Source of the DNA: Saccharomycopsis phalli
Lineage: Eukaryota; Ascomycota; Saccharomycetes; Ascoideales; Saccharomycopsidaceae
DNA: 64,000 bases
Reading direction: 5' to 3'
NCBI GenBank assembly: GCA_020342235.1
Contig: CP073215.1
Location: forward strand, 1,612,001 to 1,676,000
Shown here: positions 1 to 64,000 of the stretch, piece after piece
How positions within the stretch are numbered: the first letter of the stretch is position 1
How the letters are laid out: each line of letters opens with the position of its first letter
Made by a program: the position numbers and the translations under genes
The notes under the pieces: generated by a model
Database searches by the model: none
What the model saw: the letters and a program-made list of their open reading frames with translations, nothing else
Told to the model about the DNA's origin: nothing

Positions 1-2
1 TC

Positions 3-800
3 GTGGCCTCGATCGTGGTGAGCTTCCTTGGCCGGGCATTGGGCTCGATCCACGGCGGGAGAATCTTCTGCTTCTCGGCGTTGGTCCAGGGCTCACTTGC
101 GCTCATCTTGCCCGGCTACATCATCCTCACCGGCTCGCTCGAGCTTCAGTCGCGCAACATTGTGACGGGATCGGTGAGAATGTTCTACGCCATCATCTAC
201 TCGCTCTTCCTCTCGTTTGGCATCACCATCGGCGCAGCGTTGTACGGCTGGATCGACAAGAACGCCATCAGCACCACTACGTGCTTCAAGCCGCCCTTGT
301 CGCCATACTACCGCATCTTGTTTGTGCCGTTGTTCTCCATCGCACTCTCGCTCATCAACCAGGCCAGCTGGAGACAGTTGCCCATCATGACCACCATCTC
401 CTGTGCGGGATACGTCGTCTCCTACTTTAGCTCGCTACACTTTACAAACTCCTCCGAGTTCACCAGCGCGTTTGCCGCCATGATCATCGGCATTCTCGGG
501 AACCTATACTCACGTGTCTACAAGGGGCTTGCCATCAGCGCCATGCTCCCTGCGATTTTCGTCCAGGTGCCTGGTGGCATCGCTGGCCAGAACAGCTTGC
601 TCGCTGGTGTGCAAAACGCCAACACAATTGTGTCGACAATCAACGGCACGGCTCTGCAGCCAGCCGGCCCAGCTGACAACAGTTTGTCCTTTGGATTCAG
701 CATGATCCAAGTGGCTATCGGCATCTCGGTCGGGCTCTTTACTGCGTCCATTGTGGTCTACCCATTTGGCAAAAAGAAGACTGCTTTATTCACACTATAA
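3..800 (+). CDS. PRM10: PRM10-like membrane protein (ThrE/DUF1212 family), 3' part
   Basis: The reading frame is open to the left edge, so only the last ~265 residues are seen; the in-frame GTG at position 3 is not a real start. The protein is almost entirely hydrophobic, with many glycine-rich transmembrane helices and the block GSLELQSRNIVTGSVRM typical of the C-terminal membrane half of the ThrE-like family (yeast Prm10/YJL107C, bacterial threonine/serine exporters). The family is inferred to move small solutes across a membrane; the substrate in yeasts is unknown. It converges on the minus-strand gene that ends at 853, only ~50 bases away. Family fairly sure, function open. Confidence 0.7.
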   Translation: MASIVVSFLGRALGSIHGGRIFCFSALVQGSLALILPGYIILTGSLELQSRNIVTGSVRMFYAIIYSLFLSFGITIGAALYGWIDKNAISTTTCFKPPLSPYYRILFVPLFSIALSLINQASWRQLPIMTTISCAGYVVSYFSSLHFTNSSEFTSAFAAMIIGILGNLYSRVYKGLAISAMLPAIFVQVPGGIAGQNSLLAGVQNANTIVSTINGTALQPAGPADNSLSFGFSMIQVAIGISVGLFTASIVVYPFGKKKTALFTL

Positions 801-852
801 ACGATATTCAACTGGCTTCGTAAGCGACTCGCACATGATCCTGACACCACGC

Positions 853-3303
853 CTAATACGTCTCGTAGATCCGCTTGCGCACCTCGTAGTACTCGGCAAA
901 CTCGTCCATCTCCTGCCAGTTGCCAATAATGTCGTCGCCCCGAACCACTCCTGGCAATACTCGCCCATTGGCATACCGCCGCCAGATCTTCTTGGCCTCG
1001 TCGTCAGTGCCCAAGTCGCGATACGTGAACTCAATCTTGTTGGCCTGTAAGATCGTGGCCAACCGGTTGGTTCGAGGAATCATGTGAAGCCCGCCGCCAG
1101 CCAACGACGTGAAAATGTACACCGGAATATCCTTCAAGTCGTTGATAATCTGCTGCTGAATTTGGTCATCAAATTCAGACGCTTCCCGGGCACTTTCCAG
1201 GTGCGGCAACAACGTCGCACTCGGAGTCGGCTCCAAAACCCGCTTGGTAGTCGCCGAAGTCGACGACGTAGTCAACTTGGTCGATGAAGTCGCGGTCAAA
1301 ATATCTTCGTCCAACATCTTTTCCAACTCCTTGATCTCGTCCAAGTTCAACGACTTGTCGGCAAGTAGCTCATCGATCTCATCGCCTGTCTTGGATTTGT
1401 CTTTGACATTTAATTTATCAACAGGGGCTTCACTTGCCAGTGCATCCTTTACCGAAGCAGCAGCAACTTCCTTGGCATCAGCTGTTCCATTGCTTACATC
1501 ACTAGCATCCTTTTTCACTTCCTTTGATTCCTCTTCCATGACAACCGGCTTTCCCTCAGTCTTCAGGATGGCCTCTTTATGCAATTCAGGAGCAGTCTCC
1601 TTGGCATCTTTATGCAATTCAGAAACAGTCTCCTTGGTCTTTTCAGTAACCTTTTCCTCTTGCGCTTCAGAAACGCTTTTAACCTCTTGGTTTTCCTTGA
1701 CTACTTTTGCTTCCTTTAATTCTTCAGTTTCTTTAACCTCCTTAGATACAGTAGTATCCTTGACTTCTGTAGCCTCTTTAATCTCAGCCTCTTTAGTCTC
1801 AGCTTCTTTAGTCTCAGCTTTAGTCTCCTTGGCCTCTTTAGTCTCCTTGGCCTCTTTAGTCTCCTTGGCCTCTTTAGTCGTATTAACTTCCCCAACTTCC
1901 TCAGTCGCCTTTGGCTCATGAATCACTTTCAAGCTCTCAACTTTCTTCAACACCTCTTCCACAGTATCCTCCAATTCAGGCTCCTGCGAATATGGGTTGT
2001 TGACCAAGGCACCCTCGCTCTCCAATTCCTCCTTATCCAACAAACTTTCAGTCTCAGACTTGTTGGACTGGTAAGAGAAGGTCTTGTTTAACGTTTGGAG
2101 ATAATTCTTGTTGACCTCGGTGTGACTAGTTGGCGACTTGCTGGAGCCAATAGTCTGTTGGTAAGAATCGCCTCTAACCAAACTAGGTACAGAAATATTA
2201 ATAGACGATGCAGCAGTACCCATGGTGTCTCTCTTATTGTGCGAGGTTTTGTAACTGTTGGTAAAACTCAACTGCGATCCTTCCCTTGCAGCCGCAGGGG
2301 CAACAAATTCCGAATCATACTGGAGAATGTGCTCAGGAGGATGCGGATCATTGTTACTGGAAGAATAGGAAGAGACAACATTTAACACCTTCTTAGGTGT
2401 AGGGCCGGTCGATGCTGTTTCCTCTGCTGGTTCAGCATCTCCAACCTCACGCTTGTATCCGTAAATGTGCTCCTCGGAAACTTCTTTATCATCATCAAGA
2501 GAGTTCAAGGCACCGTTGATCATGTCCTCTAATGAAGGAACGTTTTCCTCGCCGTCCTCTTCTTCTGTATCATGAGCACCAAGAAAGTCTTTGGTTGGAG
2601 CAACCTCGGCTTTGACAGGGGCAGAGTCAAGTTTTGGAGAAATGGCAGCCTTTGTTTTCTCCTCCGATTTAGCCGCCTCTAATTCCTGGTCCTCCTGGGC
2701 TTCTTTCTCTATTTGCGCCAGAACTTCCTTTTGGGTGGCATCGTTATCTCTGAGTCGGGTACTCAACGTAGGCTCAAGAGTGGTCTTGAACTCAGTGTCG
2801 TTCTCCTTGTACTCCTTCAAGTGACCATCCTTATCAAACAAGATTTCGTTATACTCGTCGTCGTCGTTGTTCAACAACGCGCCCTCTTGCATCAACTCAT
2901 CGATGGAGACGTCAGTCACAGCATGCGCTTTAACAACAGGATTAGATAGGGAGGTCTTGGCAGCAGGGGCCACAGGATCAGTGAAGTTTCTGACCGACTT
3001 TCCCACGAGGTTTGGGTTTTTATTTGTAGACATTGAGAATGTTGACTTAACCTTTCTTAGACTAAATAGCGGGCTTTTTATTGGAGAAGCAACCGGGGAA
3101 TTCTGTGCGGATTTCGTAACGCAAGTATCAAGTGGAGGTAACCCTGAATCAGGCTTCCTGGCAAATATTCGACTGAGAAAAAGCTTAAATCTCCAAGACG
3201 ATAATCGTTGCTTTTGAGAGGTAGGAACGACAGGAGAAGCTCCGACAACAGCAGAATCACTAGCACACGAGTGGAGACTATGCAACAGGTGGCGGTCCGA
3301 CAT
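853..3303 (-). CDS. Long acidic/KE-repeat protein with C-terminal glutaredoxin-like (SH3BGR-type) domain
   Basis: 816 residues from ATG at 3303. The first ~90 residues are basic and Ser-rich, then follow ~600 residues of low-complexity, mostly charged sequence, including a Lys-Glu-Thr repeat block (KETKEA units, plus-strand positions ~1690-1890). The last ~90 residues, starting IPVYIFTSLAGGG, look like a thioredoxin/glutaredoxin fold of the SH3-binding-glutamic-acid-rich type: a beta strand, helix, a strand ending LPGVVRGDDIIGNWQEM (the cis-Pro and GG-like loop) and a final helix. The usual CxxC redox motif is replaced by SLAG, so the domain is probably not a redox enzyme and may bind a partner. 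I do not recognise a named orthologue. Its promoter is the 549-base gap that follows. Confidence 0.75.
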   Translation of the reverse strand: MSDRHLLHSLHSCASDSAVVGASPVVPTSQKQRLSSWRFKLFLSRIFARKPDSGLPPLDTCVTKSAQNSPVASPIKSPLFSLRKVKSTFSMSTNKNPNLVGKSVRNFTDPVAPAAKTSLSNPVVKAHAVTDVSIDELMQEGALLNNDDDEYNEILFDKDGHLKEYKENDTEFKTTLEPTLSTRLRDNDATQKEVLAQIEKEAQEDQELEAAKSEEKTKAAISPKLDSAPVKAEVAPTKDFLGAHDTEEEDGEENVPSLEDMINGALNSLDDDKEVSEEHIYGYKREVGDAEPAEETASTGPTPKKVLNVVSSYSSSNNDPHPPEHILQYDSEFVAPAAAREGSQLSFTNSYKTSHNKRDTMGTAASSINISVPSLVRGDSYQQTIGSSKSPTSHTEVNKNYLQTLNKTFSYQSNKSETESLLDKEELESEGALVNNPYSQEPELEDTVEEVLKKVESLKVIHEPKATEEVGEVNTTKEAKETKEAKETKEAKETKAETKEAETKEAEIKEATEVKDTTVSKEVKETEELKEAKVVKENQEVKSVSEAQEEKVTEKTKETVSELHKDAKETAPELHKEAILKTEGKPVVMEEESKEVKKDASDVSNGTADAKEVAAASVKDALASEAPVDKLNVKDKSKTGDEIDELLADKSLNLDEIKELEKMLDEDILTATSSTKLTTSSTSATTKRVLEPTPSATLLPHLESAREASEFDDQIQQQIINDLKDIPVYIFTSLAGGGLHMIPRTNRLATILQANKIEFTYRDLGTDDEAKKIWRRYANGRVLPGVVRGDDIIGNWQEMDEFAEYYEVRKRIYETY
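1823..1876. repeat. Three perfect 18-base tandem units inside the KE-repeat coding region
   Basis: The unit GTCTCCTTGGCCTCTTTA occurs three times head to tail (1823, 1841, 1859), flanked at 1780-1822 by degenerate copies. On the coding (minus) strand it encodes repeated KEAKET. The perfect identity suggests recent expansion. Confidence 0.9.
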
Positions 3304-3852
3304 ACGGGTAAGTATGTGCGATAACAGAGTCTTTAGCGGTAGTGCGAGTCAACAGTGCAAATGACTATATCTGGGAATCCGGGGCAGGAATTAATAGTCA
3401 GATGTTTGAAATCACAAAAAGGCGTGTCGTTATATGGTAATGGTTGATCTTTCGGATAAGCTGAAATTTTTAGTCTGCTTCCTCAGATTTGCAATCCCAA
3501 GTGAGACAACACACACGGTTACTGATCTACGGTACGAAACTTCGGGGTAACCTAGCTACGTTTCAATCACGTTCAATAATAAAAAAGTTGAGAGCTCTGC
3601 AATCCACTGTGAATTATTTTTTAGATGCATCTATTAGTCGTGATAATAGTCTAGGGTTGCAGATTAGTGTCTCAATTTGTCCAAAGATGGTGCAGCACTA
3701 CATCCAAATTTATGAAAAATGAACCACAAGCTGACAGCAACAGAAATACCGACATTCCCTTGCATTGCCTTACTGACTTTCATCACCTTACCGTTATCGT
3801 AATTTCATTACTTTCCCAACGGCGCAGCAACATCGTGTCAAATCCACTTGTT
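3304..3852. other. Intergenic region, promoter of the glutaredoxin-like gene
   Basis: 549 bases between two minus-strand genes. It holds no ORF with coding character; short frames here have no recognisable domain. A Reb1-like CGGGTAA lies at 3305-3311 directly beside the ATG. Otherwise I see only AT-rich sequence. Confidence 0.6.
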
Positions 3853-4959
3853 TTATGTCCACCGATACAGTCTATATATATGAACCGATTTGCCAAAGTC
3901 ATCAAACCCAGTTTCCTCGCCAGAATCTACCAACTCAAGACCAGCTTCCCCAATCAACTTCCACAACTCCTGCCGTTCCTTCTCAAAGTGCAGCCGTATT
4001 GGAATCTCAATCAACACTAGTGACAGCTGGCTCTTGTCTAAGTATCTCTCTATCATATTCACCACCAACTGGGGGTGTTCTGGACTATAGATAGGATCAG
4101 AGAGAATCACCGTGGAAAACTTGCCCTCGTATTCAAACAACTCAGGGTGAAACCAATCAAGGCACTTCACCTGCAAGATATCACCCAAGCCATTAAGGTC
4201 AACATTTTCCTGCAAATTCCCCACAATCTCTGGTAGGTCGGTCAAGTATATGCCTTCACCTTCTATTAGCCCTTGTCTGTCAAGTAAGCCGCATGTGATT
4301 CCCACAAGTCCAGTACCGGCACCCAACTCAAGAATGGGTTTTTTCAAGCAGCTGGGGTTCTTCACAAGCCTTTCGGACAAAATCAAAGAAGAGCCCCATG
4401 TCTTCAATCCTAAATTATCAGACGTAAGTGCTGGCTCCTTCAACCTTACATTTAGACTGGAGTCCTGAAACCCAATACGTCGTATAAACTCAGGTTGAGC
4501 CATCCGCCCACAATTTTCAGCGAGCCTCAAACCAGCCAACTTCCAGATTCTTTCTCGGTCGCTAGCATCCATCCATTGTAAATCACTCGATACAATCAGG
4601 GTCACATAGTTGAAGAATCCTTCACTCAGTGCAAGACCGCCGATTTGATCAATGTTCCTCACAATATTTTCACCAAGCCAGTCTTTGCATTGCTGCAACT
4701 CATTCTGCGTAATAGGCTCAGCAGATGAGTTACTGTTCTCCTCGAAATTATATCGTTCCTTGGCTGAAAGTAACCGTAGAATTAAATCCAACACACATGC
4801 AGGTGGTTTCAGATGGATGGAAGGAAGGTCAAAAATATGCAACACAGATTCGTTTTCCGTATCGGAATTCTGTTCCGCAATCTGTTCACTGAATGTATAT
4901 TCATTCTCCGTATCCTTATTCCTGGTTGGCTCCAAAAATTCCAACGGATCAAATTCCAT
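3853..4959 (-). CDS. EFM2: Protein-lysine N-methyltransferase Efm2 (eEF2/eEF3 methylation)
   Basis: 368 residues. The C-terminal half is a class I (Rossmann) methyltransferase of family 16: SAM-binding motif ELGAGTGLVG at ~211-220, the pre-motif block LTSDNLGLKTWGSSLILS at ~179-196, and the post-strand motif LSDPIYSPEHP. The N-terminal half carries the Efm2-specific stretch ENCGRMAQPEFIRR and starts MEFDPLEF, very close to the start of S. cerevisiae Efm2 (419 residues). Efm2 dimethylates lysines of translation elongation factors eEF2 and eEF3 in the cytoplasm. It is transcribed divergently from CDC34 with 279 bases between the ATGs; an E-box TCACGTGA lies 52 bases upstream of its start. Confidence 0.88.
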   Translation of the reverse strand: MEFDPLEFLEPTRNKDTENEYTFSEQIAEQNSDTENESVLHIFDLPSIHLKPPACVLDLILRLLSAKERYNFEENSNSSAEPITQNELQQCKDWLGENIVRNIDQIGGLALSEGFFNYVTLIVSSDLQWMDASDRERIWKLAGLRLAENCGRMAQPEFIRRIGFQDSSLNVRLKEPALTSDNLGLKTWGSSLILSERLVKNPSCLKKPILELGAGTGLVGITCGLLDRQGLIEGEGIYLTDLPEIVGNLQENVDLNGLGDILQVKCLDWFHPELFEYEGKFSTVILSDPIYSPEHPQLVVNMIERYLDKSQLSLVLIEIPIRLHFEKERQELWKLIGEAGLELVDSGEETGFDDFGKSVHIYRLYRWT

Positions 4960-5010
4960 TTAAGGTTGTAATCACTTGGTTTAGTTCACCTTCGGAATTT
5001 TCTAGACACT

Positions 5011-5018
5011 CACGTGAC
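5011..5018. promoter_or_regulatory. Palindromic E-box TCACGTGA (Cbf1-type)
   Basis: TCACGTGA followed by C sits 52 bases upstream of the EFM2 ATG, in the EFM2/CDC34 divergent promoter. It matches the Cbf1 consensus; in Candida, Cbf1 acts on ribosomal-protein and respiratory genes. Binding is inferred only. Confidence 0.5.
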
Positions 5019-5124
5019 ACTGTACGTCGGCTTTTCTTTTGTTCAACCATGATCCTTCTTATCCAGGTGTTGTTTCTTTCACTCGCCTTTGTTATTTATA
5101 TACCCCTATTTCCAAATCATTTTG

Positions 5125-5232
5125 GTAAGTTTCCCACCAAAGCTTGTTGCAATAACAAGATACTCTACCAAGCACCACTATTCAAATTATCTGATCTTGT
5201 TGTTGTTTTGCCGCTGGATTACTAACTCATAG
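5125..5232 (+). other. Probable 5'UTR intron of CDC34 (108 nt)
   Basis: GTAAGT at 5125-5130 is followed by a perfect branch site TACTAAC at 5220-5226 and a CATAG acceptor ending at 5232, six bases before the CDC34 ATG at 5239. The branch-A to acceptor distance of 7 nt matches the clear introns of this window. The upstream exon contains an ATG at 5049 whose spliced frame runs into the CDC34 start region and stops, so it cannot extend the protein. Confidence 0.65.
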
Positions 5233-5238
5233 CCCTAA

Positions 5239-5961
5239 ATGTCTGGAAGTAGCAGTGCTAGTGTGTTGTTGGTACGACACCTAAAAGAGTTAAAGGACCC
5301 TAAAAAGGGCATCCGGTCATTTCATATTGAATTAGAAAACAATAATATATTCCTTTGGAACGTCGGCGTGATGGTGTTGAACGAGGACTCCATCTACCAT
5401 GGTGGCTACTTTAAGGCCCAAATGAGATTTCCTCCTGACTTTCCATACTCTCCACCAACGTTTAGATTCACTCCTCCACTTTACCACCCAAATGTTTACA
5501 AAGACGGGAAGTTGTGCATCAGCATTTTGCATCAAGGAGGCGACCCTACTACTGATGAACTCGACGGCGAAACCTGGTCGCCAGTACAAAGTGCAGAGTC
5601 CGTGTTGATTTCTATAATCAGTTTGTTGGAGGACCCTAATGTTAACTCGCCAGCAAATGTTGATGCTGCTGTCGACTGGAGAAAGGACAGAGAGGCATAC
5701 AACGCCAAGGTCAAGGTCGAGGTGGAGCGCAGCAAAAAGGATATCCCAGAGGATTTTGTCATGCCAACAGCCAAGAGTGCCTATGCATCAGGTGAGACTG
5801 AAAACGATATTAATGATGTTATTGATGAGAACGTGCTTTATGACAACTCTGACCAGAGTTTTGACGAGGACTCGTTGATGGAAGAAAACTTTGAGTATGA
5901 CGACGAGGACGATGATGATGGCGCTGCAGAGGAAGTGGTGTCAGGTACTGATGACAAATAA
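5239..5961 (+). CDS. CDC34: Ubiquitin-conjugating enzyme E2 Cdc34
   Basis: 240 residues. The UBC fold spans ~8-175, with HPNVYKDGKLCIS placing the catalytic Cys at 93. It is followed by the acidic insertion (HQGGDPTTDELDGETWSP) that marks the Cdc34/Ubc7 class next to the active site. The C-terminal ~45 residues are strongly acidic, as in yeast Cdc34, where the tail binds the SCF cullin. Cdc34 transfers ubiquitin to SCF substrates such as CDK inhibitors at the G1/S transition. S. cerevisiae Cdc34 is 295 residues; the shorter tail accounts for the difference. The start at 5239 directly follows the likely 5'UTR intron. Confidence 0.95.
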   Translation: MSGSSSASVLLVRHLKELKDPKKGIRSFHIELENNNIFLWNVGVMVLNEDSIYHGGYFKAQMRFPPDFPYSPPTFRFTPPLYHPNVYKDGKLCISILHQGGDPTTDELDGETWSPVQSAESVLISIISLLEDPNVNSPANVDAAVDWRKDREAYNAKVKVEVERSKKDIPEDFVMPTAKSAYASGETENDINDVIDENVLYDNSDQSFDEDSLMEENFEYDDEDDDDGAAEEVVSGTDDK

Positions 5962-6206
5962 AGAGTCTATGTATGTCCAAGTTCTTTAATGTCCCTTTAA
6001 TATTTTTTGGATATTTTCCAATATAATGCATTTAGACCTTTTATCCCCGAAGTGAGGCTTGCACTGGATATTATTTGGTGAAACGAATAGATAGATGGTG
6101 TCTACGCTGATTCTCATTAATTTTCCTTTCATTTTATATATTGTTAACGTGATCTCCTATCTTTACACCCGTACAATGATGTTCGTTTATGAGCTACAGA
6201 AGCAAA

Positions 6207-6800
6207 CTAAAAGCCCCCGCTTCTCATCACCTCTTCAAACTTTTTCATCTTCTCCTTGGCATACCCTTTTGGAAACCCATTTTCAGTAATCATAAGCAAG
6301 AGGACCAGCGTCTCGGCGCCACTCTTGGACGCCATTGGGTGCAAGAAGATGTTACTGTTTTCAAACTTTAGGAAAAGCCAATTTGCAGCGTCCTCCAAGT
6401 CTTCACCTTTGGCCTGATTCGAATCGTCTTTTTGTCCTGTTTGATAGTGCACGTATGCTTTGTAGTCGTTTTGGAATGCTTTGTAACAGGTGAAAAGATA
6501 CTGGCTCACTGCTTCTAGTTCAGCATGAGGGTCTCCGAATCCATCCGACTCGCCGTCCCCAAGTCCAGGCTTGTCATTACTTGTGTTCAGGTCAATTTTG
6601 CTAACGTCGATCGACGTAAATTGTTGCAAATAATCTGTGTAGACATTGGTGGGAAATTTCACTTGGAGAAGCTTATCGCTGGAAATGGACGACAATAAAG
6701 GTGAACCATTCTCACTGGATAATAGCGACGCCACAATAGTTCCACTATCGGCATTCACCAACCTATCCAACAACTTAGTAACTGTGTTTGACTTTAACAT
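6207..6800 (-). CDS. SLM4: EGO/Ragulator complex subunit Slm4 (Ego3)
   Basis: 197 residues from the ATG at 6800. An in-frame ATG at 6860 would add 20 residues rich in Cys and His, but the first residues MLKSNTVTKLLDRL after the inner ATG resemble the start of S. cerevisiae Slm4, so I choose the inner one. The last ~50 residues (two short strands, then LVLLLMITENGFPKGYAKEK and a helix) fit the LAMTOR2/roadblock fold of Ego3. Between lies an acidic linker absent from the 162-residue S. cerevisiae protein. Ego3 forms the vacuolar scaffold that holds Rag GTPases and activates TORC1. It shares a ~125-base divergent promoter with TSR4. Identity likely but based on a short match. Confidence 0.6.
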   Translation of the reverse strand: MLKSNTVTKLLDRLVNADSGTIVASLLSSENGSPLLSSISSDKLLQVKFPTNVYTDYLQQFTSIDVSKIDLNTSNDKPGLGDGESDGFGDPHAELEAVSQYLFTCYKAFQNDYKAYVHYQTGQKDDSNQAKGEDLEDAANWLFLKFENSNIFLHPMASKSGAETLVLLLMITENGFPKGYAKEKMKKFEEVMRSGGF

Positions 6801-6925
6801 TGTAGTCGATGGATGGTAGTTTTCCAAATGACATCTTGCGCAATGTACAATTCTGCACAATCACATGGCAAGTGCACAGCATTGCATCCTCAAAAATTTA
6901 TCACACACAATTGCTAGTTTAACAA

Positions 6926-8089
6926 ATGTCAGACTCAGAAACAGAAGGCGAGAATGGCTTTGATGCTGTTCATCTTGGCTTTGTGGATGTCCCAATTTCT
7001 GCCAAGGAGGTCCCTGACATCAATGATGCCTTTATTGGTGGGTCTCCGTTATGGATAGATGGCATTGCTCCTCCAAAGGACTTTATTACATGTGACAACT
7101 GCAAAGAACCACTAGCACTCTTATTGCAATGTAATAATCTGAATGATTATAACCAGAGGGTGATTTATATTGCGGGTTGCCGTAATTACAAGTGTAACAG
7201 AAAAAATGGCAGCATAAAGACCTTCAAGGGCATCAAGAAACAAGACGTTGTGGAAAAGGAAGAGAGGGAAGAAAAGAAGGTAGACTTTAATAAATTGTCA
7301 AGCGCATCGAACCCATTTTCCAATGAAAAAGCTAATCCGTTTGGGTCTTCCAATCCATTTGGATCTGCGAATCCATTTGGATCTGCTAATAAATCCAAGG
7401 ATGAGACTGCTAATAAATCCAAGGATGAGACTGCTAATAAATCCAAGGGTGAGACTGCTAATTCGTATGCTACTGTTGCCGGGAAGAAACAAGTAGAAAA
7501 GCCAAAGAGTCAGCCACCAAGCGACATTTCCTTGCCTTCATACCCCGGCTACATTCTCTATATTGTCAAGGAGAAACTTAAATCTGAAGAGGATGTGTTG
7601 CCTCCATTACCGAAAAATTTAAAGATTGAAGAAGTCATTGAGGGCGATGATGACGTAACCAGCACAAAGGAGTTGAAAGACGCCAGGCCAGAGAAGTTTG
7701 ACTCTGATGTGCTCAATGACAAGGACTTCCAGAGCTTTACCAAGCGGGTAGCTCACAACCCACTGCAAGTATTAAGAATAGGTGGTAGTCAATTGAAGTA
7801 TACCAGCAAAACCAAGTCGATGAGCGCACCGCCAAAGCCAGAATACAATCCTTCGTCCGAACGGGCTTTTGAGCTTCAGCTTATGCCAAAGGCTATAATA
7901 GACTTGGAGATGGACCTTGAAAATATTGCCGAGGGAATGGAGTGGGGAACAATCAGCGTGTTTACGGATCTTGAAGATTATATTCCTAAAGATCAAATTC
8001 ACAGTGGTGTAGGATACGTAAAAGAGTGGGTATTTGTTGAGTGGGAGGACTCAGTGGACTATTCTCTGTTGAAACTCAAGAATAATTAA
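6926..8089 (+). CDS. TSR4: 20S pre-rRNA processing / Rps2 chaperone protein Tsr4 (PDCD2 family)
   Basis: 387 residues. The N-terminal block HLGFVDVPISAKEVPDINDAFIGG and the CDNCKEPLALLLQ motif with further Cys (GCRNYKCN) match the PDCD2/Tsr4 family. The C-terminal PDCD2_C domain is at ~270-385, with the family's RAFELQLMPKAI and the closing GMEWGTISVFTD. Tsr4 is a dedicated cytoplasmic chaperone of ribosomal protein uS5 (Rps2) and is needed for 20S pre-rRNA maturation. The middle (~135-180) is a species-specific repeat of NPFGS and NKSKDETA units. An AAAAATTT (RRPE-like) element lies at 6892-6899 upstream, as in other ribosome-biogenesis promoters. Confidence 0.9.
   Translation: MSDSETEGENGFDAVHLGFVDVPISAKEVPDINDAFIGGSPLWIDGIAPPKDFITCDNCKEPLALLLQCNNLNDYNQRVIYIAGCRNYKCNRKNGSIKTFKGIKKQDVVEKEEREEKKVDFNKLSSASNPFSNEKANPFGSSNPFGSANPFGSANKSKDETANKSKDETANKSKGETANSYATVAGKKQVEKPKSQPPSDISLPSYPGYILYIVKEKLKSEEDVLPPLPKNLKIEEVIEGDDDVTSTKELKDARPEKFDSDVLNDKDFQSFTKRVAHNPLQVLRIGGSQLKYTSKTKSMSAPPKPEYNPSSERAFELQLMPKAIIDLEMDLENIAEGMEWGTISVFTDLEDYIPKDQIHSGVGYVKEWVFVEWEDSVDYSLLKLKNN
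7334..7459 (+). repeat. In-frame tandem repeats in TSR4 (three 18-base then three 24-base units)
   Basis: Three 18-base units (7334, 7352, 7370), each coding NPFGS plus one variable residue (S or A), are followed directly by three 24-base units (7388, 7412, 7436) coding NKSKDETA, the last with D to G. The near-perfect DNA identity indicates recent slippage or unequal exchange. Confidence 0.9.
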
Positions 8090-8228
8090 TGTGCTCAAAA
8101 AAGAAACGAATGTAGACCATTCTAGTTATGTAGTATAGTCGAATTTGCGCTTAGCGCATTAGAAGCCCTGCACTGATCTTTTTGATAAATATCGCACACC
8201 CCCAAGTCATTGACTAGGTCTTGTGAAT

Positions 8229-9515
8229 ATGCCAGAAGGTGCCATGAAGATACAGACGTCAAAGCAATGGGTTTTACCACCGAGACCCAAGCCAGGGAGA
8301 AAGCCGAGCTCTGAGCCTCCAACCACCAAAAGAAAGGCGCAGAATCGGGCAGCTCAGCGTGCTTTTAGAGAGAGGAAAGCTAACAAGATTCAAGACCTAG
8401 AGCAGTGTTTGAGTGAACTAAGGGCGGAGAAGAACCAGATTGAGATCAAACTCACCACTGTGAATAATGATTATAATATATTAAAGCGAAACTATGCGAC
8501 TTTGCTCCAGGGGAAGAAGTGTCCTTCATGTGAGGAACTAGCTGCCAAAGTCGCACAGTTTGAGAAGCAGGCTACACAGAATAACGAAGAAGTCTTGACG
8601 GCAGAGTCGTTTCCAACGCCACCGAGTCTTGCTGCTTTTGATTGTGGGGTGTGTGAGAAGGATGACTGTATATGCGAGACTGTCGGTATAAAGACCAGGA
8701 GTGTGACAAAGAGGTTGGAGCCTGTGACAAAGAGGTTGGAGCCTGTGACAAAGAGGCTGGAGCCTGTGCCGTTGAAAAGAAAACGAGAAGACAGTGAGCA
8801 TGAGGTGGATTTCACGTACAAGTTTAATGCGAGCGCGAAGCAAAAGAAGTTGGACCGGTTTCTCCATGCCAAGTTGCTTCAGAATATTGGCAACGCTAGC
8901 ATTGTCAAGGAGGACACGCCACAGAAGCAGCAAGATAAGTCTGATATTTTCTCCAACAATGAGCTATACAAGTCGTTTGTCTCCAGGGACTTGGATAACA
9001 TTGAGCCGTGCGGGTTTTGCTCGGATGACTCACCGTGTGTGTGCCGGGAAGCACACAAGGAGGCGTATGAAAATGACCAGCTTGACAAGCTCAAGGAGAT
9101 AAAGCTACCGCCAATCACTGGGCAAGCATCCAAGAAGCATGCAGAAAAATTACCTGCTCTCCATCCCGAGACCACGGTCGAGTTCAAAAACAACTACGAG
9201 TGCACAGGAAACCCAGGAACATGTCTACAGTGCCAGACAGACCCCATGTCCACGTTGTTTTGCACCACAATAGCCAGCAAGGTATCGGATACAAGATCGA
9301 CGCCGCTTCCTGACAGAAACACCAAGGGCAAACCGCTGCAGGATGATCTCTATATCCCATGCTCTGACGCGTACCGGACGCTCAGCAGGCACGAGCAATT
9401 CAAGAAAATGGACTTTGGTAACTTGGTTGGCAAGCTAACGACCAATGGCATGAAGGTGGAGGTTCAGTCTGTGGCGGCGGTGCTACGGGACATGGATCGT
9501 AATTTGCATTCATAA
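8229..9515 (+). CDS. HAP43: bZIP iron-response repressor, HapX/Hap43 type
   Basis: 428 residues from the ATG at 8229 (8244 is an alternative in-frame ATG). Residues 11-26, SKQWVLPPRPKPGRKP, are the Hap4-like module that binds the CCAAT-binding complex. A bZIP basic region (KRKAQNRAAQRAFRERKANK, ~34-53) and leucine zipper follow. Downstream are cysteine-rich clusters typical of HapX iron sensing: CGVCEKDDCIC (~139-149), CGFCSDDSPCVC (~260-271) and CTGNPGTCLQCQTDP (~324-338). Hap43/HapX represses iron-consuming genes in low iron together with Hap2/3/5. A triplicated VTKRLEP separates two Cys clusters. It is shorter than C. albicans Hap43 (634 residues). CCC1, a typical target, is ~13 kb away. 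Confidence 0.88.
   Translation: MPEGAMKIQTSKQWVLPPRPKPGRKPSSEPPTTKRKAQNRAAQRAFRERKANKIQDLEQCLSELRAEKNQIEIKLTTVNNDYNILKRNYATLLQGKKCPSCEELAAKVAQFEKQATQNNEEVLTAESFPTPPSLAAFDCGVCEKDDCICETVGIKTRSVTKRLEPVTKRLEPVTKRLEPVPLKRKREDSEHEVDFTYKFNASAKQKKLDRFLHAKLLQNIGNASIVKEDTPQKQQDKSDIFSNNELYKSFVSRDLDNIEPCGFCSDDSPCVCREAHKEAYENDQLDKLKEIKLPPITGQASKKHAEKLPALHPETTVEFKNNYECTGNPGTCLQCQTDPMSTLFCTTIASKVSDTRSTPLPDRNTKGKPLQDDLYIPCSDAYRTLSRHEQFKKMDFGNLVGKLTTNGMKVEVQSVAAVLRDMDRNLHS
8703..8765 (+). repeat. Three 21-base tandem units in HAP43
   Basis: GTGACAAAGAGGTTGGAGCC plus T occurs at 8703, 8724 and 8745, coding VTKRLEP three times. The third unit has CTG instead of TTG (8757-8759), which would read Ser under the CUG-Ser code. 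Confidence 0.9.
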
Positions 9516-9544
9516 TCTGTACACAATATATTTTCAGGATGGCG

Positions 9545-10459
9545 TTAATTTCTCTTTCTAATTTCATCCCATGTAGTACCGTTTGATCTCGGCAGCGCGA
9601 TGCTGACGTTGTTTTCCGACCGGACCCTGTCCCACGCACTGCCATACGCAGGTGGCTTTTCTTGGCGAGGCGAATCTTCAAGACCGGTGTCGGTGAGATC
9701 AAACTCATTGTGTGTTGGATCCGGAAAAGAATAGTCCTCTTCTCCAGACAGCCCAGAGGTCTCCAGGCCATAGTCCCGTGCCGGCTCATGGTTAGGCAGC
9801 CCACGACCCACAGTTGGAATGCCAATATTGTCAAGGCTCACTGATGCTTGTGGCGACGGATCATGTATTTGCGGTAGTCTCGGATCGTGTCTTTGCGGTA
9901 GTGGATTTGGCTGGTGTCGCTGCATGGATCTCGGGTCCTTCATTGCGTACTCTGGATTTGCAGCACTGGCTTGGTAGTAAAAGGCCATGCGGGAACTTAA
10001 AAGCGAGCTGATGTTAGAAGCCACCTCCAACACATTCTGGCCATTTTCAGCCTCGCTCTCAGCAACCTCTCTCTCCAAAATCGCATAGCTGTGACTCTGG
10101 GCCTCGCTTCGAGCCAATGGGAAAGTCAACATGTAGCAAGCAAACCCGCCTAGAAACGCTTTAAGCCCCACGCGGTTTCTTGGAATCATCTTTTTCTCAA
10201 GAATCTCCTTGGTCAGAATGTTGGCAGCCCGCAATTCCTCAAACTTTATTCGGGTCATTCTGATTGCATTTCTGTACTTGAATATAACAGCACCGGCCCC
10301 AACTACCATGGCTAGCGCATGCCAGACTGTCGCTCGGGAAGCAGTTCTCTGGCAGTACTTCTCAAGACTCTCTCTCTGGCTCTTTGAGAGAGAGTGGTCC
10401 AATTCATAAAACCTGATACGCTTGTTAAGCTTTTCTTGCTCCAATGATAATTCAGACAT
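9545..10459 (-). CDS. Membrane protein, possibly OCIA-domain-like (mitochondrial?)
   Basis: 304 residues. Two hydrophobic segments lie in the N-terminal part (~44-62, TVWHALAMVVGAGAVIFKY, and ~97-116, VGLKAFLGGFACYMLTFPLA), with a basic loop between them. The remainder is hydrophilic and rich in Pro, Asp and His. The C-terminus holds two short related motifs, SAWDRVRSENN and TTWDEIRKRN. This layout (helix with Cys, two membrane segments, a W/Y-x-E-L/I-R-x-x-N end) resembles OCIA-domain proteins of mitochondria and endosomes, but the resemblance is weak and I do not assign a function. It is head-to-head with THS1 (152 bases). Confidence 0.6.
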   Translation of the reverse strand: MSELSLEQEKLNKRIRFYELDHSLSKSQRESLEKYCQRTASRATVWHALAMVVGAGAVIFKYRNAIRMTRIKFEELRAANILTKEILEKKMIPRNRVGLKAFLGGFACYMLTFPLARSEAQSHSYAILEREVAESEAENGQNVLEVASNISSLLSSRMAFYYQASAANPEYAMKDPRSMQRHQPNPLPQRHDPRLPQIHDPSPQASVSLDNIGIPTVGRGLPNHEPARDYGLETSGLSGEEDYSFPDPTHNEFDLTDTGLEDSPRQEKPPAYGSAWDRVRSENNVSIALPRSNGTTWDEIRKRN

Positions 10460-10611
10460 GGGTCAAGTCCAAACCCCGGGCCGCACGCTTTATGCGAATT
10501 GCTACGCGCGCCACGCGAATATTGCTAAACGCCCGCATCAGGTTATGAGGCCAGACTGGACAATTTGGCAAAATTCAGCACTGGAAAAATTGAGTCACAT
10601 ACATCACACAA

Positions 10612-12738
10612 ATGTCTGACGAAGTAGTTGCTAAGGTGAAAGACCTCTCTGTCGCCCCTAAGAAGGAGAAGAAGCAGGCACCTCCAAACAAGGATTTCCT
10701 CGATCCTTTACCTGCCTTTGTCGACTCTCGAATTGAATTGTTTGAAAAATGGAAAAAAGAGTACGACGAATCTGTCAGCCAAAAGGCTGCAGCAAAGAAG
10801 GAGATCACCATCACCCTTCGTGACGGAGCCACCAAGCCCGGAATTGCCTGGGTCACAACTCCGTTGGAGATTGCTGTGCAAATTGGCAAAGGGTTTGCTG
10901 ACAAGCAATGCATCTCCAAGGTTAACGGCGAGTTGTGGGACCTTGACAGACCAGTGGAGACCGACTCCAAGATTGAGTACTTTGATTTTTCTACCGACGA
11001 GGGTAAGCGTGTGTTTTGGCATTCGTCCGCCCATGTCTTGGGTGAGGCCTGTGAATGCAACGTTGGTGCGTTGATTGTCTTTGGTCCTCCAACCAGCGAC
11101 GGATTCTTTTATGACTTTGCTGTCAAGGAGGACGTGTCTATTTCTCAAGCTTCTTTCCCTGCCTTGGAAAACATCGCCAAGAAGGCTATTAAGGATAAGC
11201 AAAAGTTTGAGAGATTGGAGCTTACCAAGGAGCAGCTTTTGCAATTGTTCAGCTACTCCAAGTACAAGACTTACTTGGTGAACAGCAAGGTCCCAGACGG
11301 AGAATCTTCCACCGTATACAGAAACGGCCCATTGATCGACTTGTGTCTTGGTCCACATATCCCTCACACTGGTAAGATTAAGGCATACAAGCTTTTGAAA
11401 AACTCCTCCAGTTACTTCTTGGGTGACGCCAAAAATGAATCCTTGCAACGTGTGTATGGTATTTCTTTCCCTGACAAGAAACTCTTGACTGAACACTTGG
11501 AGTTTTTAAAGGAGGCAGAAAAGAGAGACCATCGGAAAATTGGTAGGGAGCAAGAATTGTTCTACTTCAACGAGATGTCGCCTGGTTCCTGTTTCTGGTT
11601 GCCTCACGGTGCCAGAATATACAACACCTTGATCGAGTACTTAAAGAAGGAGTACCACTCTCGCGGATACCAAGAGGTCATCACCCCTAACATGTTCAAC
11701 GTCAAATTATGGGAGACTTCTGGCCACTGGCAAAACTACCAGGAGAATATGTTTTCCTTCGATGTGGAAAAGGATAAGTATGCATTGAAGCCAATGAACT
11801 GTCCAGGTCACTGTCTTATTTACAAGTTCAGAGAACGGTCTTACAGAGAGCTTCCATGGAGAGTTGCTGATTTCGGTGTGTTGCACCGAAATGAGTTCTC
11901 TGGTGCTCTTACCGGATTGACTCGAGTCAGAAGATTCCAACAGGATGACGCGCATATTTTCTGTCGTCAAGACCAGATTGAGCTGGAGCTTTCTGCAATG
12001 TTCAACTTTTTGGAAAGCGTCTATGGCGTCTTGGGATTCGAGTTCAAGATGGAGTTGTCAACTAGACCAGAGAAGTCTCTTGGTGACAAAAAGACTTGGG
12101 ACTTTGCTGAGGCACAATTGACAGATGCCTTGAACAAATTTACTAAAAACTGGACTATCAACCCAGGCGATGGTGCTTTCTATGGTCCAAAGATTGATAT
12201 TACAATCTCTGATGCATTGAAAAGATATCACCAGTGTGCTACTATCCAGCTCGACTTCCAATTACCGGAAAACTTCAAGTTGACTTATGTTGATCAAACA
12301 GAGGCTACCAACAGACCAGTTATGATTCACAGAGCTATTTTGGGATCTGTGGAGAGAATGACTGCCATTTTGACCGAGCATTTTGCCGGAAAGTGGCCTT
12401 TCTGGTTATCCCCAAGACAAGTTTTGGTGGTGCCTGTCAGTCCTAAGTATGAGGAATACGCCAACAAGGTCAAGTCCAAATTATATGACTTGGGATTCTG
12501 GGCCGACGTTGACAACACCGGTAACACATTGAACAAGAAGATTAGAACCGGCCAGTTATTGAAATACAACTTCTTATTTATTGTTGGTGAGCAAGAGCAA
12601 GAATCTAACGGTGTCAATATCCGAAACAGAGACATCGAAGACTTGCAAACCAAGAACGATATGGTTTCTTTGGATAAGGTTATCGAGCAACTCTTAGACT
12701 TGAAGGCCTCCAAGAGAAGAGACAACAAGTTGTTGTGA
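10612..12738 (+). CDS. THS1: Cytoplasmic threonyl-tRNA synthetase
   Basis: 708 residues (S. cerevisiae 734). In order: a charged N-terminal extension, a TGS domain (~58-120), a second additional (editing-like) domain with [12 protein letters not shown] and later [13 protein letters not shown], the class II catalytic core (~300-590) with [25 protein letters not shown] (zinc-ligand Cys near 397), [29 protein letters not shown] (motif 2) and [13 protein letters not shown] (motif 3 with a zinc-ligand His), then the anticodon-binding domain to the C-terminus. It charges tRNA-Thr in the cytoplasm. Codon choice is clearly biased, as expected for a highly expressed gene. Confidence 0.97.
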
Positions 12739-12799
12739 TTCTTAGGATAGTATTACGGGTGTATTGTAATAAATGCTATATAATATATTAGATTATCTA

Positions 12800-15700
12800 T
12801 CAATATTCCTCCTTTTCAAGAAGCCCTTCAATGTTTTTCACTAAGCTGGTTAGACAGTCTATTTTTGATCCAGTAACTTTTTTCTTCTTGCGACCCTGTG
12901 ATACTGCTTTTGAGTCAGTAGCCAATTTTAACAACCGGTAAATTTCGGGGTACTTCAAGTCGTCATAATCCGCACTAATACCCTGATTCACTGCTATATT
13001 ATCTTTAATTTGAATCAACTCACAGGTGTCTGACTCCAGGTGAATTTCTTTCGGCTCACGTATCTTACAAAAATCAGTGTAGTCGATAAGCAACCACGAA
13101 ATCACATCTAGTATGCCTTTTGAAATCTCGGGACACTCCTTAAAGGCCTTCCCGATATTGCTCTTCAAATTTTGACCATTGGAAACTTCCTGGAATGCTA
13201 TCATTTCGTCAGCCAAAAACTCCAAAAGACGTCTTTCACCCACTGTTTGAATAATTACCGGGAACAATAGTGGGTCATACTGAGGGATAGTTAATGTCTT
13301 GTGTCGACTAGAAATGTTCCATTTAACCAAAGATATAAGATTGCCCTCTAACATTTGCAAAGTAGGAACTTCCTTGTGCTTGTAATGACGTAACATATAG
13401 CCATTGTCAAAGAAACGCCCCGAAGAAGTGATTAAGGTCTCATTGAATGAATAATCATTTGATAATATTACATTTTCTAGTATCAGTGCCACGTTTGGAG
13501 TCAATGTGTATCCTCTAAGGGCCTGCAATAATGATGGGCAGGCTATTTGTAAGATCAAACCATGAATTACTTTTGCCTCTTCATTGACCATTGGCACAAG
13601 CAAAAAGTTAATAACATTTAAAATAGATTCAATGGACTTTGGATCCTGAGGATTCCAGATATACCCCTGCAACCAACTGAAAACGCCTAATAACGGAACA
13701 AGCAAAAACTGCTGAAAAAAATATTCGTTACCGCCCTTGAATGTGTCAAAATCTAGACAGTTTTCTTTATAAGCAGTAAATGATTGCTTAAAAATTATTG
13801 GAATGAGGTTCAAGCATTGCTTCACTGAAGTCTTGTTCATTAATTCATCAGAGATTCCGCTAGATGAATCAAACAAAGCCGTAATCCATTCGTTAATTAG
13901 ATCATTAGCCACTGCGGCCTCTGAGGAATTACTCAAGTAGCAGTTGTAGCTCCCAAAGTTAGTGAGACTGTCAATGCAGAAGGAATATTGCTTATTGTCC
14001 ATAGTCAACATGATTAAATCGTCCAACTGCAAGTTATATCTAGCAACTATGAAAAAGACAAACAAGTACAAGCAACTAAAGTCTGTGTAAGTATCCTGAA
14101 AATTGACGTCTTCTTCATCACTTTGCCAGAGATCCAAATAGCTGATTATAGGTTTCACAAAATTCAAAGGCCCGGTGTAGAATACAATGACATCTAACGA
14201 CCTAAGATTAAGCATTAAGCTCAATGAAAGATGCCTAAGAAATGTATTCTTTTTCTGCTTCATCAAATTCACAATATCCTGATAGATCACAACGCTGATT
14301 TCAAATTGTTTAGTGCCTTCAAAATCAGGAATCTGAGCTAAGAATCGAGCTATACCAGAGTCTGATACAGATTCAAACTCAGGATTTCTGCTGAAAAAAA
14401 TCTTTTCAATATACTGCTGTAGGTTATTAACTACTTCTCCGGTGGTGGCAACTTTCACTGTGTCGTCAATATTTAGCATCCTTACTTCCGCCTTAGCGTC
14501 CTCTTTTAAACAGGAAACAAAGTCTTCCAAATGAATTAACTTCAAGGCAATGCAGCTCTTTAAGAAGTCGTGTCTCATATCCACCACAGTGGAAGGAAAA
14601 GAAGAAAATATATCATCTTCATCGTTTGTCAGAAGTGCTTTAATAGGATCAAGATCATCGATCTTTGCATTTGAAATAAGGCTTCTATTTCTGGCATTGT
14701 GATCGTCTGTTGCAAAGAGTTTAAGCACTTTTACTATCCGTGGATCCAAGTACGTTATTGCTTCCATTATGGCTGTCTGGACCGGAACCGAAAAGGGGCC
14801 GCTAGAGTCAACTGTAAAATTAGAAATTGACTCCAAAGATGCGTCATTATTGTAAAAATTGTATATGTCTTTGCCATTACTAATTTTCAATCGAAGGATT
14901 AATAATGGAAGCTGTTTCTCTATGAAGAGCTTCCAACGAAGGAGAATATTGGTCGCGATCCCATTAGCTGCAGAGATGCAAAAGCATTCCATTGAAGTAT
15001 TCACCAAACTGCCAATTAATAATTTGGATACATTGATATGATTCCTCGTACCTGAAATCTCCAACTCTTCTCTTAACATGATCTCAAACCTCTTTAAGAA
15101 CGCTTTGCTAGTGGTGTTTTGTGTTTCTATAGCTCTGTTCAACAAGACTAATTTTGCAAGTTTTGAACAATTTCGACTTGAAGTCGCTGGTTTAGTTAGC
15201 CTCTTTGTATCATCAAAATGACGTTCCAAGTGTTCATCAATATAGGTGCTGAGGTACGCCAATTCAGGGAAGATTTGGGTCATCTTTAAGTTGAATTCGT
15301 ACATTGCTTCCACAAAGCGTTTTGGTATTATGATCTGGCCTGTCTGCTTGGAGTTAAGTTCCAGAATCTTATCGATAATTGCACCCACAAAATACACTAT
15401 TGTCTTGCTTAATATTTTGTCTTGTGGGATACACAAGGTATACTCTGCGAGCCTCTGAAAGAATTTACGGTCGTCATGCTGGAATACCTGTTCCACCAAG
15501 CTGGATAACTTGTCGCTGTCATCCAAAATGCCCTGGATTAGGTATATTTGGACTTCCACATCGCTGTTGTTTAGCACCAGCAAAACGTTGGTAAACCCGA
15601 GTTTATCTCGGTTAATATCATCCAACATGACCAGCAAGGCACACTCAATCCACATGGTAGTATAAGACGCATCCAACTTTGTATTAACAAACTCACTAGC

Positions 15701-15820
15701 GCTTATTGGAAACTTGTTGTTATACTCAAAGAGAAGGGTCTTAAAGTCCTCCGGTGAATAGTGCCTCTTAATGCACGTGGTTATCAACAAGTCAAGATTC
15801 ACGGAATTGTCGTCAGGCAT
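12800..15820 (-). CDS. NUT1: Mediator tail subunit Med5/Nut1
   Basis: 1006 residues from the ATG at 15820. The frame is open up to an ATG at 15955, but the sequence after the inner ATG (MPDDNSVNLDLLITTCIKRH, then YSPEDFK and a KFP motif) lines up with the start of S. cerevisiae Med5, and the outer ATG would overlap the TRP3 promoter. The protein is all-helical, without catalytic motifs, and of the length expected for Med5 (1132 in S. cerevisiae). Med5 is a non-essential tail-module subunit of the RNA polymerase II Mediator. It converges on THS1 (61 bases between stops) and diverges from TRP3. Identity rests mainly on the N-terminus and size. Confidence 0.7.
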   Translation of the reverse strand: MPDDNSVNLDLLITTCIKRHYSPEDFKTLLFEYNNKFPISASEFVNTKLDASYTTMWIECALLVMLDDINRDKLGFTNVLLVLNNSDVEVQIYLIQGILDDSDKLSSLVEQVFQHDDRKFFQRLAEYTLCIPQDKILSKTIVYFVGAIIDKILELNSKQTGQIIIPKRFVEAMYEFNLKMTQIFPELAYLSTYIDEHLERHFDDTKRLTKPATSSRNCSKLAKLVLLNRAIETQNTTSKAFLKRFEIMLREELEISGTRNHINVSKLLIGSLVNTSMECFCISAANGIATNILLRWKLFIEKQLPLLILRLKISNGKDIYNFYNNDASLESISNFTVDSSGPFSVPVQTAIMEAITYLDPRIVKVLKLFATDDHNARNRSLISNAKIDDLDPIKALLTNDEDDIFSSFPSTVVDMRHDFLKSCIALKLIHLEDFVSCLKEDAKAEVRMLNIDDTVKVATTGEVVNNLQQYIEKIFFSRNPEFESVSDSGIARFLAQIPDFEGTKQFEISVVIYQDIVNLMKQKKNTFLRHLSLSLMLNLRSLDVIVFYTGPLNFVKPIISYLDLWQSDEEDVNFQDTYTDFSCLYLFVFFIVARYNLQLDDLIMLTMDNKQYSFCIDSLTNFGSYNCYLSNSSEAAVANDLINEWITALFDSSSGISDELMNKTSVKQCLNLIPIIFKQSFTAYKENCLDFDTFKGGNEYFFQQFLLVPLLGVFSWLQGYIWNPQDPKSIESILNVINFLLVPMVNEEAKVIHGLILQIACPSLLQALRGYTLTPNVALILENVILSNDYSFNETLITSSGRFFDNGYMLRHYKHKEVPTLQMLEGNLISLVKWNISSRHKTLTIPQYDPLLFPVIIQTVGERRLLEFLADEMIAFQEVSNGQNLKSNIGKAFKECPEISKGILDVISWLLIDYTDFCKIREPKEIHLESDTCELIQIKDNIAVNQGISADYDDLKYPEIYRLLKLATDSKAVSQGRKKKKVTGSKIDCLTSLVKNIEGLLEKEEY

Positions 15821-15947
15821 GCTATCGCTCCTGATTTCAATGGAGAGACCGGAGTCGTTCATACTGACAATCACCTCGCTTGCAATATTCGCATCTCGAC
15901 CATATATGCTGCACCAGGGCACATGACCATTTTTCAGCGGAAATCCT

Positions 15948-15954
15948 TGAGTCA
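15948..15954. promoter_or_regulatory. Consensus Gcn4 site TGAGTCA upstream of TRP3
   Basis: A perfect TGAGTCA lies 22 bases before the TRP3 ATG. General amino-acid control by Gcn4 is known for tryptophan genes in yeasts. The site overlaps the in-frame upstream ATG of the NUT1 frame, which supports the shorter NUT1 start. Confidence 0.6.
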
Positions 15955-15975
15955 TAATCTTCCTTGAGTTTGTTA

Positions 15976-17415
15976 ATGGTGAAGAAAGTTCTTTTATTGG
16001 ATAATTACGATTCGTTTACCTGGAATATATATCAGTACCTCTGTCAAGAGGGAGCTGATGTTGAGGTTTTCAGAAACGACAAAATCACAATTCCCCAGAT
16101 TAAGGCCAACAACTATGATACCATAGTACTTTCACCTGGCCCTGGTCATCCTAAAACCGATAGTGGAGTATGCCAAGACGTAATCAGGGAGTTCAAGGGC
16201 AAGCTTCCTGTATTTGGAATTTGTCTTGGACAACAGGCCATGTACCAAGTTTTTGGAGGTGTGGTTGAATATGCAGGCGAAATTGTCCACGGGAAGACTT
16301 CCAACATCAAGCATGATGGTAAAGGATTGTTCAAGGATGTGCCACAAGGGATTTCGGTGACACGGTACCACTCTCTTGCAGGAAACATTTCCTCGTTGCC
16401 AGAAGAGTTGGAAGTCACTGCGGAAACCGACAATGGTATAGTAATGGGAGTTAGACACAAGAAGTATGTGATTGAAGGGGTCCAGTTCCACCCGGAGTCG
16501 ATTTTAACCGAGGAGGGGCACTTGATGATCAAGAATTTGTTGTCCATCGATGGAGCCACCTGGGAGGAGTGCCAGAAGTGCAGCAAGGGTGTCCAGACGG
16601 GAGGAAACATTTTGGACAAGATCTACAACAAGAGAATGCAAGACTACGCCGAGCAAAGCCAGATTCCAGGGAAGAGCTTTGAAGACTTGGAGAAATTATA
16701 CTCCTACAATTTGAGTCCTCCAGCGTTGGATTTCTACAAAGTTCTATCGGCAACCAAGGGTAATTCTGTCATTGCTGAGATCAAGAGAGCCAGTCCTTCA
16801 AAGGGAAATATCGCCTTGGAAATAGACGCCATTGGCCAGGCAGACAAGTACGCATCGTCTGGGGTCCGGGCAATTTCAGTCTTGACCGAGCCACACTGGT
16901 TCAAAGGGTCCTTGGACGATTTAAGAAACGTACGCAGTTTGTTGGACAAAAAGTACGGTGACAAGCGACCTGCATTGCTCAGAAAGGAGTTTATTTTCAA
17001 CAAGTACCAGGTCTTGGAATCACGTCTTGCTGGTGCCGACACTGTTTTGTTAATTGTCAAAATGCTCAGTCCTCAGGTGCTACAGGAGTTATACGCGTAC
17101 TCGGTGTCCCTTGGAATGGAGCCATTGGTGGAAGTGAATAACGCCGAGGAGATGAAGGTGGCAATTGACATCAAGGCCAAGGTCATTGGAGTTAATAACA
17201 GAAACTTGACTACATTTAACGTTGACTTGAACACCTCGTCTAGTCTTGTTGGCTTGTTACCTAAGGGAGCAATCTTGTTAGCGTTGTCTGGCATCTTTGA
17301 TCAAAAAACCGCCGCAAAGTTCAGTGGTGAAGGCATCAACGGGTTTTTGGTAGGCGAGGCGCTCATGAGAGCCAAGGATCCAGGTGCATTAATCCGTGAG
17401 CTTATTGAGGCATAA
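15976..17415 (+). CDS. TRP3: Anthranilate synthase glutaminase / indole-3-glycerol-phosphate synthase (bifunctional)
   Basis: 479 residues from the ATG at 15976. The N-terminal class I glutamine amidotransferase (~1-195) has the catalytic triad visible as GICLGQ (Cys83) and FHPES (His171, Glu173), and the oxyanion block [13 protein letters not shown]. The C-terminal half (~220-479) is a TIM-barrel indole-3-glycerol-phosphate synthase with [43 protein letters not shown] and the phosphate-binding ALSGI. This two-domain order is the Saccharomycotina form; many filamentous fungi have a third PRAI domain. It supplies ammonia for anthranilate and closes the indole ring in tryptophan synthesis. Confidence 0.97.
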
Positions 17416-17479
17416 CTGATAATAAATATCATAATAGGCTAATTGGAATTATAAATGAAACTTAAATGTATTTAATAGG

Positions 17480-19480
17480 CTACTCAAGCTTATCCATATT
17501 TGAACGATATACCTCGGAAATGACATATTCAAAACCCTCGATTTCCCCCTCGGCATTAATCAACTTTTTTTTCCCCAAGAAATCCAATTCGCACAACTTT
17601 GGCCAGTTGACAAACTGGATTCCATTTGTTAGAATAAAGTGGATAGAGTAGGTTATTAGAGAACAGCATAGCGTGAGGTATAAAACATTCGACGTGGTGA
17701 ATATTGCACCACCTTTTGGGCAGCATATTATAGCTAGGAACATGACAGACGATGAAAACAAGAGGTACGGCCAGGATTGATACTGGAACGTCCTGGAATC
17801 TATAAATGGCGAATTGCTAATGTTGATGTTCGATGGATAAGTCCCAGTAGAGAGCTGGGTGTATGTGCCAAAGTTCACCGAGGCTCGTTTATTTTCCACC
17901 TGGTAGTGGTTGATGTCGATTTGGTTGTTGAACTGGGATGGCTGGAACGTCCCCAAGAACAAATCGAATGCATCTTGCCTAAAGCCGTCGGTGAAATTGT
18001 TCTTAAAGTATCTGGTCACCGAGTTGAGAAGGTCCCTGACAGCACCTTTTATGGAACGCTTGCCGGTTCTGGTAATGTCGGCTTTCAAAGCACCTGTGCC
18101 AGAGTATGCTTTGCTGATGGAGTCGCCGTTTTCAGTCCATATATCGCGGAAGTTTCTGTGCATGGCCCATGTGTCGCCTCCTACTTGAGGCTCGAGAACC
18201 CATTTGCCGACCACACTTTGCACGACGTTGGTACGATCCAAGCAGTCCATGCAGTTTGTTCGGATCAAATTCTTTTGTACAGAGTCAATGGTATGCCCTT
18301 CTACTGACCAGTGTGTCCGGAAGTAGTCCTGGTTTGAGAAACCTTTTTCACCTAGCTGGGAGATGACCTTGGAGATACTCGAGAAATTCAGCTTGCGGCA
18401 CTGGGTGTGGAAGTCGAAATAAATGTAGTCCATCAGCTTACCCTCTGGGATGTCGCTGGCAATCTGGCTGAGGGTAGACTCATATGCAGCCTTGACTGGG
18501 GCTTCTCTGCCAGATTGGTTCACGAGGTTCACGACACAGACTTTGTCAAAGGACTGCAACAAGCTGCCAAAGTGTCTTGCTGATGCGGAAACATTGGTGT
18601 TTGAGGATATAGTGAGCGGCGGGCGGTACTGTAAGTTGTTTATCTCGGCCCAGTGTAGCGGCACCGAGCCTCTCACTTGCAAAAAAGCTGATATTCGATT
18701 CCCCGAAACCACAATCTGCTCGGTTTCATTGAAGTTCGCCACCTGGCCCTGCGAGTTGGTACCCCGTCGGAAGTATCTGGTACCAGCCCAGTGTTTACTT
18801 CGTCGCGAGATCAAGCCAAACCAAGTACCTGACGGCAGCTGCGTGAACTGGACGTATCCATAAATAACGGGAATGACAAACTCCAGAGTCCCCACACCCA
18901 AATCGAGGATATCCGCCAACAAGTACTGGTTCCAGAAGAAGTCGTGGCTGAAGTTGGTAACCAACGTCGACTTTAGAGGCGTAGCAGCAGGGGCATTGAT
19001 GTTGTTCAATAGCACGGCCACGTTGTCTCGGGTATGCCCATTCACGCAGGACGACTGGACACTGCGCGAAATGTCAAACGTGTGGCACCACAAGAGACTG
19101 GCGGTGTCAAGATGGTAGCGTAGGAGCCTCAAGTAGGAGCGAGTGTCGTCCTCGGAAGCCACATGGGTCAATGGCCGGATGGGCAAGAATTCATACTGGT
19201 CCAACTTATAGAAATTATTGGAGTTCAAGCTCAGAGCAAGTTTTGCGGTCTTGGCGACTATGATGTATTTGGAGTCGGGAAGCAGAAACGTTCCTATTAT
19301 ACCCAAGCAGTGACTGATTGTCCGTCGGACGGTATTAAAGTAGTAGCTGTAATGGTTGTAGTGCTCGGAATCCAGCTCAATCAAGGATGTCCCAACTGAG
19401 TCGATTTTTAAAATCAGCGAGCCAACTTTGAAGAGATAGACACTGTCAGAGTACTTGGTATAATAGACTGAGGTGGACAT
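17480..19480 (-). CDS. SAC1: Phosphatidylinositol-4-phosphate phosphatase Sac1
   Basis: 666 residues (S. cerevisiae 623). The Sac domain fills ~1-520. The catalytic CX5R(T/S) motif reads NCMDCLDRTN with the nucleophile at Cys410 and Arg416. The preceding blocks GTRYFRRG and FHTQCRKLNF are typical of the family. Two hydrophobic segments near the C-terminus (YLLFSSSVMFLAIICC and LYLTLCCSLITYSIHFIL) anchor it in the ER/Golgi, followed by a short lysine-containing cytosolic tail. It dephosphorylates PI4P at ER contact sites. It converges on TRP3 with 64 bases between stops. Confidence 0.96.
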   Translation of the reverse strand: MSTSVYYTKYSDSVYLFKVGSLILKIDSVGTSLIELDSEHYNHYSYYFNTVRRTISHCLGIIGTFLLPDSKYIIVAKTAKLALSLNSNNFYKLDQYEFLPIRPLTHVASEDDTRSYLRLLRYHLDTASLLWCHTFDISRSVQSSCVNGHTRDNVAVLLNNINAPAATPLKSTLVTNFSHDFFWNQYLLADILDLGVGTLEFVIPVIYGYVQFTQLPSGTWFGLISRRSKHWAGTRYFRRGTNSQGQVANFNETEQIVVSGNRISAFLQVRGSVPLHWAEINNLQYRPPLTISSNTNVSASARHFGSLLQSFDKVCVVNLVNQSGREAPVKAAYESTLSQIASDIPEGKLMDYIYFDFHTQCRKLNFSSISKVISQLGEKGFSNQDYFRTHWSVEGHTIDSVQKNLIRTNCMDCLDRTNVVQSVVGKWVLEPQVGGDTWAMHRNFRDIWTENGDSISKAYSGTGALKADITRTGKRSIKGAVRDLLNSVTRYFKNNFTDGFRQDAFDLFLGTFQPSQFNNQIDINHYQVENKRASVNFGTYTQLSTGTYPSNINISNSPFIDSRTFQYQSWPYLLFSSSVMFLAIICCPKGGAIFTTSNVLYLTLCCSLITYSIHFILTNGIQFVNWPKLCELDFLGKKKLINAEGEIEGFEYVISEVYRSNMDKLE

Positions 19481-19486
19481 GGTGCG

Positions 19487-19675
19487 TCAGTGGGAAGATT
19501 TCGTGACAAATTTTTTGTCATGTGCCTCCACTCGGTATGCTTGTGGCGGTGCGAGTCCAACGAACGACGGGAAATAGTGCCGGTATTTAATCCAGGTGTC
19601 TACAAGTAGTGGAATATATTCCAACCATCTGCTCCAGAATTGTTCACCTGGGTGGACTGCAAATTGAACTACCAT
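19487..19675 (-). CDS. Possible small protein or long uORF upstream of SAC1 (62 codons)
   Basis: An ATG-started frame on the SAC1 strand ends with TGA only six bases before the SAC1 ATG. It encodes 62 residues with three Trp, several Tyr, a mildly hydrophobic middle (WLEYIPLLVDTWIKYRHYF) and a basic end. Codon use looks like a gene rather than random sequence. I know no homologue. It could be a genuine small gene, a uORF in a SAC1 leader, or chance. An in-frame TAG lies just upstream, so any N-terminal extension would need splicing, and I see no convincing branch site. Confidence 0.3.
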   Translation of the reverse strand: MVVQFAVHPGEQFWSRWLEYIPLLVDTWIKYRHYFPSFVGLAPPQAYRVEAHDKKFVTKSSH

Positions 19676-19886
19676 GTACCCTTGCAACTAGGTATTCATA
19701 CTTCCAAGCACTATCCGTCGCAAGAGTCCCGTTGAGGAATTTACCAATCACATCGTTTTTAACAATTTATGGATTGTATGAACTGCGCACTGGATACTTC
19801 TCAAACAATTCTGTAGTATTCCTTCTGGTGAAACATTACCAATAGGACGTGCATAAAACCATACTAATGTATGGATCCCGGATTCC

Positions 19887-19895
19887 TATATATAA
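19887..19895 (+). promoter_or_regulatory. TATA box of the secreted-protein gene
   Basis: TATATATAA lies 41 bases before the ATG at 19928, the clearest TATA element of the window and typical of inducible yeast genes. The leader must be very short. Confidence 0.55.
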
Positions 19896-19927
19896 GCCAT
19901 GGGGTCTACGTGATATAGCATTGCAGA

Positions 19928-20710
19928 ATGAACTTTTCCATCAGATTATTTATTGCTTTTATTGTTTCTTCTCTAATAGCCCCAGCTTGTGCCTTCATTG
20001 ACCCCAACTTGGGTCTCTCAGCTAGTGCAGAGACATTGCTTATCTTGAACTACATCAAGCAAATCAAGGCAGGAAACCTTGGCAGCTCCAAGCTTTTGGC
20101 CTCTTCTAGGGGGAAATTTAATGCCAATAACGACTTGGACTTGTTCAAGCAAGTCACCTTGGCTACTCACCCATCCATAACTGGTAACCAAGAGAATGTA
20201 TTGAATGCCTACCAGGGCTCGACAACTGACCTGATTCAAGTCTACGATGGGGTCTTCAATGCGCTGAAAGGCTTGACGATTGGATTTGAGCTCAACGGTG
20301 TCTTGTACGAAGGTGTGAAAACGTTCCGAGGTGCCTTGGAAGGCTTGAGTGCCGACCTTCCGCATGTTGTGCGAGTACCTCAACAACAGGATGCATTGAA
20401 TTTTGTCGAGACTCTATTCAACTTGTCACAAAGTATCAGTACTGGAAGATACTTGATGCTTCTGACACTCAGAGACTCCGATTCACGAGCGTCATCCATT
20501 CTCAACAAGTATGGTATTCAGATGAACGACACACTGCAGTATATCAAGTTCACCAGTAATCAGCTGGGTGCCACTGACTTGAAATCGGCAATTGCCAAAG
20601 TCAATAGCGACTTGAACACAAATAAGTACACTGTGGCGTTGGTGCTGAATGCCATGTCTGCAACCGAGTACAGAGACCGGATCGACCAGGTGAGTCAAGG
20701 CACTAACTAA
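19928..20710 (+). CDS. Predicted secreted protein of unknown family
   Basis: 260 residues. The first ~22 form a clear signal peptide (MNFSIRLFIAFIVSSLIAPACA). The rest is soluble, helical-looking and mostly uncharged, with no Cys, no C-terminal hydrophobic segment or GPI signal, and only a couple of possible N-glycosylation sites (NLS, NDT). I recognise no family. It has a strong TATA box. It converges on the dioxygenase gene, and 47 bases separate the stops. A secreted or vacuolar role follows from the signal peptide only. Confidence 0.75.
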   Translation: MNFSIRLFIAFIVSSLIAPACAFIDPNLGLSASAETLLILNYIKQIKAGNLGSSKLLASSRGKFNANNDLDLFKQVTLATHPSITGNQENVLNAYQGSTTDLIQVYDGVFNALKGLTIGFELNGVLYEGVKTFRGALEGLSADLPHVVRVPQQQDALNFVETLFNLSQSISTGRYLMLLTLRDSDSRASSILNKYGIQMNDTLQYIKFTSNQLGATDLKSAIAKVNSDLNTNKYTVALVLNAMSATEYRDRIDQVSQGTN

Positions 20711-20757
20711 TTAATGATGTTCCGAGTTTTAGATTTTTATATAACCATACATGTATG

Positions 20758-21981
20758 CTAGCTGCTAATTTCCCCGACTGTAATTTCTGCTGGGCGGTTT
20801 GGTGCCTCGATAAACGACATTAGCGTAGTGCGTCCAAGTAGCTTTACCCCGTCTTTCCTCTCGTTGCTGGTGTCCTCTCGGTTGAAATACCCAATTTTCT
20901 CATCGGACCATTGCTTGAAAGTGATTGGCTGCTCATCGTCGTTTCGGGCCCCAAGTACGCGTCTCAACTTTGGTGACGCAAGCGTGTCTTGGTCGAGCAC
21001 TGTGGTCAACGACGGATCAGAAAAGTAGATGATGGTACTTCTCTTGTAGCTGGCCTGGTCCCCCGGAGGAAGCACCACCCGATGAATTGCCGACTTGAAG
21101 TACCCTCCGGTCAAGAACTTGAAACTGTCGCCAACATTGACAACAAGTGCGTCTGGAGTATGGCTAATGTACTTCCAGTCACCGGTGGTGTAGTCTCTAA
21201 TTTGCAATGCCAAAACCGGCTGGGAAAGGATAAACGTCAATGCTGTTGAGTCTGTGTGGCCTCTCATCCAGGTGCCACCGGTCTTTTGAATATACTCCTT
21301 TTCCAACTCGTGGTACCATAATAACCGACCGCATCCTCCACCAGAGTTGACAATATCGTTGTTAATCACCTTGAAATGATTCTCCCAGAGGTATCCCTCG
21401 GGCAATTCGAGGATCAAGTCCATGAGATTCAATACTTTCTGCAACACATTATAGTGTAACTGGTTGTAGTAGTCATAAATCTCCTGTAAGTGCGCCTTGA
21501 TAAACTCGTGATACTCATATCGGTCAAAGAATATATCCTTGTGAAGGAAATGCCGGAAATTAAACAATTCCACGTTATCCCTCACACCCTTTTGGTACAC
21601 CCAAAATCCTCGAGGCTTAAACCCAACTCCTCGCACCACGCCCAACGACCGGTCGTGTTCCTCGGGTAAAACCTGGTTCCCAGCCTCATACAGGGCTTTC
21701 GCGGCATCAGGGAGCTCAAAAATAGACTGGGTAATGGCACGTAACTGCTCAATCTCCTCATGCGGAATCCCATGGTTAACCAATTTGAAGAACCCATAGG
21801 TCGTTAAACTCTTTTCCAACTGCTGTGCAAGGCGAATCCGTGATTCCTTTCCACTAGCACCGGACTGGAAAGTGCCCAAGTCAATTGCATCAAGACCAAT
21901 AGTAGATACGTCATCTCTGGTCTCGGGGGCTTCTTGGAAAGCCCTTAGATTATACTTTTGGTCAATTCTTGATGTCGCCAT
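20758..21981 (-). CDS. Fe(II)/2-oxoglutarate-dependent dioxygenase (isopenicillin-N-synthase-like)
   Basis: 407 residues. The N-terminal DIOX_N part has GFFKLVNHGIP (~63-73) and YEAGNQVLPEEHDRSLG. The double-stranded beta-helix carries the iron triad His242 and Asp244 (GHTDSTALT) and His300 (SAIHRVVLPP). The 2-oxoglutarate-binding R-x-S position reads K-R-S (313-315), so Lys replaces the usual Arg, or Arg314 serves it. Such enzymes hydroxylate or desaturate small molecules; the substrate cannot be read from sequence. No biosynthetic cluster is visible nearby. A TATATAAA element lies on its strand at 22017-22024. Confidence 0.85.
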   Translation of the reverse strand: MATSRIDQKYNLRAFQEAPETRDDVSTIGLDAIDLGTFQSGASGKESRIRLAQQLEKSLTTYGFFKLVNHGIPHEEIEQLRAITQSIFELPDAAKALYEAGNQVLPEEHDRSLGVVRGVGFKPRGFWVYQKGVRDNVELFNFRHFLHKDIFFDRYEYHEFIKAHLQEIYDYYNQLHYNVLQKVLNLMDLILELPEGYLWENHFKVINNDIVNSGGGCGRLLWYHELEKEYIQKTGGTWMRGHTDSTALTFILSQPVLALQIRDYTTGDWKYISHTPDALVVNVGDSFKFLTGGYFKSAIHRVVLPPGDQASYKRSTIIYFSDPSLTTVLDQDTLASPKLRRVLGARNDDEQPITFKQWSDEKIGYFNREDTSNERKDGVKLLGRTTLMSFIEAPNRPAEITVGEISS

Positions 21982-22016
21982 TGTTCCAAGCTGATTCCAT
22001 TAGCCTTTTGTCGTAC

Positions 22017-22024
22017 TTTATATA
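22017..22024 (-). promoter_or_regulatory. TATA box of the dioxygenase gene
   Basis: TATATAAA on the minus strand, about 36-43 bases upstream of the ATG at 21981. Confidence 0.5.
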
Positions 22025-22156
22025 TCCCACAAGTGTGGCTCCGTCGTCATCACACATGGCAATTAGTACATGTCCCGAGAAAATCCACAGATAATTCTGG
22101 CCAATCTTTAGCGGAAACACTACACAGCTCCAAATGCAAACAACTTTATTAATATA

Positions 22157-23047
22157 TTAATACACCTCAATCAACCTCACCATGAACCAAGCGGAGGCAG
22201 CAGCAATCCCACCAACCAACAACATTTGTAGTCCTTCGTACATCTTTTGCGAATTCTTGCAGTCGCTACCAAGAGAAGCAATTGTCTTGACGTAGCCAAA
22301 GATAAACAAGGTGATGGCCATCACAACACAACTGATCAAGAGCCCGGTTTGAACAACGGATACAAAGAAATATGGAATGAGCGGAATGAATCCTCCAACA
22401 AAGTATGAGAGTCCAATGGTAAGAGCCGATGTGAATTGTCTGTTTTCCGCTGGCTCCTCAAGACCCTTGCCAAACCTTATGATGAAGTCAACCATTTTCT
22501 TTGGCTGTTTCTCCATGTCATTAATAAACATATTCATTGTTGTCTCATTGGTTATGCCAATGTCCTCTAGGATATCAACGAGTTCGTACTCCAACTCCTG
22601 GGGGTTCTTGAAGTAGTTCTGCTTCTCCTTCGAAACTTCACTGTGATAGTACTGGGATTCCGACTTTGCCGCCAAGTACCCACCAAGGCCCATGGAAATT
22701 GCACCTGAAATTAATTCCGCAACACCACCAGTAATCACAAGTCTAGAATCTCCCAACGACGATAGCCCAGCTGTCAACGCAAAAGGAACTGTCAAGCCAT
22801 CAGATAACCCAATGATCATGTCACTCATCATCCGAGGATCAAAGTTGCTAAATAGAGTGCCAGTGCTTTTATTTGAAGCAACCACGCTGGTCTCTTCACC
22901 ATATTGTTCTGCATTGCCCACTTGGGACCCTCTGTCATTAATTGTTCCATAACTGCTCTGGTTGACAATAGGCATCTTAGTTGTGTCTGAGTTATCTTTA
23001 CTGGAAAGAGAAGATACTATAACATTTTTGATTGCAACTAGAGACAT
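22157..23047 (-). CDS. CCC1: Vacuolar Fe(II)/Mn(II) transporter Ccc1 (VIT family)
   Basis: 296 residues from the ATG at 23047; the frame is open upstream but has no earlier ATG that makes sense. After ~85 hydrophilic residues comes the VIT1/Ccc1 core: SDMIIGLSDGLTVPFALTAGL, GGVAELISGAISMGLGGYLAAKSE, an acidic cytosolic helical segment (~145-195) with metal-binding Glu residues, and further membrane segments. Five membrane helices match the VIT fold. It loads cytosolic iron and manganese into the vacuole. CCAAT boxes occur at 23126-23130 and, inverted, at 23210-23214, but I do not find the full HapX-type composite site. HAP43 is ~13 kb away. Confidence 0.95.
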   Translation of the reverse strand: MSLVAIKNVIVSSLSSKDNSDTTKMPIVNQSSYGTINDRGSQVGNAEQYGEETSVVASNKSTGTLFSNFDPRMMSDMIIGLSDGLTVPFALTAGLSSLGDSRLVITGGVAELISGAISMGLGGYLAAKSESQYYHSEVSKEKQNYFKNPQELEYELVDILEDIGITNETTMNMFINDMEKQPKKMVDFIIRFGKGLEEPAENRQFTSALTIGLSYFVGGFIPLIPYFFVSVVQTGLLISCVVMAITLFIFGYVKTIASLGSDCKNSQKMYEGLQMLLVGGIAAASAWFMVRLIEVY

Positions 23048-23206
23048 TTTGCACAAAGGATATTTATTGTTATTATATTTGTGATAAAATCGTTCTGGCC
23101 TGCAGTTGAAATAAATAAAAAAATTCCAATTAGGCGAGGAGACGGAAAAAGCATTTTGCACAGGGCCAGGCCTGTAATCCCTACTGTGTTTACATTAACA
23201 CAGCTT

Positions 23207-24220
23207 TTAATTGGCCAGATCATGGTTATGTGCCCATTTATGGAAATTACGGGTCACACTCGCCGGCATACAGTACACAGGGTCGATCTCCGTTAGGTTT
23301 GGATAGCCCATCAAGCTCAATCCAGCCAATCCAAATATCGTATGATACACATCCACCTCATTGTTTGGTCTGTCACTGATTCCCCCTTTCTCAAGGTCCT
23401 GCGATCGTAAAATAAACTTTGTCAATGCTTTTTGGTCGATCCATGATAACTTGCCCAAAATGGCAAGACTCGAAAGCACCCACCAACTGTAGCACACATC
23501 TGGTAACTTCTCTGGCCGCCCATTCAAACCGCCTGTAAATTCCAGATTCGACGCGTCGTTATAGCTATCTTGCTGTCTTTCACTAAGCCAACTTGCCAAG
23601 AGATCTTGGCTTCTAGATGACAATGTATCTAACTTCTCGCAAATAGCCAAGGCCCCAAGACAGGTGAATATCTGGCCTGCATGGCTTTCAGCACCAGGTA
23701 CCATCCCAAAGCCACCGTCGAAATTCTGACAGCTTAGTATGAAATCAACCGAAGTGGCTGCGATTTCCTCTGTCAATTCCCCAAGAATCGATAACGCAGA
23801 GACCGCATTGTAAACAAAGCGCACATCGATTTCCCCAAATCTGTCCCCCTGAAACCCGCCACTGCTCACTTGATTGCCTTTGATAAACTTCACTAGAGCT
23901 TGTCGTTGGTCTACGCTCAAGGCATCCAACTTGTTCAACATCGCCAAAATTTGAATTCCTGACAAGGTCAGCAACATATGTCCATCATGCTGGGGAAATG
24001 CGCCAAATCCGCCTGACCTCTTGTCAAAACAGCTCAACACAAACTCCACCACATCGTCGGAGTCCAAGGAACTTGGAGATCCCATCAAGAAGAGTGCTGT
24101 CAAGCCCCAGTATATGCCATTCAATCGAAGATGCTCCGTTAGCCAAAACTCATAGTCCAGAACTTTGGTATTTAGCGAAACAATAAATTCAATATGCTTT
24201 TTAACCGCCAATTGATCCAT
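23207..24220 (-). CDS. BET2: Rab geranylgeranyltransferase (type II) beta subunit
   Basis: 337 residues from the ATG at 24220; the frame extends further only from a GTG. It is an alpha-alpha barrel prenyltransferase with repeated GGF/GGL motifs (SGGFGAFPQHDGH, SGGFQGDRFGEIDVRF, DGGFGMVPGAESH, TGGLNGRPEKL). Zinc ligands are visible as Asp and Cys in PDVCYSWW and His in VDVYHTIFG. With Bet4 and the escort protein it attaches geranylgeranyl groups to the C-terminal cysteines of Rab GTPases; one such Rab, VPS21 (ending CAC), is encoded in this window. Length matches S. cerevisiae Bet2 (325). Confidence 0.96.
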   Translation of the reverse strand: MDQLAVKKHIEFIVSLNTKVLDYEFWLTEHLRLNGIYWGLTALFLMGSPSSLDSDDVVEFVLSCFDKRSGGFGAFPQHDGHMLLTLSGIQILAMLNKLDALSVDQRQALVKFIKGNQVSSGGFQGDRFGEIDVRFVYNAVSALSILGELTEEIAATSVDFILSCQNFDGGFGMVPGAESHAGQIFTCLGALAICEKLDTLSSRSQDLLASWLSERQQDSYNDASNLEFTGGLNGRPEKLPDVCYSWWVLSSLAILGKLSWIDQKALTKFILRSQDLEKGGISDRPNNEVDVYHTIFGLAGLSLMGYPNLTEIDPVYCMPASVTRNFHKWAHNHDLAN

Positions 24221-24326
24221 GTTTCCCCATGTTGGGTGGCCCACCACGAATCATGTGGCAAACGATCGACACATCCTTACACCGTTGTGAAACATCCGTG
24301 CACCGAAACCACTAGTTAAAAGCTAC

Positions 24327-24337
24327 GAAAAATTTTC
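24327..24337 (+). promoter_or_regulatory. RRPE-like element in the RPS22 promoter
   Basis: GAAAAATTTTC lies 32 bases before the 5'UTR intron donor of RPS22. The motif is common in promoters of yeast ribosomal and ribosome-biogenesis genes. Confidence 0.45.
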
Positions 24338-24368
24338 ATTTCTCATTAAACTATTACACAACAACTTA

Positions 24369-24551
24369 GTATGTTGAGTTAAGAAAAAAAGGAAGCGCAA
24401 TAGTGCGCGGTTCAAAGATATTCTTGTTTATTATGATTCCGGCTAATAGTGAGTATAACTCAATAATAGTAAATCGGGCTCATGAATCCAAACGTATATT
24501 TATTGGACACTCATGTTGGTTCGTAGCGGGATTTGGAATTACTAACTTTAG
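24369..24551 (+). other. Probable 5'UTR intron of RPS22 (183 nt)
   Basis: Donor GTATGT at 24369, branch site TACTAAC at 24540-24546 and acceptor TTTAG ending at 24551, four bases before the ATG at 24556. S. cerevisiae RPS22B also has one intron in its 5'UTR and one in its coding region. Inside is a hairpin at 24481-24515 (two 5-bp helices CATGA/TCATG and TCCAA/TTGGA around a 1x3 internal loop, 11-base loop). Confidence 0.75.
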
Positions 24552-24555
24552 AAAC

Positions 24556-25233
24556 ATGACTAGAGCTTCCGTTTTAGCAGACGCATTGAACACCATTAAC
24601 AACGCTTCCAAGGCTGGAAAGCGTCAAGTCATGGTCAGACCTTCTTCCAAGGTGGTGATCAAGTTCTTGCAAGTGATGCAAAAGCATGGTATGTAATACT
24701 GACATTATTAGCAAAAGGGAACTCGTGAATTTTTACTTCGCTTTATGCACCGGGTTGATAACTAGATGGCTTGTCGGTCAGGATTGTTAATTTTGAAATT
24801 AGTCCCTTTCTGTCTTTTAAGTATCCGGAAGATTAAATGCAAAGTTCTTACGCAATGTCTAAGGGGAATAACTAACTTTGGATATTGTTTAAAACGTTGC
24901 GACACTTTTTTTTGTTTCTCTTTCCGTGTTCCCTTCTTTGCGTTTAATCATGTTTGTTCGTACTAACATACAGGTTACATTGGTGAATTTGAAGTCATTG
25001 ACGACCACAGATCCGGAAAGGTTGTTGTTCAATTGAACGGTAGATTGAACAAGTGCGGTGTCATTTCTCCAAGATACAACGTCAAGATTGACGACATTGA
25101 AAAATGGACGGACAACTTGTTGCCAGCTAGACAGTTTGGTTTTGTTATCTTGACTACTTCTGCTGGTATAATTGACCACGAAGAGGCAAAGAGAAAGCAC
25201 GTTGCTGGTAAGATTTTGGGATTTGTATACTGA
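24556..25233 (+). CDS. RPS22: 40S ribosomal protein S22 (uS8), two coding exons
   Basis: Exons 24556..24688 and 24974..25233 join to 130 residues, exactly the length of yeast Rps22. The protein begins [21 protein letters not shown] and ends [12 protein letters not shown]; the intron splits the Gly codon of the QKHGYIGEFE segment. The 285-nt intron has donor GTATGT, branch TACTAAC (24961-24967) and a CAG acceptor only 7 nt after the branch A. uS8 binds the central domain of 18S rRNA. The gene has a second intron in its 5'UTR and carries an H/ACA snoRNA in the coding intron, as described for S. cerevisiae RPS22B. Confidence 0.98.
24745..24907 (+). ncRNA. SNR44: H/ACA snoRNA snR44 in the RPS22 intron
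   Basis: The intron folds as two hairpins with box H AGATTA (24830-24835) and box ACA (24902-24904), 3 nt before the RNA end. 5' hairpin: lower stem 24750-24755 with 24823-24828, upper stem 24764-24769 with 24810-24815. The pocket strands GATAACT (24757-24763) and TTTAA (24816-24820) pair with 18S rRNA on both sides of the U at yeast position 106. 3' hairpin: lower stem 24838-24842 with 24897-24901, an 11-pair upper stem from 24853. Pocket strands TTCTTACG (24845-24852) and TTTAAA (24888-24893) flank a U in 25S rRNA in the CUUUAAA-U-A-UGUAAGAA context (yeast 1056). These are the two known snR44 targets. The exact 5' end is uncertain. Confidence 0.85.
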
Positions 25234-25329
25234 TTAAATTAATAAATGGAAGCTATTATTATGATATCTATAAAATGAAAGTAAAGAGCACTGCAAGTAG
25301 CAAGCTAAGATTCGGCTTATAATTATTAG

Positions 25330-25376
25330 CTGGCTGGTTAGTAAATTACGTGGGATTTATGACTAGGCATACTTAC
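25330..25376 (-). other. Intron-like element straddling the stop codon of the GH72 gene
   Basis: On the minus strand a donor GTAAGT begins at 25376 and contains the TAA stop (25375-25373). It is followed by TTTACTAAC and two acceptors, CCAG at 25334 (43 nt, 4 nt from the branch A) and CCAG at 25330 (47 nt, 8 nt from the branch A). Size and signals match the four certain introns of this gene. Splicing to 25330 would end the protein in Ser instead of Arg. Confidence 0.45.
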
Positions 25377-26921
25377 CTACCTTTGCCTTTGAACAGGAAG
25401 CTTAGTATGCCTGGCTTTTTCTTATTCACATTGGGTGTTAACTGGCTTTGCTTAATCGTCTTTGGAGCCGAGAGAGAGCTGTCAATTCTAACTTTTTCAG
25501 CTGCCAAGTATTCTTCACCAGTGGTCTGAAATACAGAGTAAGTAGTCGATATGTCTTGTTCTGTCAAAGGAACAAACTTTCCATTGATACTTTGGACTCC
25601 AGTTTTGATCAATGACTGAATTTGTGGTAATATAGGTAATTCCTCTTCTGTGACAATGTTGTCATAACTAGGCTCACAGACATCGGCGGAATCATCAGAT
25701 AAAAACCGTGAAGGTTTTACTCCGGCAGCTTCCTTCTCAAATAGACTTGTGTCATAAGAAACTTCCAATTTACCGAATCTTTCTTTTAAATTGACATAAT
25801 CCTGAAGTAGTTTAACATTTCCTTGATAATCGTATTCGACGAGCCCATAATTGTTCTCTTCTTGGTGGAACTCGTACACAAGACCACCCGAAAATACGCC
25901 TGTCATCTCAGCAGAATATATAGAATCAATTTCTTGGAATTCCCTTGGCATTATATTGTTACAGCCATATTCTGAAAAGAAAATGGGTTTGTTAAAGTCT
26001 TTATAATCATTTGTCAAAATATCGAAGCCACTGGACTCCATGGTCTGAATTCCGCACCCTGTATATTAGTAATTTGATAAATAATCTTGCCAAAGTGCTT
26101 ACATTGATAAGAATTGACTCCATAAAAGTCAATGGTGTTGTCGCCTGTCGATTGGTCGTGGCACTTTAAATAATTTGGTAAAGATGTTCTGAATGATAAA
26201 TCATCAGCTGCAGAGTAGCCAACGGGAATCATTCTGGGACTGTGAATAAGCATGAATTCTTTCATGTCTCTTACAACCGCTTTGATGTATTTGGGGGATA
26301 CCTAAGGTTAATAAGCATTATGACAGTGATGGAGTACTTACTCTTGCAGAAGTTCGATCATTGACTATTTCATTACCAGCGAATAATGCTAATGTATTAT
26401 TATAGGATGAGAACTCTTGAATGATTTTAAACACATTTTGGAGATAAAAGTCGTTGTAAGAAACCCAAGGCTCATAGCGATTCAAATGTTGGTCTGGTAA
26501 TGGAGAATTGACATCTAAGACCAAGTAAATACCGGCAACAGCTAAAAGTGTCATGCACTTGTCATGATTAAGGTCTGGGTTTACTGAATAGACTCTTATC
26601 GTCTAGCATATTAGCATTCGTGTTAAAAAAACAAGATACTTACGTTAATGTTCAAATCCTGAAATAATTTTATATCTCTAGCACAACTATCTGTGTCTGA
26701 CAATGGATCCCTTTGGTCATTCACACCCGAGGAACCTCCTGGTTGATAGTCCACACCCTTTATAAAGAACTATCGTTAGCTCAACTTTCAATTCCAGCCA
26801 TAGCACTTACTGGTTCATTTGTTAATGAGTTGTAAAAATGTCTACCTTTTATTTCAATGGGCGCTACTGCGCAATTGATTAATCCGAATTGTAAGAGAAC
26901 CCATAAGCGATGTAATTTCAT
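25373..26921 (-). CDS. GH72 beta-1,3-glucanosyltransferase (Gas/Phr family) with four short introns
   Basis: Exons 26811..26921, 26644..26769, 26342..26602, 26103..26301 and 25373..26058 give 460 residues. Introns are 41, 41, 40 and 44 nt, with GTAAGT or GTAAGC donors, CTAAC-like branch sites and AG 6-8 nt later. After a signal peptide (MKLHRLWVLLQFGLINCAVA) comes FFIKGVDYQPGGSSG, then the GH72 acid/base FAGNEIVND (Glu157), YQWCG across the last junction, and the nucleophile FFSEYGCN (Glu262). The Cys-rich C-terminal module is absent and the end is basic with no GPI signal, resembling the sporulation-type Gas proteins. The enzyme would elongate and remodel cell-wall beta-1,3-glucan. Divergent from PRP4. 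Confidence 0.92.
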
Positions 26922-27179
26922 GGTTAATAGTAATTTAGTTAGCAGACGCACGGTGTTATATATGCTACCACAAAGGGTTTGTGTAATCAGCATGTAATGA
27001 ACAGAATTTGTAATGCAACCAAAAGCCAATCCAAGGAGTTTTATGACAACTATTTATGTTTTAATTGAGGAGGAACAAATTGTAACGCCATGTTGAAATC
27101 ACAGGCCCTCTTGCATATCCGCGTGAAAAAATAGTGCCCTCAAGTATTAGTGGAGGATTGTCAATCGTGGAAATTACCC

Positions 27180-28550
27180 ATGAACTTGTTAATTTCCAAT
27201 GAGCTTGATATTGCTCCTATATTGGATGACGAGGTCAGGAAGAGTCTAAGAAGTTTTGGTGAGCCAATAACGTTATTTGGAGAAGATAATGCTAGCCGAA
27301 GAAGAAGACTTGTAAAGCTTCTCAAAGAGAAGAGCAGCGATGGGGCTCCTCAGCAGAGTAATCATAATATTGAACATGGGATCGAGGAAGATGAAGAGAT
27401 GCTTGACGAGGATGAGGAGTTTTGGACTCCTGGTCCAGAAGAGTTATTAAGTATCAGAACGCGAATTGCAGATTATTCCATCAAGGACACCAAGAGGAGA
27501 ATCATGACAGAAAAGGACAATAACAACATTGATTTCACCGAAAGACTAAAACAGCGACGTCAATTAAATAGCACAATGTCGAAGTTTGAATTAGTAGGAT
27601 CGAATATTGGATCCAATAGAGCTATATCTGCAGTCAAGTATTCCCCCGATGGCACCAAATTAGCAATGGGATCCTGGTCTGGCGACTTGAAAATATTAAA
27701 TAGTGAAACTTTACAACCAGATCAGACCATTGGTGCGCCAATAAAACAATACAGCGACATGGTGCACAACAAAGTTACCGGTATCGATTGGAACCAAGAC
27801 ACACAGTCCAATGTGCAAATTGTCAGCAACAATTCAAACACCAATGCAGTTTGTCTATGGTCATTGGAAAGTCACGTACCATTGGCAACAATGACTGGCC
27901 ATGCTAATCGAATAATCCAGACAAAATTTCATCCGCTGGGAAACTATGTGGCTTCGTCGTCCTACGATAAAACATGGAGATTCTGGGACGTGGAGAAGAC
28001 CAGCGAGATATATTTGCAAGAAGGCCATGCAAAAGAGGTTCATGCTATTTCTTTCCAGCCAAATGGGGCACTATTGGCCTCGGGAGGTTTGGATGCCATT
28101 GGCAAAGTCTGGGACTTGCGGACAGGAAAAAACATCATGTCGTTATGCGATCACATACAGGGAATACTCACAGTTGACTGGTCAGAAAATGGCTACCAAT
28201 TGGCTACGGGAAGCAAGGATTGCACCATTAAAATTTGGGACTTGCGCTACACACCTTACAACCACAGGTTTAGTGAGTACTTACAAAGTAACAAGCCGCT
28301 ATTTACTATTCCTGCACACAACAAAATGGTGTCATCTGTGAAATTTTCCCATGAAAGCATTACATCACCGTTACTTATTAGCACAGGGTTTGATGGAACC
28401 ATCAAGGTATGGTCATCCGATAATTGGATCAATGTTGCAACTTTAAAGGGACACACTGACGACAAAATCACAGACTGTGATATCAACCCGTCATTGAACA
28501 CAATTGTATCTAGTGGATGGGACAAGAATATTAGATTATGGTCTACCTAA
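27180..28550 (+). CDS. PRP4: U4/U6 snRNP protein Prp4 (WD40)
   Basis: 456 residues from the ATG at 27180. The N-terminal part has the SFM/PRP4-type motif LRSFGEPITLFGED followed by RRRRLVKLL. An acidic linker leads to EFWTPGPEELL and then seven WD40 repeats (~140-456), e.g. ASSSYDKTWRFWD, ASGGLDAIGKVWDLRTG and SGWDKNIRLWST. Prp4 binds Prp3 in the U4/U6.U5 tri-snRNP. S. cerevisiae Prp4 is 465 residues. One repeat reads HP-CTG-G (codon at 27936) where other Prp4 proteins have HPSG, supporting CTG as Ser. Its stop overlaps the NPL4 stop by three bases. Confidence 0.93.
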   Translation: MNLLISNELDIAPILDDEVRKSLRSFGEPITLFGEDNASRRRRLVKLLKEKSSDGAPQQSNHNIEHGIEEDEEMLDEDEEFWTPGPEELLSIRTRIADYSIKDTKRRIMTEKDNNNIDFTERLKQRRQLNSTMSKFELVGSNIGSNRAISAVKYSPDGTKLAMGSWSGDLKILNSETLQPDQTIGAPIKQYSDMVHNKVTGIDWNQDTQSNVQIVSNNSNTNAVCLWSLESHVPLATMTGHANRIIQTKFHPLGNYVASSSYDKTWRFWDVEKTSEIYLQEGHAKEVHAISFQPNGALLASGGLDAIGKVWDLRTGKNIMSLCDHIQGILTVDWSENGYQLATGSKDCTIKIWDLRYTPYNHRFSEYLQSNKPLFTIPAHNKMVSSVKFSHESITSPLLISTGFDGTIKVWSSDNWINVATLKGHTDDKITDCDINPSLNTIVSSGWDKNIRLWST

Positions 28551-30367
28551 TCACGTAAAATAGCAACGAACGACTTCCAGCCTGGTGTTTCCAATAACTC
28601 AAAGCAGGTATTTGCATCATGTGTGGTAGCCACTTTTGCAATTAACTGTCTTTCTTTATATGAGAAAATGGACAATCCGAACAAGTATACGAGTAAGTGG
28701 AAATCTGATAATAATTTCGTCAAGTTCGATACTGATGCGTCGTCAAAACGGTTGCTCAAGTTGAGGTGTGATGAGACCAATTGCGTACTCTGATGGATAC
28801 CCAAAAATTGTCGGTTTGCCACTGGGAACGGTTTTGGAGAGATAAATGTAGGGTTTGGATTCAGCGGAGAGCCATATGTCAACGTCACTAATAAATAATC
28901 GTCAGGAAAGGCTGGCTTTGCATTGTGCTTCACCACAATTCCATACTGATTAGTCTTCTTGTAGAATATATCCGGCACATATCTGGTGTCGGTCTTCTCG
29001 TTTATGTATACCATGGAAGGGTGTGTAGAACCAGAGATAAGATCTGCCTTGACCAATGCTTCTGCCGAGGCACTGACTTGATAACTGGATATTTCAATCT
29101 CCAGCTTTAGGTTCCCTGAGACAACACATGTGACGAATTTCGACGAATACACTCCACTAATCGAGTGTTTCGAGTAGTTTGGGTACTTGATCTGCTGCTG
29201 TGCCGCAAATATGGTCTCCAACGACGACAAGAAGAACGAGTCCTTGTGACGTTTGCACAAGACCGAACCGTCGCCATAACCTGCGTCGGTCAAGTCAGTG
29301 AAGATGGCACCTAATTTCACCAACCCCATAGCTTGTGCGGCCTCGTCGATCTTTTTCTCGTCTTCCCAAGGCAATGTTAACGAAATGCCGTCAATTTCAT
29401 CCTGCTGCGGTGGCTCGTAAATAGCTTCTACCACGGCTTTGATTCCAAGAGGTACTCTCGTATATTCCTCGTACCTCCCATACAAGTAGCCGAGTCTTTG
29501 ATACCCGGTCTTTCTCCAGCTGTCGATAAATGTGTTTATGACTTCCGAGCTGGAAAATTCCACATGGTCAATCATTCGAAAGTCTTGCGGAGCAAGAGTG
29601 ATTGCCGAAGGCTGACACTTGGAACAAATACCTGCTGGCCAAGGATTGTGCCCTCCACTGCAGTTTTTGGCGACTTCAAAAGTCGGTTCCTTTAATGGGG
29701 GAATATAGGAGCCCCCGGTAGACTTGTTGGTGGCATTATTCAACTCATTGAGATGCGCATGGAAGGACTTGTGCTTGATCCCGTTCTCCTGAAGATAGTT
29801 CTGATCCCAAGGAGGCAACGGAGAACAATACTCACACATTCCCTGGTCCGAATGGCGACAGAATGTACTTCGCTTTCGAGCGATCAACCCCTTTTCATTA
29901 TCTAGCTTATCGTCAATTGCCAATTGTTTAGATACCGGTTCATGTTTTGGAGCCGCTGATTTCGCAATAGGATTTTCCTTAATCTCTGCTGTACCAGTTG
30001 CGACTGTCGCATACAACATATCGCCATGGCTTAACGTTAGCATAACGAGTCAAAATGGCATATACTTACTTCAACTTCAATTCCTCCACCGTCTTATCCA
30101 TCAAATTGCCCACCAGCTGGCCGGTCTCATTAGGACTCAAAGATATCAGACATGAGCTAATATCAAACAGTTTAACCTGTTTCATCAACTACAACATTAG
30201 TAATGCTCGTGATAGATCCAGTAATGCCACCTACCTCGGACAACGCCACTGAAAACTTTTGATTTTTATCCACAGTAACTCTATAAGTTCCTTCCTTTGT
30301 CCTGAATCGAAGAATCTAAACGCTATTAGTATTGCCATTCAAACCTTTTGTTGCAATTACTTACCAT
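28547..30367 (-). CDS. NPL4: Cdc48 cofactor Npl4, with three short introns
   Basis: Exons 30365..30367 (only ATG), 30235..30315, 30070..30188 and 28547..30029 give 561 residues (S. cerevisiae 580). Introns are 49, 46 and 40 nt. The spliced N-terminus MILRFRTKEGTYRVTVDKNQ is the ubiquitin-like UBX-type domain of Npl4, running to LNHGDMLYATV across the last junction. Next come the zinc finger STFCRHSDQGMCEYCSPLPPWD, the Cys-rich SGGHNPWPAGICSKCQPS, and a large MPN-like domain with VEFSSSEVINTFIDSWRKTGYQRLGYLYG. With Ufd1 it recruits Cdc48 to ubiquitinated proteins, as in ERAD. The middle intron uses the unusual donor GTAGGT. Confidence 0.93.
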
Positions 30368-30427
30368 GGTTGTGATGTTGTACCTTCTGCCCGCGGCTGG
30401 ATATACTTTCTGGTTACGTGCCCAGTG

Positions 30428-30453
30428 CTCATCGTCACATGAGAAAAATTTTT
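30428..30453 (+). promoter_or_regulatory. PAC and RRPE elements of the MDN1 promoter
   Basis: CTCATCG (30428-30434, reverse complement of the PAC core CGATGAG) is followed 9 bases later by AAAAATTTTT (30444-30453, RRPE). The pair is the hallmark of yeast ribosome-biogenesis promoters and sits 42-67 bases before the MDN1 ATG. Confidence 0.7.
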
Positions 30454-30494
30454 ATAGCTGGTACTATTAACGGTGAGATCCTGAAAAGACCGCA

Positions 30495-33400
30495 ATGCCA
30501 GAGAATATTCCAGTGGAGAATAATATCATAATTGACAGGGCCGAGGTCTCCAAACGATTGGAGCAGTTTTGTGGAAAGTGGGCTCTAGGAGACGGAGCAA
30601 AGCTCCAATTGCCAGACTATGAAGATAGCACCAACGAATTTTTCAATCAATTGGCGATTGGATGCTTAAATCCCAAGCTAACCGAGCTTATTGTTTATTG
30701 TTATGAAGAGATTTACTTTGAGATTGCAATCAGGCTCATTAGTGATTCGGCTTTGGAAAGTCAGTTCCAGAAAATGCATGGCATCGAGGAACCATTCACA
30801 GGCGTGTATACAATGTACTCTTTAGCCAAGGCAGCAAGTATATTCAACCGAGGGAAATGTGTGAGGTTTAACGTTGTTGTCGAAAAGTTCATTGAAGACA
30901 AGTTGTTTTGGAGCTTGGACCTCAACCAGGATCAGACAAAGCTTGTATTGATTAGTTACTTGAGACTCTTGAACAATGATGTGAATCTGTTTAAGCGGCA
31001 CGTGAAGCTAGAGGCACTTGACACGATAATAAACCTGGAAAGAAGTACTGCTGTTAATAAGAAATTAGCCATTGACATTCTTGCCAAAATTTTGGGTTAC
31101 TCAGTCGAAAAGAAGAATGCCATGTTGCGAGGGGTGGAAAACTTGGAGGACTGGTATGAGGATATGGAAGACTTTAAGTATGAGTACTTTGAGATTTTCG
31201 AGGCTAAGAGAATCTCTGACCATTTGTCGTTACCTAGAAATACCATTGAGAGTGGTGAAAAGTTGTGTTTCTCCCAAGACGACTTTCTGGCCAACGTTAG
31301 GGTGATTTATGGGGTTTTGATCCCTACATTTGACTTTTCCGAGGAGCGGAAGTCCCTGTCGTCGTTTGTGAATATTAGAAGCTCAGTGAAGACCATTCAT
31401 GACTTGTCAAAAAAGATATTGGTTGGCGATCCAATTATCTTGTATGGTGGGAATGGTTCTGGAAAATCACTTATTATTAACCATTTGCATAATCTAATTA
31501 GTACCGACAGCACCAATTTGGTCAAGATTCATCTCAACAGTCAGACAGACATAAAGTTGTTGTTGGGAACATATGTGTCATCTCACGAGCCAGGAAAATT
31601 TGTCTGGAAAGATGGTGTGTTGACAACTGCAGTCAAAAAGGGAAAATGGCTTATTATCGAGGACATTAATAATGCTAACAATGAGATCTTGAGTATTTTC
31701 ATTGGTATAATAGAAAGCAGACAGTTGGTATTGAATAACAGCGAGGTCATTCCTATCAATTCGGGATTCCAAATCATTGGTACCATCAATATTGACGATT
31801 CCAATAGCTACAAACATATCTTTAACGGAGAGAATGAGAATTTCAGCTTTTGGAAGGATCGGATCTTTAACACCGAGCCGTCTCTGACGGATTTTCAACT
31901 ACCTTCATTGATATCCATAAACAAATATGTTAGTGTGTTTCATCAGCAACCTACACCCAGTGAGTTGTTGCAAGTTTTGCAGCATATCAGTCAGTTAAAT
32001 GAGTCCATTTGGGAAAAGTTGGTGGGTTTGTTTATTTACATACGATATAAGATCTTTGTGCAAAAGTCATTTATTTCGTTGAATAATGGACTAAGTTTGA
32101 AAGTGGTTGACAACTTTGATTTAGTTAGACTTGCGCACAGAATTAAGTTACTAGACATTCACAATGATTTGGATCAGATTTTCTTTGAGACAATTGATAT
32201 ATTCACGCTGAGTCTTCAAAACGATAGAATCAAGAAGTATCTCATAAAGAAGATTGGCAATTTCTTGGAGATTGGTACAAGTAAAATAGAACTAATGATT
32301 GACCATTTACACTTGTATTCTCCAGAATTGAGCACAAGCGGATACAGTATTGATATTGGCAGAAATCACTTCAAAGGGAATGATATTAATAAGAACTTTC
32401 AATTGAATTCCGTCAAACAGTTGAACAATTTTGCTTTGACCAGCCATTCTTTGAGACTTTTGGAGCAGCTCTCCATTAGTTTGAAATTAGTGGAGCCCGT
32501 ACTCTTGCTGGGTGAAACTGGATGTGGTAAAACTACCATTGTGCAGAATTTGGCGAAGATATGCCAAAAGAAGCTTATAGTTTTAAATTTGTCACAGGAA
32601 ACTGAGTCGAATGATCTTATTGGAGGATACAAGCCAATATTGAATCGCTATCAGACATTGCTTATACCTGTGCAAAATACGTTTTTAGATTTGTTTGGCA
32701 AGACATTCAATTTGATCAAGAATGAGAGGTTTGTGAAATTAGTCAATAATGAGTTCAAAAAGGAGCAATTTAACAAGGTCTTTAAGTTATGGTACAAGGC
32801 TATTGAGATGGCAAAGTCTTATTTGAGCAAAGATACCCAGGTGGCTGATAGCAAAGGTGAGAATGTCAAAAGACGGAAGTTATTGGATAAGAATTTGCTA
32901 AGTATTAACTGGGCAAATTTTGAAGACATGGTAAAGGAGTCACAAGTTCAATACCAGAGATATAATACCTCGTCCTTACAGTTTGACTTTATTGAGGGAC
33001 CATTGATCAGAGCAGTCAAGAATGGCGACTGGATTCTTTTAGATGAAATCAACTTAGCAAGTCCTGAAACATTGGAAAATATTTCTGATTTACTTAATCA
33101 ACAAGACAGAAAGATTCTTTTAACCGAAAAGGCCAATGAAAATAACGAAATTGAGACCATTGTTGCCAATAGAGAGTTCCGTATATTTGGCTGTATGAAT
33201 CCGTCCACTGATATCGGTAAGAAGAATTTACCTAGAAATATCCGAAGTAAGTTTAACGAGATTTTTGTTGATAGTCCAGACAAAAACAAGAATGATTTGA
33301 AGATTATTATTCAAAAGTATTTGCACAACTACTTAACGAATGATGAGGCCACCAATAACGAAGTCTTTGATGATATCAGTGATTTGTACTATGAAATCAA

Positions 33401-36400
33401 GCGCTTGAATAATGAGAATTACTTAATTGATGGGTCGAATAATAAAATTGTTGTCAATATTCGAATAATCTCCAGAATTTTGGTATTCACAACTGATATT
33501 ATAGCCGTATATGGCATCAGAAGATCCCTCTTTGAAGCATTTAATATGATATTATTGACATTACTATCACAGAAATCACAGGATCTTCTACAGCCTATCA
33601 TATACAACTATACAATTGGGAAGTTGAAGAATCCTGCCTCGGTAATTCATCGAACTCCGCCTGCTCCTAAACTGATTGATAGAAGCCAGTTGGTGCAGTT
33701 CAAGCACTATTGGTTGCAGAAGGGTGAATTTGAAGTGATTGAGCAACCTAATTATATTATTACTCCTTTTGTCGAAAAGAATTTGTTGAACTTGGTACGT
33801 GCTATTTTAACAAAGCGATTTCCTGTGTTGATTCAAGGCCCCACTTCTTCTGGTAAGACGTCTATGATTAATCACTTAGCGAACATTACGGGCAACAAGG
33901 TCATCAGAATCAATAATCACGAACATACCGATTTACAGGAGTATTTAGGTAGTTATGTTAGTGATAGTGGAAAGTTGGTTTTCAAACATGGTCCTTTGAT
34001 TGAAGCATTGAAGAACGGCTACTGGATTATTTTGGATGAGTTGAATTTGGCAAGTTCTGAAGTCTTGGAAGGTATAAATCGGTTGCTCGATGATAACAGA
34101 GAAATCTTTCTCACTGAGACACAAGAATTGATAAAACCACACAAAAACTTTTTATTGTTTGCCACTCAGAATCCTCCTGGTGCAGTTTATGGAGGGAGAA
34201 AATTCTTGTCTAAGGCTTTCAAAAATAGATTCTTGGAGTTAAACTTTGATGATATTCCTCAGGATGAATTGGAGGTGATTCTATTTAACCGCTGTAAAAT
34301 CCCCCAGAGCTATGCCAAGAAAATCGTTGAAGTATACAAGGAGTTGATTGTTCAAAGATCTTCCAATCGATTGTTTGAGACCAAAAATAGTTTTGCCACG
34401 TTGAGAGATTTATTCCGTTGGGGATCCAGAGAGGCCGTTGGATACGAACAGTTAGCCACAAATGGTTACATGTTGTTAGCGGAAAAGAATAGACGTAACG
34501 AGGAAAAAGATATAATAAAAAGTCTGATTGAGAAGGTTATGAGAGTGACATTAGATGTGGACCTGATTTACGAAGATCGTTTTTCGCTTACGAAGTCTGC
34601 TAATGTGATTTGGACGAAACAAATGAAGAAATTGGCTGTTCTTGTTATTGAGGCATTGAAGTACAACGAGAATATTTTGCTTGTCGGCGAAACCGGAAGT
34701 GGTAAAACCACAATTTGCAGTTACTTGGTTGAAAACTATTATCATAATGAGTTAGTGTTTCTTAATGCTCATCAGAATATTGAAACCAGTGACATTATTG
34801 GGTCTCAGCGTCCTCTACGAAACAGATCTAGACTTCAGGAAGAGTTGAAGCAGCTTAAGATACAGGCCCTTGAAGCTGCTGGAATAGATATTCAAAGCGA
34901 TATTGACGAATTGTATAAGTCACTGAATATTGAAAACTCTGAGATTAACCTGTTGGAGAATAGTTTAAAGTCATTATTTGAGTGGAGTGACGGACCATTG
35001 ATCAAGGCGATGAAGAAGGGGAGTATGTTTTTATTTGATGAAATTTCTCTCGCGGAAGATTCTGTTTTGGAACGCTTGAACTCTGTCTTGGAGCCGGAAA
35101 GAACAATTTACCTTACAGAGTATTCGAATGATATTAGCCAGTCTGTCATTGTGGCCAATGAAAAGTTCCAGTTTCTAGCTACTATGAATCCTGGTGGGGA
35201 TTATGGTAAAAAAGAGTTATCACCTGCGTTGCGAAACCGATTCACTGAAATTTATGTACCGGCTATAAGTGACTTTAATGATATCAGACTTATTGTTCAC
35301 ACTAGATTGCACGATAAGCAATTTACAGACGCTATTATTGATTTCTGTGAGTGGTTCAACAACAAATTCACCATTCAAATATCGATCAGAGATATCTTAG
35401 CCTGGGTTGATTTTCTCAATGTTTCTCCTATTGAGAAATATAGCAGCTTAGTTCATGGTGCTTCTATGGTGTTTATTGACGGACTAGGTACTAACAATAC
35501 GTCGTATCTCAGTTCACAGCAGTTGGCAAGCATTCGCACACAGTGTGTGAGAAAGTTATCAGAGCTTGTGTCTTTTGATTTGCTCCCAATATATTTGCAA
35601 AGTCCTCAAATTGTTGTTGAGAATAGCCTTTTGAATATTGGCATGTTTACCTATCCAATCAATGAAGGTGAACAGGAAATGCGATTTCAGTTGAATGCAC
35701 CAACTACAACGCTAAATGCTATGAGAGTCATTCGTGCTATGAATATCCGTAAACCTATCTTGTTAGAAGGTGATCCTGGTGTGGGCAAGTCAAGTTTGAT
35801 TGATGCATTGGCAAAGGTAACCAACAATAACTTGACAAGAATCAATTTGTCGGATCAAACAGATTTAATTGATTTATTTGGATCGGATTCTCCTATGGAG
35901 GGTGAAAATATTGGAAAATTTGTTTGGAAAGATGCCCCTTTTTTGCGAGCCATGAAACGAGGCGAATGGGTACTTTTGGACGAGATGAATCTTGCTTCGC
36001 CTTCCTTGCTCGAAGCTTTAAACTCAGTTTTTGACTTTAGACAGAAAATTTATATCCCAGAATTGGATCAAGAATTCACCTGCCACAAGGACTTTCGTGT
36101 ATTTGCGGCGCAAAATCCACAGTTTCAAGGTGGCGGGCGTAAAGGTCTTCCAAAGTCATTCATTAACCGATTCACTAATGTGTATATTGGCAAATTGAAC
36201 TCTGAGGACATGGAGTTGATCTGCAGATATTTATACCCTGAAGTGGAGCATAGTTATGTAACCAAGGCTATTACACTTATTAACAGATTAGAACAAGAGG
36301 TCAATGTTAATAAACTGTGGGGATTGACAGGTGGTCCATGGGAATTTAATCTTAGAGACGTGTTGAAGTTTTTGGATATTGGCTTGAAAGGATTCAAACT

Positions 36401-39400
36401 TGTTTTTTTGCAGAAGTTCAGATTGAGGTCAGACAGACAGAAGTTGGAGAAAATATTCCTGGAGATATTTGAGCAAAACCTAAGCAATATCGATACATAT
36501 GACAACCAGGAAACGTTTATTGAAATCAACGGCACAAAATTCGCAAAGAACCAGTTTTTTTCTTTTGATAATAAAATTGAATTGTTGCAATCTAATTTGC
36601 CAATTTTAGAGTCGATTTTAATTTGCATTGAACGGAATTTTCCAATATTGTTAGTGGGGCCTACTTTCGCAGGAAAGTCAGCTGTTGTGCAATTTGCTAG
36701 TGATCTCACTGGTAACAGAACGGAGACAGTTCATATTCACAACGAGATTGATATCAATGATTTATCAGGAGGCTTGGATCAGTATCATTTCAAAAAGGAG
36801 TTGATCCCATTAATGAAGGACTTGCATATTTTGATAACTGAATCAGATAATGCCGACAAGTACAAGGTTTTGGACAGTATCACTCGTTGCCAACATAAAT
36901 TATTAAATGATGAGTTGAACTTGGAGGAGGCTCTAGATATGTTTAAGACATTCAGTGGAATCATTCCTTCCAGCTTCCTTGAAAAATTGCAGACTATTAT
37001 TGATAAGACCACTAACCAACAATTTCAATTCTTTGAAGGAATTCTTATTGATGCGTTGGTTAAAGGCTACTGGTTACATTTATCTAACATCAACTTGATC
37101 AATTCCTCAATCATTGATAGACTAAACTCTATAACTGAGACGAATGGTGTATTTGTCGTGAGTGAAACCAATTCATTAGATGGTCAACCTCGAGTCATTA
37201 AACCACACAAGAATTTTAGATTGTTTCTATCGATGGATCCTAAGTATGGAGAGTTATCTCGGGCAATGAGAAATAGATGTAGTGAGATCTATATTGAGGA
37301 GATACATGAGCGGGCTACATTCTATGATCGATTACTTATAAGTGACTCAAAAATAGACTTTTACAATTCTTTTATCAGCAGCAAGGACTATCAGAATAAG
37401 TATTTGTCAACAATTTTTGATATTATGAACCATAATAATATTCAAAGAATTGTCGAGTCTTTGGTTAGCTTTATTCCATTTAGTCGATACGGCGTTGTTA
37501 TGAAGTTTGCACAAGCTTTTTCAAAGTATAATTATAAGCTATTTGAATTAGTCAAGTTCATGGAATATATTCAAAAGTTAGCCGGTACTTCAACTACGTC
37601 ATTGCTTGATAGTTGGAAGCACTCTGAATTGCCCCCACTGGCACTTATATTCTCATATTACGAGTTACTTAAGGTGTTTTCTGAGACTAAATTGAATGTG
37701 CGTATTTCAAATATTATCAATGAAGTTATTGATTTCATTAGAGAGAATTTTGCCAACACAGAAGTGCTCCTTAAAATCACGGATTTGCTGATTCAATTGA
37801 CTAGCATCGACAAACCAGAGCAATCTAATTTTGTTATCAAGGAAATCCAGAATATAATCAGAGATAACTTTAATGGTGATTTGAAGTATTTAAATTCCTT
37901 TGAAATTAAAAACTCAGTTACCATGACAAAGATTTGGTATGATTTTTCGTTTAGCTCTAATTCCATCAAACATTTATTGAACATCATTCCTGCTGAATGG
38001 AAGGAGTACATTGAAGTGGAGTCTGTCAACGGAAATATATTGGATGTGGTTTTTGACCTTGAAAAATTCAATGCGGCTTCCAAAGAGCGATTGTTCGAGA
38101 AGGAGAATTTGAAGTTGTTGAATATTATCAACATTAGAAACAGCTTAGACCCCACTTTTCAAATTGATGAGAACTATCTAAAGTTATTGATTGATAGTGG
38201 CATTCAACGAATTTCTCTTGTTAACTACTACATTGGGAAGTTAACTGTTCCATATCCTTTAGTATTGAACAATATTTACTGCGAAAAACATATCTCCAGC
38301 GAATACTTTATTGCGGAGCTTGAAAAGAAGATAGATACTATTGATAATATCGAGATTTCCTCAATCAGTCAGGCATTTGAGGATATGAAGCTGTTGACTC
38401 GCACCATGATTAATAATTCCCAAGTACTTATCAAGGACCAATATGAAATGTTGAGTGAGATATTGGCCCATTGGATTGAGAAAGTGGGTATTGAGTCAGG
38501 ATATCTAAGCTTGGTCCTGAAAGAGCTTGCTCAATTTAGATCAGAAAAGCTTCTCGAGAAATTGGGTAAGGCATTTGTATATTTCAGTTTGGGATTGTTC
38601 GAGTTGTTCGTGCCCAACATTCCTTATGATCCAGCTATCAGCGAATATTTAATTTTCCAACTATATGAGATGCAAAGAAGCAATTTGAGCAACACAAAAT
38701 CAAGTATTGAAGCAGTCAGAAAGATATTTGTTGGCGATTATCCAGTCAACTACGAGTTACTGCTTGAGAATTATCATATCGAGAAGATGGACAAACCAAG
38801 AATCATCCGTACTAATGAGTCTTTCAGTGAGGTGTTTGATGAATGGAGAGCCTTTTTACTGTCTATTAATGAATCCTATGTGAATGATTTGTTAGATTCA
38901 CAAGAGTTAATTGATAGTAATATCAATAATTTGTTTAGGAATTCTGAAAGATTTCTTCTTAACTTGAGCCAATTTTCAACTTTCAACGATTTAAATAATG
39001 TTTTCAAAGGTGGGGTATTAAGTCTTAACTTTGGGTTTAATTTGATCCAAATATCCCACCTTGAACCGCTGATTCCTGATAATTTGTGGGACTTTAACTT
39101 CAGTAGTTTGAATTCTGCGTTTTTAGGGTACTCTTTTTACTATGTTAAAGGATTAAATAATAGTCAAATGTTTGAAAAGTTGCATGAATTGTTTTCTCTT
39201 AGTTATAAAAGTTGGAAGGCTGCAACTAGCAAGAGAGAGTTGGAAGAACAAAGATCTGAGAATTTATTCAAGTACAAGGGTGAAGAAGAAGCAGAAGAAG
39301 AGTCTGATGAAGTTATCGAGTCGTTGTTCAATGTATCGGAGGACTCTGAGACTTTAATCGAAGTATTTATTAATATGTTCAGCTCTCTTCCGAACGAGAA

Positions 39401-42400
39401 ACTTTTTGGTACCGACTTCACTCGTACTGTTAATAAGATTTTTGCTAATGTCAGCTCGATTGAAAGTACTAAAAATGAATTTTTTTTCAAGCCAAATTAT
39501 TATGAAATCAATAAATTCTTGGCTTTGCTTCAAGAGATTGGTGCCGAGTTGTTGACTTATGATATTCAGGAAAATGCGATAATTAACAACTTAATGGGGT
39601 TGATTACTGAAGTAGAGGGAATGGCTTACAATAACACGTTAAACAAGATGATCGCAAAATTGGAGCAGTTGTTGACTATTATGGATGAGTTAATGAAGTA
39701 TTCCAATGAAAATATTAACAAGAATAAGTTTAAGGAGTTTATTAATAAAACTAACAACTTGATTATCAGTTGGAGAAAGTTGGAGTTGAATAACTACAGT
39801 AAATTAATTGCAAATGAAGATAAGCTATTGATGAATAAGTTGAATGATCAGATTTATTATTTGTTTGAGTTACTCATATTGGGATTCAGTGATAACAATG
39901 CCGAGGAAATATGTTCTTTACTTGGTATCTATCTCAGTGATAGTAACAAAGGAGACTTTGAGCTTAAATTGAAATTGATTGAGAGTTTTAATAAATACAT
40001 CGAGTTAGGTTGGCCAGATTACTCTCTGTTGATTAAAAATGTTGTTAGCTACTATCGATTATTTTTGCCTATAATAGACAAACAATTAGATGGTATCAAG
40101 AAGTTGTTGAGCAAGGAAATTGGTGAAATTATCTTACTTAGTAGCTGGAAAGACGTCAACATCAATTCTCTTAGACAATCGTCAATGAAGTCAAAGAGAA
40201 ATTTATTCAAGGTCATCAAAAAGTATCGACAAGAGATTAACTTGCCTATCAAAAATATTATTGAGACTGGGTTGCCGTTCGTTGCTCAATCTGAGTATAG
40301 TGAAGACATGTGCTTGATTGATACTAAGTCCGTGCCTTGCCCAGTTCCACAGGACAAGAGTCAGCCGAATGTTGTTTTTAAGTTGGATATTGTTACAAAG
40401 AAGCTTGGAAAGGATCGCTCTGCAATCATGGAAGAGGAATTCATGAATCTCTATAGCTACAGTCAATCTTTGGAAGATCAGATGACGAAACTAAAGAATG
40501 ATACTCCAAAGAAATGGAGCGAAGAGAATAAGAAATTGATTAACGGTTTAAAAACAGAGAAGAGAAACTTGCTTAGCAGAGTTATTAAAGATATGAAGCA
40601 TTATGGGTTGAAAACTAATTCCTTGGACAAGTATAAATTGTCAGGCATTAATTTGTTAAGTACTAGTTGTGAATTGTATGACGAGTCCTGGTATAGAATT
40701 ATTGACTTGTTGCCGAGATTGAGAAATGCTGCTAGCAATTGCCATCCAGACCTTCCTAAGGATGATATACTTAAGGGGTTGGCTATCATTGAATATTTGA
40801 TTTTTACTGCATATTCACAGAGAAGCCATTTGAATGGGTTAAAAATCAATAGAGAGAAGATTGAAAACTGCTTGAAGACGTTACAGAGTGCATGCCAAGA
40901 CGGCTGTCATGATGTAAGTCTATTAGACCGACAGAAAGCTATCCATTGGCTTATTACATTATTGCCATCGGTTATAGAATATGGTGTCACAACTATTGGA
41001 AATGCCATAGAGTTGGGTCGGTTATCAGGGGACCATGTCAAGGCTAAAGAAGTATTGCTTAAGTACAAATTTGACTTTAATTTTTCAAATGACATCATTA
41101 CCACTTCTTGCAAAGCAAAGCTATTTGATGAGATTGATTCAAATGTTGGCTCGTTTAAACAGGAGGTAGAGCAGTTGGTTACTGAATTTCCTAAGTTGGA
41201 GTTTGTTCTCAATATGATCCTAGTTTGGATAAGAGATAATTATAACTCTCATAAGGTGGTTCCATTGGAGGATGATGGCTTATCAGATATTCAATTTGAG
41301 ATAGTGAAATCCATATTGGTCTCTGTTCAGGAGATAAAGAAAGCCAGTGACATAGCACAAGAGACTGATAGTGATGAACGTGCATTTGTTATTGGACAGC
41401 AGAAATTGACTCAGTATAAGAATGGATTATATTGTGAGGAAATTAATGAAAAATTAGAAAGCTTAATTGAGAAAATATCCAAGAATAAAGTCAATCAATC
41501 TATTTTGAATTATATTGTGCCTTTGGTTGAAGAATATCATAATTACGCCACTATCATCGGTTCGAAGTTTGAAGAGAACCACTATAATTTGACCAAGTCT
41601 ATCTATCTATTGAGCAGCTCGCTTTTGAAGTTGTCGGAGAATGGATTTTGCACGCCCGAAAATACTCCAGAGGAGTCTTCCGAGGAAGGATCTGGTGGTG
41701 GTATTGGTGATGGCGAGACTGGTGATGGAGATACAAATGAAATTGATGAAGAAGATATCGATGAAGACGGATTGACCAATAATCCTGACAATGAACAGAA
41801 GGAAAAGGATGCAGATGAAGAAGATAAGGCCACTGAGATTGAAGGTGATATGGAGGGTAAGAATGAGGACATGGAAGGTCAGGATGATGATGGCGATGGA
41901 GAAGATTTAGATGATGAAATTGATGATTTAGATGACTTGGATCCGAATGCTGTTGACGAGAAGATGTGGGATGAAGAAATCAATGAAGAGACAAAGGAAA
42001 AGGATAGTGACAAGACTGAGGGCAAAGAGACAGACGAAATGACAGCTGAAGATGGCGATGATAGTAGGGAGAATGATAGCAAAGATAAGAATGACGGCCA
42101 GGAGGCTGATGAGGCTGACGATAGAGAAGAACTGGATGGGGCAGAGGAAGAAGAAGATGATGTTGGCATGCAAGAAGATGAAGTTGTGCAAGATGAAAAT
42201 AATGAGCAGGTTGATGAGCAAGTCAATCAAGAGGAGGCTCTTGAAATTGCGGATGACTTAAATTTAGATAATGAGGAAGATGATAACCAGGGTGAACAGG
42301 AGACAGAAGACTTTGATGACAAAATGGACATAGATAATGAAGTTAACGAGGAAAATAACGAGGAAGAAAGAAATGCAGATAATCAGGAGGCAGACAATGG

Positions 42401-44171
42401 TGAAGTAGAGGAAGAAGAAAAAGATGATGAAGAAGCTCAACAGGAAGAGGAAGAAAATGCTGGTGAAAAGGGAGAAGAAGGAGAAAATAAAGATGATGAG
42501 GAGGAAGATATTGATAAGTTAAAGGATGATTTGGATGAAGACGGATTAGATGACAATATGAAGGATGATACTCAGGTTGGTGAAGGGAATGAGGAGCAAC
42601 TAGAATCAGTGATGGATGAAGTTATGGAAGAAAATCAGGATGCTCTTGATAATGAGACTTCCACAAAACAAACTAGTGGAGAGCAAACAGAAGGTATGGA
42701 TCAAGAGAATGAAGAGTCTGCCGATAATGGAACATCAGGTGATGTTCAGCAAAAACAACAGGACTCAAGTGAGAATATGGATCAAGAGAAGAATGAGATG
42801 AAAGATAAGATAAAGCAGTTAGGTGACTCTTTGAAGGAGTTCTACAAGCGTTCAGAAGAGATTTTAGATTCTAATTCGAATGAAGAAGAAGAAAAGGACG
42901 AAACTGCTGGTGAGAATCCAGATCAATTTGAACACATGGATAAAGATGATAAGGAAGAGAATCCTCAACAGGCATTGGGAAATGCCACACAAGACCAAAT
43001 CCAGAAATTAGATGAAGACTTGGAAATTGAGGATGATGAAGAGGAGACCATGAAGCCATTAGACGAAAGCGAAGCTGTTACTGAGACTGAAGGTTTAAAT
43101 AATCCAGATGGAATTCAAGGAGAAGGAGAGGAAAATGAGGAACAAGATGAGGAAATGGATGATGATGAAATGATGCAAGAAATGCCAGAAACCATTACTG
43201 ATTTGAAGATAGATAACTCAGAAGAGTTGGATGAGGAACTGGAGGTTGATCAGCTGGTCATCCAGAACTTCTCAAACTTAAATACGGACGATAATCTGTT
43301 GATTCCTCTTGATGTCGCCAGTAAAACTTGGGAGGAAGCAGAGCTTGCTACGAATGAACTTTCGATAATGTTGTGCGAGCAGTTAAGACTCATTTTATCA
43401 CCTACCATTGCTACGAAGTTGAAGGGTGATTATAAGTCTGGTAAGAGACTAAATCTTAAAAAGATTATCAGTTACATTGCGTCTGATTTCAAGAAAGACA
43501 AGATCTGGTTGAAGCGTACGAAGCCTGCTAAACGAGCATATCAAGTCATGATAGCCATTGACAACTCAAAATCTATGGCAGAAAACCCACAAACAGTCAA
43601 GCTTACTTACAATACACTTTGCTTAGTGACCAAGGCATTAACTCAGTTAGAGGCAGGTGACATTTCTGTTGTGCGATTTGGAAATGATACTTCCATTGTT
43701 CACAGTTTCAACCAACCATTTAGCGCCAAATCAGATGGACCTAAATGCTTTCAATGGTTTGGTTTTGACGATACATTTACCAACTTGAAGGACCTTATTG
43801 TGAATTCTATTGAAATTTTTAATGATAATCATGCTCCTAACCCTGGAAGTGATTTATACAAGTTAGAAATTGTCATCAGTGACGGTATCTGTGAAAATCA
43901 TGATGAGATTTCCCGGCTAGTGAGAAAGGCCAAAGAAGATAACATTTTAATTGTTTTTGTCATCTTGGATGGAATCACAAAGAACAAAGAATCCATTGTG
44001 CAGATGGATCAAGTCAGTTATCCGGAAGATGCCAATGGCAACGTTGTCATGAGAATCGACAAGTATTTGGATACTTTTCCTTTTGACAATTACATTATTG
44101 TTAACAACATCAACCAGATGCCTGAGATGATCTGCCAAATCTTGAGAACTTTCTTCATGAATAGTGTATAA
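30495..44171 (+). CDS. MDN1: Midasin, dynein-like AAA ATPase of 60S ribosome assembly
   Basis: 4558 residues in one exon (S. cerevisiae 4910). Six AAA+ modules follow an N-terminal domain; Walker A motifs lie at residues ~318 (GGNGSGKS), 673 (GETGCGKT), 1115 (GPTSSGKT), 1398 (GETGSGKT), 1759 (GDPGVGKS) and 2055 (GPTFAGKS). A ~1600-residue helical linker precedes a very acidic D/E-rich region (~3720-4260) and a C-terminal MIDAS/VWA domain with DNSKS at 4356-4360. Midasin uses its MIDAS domain to pull assembly factors Ytm1 and Rsa4 off pre-60S particles. PAC/RRPE promoter elements agree with this role. Divergent from NPL4 with 127 bases between ATGs. Confidence 0.98.
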   Translation: MPENIPVENNIIIDRAEVSKRLEQFCGKWALGDGAKLQLPDYEDSTNEFFNQLAIGCLNPKLTELIVYCYEEIYFEIAIRLISDSALESQFQKMHGIEEPFTGVYTMYSLAKAASIFNRGKCVRFNVVVEKFIEDKLFWSLDLNQDQTKLVLISYLRLLNNDVNLFKRHVKLEALDTIINLERSTAVNKKLAIDILAKILGYSVEKKNAMLRGVENLEDWYEDMEDFKYEYFEIFEAKRISDHLSLPRNTIESGEKLCFSQDDFLANVRVIYGVLIPTFDFSEERKSLSSFVNIRSSVKTIHDLSKKILVGDPIILYGGNGSGKSLIINHLHNLISTDSTNLVKIHLNSQTDIKLLLGTYVSSHEPGKFVWKDGVLTTAVKKGKWLIIEDINNANNEILSIFIGIIESRQLVLNNSEVIPINSGFQIIGTINIDDSNSYKHIFNGENENFSFWKDRIFNTEPSLTDFQLPSLISINKYVSVFHQQPTPSELLQVLQHISQLNESIWEKLVGLFIYIRYKIFVQKSFISLNNGLSLKVVDNFDLVRLAHRIKLLDIHNDLDQIFFETIDIFTLSLQNDRIKKYLIKKIGNFLEIGTSKIELMIDHLHLYSPELSTSGYSIDIGRNHFKGNDINKNFQLNSVKQLNNFALTSHSLRLLEQLSISLKLVEPVLLLGETGCGKTTIVQNLAKICQKKLIVLNLSQETESNDLIGGYKPILNRYQTLLIPVQNTFLDLFGKTFNLIKNERFVKLVNNEFKKEQFNKVFKLWYKAIEMAKSYLSKDTQVADSKGENVKRRKLLDKNLLSINWANFEDMVKESQVQYQRYNTSSLQFDFIEGPLIRAVKNGDWILLDEINLASPETLENISDLLNQQDRKILLTEKANENNEIETIVANREFRIFGCMNPSTDIGKKNLPRNIRSKFNEIFVDSPDKNKNDLKIIIQKYLHNYLTNDEATNNEVFDDISDLYYEIKRLNNENYLIDGSNNKIVVNIRIISRILVFTTDIIAVYGIRRSLFEAFNMILLTLLSQKSQDLLQPIIYNYTIGKLKNPASVIHRTPPAPKLIDRSQLVQFKHYWLQKGEFEVIEQPNYIITPFVEKNLLNLVRAILTKRFPVLIQGPTSSGKTSMINHLANITGNKVIRINNHEHTDLQEYLGSYVSDSGKLVFKHGPLIEALKNGYWIILDELNLASSEVLEGINRLLDDNREIFLTETQELIKPHKNFLLFATQNPPGAVYGGRKFLSKAFKNRFLELNFDDIPQDELEVILFNRCKIPQSYAKKIVEVYKELIVQRSSNRLFETKNSFATLRDLFRWGSREAVGYEQLATNGYMLLAEKNRRNEEKDIIKSLIEKVMRVTLDVDLIYEDRFSLTKSANVIWTKQMKKLAVLVIEALKYNENILLVGETGSGKTTICSYLVENYYHNELVFLNAHQNIETSDIIGSQRPLRNRSRLQEELKQLKIQALEAAGIDIQSDIDELYKSLNIENSEINLLENSLKSLFEWSDGPLIKAMKKGSMFLFDEISLAEDSVLERLNSVLEPERTIYLTEYSNDISQSVIVANEKFQFLATMNPGGDYGKKELSPALRNRFTEIYVPAISDFNDIRLIVHTRLHDKQFTDAIIDFCEWFNNKFTIQISIRDILAWVDFLNVSPIEKYSSLVHGASMVFIDGLGTNNTSYLSSQQLASIRTQCVRKLSELVSFDLLPIYLQSPQIVVENSLLNIGMFTYPINEGEQEMRFQLNAPTTTLNAMRVIRAMNIRKPILLEGDPGVGKSSLIDALAKVTNNNLTRINLSDQTDLIDLFGSDSPMEGENIGKFVWKDAPFLRAMKRGEWVLLDEMNLASPSLLEALNSVFDFRQKIYIPELDQEFTCHKDFRVFAAQNPQFQGGGRKGLPKSFINRFTNVYIGKLNSEDMELICRYLYPEVEHSYVTKAITLINRLEQEVNVNKLWGLTGGPWEFNLRDVLKFLDIGLKGFKLVFLQKFRLRSDRQKLEKIFLEIFEQNLSNIDTYDNQETFIEINGTKFAKNQFFSFDNKIELLQSNLPILESILICIERNFPILLVGPTFAGKSAVVQFASDLTGNRTETVHIHNEIDINDLSGGLDQYHFKKELIPLMKDLHILITESDNADKYKVLDSITRCQHKLLNDELNLEEALDMFKTFSGIIPSSFLEKLQTIIDKTTNQQFQFFEGILIDALVKGYWLHLSNINLINSSIIDRLNSITETNGVFVVSETNSLDGQPRVIKPHKNFRLFLSMDPKYGELSRAMRNRCSEIYIEEIHERATFYDRLLISDSKIDFYNSFISSKDYQNKYLSTIFDIMNHNNIQRIVESLVSFIPFSRYGVVMKFAQAFSKYNYKLFELVKFMEYIQKLAGTSTTSLLDSWKHSELPPLALIFSYYELLKVFSETKLNVRISNIINEVIDFIRENFANTEVLLKITDLLIQLTSIDKPEQSNFVIKEIQNIIRDNFNGDLKYLNSFEIKNSVTMTKIWYDFSFSSNSIKHLLNIIPAEWKEYIEVESVNGNILDVVFDLEKFNAASKERLFEKENLKLLNIINIRNSLDPTFQIDENYLKLLIDSGIQRISLVNYYIGKLTVPYPLVLNNIYCEKHISSEYFIAELEKKIDTIDNIEISSISQAFEDMKLLTRTMINNSQVLIKDQYEMLSEILAHWIEKVGIESGYLSLVLKELAQFRSEKLLEKLGKAFVYFSLGLFELFVPNIPYDPAISEYLIFQLYEMQRSNLSNTKSSIEAVRKIFVGDYPVNYELLLENYHIEKMDKPRIIRTNESFSEVFDEWRAFLLSINESYVNDLLDSQELIDSNINNLFRNSERFLLNLSQFSTFNDLNNVFKGGVLSLNFGFNLIQISHLEPLIPDNLWDFNFSSLNSAFLGYSFYYVKGLNNSQMFEKLHELFSLSYKSWKAATSKRELEEQRSENLFKYKGEEEAEEESDEVIESLFNVSEDSETLIEVFINMFSSLPNEKLFGTDFTRTVNKIFANVSSIESTKNEFFFKPNYYEINKFLALLQEIGAELLTYDIQENAIINNLMGLITEVEGMAYNNTLNKMIAKLEQLLTIMDELMKYSNENINKNKFKEFINKTNNLIISWRKLELNNYSKLIANEDKLLMNKLNDQIYYLFELLILGFSDNNAEEICSLLGIYLSDSNKGDFELKLKLIESFNKYIELGWPDYSLLIKNVVSYYRLFLPIIDKQLDGIKKLLSKEIGEIILLSSWKDVNINSLRQSSMKSKRNLFKVIKKYRQEINLPIKNIIETGLPFVAQSEYSEDMCLIDTKSVPCPVPQDKSQPNVVFKLDIVTKKLGKDRSAIMEEEFMNLYSYSQSLEDQMTKLKNDTPKKWSEENKKLINGLKTEKRNLLSRVIKDMKHYGLKTNSLDKYKLSGINLLSTSCELYDESWYRIIDLLPRLRNAASNCHPDLPKDDILKGLAIIEYLIFTAYSQRSHLNGLKINREKIENCLKTLQSACQDGCHDVSLLDRQKAIHWLITLLPSVIEYGVTTIGNAIELGRLSGDHVKAKEVLLKYKFDFNFSNDIITTSCKAKLFDEIDSNVGSFKQEVEQLVTEFPKLEFVLNMILVWIRDNYNSHKVVPLEDDGLSDIQFEIVKSILVSVQEIKKASDIAQETDSDERAFVIGQQKLTQYKNGLYCEEINEKLESLIEKISKNKVNQSILNYIVPLVEEYHNYATIIGSKFEENHYNLTKSIYLLSSSLLKLSENGFCTPENTPEESSEEGSGGGIGDGETGDGDTNEIDEEDIDEDGLTNNPDNEQKEKDADEEDKATEIEGDMEGKNEDMEGQDDDGDGEDLDDEIDDLDDLDPNAVDEKMWDEEINEETKEKDSDKTEGKETDEMTAEDGDDSRENDSKDKNDGQEADEADDREELDGAEEEEDDVGMQEDEVVQDENNEQVDEQVNQEEALEIADDLNLDNEEDDNQGEQETEDFDDKMDIDNEVNEENNEEERNADNQEADNGEVEEEEKDDEEAQQEEEENAGEKGEEGENKDDEEEDIDKLKDDLDEDGLDDNMKDDTQVGEGNEEQLESVMDEVMEENQDALDNETSTKQTSGEQTEGMDQENEESADNGTSGDVQQKQQDSSENMDQEKNEMKDKIKQLGDSLKEFYKRSEEILDSNSNEEEEKDETAGENPDQFEHMDKDDKEENPQQALGNATQDQIQKLDEDLEIEDDEEETMKPLDESEAVTETEGLNNPDGIQGEGEENEEQDEEMDDDEMMQEMPETITDLKIDNSEELDEELEVDQLVIQNFSNLNTDDNLLIPLDVASKTWEEAELATNELSIMLCEQLRLILSPTIATKLKGDYKSGKRLNLKKIISYIASDFKKDKIWLKRTKPAKRAYQVMIAIDNSKSMAENPQTVKLTYNTLCLVTKALTQLEAGDISVVRFGNDTSIVHSFNQPFSAKSDGPKCFQWFGFDDTFTNLKDLIVNSIEIFNDNHAPNPGSDLYKLEIVISDGICENHDEISRLVRKAKEDNILIVFVILDGITKNKESIVQMDQVSYPEDANGNVVMRIDKYLDTFPFDNYIIVNNINQMPEMICQILRTFFMNSV

Positions 44172-44325
44172 TCTTGTTGCTCCATCGATTCATTATTTTC
44201 ATTTCAAATATTTTATAAGCACTTAATACGTAATTGAATTATTTTACAAAAATAGGACTAAAAAGATACACATTATTATTTTACCTATTCAGCAACTGCT
44301 ATATACAGACCCACAGCTATATGAC

Positions 44326-44332
44326 CGGGTAA
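44326..44332. promoter_or_regulatory. Reb1-type site CGGGTAA before MRX8
   Basis: CGGGTAA 56 bases upstream of the MRX8 ATG. It is the core of the Reb1 general regulatory factor site that keeps promoters nucleosome-free. Confidence 0.45.
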
Positions 44333-44387
44333 TAAATATCAAACTACAAGCAACAATCTTTGCTAGGCAATGCCAAAAAACTAACCA

Positions 44388-45209
44388 ATGTCATTAGCGG
44401 CAAAAGCTTTGAGATCAAAGTTAGTTGTCACGAAACCAGCAATTCCAAAGATAAAAAAGAAAATAACACAGAATAAAACTCAGAGTAGTAGTAATGCTAT
44501 TTTTGGAAAATTGAAACTAAATGATGGATTGTATTCCGAGGCAAACCGATTCTTTAATAAATCAACAGTTGATTTTGAATGGTCATTAGCAAACTTCGAA
44601 GATTTCCCCCATGAGCAAGCCCGTAGGGGAATGGAAGTTAAATATCGTCCATCAATAATGAAAGAATTGCCCGAAGTATGTTTCTTGGGTAAATCAAATG
44701 TAGGAAAGTCAACTCTTTTAAATTCGATCTGCACTTCAATTACCCAGAAGAAACTAAATAATTATGCATTTGCCCTGAAAATTGCTGGGTACACCAAAAC
44801 TCTAAATTCATACAACGTTGGACAGAAGATAAGAGTGATCGACACCCCCGGCTATGGCAAAAAGTCACAGAAGCTTCAAGGAGAGGCGATTATGAACTAT
44901 TTAACCAATAGCCGGCAATTGAGAAGAACTTTTCTTTTATTGAATTCCAACTATAGGCTTTCTGTTGATGATGACGTAGTATTGGGAATGCTAATTGAAA
45001 TCGGTGCCCCGTTTGAAATACTTTTCACCAAGATAGACAAATTGAAGACTATGGAACAACTTGACGAATTAAAAAGTGATATAATTTCAGCAATGAAGGA
45101 GAAGGACTATCACATTGAGCCAAACTTCTTTTATAGTAGTAGTTCGGAGAGATTAGGTGTGGGTAAAATAAGAAATGATATACTCAAAGCCTGTGGTTTA
45201 TTGTCATAG
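44388..45209 (+). CDS. MRX8: Mitochondrial EngB-type GTPase (Mrx8/YDR336W family)
   Basis: 273 residues. The first ~40 residues are basic and lack acidic residues, fitting a mitochondrial targeting sequence. The TrmE-Era-EngA-EngB-Septin class GTPase domain has G1 GKSNVGKST (~101-109), a G2 threonine in the GYTKT loop (~135-139), G3 DTPGYG (~153-158) and G4 TKIDK (~210-214). EngB proteins help assemble large ribosomal subunits, and Mrx8 associates with yeast mitoribosomes. Codon 130 (44775) is CTG at the position where EngB proteins have a conserved Ser before PGxT. The stop overlaps the end of CDC27 by 6 bases. Confidence 0.88.
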   Translation: MSLAAKALRSKLVVTKPAIPKIKKKITQNKTQSSSNAIFGKLKLNDGLYSEANRFFNKSTVDFEWSLANFEDFPHEQARRGMEVKYRPSIMKELPEVCFLGKSNVGKSTLLNSICTSITQKKLNNYAFALKIAGYTKTLNSYNVGQKIRVIDTPGYGKKSQKLQGEAIMNYLTNSRQLRRTFLLLNSNYRLSVDDDVVLGMLIEIGAPFEILFTKIDKLKTMEQLDELKSDIISAMKEKDYHIEPNFFYSSSSERLGVGKIRNDILKACGLLS

Positions 45210-47045
45210 TTCATTGTCATTATTCAAGCTTTCTAGAGACTCTTTGATCAAATGACTACCTTTTGGATCCAAGTTTAGAGCAACAGTGAACTCTTTTATG
45301 GCCTCATTTTTTCTGTTAACAATCTTATATAATTGTCCTAATAAGTAATGAACACTGGCCTCATCTGGGGCAATAACTTTAAGTTTCTCAAACTCAAATA
45401 ATGACTCTGGTATTTGACTCAATGAAAACAATAATTGGGCTTTTTTGAATAATGCCAAAGGACTTGAAGGTTGTAACTCGCTAGCCAATTCGTATTGCTT
45501 CAACGCTGCTTCCTTTCGGCCAAGTTTTTCGAGTACCATACCAACACAGCAAATCAAAATCACATTAACTGGGTTGATGTCTCGTGCTTTTCTAAAATGA
45601 AATTCTGCTTTTCCAAATTCCCCAAGTTTTAAATACACCATACCGATACCATATAAAGCATTATAATGACGGGGATCATTGAGTAATGACTTTCTAAAAC
45701 TTTCAATCGCATTCTCATATGCATCATTAGTGACGTACTCGTGTCCCTGTAGTGTGTAAGCATACGCAAATTTAGGGTCTATCTGAATGGCTCTTTGGAA
45801 GCACTTGATGGATTCTCCCGTCTCTTTTTGCAAAGAAAATAAATTTCCTATAACCACCCAGGTCTGAGGACAATTTTTATCTATATCATACATCTCGTGT
45901 GCCAAGAAACTCAACTCCGTGTCTTTATGCAAATGCCATAACAAAGTAGAATAGTACTCCATATCTTCAACTCTGGTTCTATCCAAGGTTCTGAGCCGTT
46001 GGAAGTAGCTATCTGACTGCTCGTAATTGACAATTTCAAAGTTCAATTTCCCCAATTTACTCAATACCCATGGTGTCTCAATTTGTGATTCAGGTAACTG
46101 ATTAAAAGTCCTAATTGCCTTGAAACAGTCGTAACGGTGCATAGCCTTTAGCCCTCGTGCCAATATAGAATACAACGTCATAAGTTGAAAATCAGCTTGC
46201 ATGGAGTTTTCCTTCTTGCGCAAAAACAAGGCATTGCTGCTGCTAGTGCCATTGTTTACTGCGTTGTTCTTTCCCCTTTTCAATTCTCTCTTTGCACTTG
46301 ATCCATTGTACGTAGGTGTGCTTGAACTACTATTTATCGGCGTTTGAATCAATCTTGAGCTCACTCTTAATCTGTGATCGTCAGCTAGTCGTTGCGGTTT
46401 TCTCAATGGTGCATCTGGCTGCTTAGGCAGCTTTTGGTTAGGGGTGCTGACATCATCGGTGTACCAGCTACTAGAGCCCCCCAATTTAGCATTGGACGGT
46501 GCATCTGCCTTGTAAATTGCCTTTGTGTTAACATTGACCCCAGATTTGCATAGCATTTCGTACGACTCCCAGAGGAAAGGATTTAACTTGAGGGCCTGGC
46601 CATGATGGGCCGCGCTTTCTTTGGCATTGCCAATCAGACCGTACAATTTTCCTAATAGGGAGAAAATTGCGGCGACGTCAGGCATCACTTTCCGCGTCTG
46701 TTCATAATTGATAAAGTCTCTGGGCACCGACTCATCATTCCATAGATGCATGGTCTTTTGAAGAGCGTAGATCCCCTGACTCTCAAGATTCAATTCAAGC
46801 GCACACTTGGCAAAGATATAGGCACATCCAGCGTGCAACTTATTTGCGGTAGCGATAAATGCCGCTTTGGTCTTGCCTCGCTTGTACAATACTAGTCCGT
46901 ACAAATACATGGAATCAACATCTTCTTTACCAGTGACTCCCAAAAGTCTTTCAGCAGTAAACTCGGCATTTTCCAACAAATCATTATCTAGAGAATACCA
47001 CACCGTGGAACGAAGCCGCTGCACTATTTGAACTTCCACATTCAT
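45204..47045 (-). CDS. CDC27: Anaphase-promoting complex subunit Cdc27 (APC3)
   Basis: 613 residues (S. cerevisiae 758). TPR repeats at the N-terminus (~1-170, with CALELNLESQGIYALQKTMHLW and GNAKESAAHHGQALKLNPFLWESYE) are separated from a C-terminal array (~290-600) by a Ser/Lys-rich linker. The C-terminal array contains the strong TPRs GNLFSLQKETGESIKCFQRAIQIDPKFAYA, GHEYVTNDAYENAIESFRKSL and later repeats. Cdc27 binds the Ile-Arg tails of Cdc20/Cdh1 and Apc10 in the APC/C ubiquitin ligase. A Reb1-type site lies 61 bases upstream. Confidence 0.92.
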   Translation of the reverse strand: MNVEVQIVQRLRSTVWYSLDNDLLENAEFTAERLLGVTGKEDVDSMYLYGLVLYKRGKTKAAFIATANKLHAGCAYIFAKCALELNLESQGIYALQKTMHLWNDESVPRDFINYEQTRKVMPDVAAIFSLLGKLYGLIGNAKESAAHHGQALKLNPFLWESYEMLCKSGVNVNTKAIYKADAPSNAKLGGSSSWYTDDVSTPNQKLPKQPDAPLRKPQRLADDHRLRVSSRLIQTPINSSSSTPTYNGSSAKRELKRGKNNAVNNGTSSSNALFLRKKENSMQADFQLMTLYSILARGLKAMHRYDCFKAIRTFNQLPESQIETPWVLSKLGKLNFEIVNYEQSDSYFQRLRTLDRTRVEDMEYYSTLLWHLHKDTELSFLAHEMYDIDKNCPQTWVVIGNLFSLQKETGESIKCFQRAIQIDPKFAYAYTLQGHEYVTNDAYENAIESFRKSLLNDPRHYNALYGIGMVYLKLGEFGKAEFHFRKARDINPVNVILICCVGMVLEKLGRKEAALKQYELASELQPSSPLALFKKAQLLFSLSQIPESLFEFEKLKVIAPDEASVHYLLGQLYKIVNRKNEAIKEFTVALNLDPKGSHLIKESLESLNNDNEL

Positions 47046-47356
47046 GCTAGTTCTATGTGCTCAGGCTCATCGAAATGCTATTACCATAAACAAACAGTAT
47101 ATAGCCGGGTAAGCATCAGTAGTGGGTGTGCAAGAGAGCAGCACTACAACTATACAGCAACAATCATACAGTAAAAGAATAAATTAGTAATATATTTAAA
47201 ATATAGCGATTTTATACACCTAATATAGTGACTAGTATTGCAATATCGAATCAATGAACTGCGCAGTTACCATTCCAAAATCGGGATGCCCCGTTGAGCT
47301 TGGTAACTTAGAAGAAGAGTAACAAAGAAATATAATATAATGCTAGCCGGTATAAG
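47046..47356. other. Intergenic region, CDC27 promoter and PTC5 3' flank
   Basis: 311 bases between two minus-strand genes. It contains the Reb1-type CGGGTAA at 47106-47112 and AT-rich stretches (47180-47210). No coding frame or RNA gene is seen. Confidence 0.6.
47106..47112. promoter_or_regulatory. Reb1-type site CGGGTAA before CDC27
   Basis: CGGGTAA 61 bases upstream of the CDC27 ATG, a spacing nearly the same as that seen at MRX8 and VPS21. Confidence 0.45.
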
Positions 47357-48934
47357 TTATAACTTTGGCTTGCTTTGGATGCCAGTGGCCTCCAAGTTGA
47401 CCTTGAGTCGATTAGAGGCCTCCACATTTCCATTGTCTCCGAAAAATACAACCACCACAGTCAAGTCGTCTCTGTATCGTCTTGACAAGGGCGAAGGGAT
47501 GCTAAGCAACATTTTCCCGTAGTCCTTGTCGCCTGTCCCCATGGTGAGTGCGTTTCTGATAAGGTGTGTGCCCGCATTTTCGTCCTCCAAAATAACCTTC
47601 TTTGGCCCTCTAGTATTCTCACGATAAGGTGGCTTCAATGACTCCTTGTCCTTGGTGATGTCTTCTACCTTGGGGAAGCTGGAGGTCTTTTGAAAGTATC
47701 CTGCAAACAGACCAGTGCTCTTGACGATACCCTTGTTCTCGGCCCATCGAATAACCAACCCCGCAATTTCCTCATTGGTGAGCATCTCGTAGAGTCCATC
47801 AGTTGCCAAGACCATGAAGTCATTTTTCTTTGGGTTAATCTGCCGGGTGGTGATTTCTGGCTCGGCTGTAACGTAGGGCGGGGTCTTCAAGTTCGAAGGT
47901 GGCGGGTAGCTGAACAAGTTCTTGTGAATCAGTTCTTGGATTTCTCTCAGCCATTTAAATTTTCCGTCTCCAAAGGCCCGGGAAGGTTCCAATCTGCCCA
48001 AGATGCGTCCTCTGGTGACTGCAGTAGGCTCATTAGGATGCTCCCTACGGATTCTCTCTACCTCCGACTTGTTTGAGCCAGTTTGGTCAATAGTCAAAGA
48101 CTCGACAGTCCATTGATTGCTGTCATTGAGAGACCCCAAGAGCGCACGGGAGTCTCCAGTAACAGCTACCTTGAGAGTTTGCAGAGCCGAGTTGTAGAAA
48201 GCAAGCATACCACAGGCACCCGAAAGACCCGGAAGCAAGTACTGGGCGGTCTCTGACTTTGGCAATTTCAGGTTTAACACCTTGTTCATGTTAGTCACGC
48301 AAATTTCATTGTCCAATGACAAGAAGCCCCGCTTAATAGCGGCATCAACATCCCCCGATGTAGGAGGAGCAGAGCTGACAGTATCGCTGTTATTCCCTGT
48401 AGGGTATATAGTGGCAAGCTCTTTAACCACAGAGGTAATCAACTCATCACGTAGCTTGGCACTGGTGTACCATCCGCTGTGCCCATCGTATACTCCCCAG
48501 AACGCCCAGTCAGCTGGAACCTCTTTTCCAGTTTCATCCTTCAAGGACACCTCGACGATTTGCTCCGAGCGGTCGTCTTCAATGGGGTTGTTGGAGGCCA
48601 ATTGAGAAATGTCATATCGTAAGACACCCTTGTTTCTATCAACCGAGTAGCTCTCTTGGTTCTCTCTCAAACGATCATCCTCCTCAGCATCTGAAAGTAA
48701 TTTCATCTGCTGCTTCATTTCCTGCTGGGGACTCGAGCCACCAGTGGAAAAATACGACCGGAATCCCTCACTATTAACCAAGGACTTGCCGTTACCAACT
48801 GCAACACAGGTGGTACCAAAGAGCAATCCGGAAACTGCAGCGGCAACGTATTTAGGAGAGCGAGATGTCAATCTATGGGAAGAGTAACTCCGCAAGCTTT
48901 GAATAATAAACCGGGAATTGGCCTTTGTGTTCAT
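47357..48934 (-). CDS. PTC5: Mitochondrial PP2C phosphatase Ptc5 (pyruvate dehydrogenase phosphatase)
   Basis: 525 residues. The N-terminus (MNTKANSRFIIQSLRSYSSH) is an amphipathic, arginine-bearing presequence, followed by a hydrophobic stretch near residue 30-45. The PP2C core shows WAFWGVYDGHSGW (metal-binding Asp), SGACGMLAFY, AVTGDSRALLG, GRLEPSRAFGDGKFKW, MVLATDGLYEMLTNEE and a final DDLTVVVVFF. Length and insertion pattern fit Ptc5 (572 in S. cerevisiae), which dephosphorylates the E1-alpha subunit of pyruvate dehydrogenase in the mitochondrial matrix or intermembrane space. Divergent from the TOR gene with 138 bases between ATGs. Confidence 0.9.
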   Translation of the reverse strand: MNTKANSRFIIQSLRSYSSHRLTSRSPKYVAAAVSGLLFGTTCVAVGNGKSLVNSEGFRSYFSTGGSSPQQEMKQQMKLLSDAEEDDRLRENQESYSVDRNKGVLRYDISQLASNNPIEDDRSEQIVEVSLKDETGKEVPADWAFWGVYDGHSGWYTSAKLRDELITSVVKELATIYPTGNNSDTVSSAPPTSGDVDAAIKRGFLSLDNEICVTNMNKVLNLKLPKSETAQYLLPGLSGACGMLAFYNSALQTLKVAVTGDSRALLGSLNDSNQWTVESLTIDQTGSNKSEVERIRREHPNEPTAVTRGRILGRLEPSRAFGDGKFKWLREIQELIHKNLFSYPPPSNLKTPPYVTAEPEITTRQINPKKNDFMVLATDGLYEMLTNEEIAGLVIRWAENKGIVKSTGLFAGYFQKTSSFPKVEDITKDKESLKPPYRENTRGPKKVILEDENAGTHLIRNALTMGTGDKDYGKMLLSIPSPLSRRYRDDLTVVVVFFGDNGNVEASNRLKVNLEATGIQSKPKL

Positions 48935-49072
48935 TGGTTAAAAAAACAACCCCAATGGTATTAAATTTCAGACATAGCTGCTATGCGGGCACGCAACCGG
49001 GTTCGATGTCCCAAGGCCACATAACCGCGGTGGGTGGAAATATTCGGGTGCGTGTGAGAGAGACCAAGCAAG

Positions 49073-52000
49073 ATGGATCCTCACCATACGAGGGAAGCCG
49101 TTAAAGAATTCAATTTGATTCTAAGGGGGCTATGCTCCAAGGGGGAGGAGGAGCGACTACGCCATGCTTTGGCTTTGAAGAACATTCTATTCAATGGTGG
49201 GACTTCGATCGAAACCAATCGGTCACTATCGGAGTCATTTGTCTACAATAGCTTACATGAGATAACCGTGAGCAAGAATGAGAAAAAGAAAATAGAGGTA
49301 TACTATGCCATCAAGGAGTTTATCCAGCTAGTCGGAGGCCCGGAAATGGAGACTTCCAGAATTGCTCGATTGTTGGATTCCTTGATGAATATCCGGTCAA
49401 TAACAAGAGATGTGGCCAATACTCTCGGATCCCTCTACAAGCCTGGATGGTCTTTAGTAGCGACGTATTTCAGCTTCACCTGTGGGAATGCCATCGAAAA
49501 CTTGGGCTCTAAGATCGAAAGCAAGAGACTCAATTCATTGTTATTGTTGGAGTCATTGGCCCGTCATAACCCAGGGGCTTCCTACCCATACATTGAAACG
49601 ATATTTGGCGGACTATACCAAACTTTGAAGGATAGCTCCTTGGCGATTCGTGAAGACTCTTACAAGTTGTTGTATACCTGTCTCCAGATATTATACGAGC
49701 GAGACCAGTACATTCAGTTGCCTAGATTTAACGCACTTTATGACGAAGCTATTGCAAACTTGAAGAGCTCTTCCAGCGACTCTATCCATTCGGCGTTCTT
49801 GATATTTAAAGCATTACTTCACATTACCATTTTGTCCAACCAAAACAGGTCACTAGCCTCGATGGATTCCAACGACCACAAGAATGCCATCAGCTTCGCC
49901 AGCCTCACAGACAAGGTCGACGATATGTTCAACAAGTGCTGGTTGTTTAACGATTACAAGTCTTCAACTGTGCGAATCGAAATCGTCGAGGTATTGCCGT
50001 TGATTGCTAAATTTAACCCGAGAATATTTACACTTCGCTACCTTCTGAATATCCGCGACTTCTACATGGCGCGCTTGCGCAAAGATAAAGACAGAGTTGC
50101 GGCATTGTATTTGTTTGGTAGCATTTCAAAGGAAGTGGGCCCAAACAATTGTTTGCTGTATGCCAAGAACTTGATTTCGGTTATTGAATACTTGATTTAT
50201 TCTCTAGATAATGGGGAGACTGAGACAGGTGGTAGTAGCACATCTGGCCAAACAATCGGGACTGAACGAGTGCAGTCGCAGATCGAGTATTTACATGGCT
50301 TGGAACAAGCCAACTCCTCGTTAAACAATACAAACGGTCATAGTCGGGATGATGACAGCAAGTTAACCGACACGGTGATAGTAGTTACTGAGTGCAAGCG
50401 GTTGAAGCGGTTTGAACTCGAGAGAGCAATGTTTTATGCGATTATGAAGATTTGCGAAACCTTGGGCCCTAAGATAATACAAGTGTTGACCGTGAATTTG
50501 ATTGACTTGGTCATCACAAAGTGTATAATTACAAAGCCTTTTGAGGCCTTGATGAAAGTTTTAATCAAAGAGTACCCTAACTTGGAGGTTTTCATCTTAC
50601 AGAAGTTGTTGAACAAAATATCCTTGTGCTTAGGTGGCTGCGAGTACATTGAGCCAGGTGTGTCTATTACCAGCTTAAATTTGTCTTCAAGAGATAAGAA
50701 GAAGTTGAAGGAGCGCTCTGTAATCGGAATCCATTTTGACGAGTCAAATGGAAGAGTTTTCTTAGACAAGAGCACCAAGTCGGTTAAAAACAGCAATGGC
50801 AACGCAAGTGAAGGTAGAATATTGGAACTAAGAAGAATGGTGAATTTGTATAAGCAGCCATACAACGTTGCTAGCGCCCCATTATCAAATTATAACTACA
50901 AGGACTTGTCTTCCAATTTCAATAATTTCACAGCAATGCATGAAGCTCATTCGCTATCCAACCATACCAAAGCAGGTGGTGGAATTTCCAGGGATGATGA
51001 AGGAAGTCATTTTATCACTATTAAAGATTTGGTAGATTTGAGAAAGGCCAGCAGTTATAGAGAATCGATATTAAAAGATTATGGATTTTTAGCACAACAG
51101 TCCAGCTCTTTTAATAGTGCGATTAATAGTATTTCCTTGAAAGTCAGTGCGATTTCAGATGAATATTTTAGCAGTATTATTGGTGATTCTGAAAAATCTG
51201 AAGAGAACGATAACCTTGAATTCCAAGCTACTCAAATGTTGGTGGAATGTTTTAGCATTTTGGGTAGATTTAACTTCACTGGTAACTTTTCATTATTCGA
51301 ATTTGCAAGATATGTCACATTGTCATACATAGACAACGAAAATCCAAAAATCAGAAAAATTGCAGCAATAACCAGTGAACAGTTGTTTTCCAAGGATGAA
51401 ATCATGGGCACTATTCAAATAGGTTCCATAACGGCAGTTTCTGAGGTATTGTCCAAGTTGTTGTTAATAGGGATTACTGACCCGATCTCTGATTTGCGAT
51501 TGGATATCTTAAAAAGTTTAAGTTCCAAGTTTGACCCTCAATTAGCACAATCAGATAATGTCCGTTTGCTTTTAATGTCATTAAATGACGAAAGTTTTGA
51601 CGTCCGAAAAGTCAGTATTCGGATACTTGGGCGTATTTCCAACAAGAACCCGGCATATGTGATCCCTGCATTACGGAAAATTTTGATACAATATCTCAAT
51701 GACTTAAAGTACGGAACCGTCAACAGCAGTAGGGAAAGCAGCTGCTCATTGCTCTCCACATTAATTTCTTGTGCTACAATGTTGACAAAGCCTCATGTTG
51801 ATGCTATTGTGGAAGTGTTGATGCCATTAATAGCCGACAATAACAACTCGGCTATTTGCTCAATTGCCGTGAGGTGTCTTGGTGAATTGGCTCGGGTTAG
51901 CGGTGAGACTACCAAGGAGTTTTTGGATAAGGTAATCCCCTTGATATTAGAGATTTTAATGGCCAATTCATTGTCAATTTCAAGTAAGGAGAAGGTGATA

Positions 52001-55000
52001 GCTGTGAGAACATTATGTCAGTTGATCCGAAGTTCTGGCAATGTTATTGAGCCCTTGTTTCAATACCCGGACTTGTTACATATAATCACAAATTTTGTCA
52101 GTGTGAGCAACCCAGATTCAAACTTAAAACGTGAAACAATTAAGTTACAAGGTATTTTAGGAGCCTTGGATCCATATAAGGTTCGGGTGATTGAAAGTAA
52201 CTACAAATCAATTCGACAGAATAGAACCAAGAATCTGTTGGCTTTATTGGAGCAGAAAAAGAAGATCGAAAAGTTAAAAGAAGAAGAAGAATTGGATATC
52301 AGCAACTATTGTGACAATGCCAAGTTCTGGGGACATCAAGAGGCAGGTAAGGACTTTGATACTGCTGTCGACTTGAATGAGTTTTTATCGATCACTGATG
52401 CCAGCTCCAGAATTCCTAAGTTGATCCAATTGGAGACACCAGTAGATTTGTTATTGCTTATGCAATTGAATGTGGAGTTGAGACCTTCTGCGGTTAATGA
52501 GGATTACTACTTAATAGTGGTTCTTGTAACTTTGATCAAGGTATTGAAGGACCTGAATGCAAACTCGCATCACGAAACTGTCATGACAATTATTGTGGAG
52601 ATCTTTGCTAGAACAAGAGACAAGTGCTTGCCCTTTACTAAGCATGTTCTTTCGGGAATGATTCGCGCGATGAAAAACTATACTGCCTCTAAAGTAAAGC
52701 AGGTTTTCCAGCAGATCAGATCTATTGTCCAGTATGTGGATAAGTATATCCGTGCATCTGTGCCTGTGATTTTAGAAAGTGTTATTCAGCACTTTGACTC
52801 GACGGATAAGACTACTTTGATTGACTTGGTAAGTGTCATCGCGAAGAATTTGGAATCTGAATTTAAAGTGTACTTACCAACACTCTTGTCTTTGTTTCTT
52901 CGCGCTATGAATAGTGACACTACCCGTGACGCTTCAATTGCCAAGCAAATCATCCGTGCATTCTTGGCATTTGGGGTTTCTATTGAGGAATATGCAAATT
53001 TGATTGTCACTAACATTTTGGGTTTTACGGAACAAGGGCCTTTTGAACTTCGGCGTATTGCTATTGAGTCCATTGGGAAGTTCACGACGGTTATTAATCT
53101 AAATGATTTGGCTTCAAGAATTATTCATGGGTTTTTAAGAGTATTACAGAGTAAGAATGCGGAGAATGTTCAACTAAGAGAAGTAATTATGAACTCTTTG
53201 TGCGCATTGATTGTACAGTTGAAGTCAGAATACTTTATATTCTTACCATTGGTTGACAGTGTGTTGACGGAAAATAGGATTGTTTCGCCTTCTTACACAA
53301 AGATTGTCCACCAGTTGATCAAGAATGAAAATGTGTCCTTCACATTACCTGCAGAGTACGAGCCAGATCCAGGTGACAGAAGGGACGTAACCATGCGACC
53401 TTTGAAAGCAAAAGAGTTGCAAAGCGCCTGGCAGCCATACCATTGTAAAAATAAGGGTGATTGGATAGAGTGGTTGAAAAAGTTCAACTTACTGCTTTTG
53501 GAATACTCTCCGTCTATTGCCTTGAATTGTTGTTTAGTGTTGGCATATGCGCATGCTCCAGTTGCAAGGGAATTATTCAATACTGCGTTTGTGTGTTGCT
53601 GGTTGGCGTTGAGTGATGAGCTCAAGGCCGATTTATCAAAGTGTGTTTATTTTGTGTTGAATAGCTCTCCGCGGTCTTCTGATGCATTGCAGGCGGTATT
53701 AAATTTGTGTGAATTTATGGAACATAACAATACTCGTTTGCTGATTGGGATTTCTGTGTTGTCCAGATACTCGTTTAGACATCATGCGTATGCCAAGGCT
53801 CTCCACTACAAGGAATTAGAATTTAAGGAAAGCGTCATACAGTCAAACGTTTCAGAGGCTACTGTTGACTCTTTGATAAAATTTAATAACTCTCTTCAAC
53901 AGTCCGATGCTGGAATTGGTATGTTGAAGGTGGCTACCGATACCTACAAATTCACGCCTAAAGAGTCATGGTATCAGAAGTTACAAAGATGGAAAGAGGC
54001 CTTGGGAATATATGAAATGAAGATCGAGGCAGGTCAAACAGACTTGGATGTTATTAATGGGAAAATGAGCTGTTTGCATGCTTTAGGCCAATGGGAGCAG
54101 TTGGAAAAGTATGCAGAGTCTACATGGAACCAGATGTCCAACACCAATAAGGAAAAAGTGGCGCCACTAGCAGCAGCAGCGGCTTGGGGAACTAGCAAGT
54201 GGAGCCGTATGGACGATTATATCAACGTTATGAAGGAAGATTCTGCTAATAAGTATTTCTTTGAGTCTATCTTGAGCGTCCATAGATGTAACTATGGATC
54301 CGCAAAACAGAATATCAAAAATGCCAGAGAATTGCTCAGTGGTGAAATCAGTTCGTTGATTAACGAAAGTTACAGTAGAGCATATGACGTGGTTGTGCGG
54401 ATTCAGATGTTGTCTGATATTGAAGAGATTATAGAGTACAAGCAATTGGATGGAAACTCTCCTCGAAGAGCACATTTGCGAGCCGCCTGGGATAAGAGAT
54501 TGTTCAACTGTCAGGGGAATGTGGATATCTGGCAGCGATTGCTTAATATTAGATCGTTGGTTATCGCACCAGAAGAGGACTTGGAGGCAAGAATCAAGTT
54601 TGCAAATCTTTGCCGAAAGTCTGGAAGAATAGCACTTGCTGAAAAGACCTTGTCAAGCTTAAAGCGCAATGTGATCCAGCTTCTTCCTGCTCCAGGAAAT
54701 GGTAACAAAGGGGGTTCGTTCACCAGTCCTGCATTGGTATATGCCCAGTTGAAGCTATTGTGGAATATCAACCAAAAGGAAAAGGCATTCAACACAATTT
54801 GTACGTTTACGTATGATTTAAGTGCCAGTCTTTGTCTTAGAGGAGATAGTTTGCCTACTCCCGAGTTACCAGACGTTTTGCCGTGCGACATGGATTTGTA
54901 TCTAAGGTTACGAAAGATCTTGTGCAAGTGTTTTTTGAAACAGGGACAATGGCACATGCAGTTAAATCCTGACTGGTCGTTGGACAAGGAACAAGCCGAA

Positions 55001-57178
55001 GGAGCAGTGTTGGGATCGTTTTTGATTCCTACGATTTTGCACGACGAATGGTACAAGGGATGGCATTACTGGGCATTGGCTAACTTTGAAGTTGTCAAAC
55101 GGAAGTCTCGAAGAATGAGAGGTGGCAATGAGGAAATAAAGGAAGAAGAGGAGCAGGACGAGGAGGCAAATATACAAGCCGAGAGCGAGTTAATCAAATT
55201 GCATGTCAACCCAGCGATCAAGGGTTTTTTCAGGGCCATTCAGTTATCCAATACAATTGCATTGCAGGATTTGTTGCGATTATTGGATATCTGGTTCCAT
55301 TTTGGCGGATTTCCGGAAGCAGCCTTGAGCATTGACCAGGGGATCAACCAGTTAAGTCTTGAGACGTGGTTGCAGGTACTACCTCAGTTGTTATCGCGAT
55401 TACATCACGAGAACCCTACTATCAACGCGTCATTGCAGAAACTTATTGTCAGATTGGCTGAGTTGCATCCGCAGGCGTTGCTATTCCCATTAAACGTGTC
55501 TGTTCGGTCCGATAAGAAAGCAGGACAGAGCGTGGCCAAGGTGATTTTGAATAATGTGAAGCTTCTCCATGCAGAGTTGGTTAATGAGGCCGACATTATT
55601 GTGACCCAGTTGGTGAAAGTTGCGATGTTGATCAATGAGCAGTGGTACCAAAGGATTGAGGAGGCAGTGACTGTGTTCCAGAGCGGGTACCATTACGAGA
55701 AAATGATTGACATGTTGGATGAGGTGTACAATGCGCCACGTACGACGTTCTTTGAAAAGGCCTTTTGGGCTACGTGGTGCAACGATCTCACAGAGGGACA
55801 CCAGTGGTTAGTTAAATACAAGGTGAAGTTGCAGGAGACGGGCAAACGGGACACTTCGTTGTTGCAGCTGGCGTTTGATACTTTTGCGCCGATTCACAAC
55901 AGGCTTGCTTCGGAGTTTTCGCTGATGAAGAGCCACGACCTTGAGTATATTGCCCCGGTGCTATTGCAGTGTCATGATCTACAGTTGGCCATGCCGGGTA
56001 CTTATGAGCCACGGAAGGCAATTATTCGGATCTCGGGTTTTGAGAGCCATGTTCCGGTGATCACATCGAAACAGCGACCTCGGCGGATCTTCATCAAGGG
56101 CCATGATGGACGGTTGTACGACTATGCCTTGAAGAGTCAGGAGGATATTCGGCAAGATAACATGGTGATGCAGTTGTTTGGGTTGGTCAACCGGCTTTTG
56201 GCGAACGATCCCGAGTGTTCTAACCGTCATTTGAATCTCCAGCCGTATCCACCAGTTCCATTGTCGCCTAGATCCGGTTTACTCGGCTGGGTTCCAAACA
56301 GTGACACGTTCCACCAGTTGATCTCCCAGAACCGGTCGTTCAAAGGTACTACCCGCGATATTGAGCGGAGGGCGCACAGTCAGTTTACGTCGAAACACTT
56401 TGAGTATAGTACGTTTTTAAGAAAGGTCGAGACCTTTTTGTTGACCTTGACCGCTTCGCGAGGTATGGACATATACGAGGTGCTTTGGTTAAAGAGTCGG
56501 TCATCTGAGGTTTGGCTCGAGCGAAGAGCGACCTATGTGCGATCATTAGCCCTGATGTCCATGGTGGGATACATTCTTGGCTTGGGTGACAGACATCCGT
56601 CGAATATCATGATCAACCGGGTTACAGGGAAGGTCATTCATATTGATTTCGGTGACTGTTTTGAGGCGGCGTCGCTCCGTGAGAAATGGCCAGAGAAGGT
56701 TCCATTCAGACTCACGAGAATGTTGGTCAATGGGTTAGAAGCCAGTGGCATTGAAGGCTCATATCGAATCACGCTCGACCATGTGGTGCGAGTTTTGCGT
56801 TCCAACAGCGAGTCTTTACTCGCCTTGTTTGACTCGTTTGCCTATGACCCATTGATTAACTGGGGATTTGATATCCCAACCAAGGCGGTGGTGAGGGCCA
56901 CGGGCTACAAACCGCCTGACCCACATCCTGGAGAGTTGCTTGCAAAGGGCCAGATTGATGAGGCGGAATATGAGAAATTGGCTGCCAAGGAGAAGCGGGA
57001 TGAGCACGAGGCACGAGCGCAGTATGTGCTACGAAGAATTGACGACAAGCTAAAGGGCAATGACTTTGCAAAGTTGAAGAATTTGTCGATTGACAAGCAG
57101 ATTGACAAGTTGATTGACCAGGCGACCAACAACGAGAACTTGGCGCTACATTTTATTGGATGGTGCCCATTCTGGTAG
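49073..57178 (+). CDS. TOR protein kinase with divergent FRB domain
   Basis: 2701 residues, ~230 more than S. cerevisiae Tor1/2. The order is canonical: HEAT repeats (~1-1400, with SEVLSKLLLIGITDP and LSSKFDPQLAQSDN), FAT domain (~1450-2080, NLCRKSGRIALAEKTL), FRB (~2173-2280), PIKK kinase with EDIRQDNMVMQLFGLVN, GLGDRHPSN (Asp2506) and HIDFGDCFEAA (Asp2525), and the FATC end FIGWCPFW. All catalytic motifs are intact. The FRB is not canonical: the serine that rapamycin-FKBP12 needs is Val2199, the following Phe is Gln2203, and the pocket Trp is Phe2268. The LST8-binding segment (~56350-56475) has also drifted. It is either a second TOR paralogue or the only, unusual TOR. Confidence 0.95.
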   Translation: MDPHHTREAVKEFNLILRGLCSKGEEERLRHALALKNILFNGGTSIETNRSLSESFVYNSLHEITVSKNEKKKIEVYYAIKEFIQLVGGPEMETSRIARLLDSLMNIRSITRDVANTLGSLYKPGWSLVATYFSFTCGNAIENLGSKIESKRLNSLLLLESLARHNPGASYPYIETIFGGLYQTLKDSSLAIREDSYKLLYTCLQILYERDQYIQLPRFNALYDEAIANLKSSSSDSIHSAFLIFKALLHITILSNQNRSLASMDSNDHKNAISFASLTDKVDDMFNKCWLFNDYKSSTVRIEIVEVLPLIAKFNPRIFTLRYLLNIRDFYMARLRKDKDRVAALYLFGSISKEVGPNNCLLYAKNLISVIEYLIYSLDNGETETGGSSTSGQTIGTERVQSQIEYLHGLEQANSSLNNTNGHSRDDDSKLTDTVIVVTECKRLKRFELERAMFYAIMKICETLGPKIIQVLTVNLIDLVITKCIITKPFEALMKVLIKEYPNLEVFILQKLLNKISLCLGGCEYIEPGVSITSLNLSSRDKKKLKERSVIGIHFDESNGRVFLDKSTKSVKNSNGNASEGRILELRRMVNLYKQPYNVASAPLSNYNYKDLSSNFNNFTAMHEAHSLSNHTKAGGGISRDDEGSHFITIKDLVDLRKASSYRESILKDYGFLAQQSSSFNSAINSISLKVSAISDEYFSSIIGDSEKSEENDNLEFQATQMLVECFSILGRFNFTGNFSLFEFARYVTLSYIDNENPKIRKIAAITSEQLFSKDEIMGTIQIGSITAVSEVLSKLLLIGITDPISDLRLDILKSLSSKFDPQLAQSDNVRLLLMSLNDESFDVRKVSIRILGRISNKNPAYVIPALRKILIQYLNDLKYGTVNSSRESSCSLLSTLISCATMLTKPHVDAIVEVLMPLIADNNNSAICSIAVRCLGELARVSGETTKEFLDKVIPLILEILMANSLSISSKEKVIAVRTLCQLIRSSGNVIEPLFQYPDLLHIITNFVSVSNPDSNLKRETIKLQGILGALDPYKVRVIESNYKSIRQNRTKNLLALLEQKKKIEKLKEEEELDISNYCDNAKFWGHQEAGKDFDTAVDLNEFLSITDASSRIPKLIQLETPVDLLLLMQLNVELRPSAVNEDYYLIVVLVTLIKVLKDLNANSHHETVMTIIVEIFARTRDKCLPFTKHVLSGMIRAMKNYTASKVKQVFQQIRSIVQYVDKYIRASVPVILESVIQHFDSTDKTTLIDLVSVIAKNLESEFKVYLPTLLSLFLRAMNSDTTRDASIAKQIIRAFLAFGVSIEEYANLIVTNILGFTEQGPFELRRIAIESIGKFTTVINLNDLASRIIHGFLRVLQSKNAENVQLREVIMNSLCALIVQLKSEYFIFLPLVDSVLTENRIVSPSYTKIVHQLIKNENVSFTLPAEYEPDPGDRRDVTMRPLKAKELQSAWQPYHCKNKGDWIEWLKKFNLLLLEYSPSIALNCCLVLAYAHAPVARELFNTAFVCCWLALSDELKADLSKCVYFVLNSSPRSSDALQAVLNLCEFMEHNNTRLLIGISVLSRYSFRHHAYAKALHYKELEFKESVIQSNVSEATVDSLIKFNNSLQQSDAGIGMLKVATDTYKFTPKESWYQKLQRWKEALGIYEMKIEAGQTDLDVINGKMSCLHALGQWEQLEKYAESTWNQMSNTNKEKVAPLAAAAAWGTSKWSRMDDYINVMKEDSANKYFFESILSVHRCNYGSAKQNIKNARELLSGEISSLINESYSRAYDVVVRIQMLSDIEEIIEYKQLDGNSPRRAHLRAAWDKRLFNCQGNVDIWQRLLNIRSLVIAPEEDLEARIKFANLCRKSGRIALAEKTLSSLKRNVIQLLPAPGNGNKGGSFTSPALVYAQLKLLWNINQKEKAFNTICTFTYDLSASLCLRGDSLPTPELPDVLPCDMDLYLRLRKILCKCFLKQGQWHMQLNPDWSLDKEQAEGAVLGSFLIPTILHDEWYKGWHYWALANFEVVKRKSRRMRGGNEEIKEEEEQDEEANIQAESELIKLHVNPAIKGFFRAIQLSNTIALQDLLRLLDIWFHFGGFPEAALSIDQGINQLSLETWLQVLPQLLSRLHHENPTINASLQKLIVRLAELHPQALLFPLNVSVRSDKKAGQSVAKVILNNVKLLHAELVNEADIIVTQLVKVAMLINEQWYQRIEEAVTVFQSGYHYEKMIDMLDEVYNAPRTTFFEKAFWATWCNDLTEGHQWLVKYKVKLQETGKRDTSLLQLAFDTFAPIHNRLASEFSLMKSHDLEYIAPVLLQCHDLQLAMPGTYEPRKAIIRISGFESHVPVITSKQRPRRIFIKGHDGRLYDYALKSQEDIRQDNMVMQLFGLVNRLLANDPECSNRHLNLQPYPPVPLSPRSGLLGWVPNSDTFHQLISQNRSFKGTTRDIERRAHSQFTSKHFEYSTFLRKVETFLLTLTASRGMDIYEVLWLKSRSSEVWLERRATYVRSLALMSMVGYILGLGDRHPSNIMINRVTGKVIHIDFGDCFEAASLREKWPEKVPFRLTRMLVNGLEASGIEGSYRITLDHVVRVLRSNSESLLALFDSFAYDPLINWGFDIPTKAVVRATGYKPPDPHPGELLAKGQIDEAEYEKLAAKEKRDEHEARAQYVLRRIDDKLKGNDFAKLKNLSIDKQIDKLIDQATNNENLALHFIGWCPFW

Positions 57179-57214
57179 AATGAGAAAGAATATATGTAAG
57201 TTATTATTGTAGAC

Positions 57215-59872
57215 TTAAAAATGAATGGTTGTCATCACCAAATATCCAACGGTGACAATGACAATATATGCGATGAACGAGCTAGGCACTCCTCGGGTGA
57301 CAAATGTCTTGACGTTAACGTAGCTGTGGCCAACTCCATCGGTCATACAGATCGCAGTGACGTTGGGAAAACCAGAAGTAGGCAAACCCATGGCAGTGGA
57401 GCAAAGCAACACGTTGACCATGATCAAGAGTCTCGAATAGTCGTGGTCTTCTGAAATGGAGAGTCCCACCTCCTTTATCAAGGGCAAAAGAATCAAAGCT
57501 GACACGGTATGTGATATGAAGGTGGAAATAACCAAACAGAGCAATCCGAAGATCAAGCATATTTGATAGATCTGCATCCCTACAATGGCCTCCTGGATTC
57601 CCGCGGCGATTGTTTTCAACAAGCCTGAGGACGAAACCGCCTTGCCCAATGCAATTCCTCCCATGGCGAGAGCCACAATCGTCCATAGGAAATTGTTCCA
57701 GTCCTCGGAAGTGAGGATCCCCGAGCCAAAGAAAAGGATAATTGGGATCAACGAGATGATGCCGATTTCACCAAACACCAGAGACAAGTTGTTTGCCAAG
57801 CACCAAAGGCCGATTGTGATCAACGAGACAACGACAATAAACCATTGTACCGGGGTGAGTTTCTCATGCGAAGGCTGGATAGGCAAGATTTTGATTTGTT
57901 GGGCATTGGAGTCGGTTGGGATGTTGGTGGATCCTGTTACCTTGAAAGTAAATAACAAGAAAATCCAAATAAGCAACAACGATACCAAGCACACCGGCAC
58001 TGAGATAATGAACCACTGGATCCATGATGGCTGAGGATCCATCAACTCAATCGCAATGATATTCTGCGGGGAGGAAATTGGAGACGACATACCACCCAAG
58101 TTAGAAGCAAAGGCCACCCCGAGAATAAGAGACTTGGAAAAGTTGGAGTTTGTAGGCAAGGTACGGAGTAATGGCTGAATGATGGAGTAGCACAACACTG
58201 GAGCTGCGACATTGCTCACCACTGCAGACACAAACAAGGAGATCATCATAATTGTCAACAAGATCGCATGCGGATTTGTGCCTGATTTCGAAAGAATCAT
58301 GGTCGAGAATATTCTAGTGATGGAGTACTTGGATAATGCGGCAGCGAGCGTAAAGCCGCCAAGCAACAACATGATCACAGAACTCCACATGGTACTGAGA
58401 ATATACTTTGAGGCGTCTGGTGCCGTCATGGCCTTTCCATAGTTGGGATGGTTCGCGTCATCGTACTTCAAAACCTTCAACAAAATTACCAACAACGGGA
58501 TCGACAATGAAGTAACAAATAAAGGAGTTGATTCAGTAGCCCATAACAACGACGCACCTAATAACAAGGCAAAGCAGTTCTTCTGTTCTCTTTCCTTAAA
58601 CGGCGATATAAACATGAAAAATACCATTATCCCAACAATGGAAAGAATCTTAAACAACTGCCCATTAAACAACGACGTAAACGGAAGATGCTCAGCTGCC
58701 TGGTCTACAAGTTCTGCGTCTTCATCGGCATGGTCACCCATCTTTTTTGGCGCAAATATATTAGCAGCCTGCGACTTTCGCTCAATGTTGATCATATCTC
58801 TCCACACAGTGTTTCTCTCCCAAACAACGTGTTCTCGAAGATGCAACTTCAACTCGCCTTCCGCCACCGAAATCGAACCATTGCATGCTATGTTAGCATA
58901 CAGCAGAATCACGCTCTTGATCCGTTGAGCCAACTGTTCCAGGGTCTCTTCTTTGAACACATACGAGCAGTCAATCAAGGTATGCTGTATATAATCATCC
59001 TTCAAGTTGACCTGAAGACTCTTGTCAAACTTCTTGAGAATCTTCTTAAACCCAGTCTTGTTCAACTCAATAAAAGACTTTAATTCTGAAAGCGATGTAA
59101 ACAACAAGATAACACGCTTCTTTAGCGTTATTTTGATGTCAGAAAGAATCAAAAAGGAATCCTTCAACGTAAAGCTGTTCAACAATGAAAGTGACTGCTT
59201 AAACCCAACGCTATCACCGCTTAGTTCGGGCTCCAAAGAAGTAGACTTGAGTGAGACCCCCAACGAACGGCTATCAGAGTTACCACCAGGAACCCTTTTA
59301 AGCAACTGAGCAGCGACTCCAGTTTCCTCATCTTCCTCTTCCTCGCTTTCTTCGTTGGTATCCGCGTAAATCTCTGGTGACTTGAGCAGAAGCATTTTCT
59401 TTCTCTCTTGCATATCACGAAGACTGGTCGAGAGCTTTCTCATAGACCCAGTAGTGCCTTCATCATTCGCATGAAGACTCAAAACATCATCAACAGGAAC
59501 TCCTTTTAGGAGATCATCGTTGAGGGCCTGCTCCTCAAACTCCTGCTCCCTTAATATCAAGCCGGACTTCAAGTTGAATTCCTTTTGATAGTCAGCAATA
59601 TCTTGAGTCAACGCGTCAAAATCGTGATAAAACTCCTTTTCCTTTTCAGTATAAAATGAGTCTATCTTTTGCAAGTCGCTGTCCAACGCCTTGCGAAACA
59701 CTTCTTCAGGATGAATCTTATTGGACAACAACGCCTGCTCATCATCATAACTTTGATCCAATAGAGACTCTTTTTGAAGTGAGTATATCAACTTCTTTAA
59801 CGAAGAATACGCGATATACTTCGAGGACCATTCTGGAACAGCATTAAACTGTAATGAATGTGAAAACTTCAT
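57215..59872 (-). CDS. PHO91: SPX-domain low-affinity phosphate transporter (Pho87/Pho90/Pho91 type)
   Basis: 885 residues from the ATG at 59872. An in-frame ATG at 59947 would add 25 residues, but MKFSHSLQFNAVPEWSSKYI is the conserved start of an SPX domain and matches Pho91 better than Pho87/90. SPX covers ~1-320 (KNFKKxLKK-like KTGFKKILKKFDKSL included). A cytosolic linker follows, then ~12 membrane helices of the DASS/SLC13 family with SNVAAPVLCYSIIQPLLRTLP, SNLGGMSSPISSPQN and GLPTSGFPNVTA. Pho91 exports phosphate from the vacuole under SPX/inositol-pyrophosphate control; Pho87/90 work at the plasma membrane. Which role applies here is not settled by sequence. Confidence 0.85.
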   Translation of the reverse strand: MKFSHSLQFNAVPEWSSKYIAYSSLKKLIYSLQKESLLDQSYDDEQALLSNKIHPEEVFRKALDSDLQKIDSFYTEKEKEFYHDFDALTQDIADYQKEFNLKSGLILREQEFEEQALNDDLLKGVPVDDVLSLHANDEGTTGSMRKLSTSLRDMQERKKMLLLKSPEIYADTNEESEEEEDEETGVAAQLLKRVPGGNSDSRSLGVSLKSTSLEPELSGDSVGFKQSLSLLNSFTLKDSFLILSDIKITLKKRVILLFTSLSELKSFIELNKTGFKKILKKFDKSLQVNLKDDYIQHTLIDCSYVFKEETLEQLAQRIKSVILLYANIACNGSISVAEGELKLHLREHVVWERNTVWRDMINIERKSQAANIFAPKKMGDHADEDAELVDQAAEHLPFTSLFNGQLFKILSIVGIMVFFMFISPFKEREQKNCFALLLGASLLWATESTPLFVTSLSIPLLVILLKVLKYDDANHPNYGKAMTAPDASKYILSTMWSSVIMLLLGGFTLAAALSKYSITRIFSTMILSKSGTNPHAILLTIMMISLFVSAVVSNVAAPVLCYSIIQPLLRTLPTNSNFSKSLILGVAFASNLGGMSSPISSPQNIIAIELMDPQPSWIQWFIISVPVCLVSLLLIWIFLLFTFKVTGSTNIPTDSNAQQIKILPIQPSHEKLTPVQWFIVVVSLITIGLWCLANNLSLVFGEIGIISLIPIILFFGSGILTSEDWNNFLWTIVALAMGGIALGKAVSSSGLLKTIAAGIQEAIVGMQIYQICLIFGLLCLVISTFISHTVSALILLPLIKEVGLSISEDHDYSRLLIMVNVLLCSTAMGLPTSGFPNVTAICMTDGVGHSYVNVKTFVTRGVPSSFIAYIVIVTVGYLVMTTIHF

Positions 59873-60178
59873 TGTTCCAACTCTGCTTGCAGTTAAGTTG
59901 AGGTCACTGTCTTCGGTGAGACGATACTGAGGCAACCCGGGGCTCATGTGCAATTTGCATATGGAACTGGCAGAAATTCTAGCCACATAAAGTTAAAGGA
60001 TAGACGTGGTCGCAATATCGCTATTTCAATATTTTCAAAATTATTTACAATGCTTAAATATACCAGTTGGACTTTATTAGAGTTACAAAATACGTGCTTT
60101 GCATTTTCTTCCGCATCAATCAAACCTACGAATCGCCTTAGTCTCTTCGGCGATCGTTTACCCTGTTTAACGTAGTGA

Positions 60179-60186
60179 CACGTGAC
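60179..60186. promoter_or_regulatory. E-box CACGTGAC (Cbf1-type) before DBP9
   Basis: CACGTGAC 46 bases upstream of the DBP9 ATG, in the same flank context as the E-box of the EFM2/CDC34 promoter. Confidence 0.45.
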
Positions 60187-60192
60187 ATATAT

Positions 60193-60210
60193 CTCATCTC
60201 AAAAATTTTT
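60193..60210 (+). promoter_or_regulatory. PAC-core and RRPE elements of the DBP9 promoter
   Basis: CTCATC (60193-60198, core of PAC in reverse) and AAAAATTTTT (60201-60210, RRPE) lie almost side by side, 22-39 bases before the DBP9 ATG. This is the ribosome-biogenesis promoter signature also seen at MDN1. Confidence 0.65.
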
Positions 60211-60231
60211 AGACATTGATAAAAAATTCCA

Positions 60232-61923
60232 ATGAGTAAGGTAGTTGCCGACAGCGCTTATTTAGATAACACTACTTCATTCAGTGACTTTGGACTTGAT
60301 CCCAGAATAAATGAGGCCTTGAAGAGTATAGGATTCAGACATCCTACCTTGGTTCAAGGTAAGGCCATCCCATTGGCTTTGAATGACAGAAAAGATATTA
60401 TTGCAAAAGCTTCAACAGGTTCAGGAAAGACTGCAGCATATCTAGTACCGATAATCCAGTCAATTCTTCAGAAAGAGAATCATGAAAGACAGGTGAATGC
60501 GATTATTTTTGTTCCTACCAAGGAATTGGCCTCTCAAGTTACGGATATATGCAAACAACTTTTGCAGCATTGTGGTAATGCCATCACGTATTTAAACTTG
60601 GCAAACAAGCATGATGATAAAGTTTTAAGACCCCTCATTTCTTCGAAGCCCAACATTCTTATCTCTACTCCTAATAGAGTTGTCAGTATGTTGACTAGTG
60701 GGTTACTTGAAGTGAGCGCTTTGCAAGAGACTTTACAATTTGTTGCCATCGACGAAGTAGACTTAATGCTTACCTATGGTAATAAAGAGGACTTGGACGA
60801 ATTTGTGAGGTTGACGGGCTACACTAAATTACTGGTCCAGAGTTTCTTAATGAGTGCAACTTTGAATGATGAAATTACAGAATTGAAAGAAAGCTTTTGC
60901 AGCAACCCAGTGGTGTTGAAATTAAACGATGAAGAGTTGGTCAAGGATAAGGACAAGTTGATCCAATATTATATTAAGACCAGTGAGTTCGATAAATTTC
61001 TTATGATATTCATTATATTGAAGTTAAACTTAATAAAGGGCAAAATCCTTTTGTTTGTGAATAACATAGAAAGAGGGTATCGTTTGAAATTGTTTTTGCA
61101 TCAATTCGGAATAAAGAGTTGTGTGTTGAATGGGGAATTGCCAGTCAACTCGAGATTACATATTATTGATCAGTTTAACAAAAACTATTTCAACTTATTA
61201 ATAGCCACGGACGACTCGGGAAGCCTCAATCAAGACGAGCAAGGTCCAACGAAGAAAAAATCAAAGAGTGATGAAGAGTTTGGAGTTTCTCGAGGTGTGG
61301 ATTTCAAAAACGTGGCATGTGTATTAAATTTTGACCTACCTACCACGTCCAGAAACTATGTGCATAGAATAGGAAGAACTGCCAGAGCGAATAAATCCGG
61401 TATGGCCTTATCTTTTGTCGTTCCTCTCAAATTGTGGGGTACTCATAAGCAGTCATCATTGCAATCAGCCAAGAAAGATGAAAAGATTTTAACAAGAATT
61501 GTCGCCAAACAAGAGAAGATTGGCTTAGAGGTGCAGCCATATAAATTTGATCAGAGCCAGTTGGAGAATTTTAGATATAGAGTGGAGGATGCATTCCGAG
61601 CGGTCACGGGGACGGCAATTCGAGAGGCGAGAATAGCGGAATTGAAACAAGAGATCTTAACCTCTGATAAGTTGAAGCGTCATTTTGAGGAAAACCCACA
61701 AGATTTGTACAGTTTACGACACGATAATGTCCGACATTCGGTGAGAGAGCAGGCGCATTTAAAGTCTATTCCAAACTACTTGTTACCGGAAAACATGAGA
61801 ACTGATACAAAATCCACTGGATTTGTCCCATTCAATAAAGTCACAAAGGGCAAAAAGAATCACAAGCGCAAAGGTAAGGGCAAAAAGAAGTCTAATCCAT
61901 TGAAAAATTTCAGAGCAAAATAA
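60232..61923 (+). CDS. DBP9: DEAD-box-type RNA helicase Dbp9 (60S assembly)
   Basis: 563 residues (S. cerevisiae 594). The Q motif region FSDFGLDPRINEAL...HPTLVQGKAIP is followed by Walker A AKASTGSGKT (~58-67), motif II as DEVD (174-177) rather than DEAD, which is typical of Dbp9, SAT in LMSATL (~207), and the second RecA domain with RGVDF and HRIGRTARA. An acidic/lysine-bearing insertion sits before RGVDF, and the C-terminus is very basic. Dbp9 acts with Dbp6 in early pre-60S assembly in the nucleolus. Confidence 0.95.
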   Translation: MSKVVADSAYLDNTTSFSDFGLDPRINEALKSIGFRHPTLVQGKAIPLALNDRKDIIAKASTGSGKTAAYLVPIIQSILQKENHERQVNAIIFVPTKELASQVTDICKQLLQHCGNAITYLNLANKHDDKVLRPLISSKPNILISTPNRVVSMLTSGLLEVSALQETLQFVAIDEVDLMLTYGNKEDLDEFVRLTGYTKLLVQSFLMSATLNDEITELKESFCSNPVVLKLNDEELVKDKDKLIQYYIKTSEFDKFLMIFIILKLNLIKGKILLFVNNIERGYRLKLFLHQFGIKSCVLNGELPVNSRLHIIDQFNKNYFNLLIATDDSGSLNQDEQGPTKKKSKSDEEFGVSRGVDFKNVACVLNFDLPTTSRNYVHRIGRTARANKSGMALSFVVPLKLWGTHKQSSLQSAKKDEKILTRIVAKQEKIGLEVQPYKFDQSQLENFRYRVEDAFRAVTGTAIREARIAELKQEILTSDKLKRHFEENPQDLYSLRHDNVRHSVREQAHLKSIPNYLLPENMRTDTKSTGFVPFNKVTKGKKNHKRKGKGKKKSNPLKNFRAK

Positions 61924-61981
61924 TACATAATTATATGACAGTAGGCGGCATGTAAGGATTAGTAGTTATCGGCTTCCGGTC

Positions 61982-61988
61982 CGGGTAA
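61982..61988. promoter_or_regulatory. Reb1-type site CGGGTAA before VPS21
   Basis: CGGGTAA within TCCGGGTAATCG, 67 bases upstream of the VPS21 ATG. Confidence 0.45.
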
Positions 61989-62054
61989 TCGGGGCTAAAT
62001 TATCGCAACCTCATCCTTCTTCTTTGCCTCCTTTACATATAACCATCTGAGAGG

Positions 62055-62723
62055 ATGAGTCTTGATAACGGAAACAGTAATAATATTGGGAAACCAACCA
62101 CTTCTGTGAAGCTTGTTTTGCTAGGTGAGGCAGCAGTTGGAAAGTCTTCTCTTGTGCTCAGATTTGTATCCAACGATTTCCAAGAGAACAAAGAACCAAC
62201 AATCGGAGCGGCTTACTTAACACAGAGATGTACTATTGATGACAGAACGATCAAATTCGATATATGGGACACTGCTGGTCAAGAGAGATTTGCGTCATTG
62301 GCTCCGATGTATTACCGAAATGCTCAAGCTGCCCTTGTAGTTTATGATCTTACTAAGCCTCAGTCATTTATAAAGGCGAGACATTGGGTTAAAGAGTTGC
62401 ATGAGCAAGCCTCAAAAGATATAGTTATCGCTCTTGTTGGAAACAAATTTGACATTACTGAAGACGATGCTGACAAGGAACCGGAAGATGTAAAAAGAAA
62501 AGTCAGTATTGAAGAAGGTAAACAGTTGGCTAAAGAAGAGGGGTTGTTGTTCTTTGAGGCCAGTGCTAAGTCGGGATACAATGTGAACGAAACATTTATG
62601 GCTATTGGACATAAGATTCCTGACGCTTCAAGTGGCAGTAGTGCTGCCCGAAGTGAAAACCCTGAAAGAATAGACCTCACAATTAAAAGTGACTCCACGA
62701 CAGATAATGGCTGTGCTTGTTAA
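62055..62723 (+). CDS. VPS21: Rab5-type GTPase Vps21/Ypt51
   Basis: 222 residues. P-loop GEAAVGKS at 24-31, effector loop [34 protein letters not shown] (switch II, catalytic Gln76), NKFD (G4, with Phe where most Rabs have Ile/Val/Met) and [10 protein letters not shown] (G5). The RabF motifs are those of Rab5. An acidic insertion ([16 protein letters not shown]) follows G4. It ends CAC, a double-cysteine geranylgeranylation signal used by Bet2/Bet4. It controls fusion at early endosomes. Orthology to Vps21 rather than Ypt52/53 is likely because the switch regions are nearly identical to Vps21. Confidence 0.93.
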
Positions 62724-62934
62724 ATTAGTATTGTTTTGGGATTTATACAGGAATCTTTTCCTTGTTTTCCTGTCTTTTTTTGATTTTTTTTTTTTGGTTA
62801 GAATGCTCTTTATTTACAGTGGCAAGGAAATCACACACGTTGACCCTTAATACATCTTCTTATACATAGTTTACGGCCCTGAATGTAGCAATTATATTAC
62901 ATTTAAATATCATATTTACAAGCATCTTGGCTCT

Positions 62935-63282
62935 TTACCATACACCTTTCTTCACGCCGGGAATGTCACCATTCAAGGCACGTTCTCTAAACTGCTGCCG
63001 GCACAACCGGAAATCTCTCAGAACTGCCCGGCTGTTTCCACTTTCCACACATCTGTTTTTGACCTGGATAAGTCTAGTGTAGTGAGGCATGGTGCTCAAT
63101 TGAAGCTGAGCTTCCAATCTGGCTCTTGGAGGAAGCGCGGTGTTCTTGGATATGTACTTCAAGGCAGTCACTGTGACTTCATGGTTGGCAAACTGTTGAC
63201 GCTTGAAGTTATCTCTTAAGATTCTTGTGTTGATAAACCCCGTTGGATTTTTCACCTTGACTGGGAATCTGAAGTTGGCCAT
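62935..63282 (-). CDS. MRP2: Mitochondrial small-subunit ribosomal protein uS14m (Mrp2)
   Basis: 115 residues, the same length as S. cerevisiae Mrp2. It is very basic. The C-terminal half carries the S14 signature: [44 protein letters not shown] and the end GVKKGVW. It binds the 3' major domain of mitochondrial small-subunit rRNA. A TCACGTGC E-box lies ~74 bases upstream (63357-63364), at the end of the neighbouring gene's 3' flank. Confidence 0.96.
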
Positions 63283-63366
63283 GGTTCACTACAGGCTTTT
63301 GCGCGAGATTGTGGAAATGAAAAGTATAAAACCCATACATACGCCCGTGCATCGTGTCACGTGCAA

Positions 63367-64000
63367 CTAAGTGCCAAAGTAGAGAGTATCTATAAACCTA
63401 GTCTTGTGCCAGGCACCGGTAGTTTCAATTTTCCCGACAACCACGCGGACTTTGCTAAATGCATTCAAGATTCTTCTGACACCAGTCTCAGTTGCCAAGT
63501 AGCACACCACTATGATTTCTTCCATCTTTACCCCGTGATCAAGCAATACCTGAATAGACATGATCACTGCAGCCCCACTGATGATCTGAGCGTCCATTAA
63601 CAAGATTTTTTTGTCGGTGACGTTGTAGAGGGCTTCTGGGAGCATTATGGAGTGTAATTGCGGCTCGCCGGTAGTGCTGTCGGACTGGACAAGTAGTTTA
63701 CCGATGCTAATCTCTGGGAAAGTACGCTTGAGGGACGTCATGAAGCAGTCACCCGACCGGATTATGTTCACTGCGAATATGACATTTGCTCTCCCGATTG
63801 GATTTTCTAACGTGTGGTCTCTAGGGCAAAGAGCCGGGCTCTCTAGCTTGGTGTACGAGACGTACTCCAATGCCTTGTAGATCAAGTTGGAGGCCGCACG
63901 GTTAAAGTAGAAGATGAAATCGTCGCGGCTGGTTGCTCGGTTGATGAGAATCGTGTAAATGGAGCTCATCTGGTTGGTATCTTCCAAAATGGTCAAGTGG
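63367..64000 (-). CDS. URK1: Uridine kinase with UPRT-like C-terminal domain, 3' part (Urk1-like)
   Basis: The frame is open to the right edge, so only the last ~210 residues are present and the start lies outside the window. The visible part is a uracil-phosphoribosyltransferase-like domain: QMSSIYTILINRATSRDDFIFYFNR, AVNIIRSGDCFMTSL, IGKLLVQSDSTTGEPQLH, and the PRPP-loop equivalent MDAQIISGAAVI, which departs from the DPMLATGG motif of active UPRTases. This pattern fits the C-terminal domain of uridine kinases (yeast Urk1, animal UCKL1), which follows a P-loop kinase domain. A free-standing UPRT such as Fur1 is less likely because of the altered PRPP loop. Confidence 0.65.
   Translation of the reverse strand, partial: HLTILEDTNQMSSIYTILINRATSRDDFIFYFNRAASNLIYKALEYVSYTKLESPALCPRDHTLENPIGRANVIFAVNIIRSGDCFMTSLKRTFPEISIGKLLVQSDSTTGEPQLHSIMLPEALYNVTDKKILLMDAQIISGAAVIMSIQVLLDHGVKMEEIIVVCYLATETGVRRILNAFSKVRVVVGKIETTGAWHKTRFIDTLYFGT

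Follow-up and report, generated by a model that had tools for sequence, protein, structure and literature searches.

In the only TOR kinase found in the assembled genome of Saccharomycopsis phalli, an intact kinase core is combined with an FRB domain in which the groove for ligands appears to have been rebuilt, and it is likely that FKBP12-rapamycin would not dock there and that endogenous docking is either changed or borne mainly by Raptor/Kog1. The loss of contact residues and the divergence of the FRB are genuine, clear-cut, and, next to the available comparators, unusual. The gene lies in a window of 64,000 nucleotides of contig CP073215.1 (Table 1).

The TOR gene and its class

Translated under code 12, the gene is a single open frame of 2701 amino acids with no internal stops (Table 1). 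Pfam domains, all scoring above their cut-offs, follow the TOR order: mTOR_dom (residues 991–1222), FAT, FRB (residues 2180–2278), kinase, and FATC. Among the best 60 of 156 PDB matches, Tor2 scores 1801.9 and 1770.4 bits (the 5fvm/6emk pair), full-length mTOR scores about 1250–1280 bits, and the first non-TOR PIKK is SMG1, at 187 bits. PDB 6emk, Tor2 of Saccharomyces cerevisiae, was used as a comparator, and 5fvm is taken to be Tor2 of Kluyveromyces marxianus. The catalytic and metal-binding motifs align with those of Tor2 and mTOR. By domain order, best relatives, catalytic motifs, and the presence of Raptor and Rictor partners in the genome, the protein is a TOR-class PIKK.

Table 1. Positions in the window of the S. 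phalli TOR gene, its domains, and the altered elements of its FRB
Feature	Positions	Strand	Basis
Complete TOR kinase gene	49073..57178	+	Open frame; Pfam mTOR_dom, FAT, FRB, kinase, FATC; best PDB matches 5fvm, 6emk
FAT domain, residues 1697–2071	54161..55285	+	Pfam; 101/132 comparator-invariant residues kept
Remodelled FRB domain, residues 2177–2284	55601..55924	+	Pfam, alignment, invariant-residue counts
First contact helix, residues 2195–2203, IEEAVTVFQ (I2195/L1971, V2199/S1975, Q2203/F1979)	55655..55681	+	Alignment
Loop ahead of last FRB helix, about residues 2249–2266, extended by 6 residues relative to the three comparators	55817..55870	+	MAFFT alignment
Last contact helix, residues 2267–2275, AFDTFAPIH (F2268/W2041, A2272/Y2045, H2275/F2048)	55871..55897	+	Alignment
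Kinase domain, residues 2349–2597	56117..56863	+	Pfam; GLGDRHPSN and HIDFGDCFE motifs
FATC domain, residues 2670–2701	57080..57175	+	Pfam; 16/23 comparator-invariant residues kept

Contact residues and the extent of FRB divergence

Contact positions were aligned with the K. marxianus, S. cerevisiae, and human TORs. Domain order, kinase motifs, and FATC are common to S. phalli TOR and both yeast Tor2 proteins, whereas S. phalli differs at all six published ligand contacts: none of the six fungal contact residues (S. cerevisiae Tor2 numbering) is kept in its FRB, which bears out the loss proposed in the initial annotation. The positions of rapamycin resistance, S1975, W2041, and F2048, are V2199, F2268, and H2275 in S. 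phalli TOR, and the phosphatidic acid contacts L1971, F1979, and Y2045 are I2195 (a conservative change), Q2203, and A2272. EEAV begins at residue 2196 and AFDTF at residue 2267; the residue numbers first given for the Val2199, Gln2203, Phe2268, Ala, and His changes are all correct, and the range first given for the altered segment (55590–55920) agrees with the domain limits in Table 1. The contact codons are GTG (V2199), CAG (Q2203), TTT (F2268), GCG (A2272), and CAC (H2275). In addition, an earlier FRB loop is 3 residues shorter than in the three comparators in the MAFFT alignment.

At the nine positions that we take to be rapamycin contacts in human TOR (2031, 2035, 2038, 2039, 2098, 2101, 2102, 2105, and 2108), S. 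cerevisiae is identical to human at seven, and S. phalli is identical to S. cerevisiae at two. The human and S. phalli domains both match Pfam FRB_dom and share D2102, but this is the only one of the nine residues at which S. phalli and human TOR agree.

Mutation of S1975, W2041, or F2048 leads to rapamycin resistance in S. cerevisiae (Shertz 2010, PMC2997006), and the precedent invoked at the outset for loss of the Ser or Trp in yeast is therefore in print. These three residues and the phosphatidic acid contacts are conserved in the fungi examined in that survey, which is broad but small; the figure legend cited names eight fungi, none of them from the Ascoideales (PMC2997006). The same three positions are altered in S. 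phalli as in the laboratory rapamycin-resistant S. cerevisiae TOR mutants (PMC2997006), but in S. phalli the changes are natural, occur all three together, and stand in a domain that is widely changed elsewhere. Because the published single-residue mutants resist the drug, S. phalli TOR is probably a working, rapamycin-insensitive kinase, and we infer from the altered residues that it would not bind FKBP12-rapamycin.

By profile match, the predicted fold is still that of an FRB. Pfam FRB_dom (PF08771; cut-off 24.7 bits) gives 46 bits for the full-length protein and 51.5 bits for the isolated domain, vs 155.1, 148.8, and 156.2 bits for the matched segments of K. marxianus, S. cerevisiae, and human TOR. 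In a profile search of the genome, the match runs along positions 2–97 of 99 in one frame. An AlphaFold model of the FRB, built from the single sequence with no relatives, has a pLDDT of 42.9 and a pTM of 0.28, values too low for the model to bear on the fold.

Divergence is concentrated in the FRB, though it is not wholly confined to this domain. FRB identity is 28/102 with S. cerevisiae Tor2 and 27/102 with K. marxianus Tor2, vs 63/105 between human and S. cerevisiae; in the kinase segment (residues 2421–2598), the corresponding values are 113/177, 114/177, and 131/177. Elsewhere, identity to S. cerevisiae is 165/363 in FAT and 82/136 in the linker and N-lobe (residues 2285–2420). When the count is made of positions at which all three comparators agree, two of them being close to each other and none from the Ascoideales, the FRB retains 18 of 55, as against 304 of 424 in the rest of residues 1690–2701, a range that starts past the N-terminal HEAT repeats (Fisher p = 2.7e-8). 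The five lowest alignment windows of 55 invariant columns listed all fall on the FRB (17–18 of 55 kept), and the lowest one clear of it keeps 28 of 55. The segment just upstream of the FRB (residues 2087–2160) is also weak, retaining 20 of 36 invariant residues; for the kinase segment, the count is 88 of 128. Over 100-column windows of the alignment, S. phalli resembles S. cerevisiae more than 20 points less than human TOR does in 28 of 179, the last of which begins in the kinase, at residue 2416.

FRB docking, TOR partners, and competing causes

Substrates have a second place to dock on the FRB, where amphipathic helices of S6K1 and PRAS40 bind; Kog1 packs on the FRB face in glucose-starvation TOROIDs, and the tail of Rictor/Avo3 covers the FRB in TORC2 (in S. 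cerevisiae, the Avo3 C-terminal region) (PMC7464330, PMC6325617). FKBP12-rapamycin blocks this same site. The groove contacts are unchanged in the fungi of the Shertz 2010 survey (PMC2997006) and are common to human TOR. This conservation across the compared fungi and human therefore suggests a natural role of the groove beyond drug binding. A paper on indole-acetic acid was rejected as the source of a natural FRB ligand, the one FRB passage found in it concerning rapamycin.

In other TORs, one groove receives rapamycin together with FKBP12 and, in mammalian TORC1, substrate amphipathic helices. In S. phalli, this groove would have been rebuilt by replacement of the conserved Ser with Val and of the aromatic Trp, Tyr, and Phe, together with a second Phe, by Phe, Ala, His, and Gln. 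FKBP12-rapamycin would be unable to dock on this TOR although FKBP12 looks normal, and endogenous FRB docking would either use an altered groove or be mostly Raptor/Kog1-borne. We infer that the groove as a site for substrates, Kog1, and Avo3 has been rebuilt or given up.

The FKBP12 gene is present, and its spliced protein aligns without gaps (177.6 bits) to PDB 1yat, presumably S. cerevisiae FKBP12. A stop upstream of the main exon is explained by an initial short exon followed by a probable intron of 39 bases (GTACGT...GCTAAC...TTAG); the gene looks intact, and loss of FKBP12 was rejected as a cause. The Raptor N-terminal family (Raptor_N) and Rictor/Avo3 were both found in the genome, and the one TOR is presumably shared by TORC1 and TORC2. 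The C-terminal region of Avo3 aligns weakly with residues 1293–1421 of Tsc11 (26.3 bits, E 5.3e-5), and a truncated Avo3 was rejected as a change of partner. An AGC kinase that is Sch9-like by its motif alone, with no Sch9 among the best 60 of 162 matches, keeps the hydrophobic motif at its C-terminus, and thus gives no independent sign of changed substrate docking.

Relaxed constraint would account for the same residues in another way: if FRB docking had become dispensable, with Kog1 alone delivering substrates, the surface could have drifted and gained no new function. The changes are spread over the FRB and include non-contact positions, two loops differ in length from those of the comparators, and there is a mammalian precedent in the docking of substrates on Raptor via the TOS motif (PMC7464330). 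However, the domain remains in frame, close to its full length, and clearly matched by the profile, and relaxed constraint is a credible alternative that is nevertheless rather less probable than not.

A more specific proposal can be offered only tentatively, as its chances seem fairly low. The FRB may have been rewired as a different docking module in the predator-yeast lineage, a new groove taking the place of the drug and substrate groove common to human TOR and the compared fungi. TOR would then engage other substrates with amphipathic helices or other partners (Kog1 in starvation-induced TOROIDs, the Avo3 tail), in connection with starvation-triggered predation, and rapamycin insensitivity would be a by-product.

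Selection by antibiotics is a somewhat less likely cause still. S. phalli or its ancestors would have met rapamycin-type macrolides of actinomycetes, and later changes would have gathered around a first resistance change. The same genome encodes Gln at position 56 of eL42, a site that we take to bear on cycloheximide resistance, but Gln56 is common among yeasts. S. phalli grows with 0.1% cycloheximide (PMC8468998), and this growth and eL42 Gln56 together therefore suggest that a further Streptomyces product is resisted at its target site. Against such selection, one change in the FRB would suffice, yet 37 of the 55 comparator-invariant residues are changed, and loss of FKBP12, a simpler route, did not occur.

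It is very improbable that another TOR, with a canonical FRB, exists and that the gene described here is a TORC2-type paralogue. Two TORs are present in S. cerevisiae and S. pombe (PMC2997006). However, the S. phalli assembly of 14,148,124 bases (14.15 Mb), which is in 8 contigs and has a stated depth of 600x (PMC8468998), gave one match to the FRB profile. When the TOR protein was used as query, the assembly yielded the gene itself and six weaker matches (25–37% identity), all of which begin at query residue 2289 or later and none of which reaches the FRB; they cover the kinase, one running on into FATC, as other PIKKs and lipid kinases would be expected to do. The initial annotation had left open a second, canonical TOR, and had proposed a genome search for it; that search found none in the 8 contigs and excludes this option in the present assembly. 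The other option, that the only TOR has a remodelled FRB, stands because the assembly holds one FRB and one TOR. Although the FRB letters lie far from the comparators while those of the kinase do not, an artefact of sequencing, assembly, or alignment is scarcely conceivable, since the frame is open through 2701 codons, the FRB profile is matched almost end to end in a single frame, and the assembly is long-read, short-read corrected, and of the stated 600x depth (PMC8468998).

As a yeast that has a single TOR, an FKBP12 that looks intact, and a groove that appears rebuilt, S. phalli would offer a natural experiment on the role of the groove in substrate choice, TOROID formation, and Avo3 masking. 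In the titles, abstracts, and passages searched, no species with a naturally altered FRB was recognised, and no study of TOR or rapamycin in Saccharomycopsis was found. Rapamycin should not be assumed to report on TOR function in this lineage, to which S. schoenii, discussed for biocontrol, also belongs (PMC13148404).

Genetic code and relatives of S. phalli

CTG codons in or bordering the FRB encode S2266 and S2284, neither of which is a contact position. An altered code was rejected as the cause of the contact changes, with 0 CTG at contact positions, and because no contact codon is CTG, the choice of code leaves the contact-residue claim unaffected. A tRNA gene present in three copies has a discriminator G and a possible CAG anticodon, and is read as tRNA-Thr(tgt) by ARAGORN with introns allowed; a search with what we take to be the C. 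albicans-type tRNA-Ser(CAG) pattern gave no match. Pfam scores for a midasin-like gene read under both codes give no clear answer, and the kinase CTG at residue 2494, which is Val in 3/3 comparators, fits Leu as well as Ser. Because the tRNA evidence is ambiguous, the reading of CUG as Ser was taken from published proteomics of a sister species: CUG is Ser in Saccharomycopsis, with proteomic confirmation in S. schoenii (PMC6508603). Saccharomycopsis is placed in the order Ascoideales, separate from the lineage of Candida albicans (PMC13148404). The term "CUG-Ser clade", used in the initial annotation, thus fits the species as to its code (PMC6508603) but not as to its lineage, since the Ascoideales are not the order of C. 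albicans (PMC13148404).

A pattern scan for relatives picked out 11 stretches in genome contigs and 4 in viral contigs, none of which was confirmed. The ATP-sulfurylase family has no match in the genome, as expected from the reported lack of genes for sulfate assimilation in S. schoenii, S. fodiens, and S. fermentans (PMC6508603). The assembly published for Saccharomycopsis phalluae, which is presumably the S. phalli of taxonomy, has 8 contigs, 14,148,124 bp, an N90 of 1,540,684 bp, and 43.55% G+C (PMC8468998). S. phalluae is the agent of yellow rot in a cultivated mushroom; it groups with S. fodiens, which is described as predacious (PMC8468998).

The TOR gene and its surroundings

An insertion lengthens the TOR chain (Table), and in the K. 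marxianus Tor2 chain just 16 residues lie between the matches that flank it. Upstream of TOR is a midasin-like AAA+ gene; G+C in the window is lowest, at 0.354, in the bin 32001-40000.

Features in the window and elsewhere in the S. phalli assembly (G000; C5 and C7, its contigs; L numbers, excised stretches with local coordinates)
Feature	Location	Remarks
TOR insertion	residues about 553-724; window about 50729-51244	long
Midasin-like AAA+ gene	window 30495-44171	4558 aa
FKBP12 gene	L019 736-1110, minus strand	very short probable intron (39 bases)
Sch9-like AGC kinase	L023 = G000:C5:790737	hydrophobic motif FNGFTYVD retained
eL42 gene	L020 1501-1728 = G000:C7:502534-502761	Gln within GGQTKQIF segment
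tRNA genes, three near-identical	L012 1446-1536; L013 1490-1580; L014 1446-1536

FKBP12 and the AGC kinase

The probable intron leaves an in-frame stop between the FKBP12 exons, and an ORF caller misplaces the protein start at a TTG. The AGC kinase, which we take to be Sch9-like from its motif, continues after FNGFTYVD with the tail PGNPNLPPDENVID.

Cycloheximide, sulfur and tRNA genes

The Gln of the ribosomal protein eL42 presumably occupies the position of P56 in cycloheximide-sensitive S. cerevisiae. Growth of S. phalli in 0.1% cycloheximide is recorded in PMC8468998. ATP-sulfurylase (PF01747) had no match in the whole genome, in agreement with the organic-sulfur auxotrophy of Saccharomycopsis (PMC6508603).

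All three tRNA copies carry a long variable arm and a probable intron, and their anticodon is ambiguous, being read by hand as CAG but by ARAGORN as tgt. A tRNA-Leu(taa) lies 2 bases away from the L014 copy.
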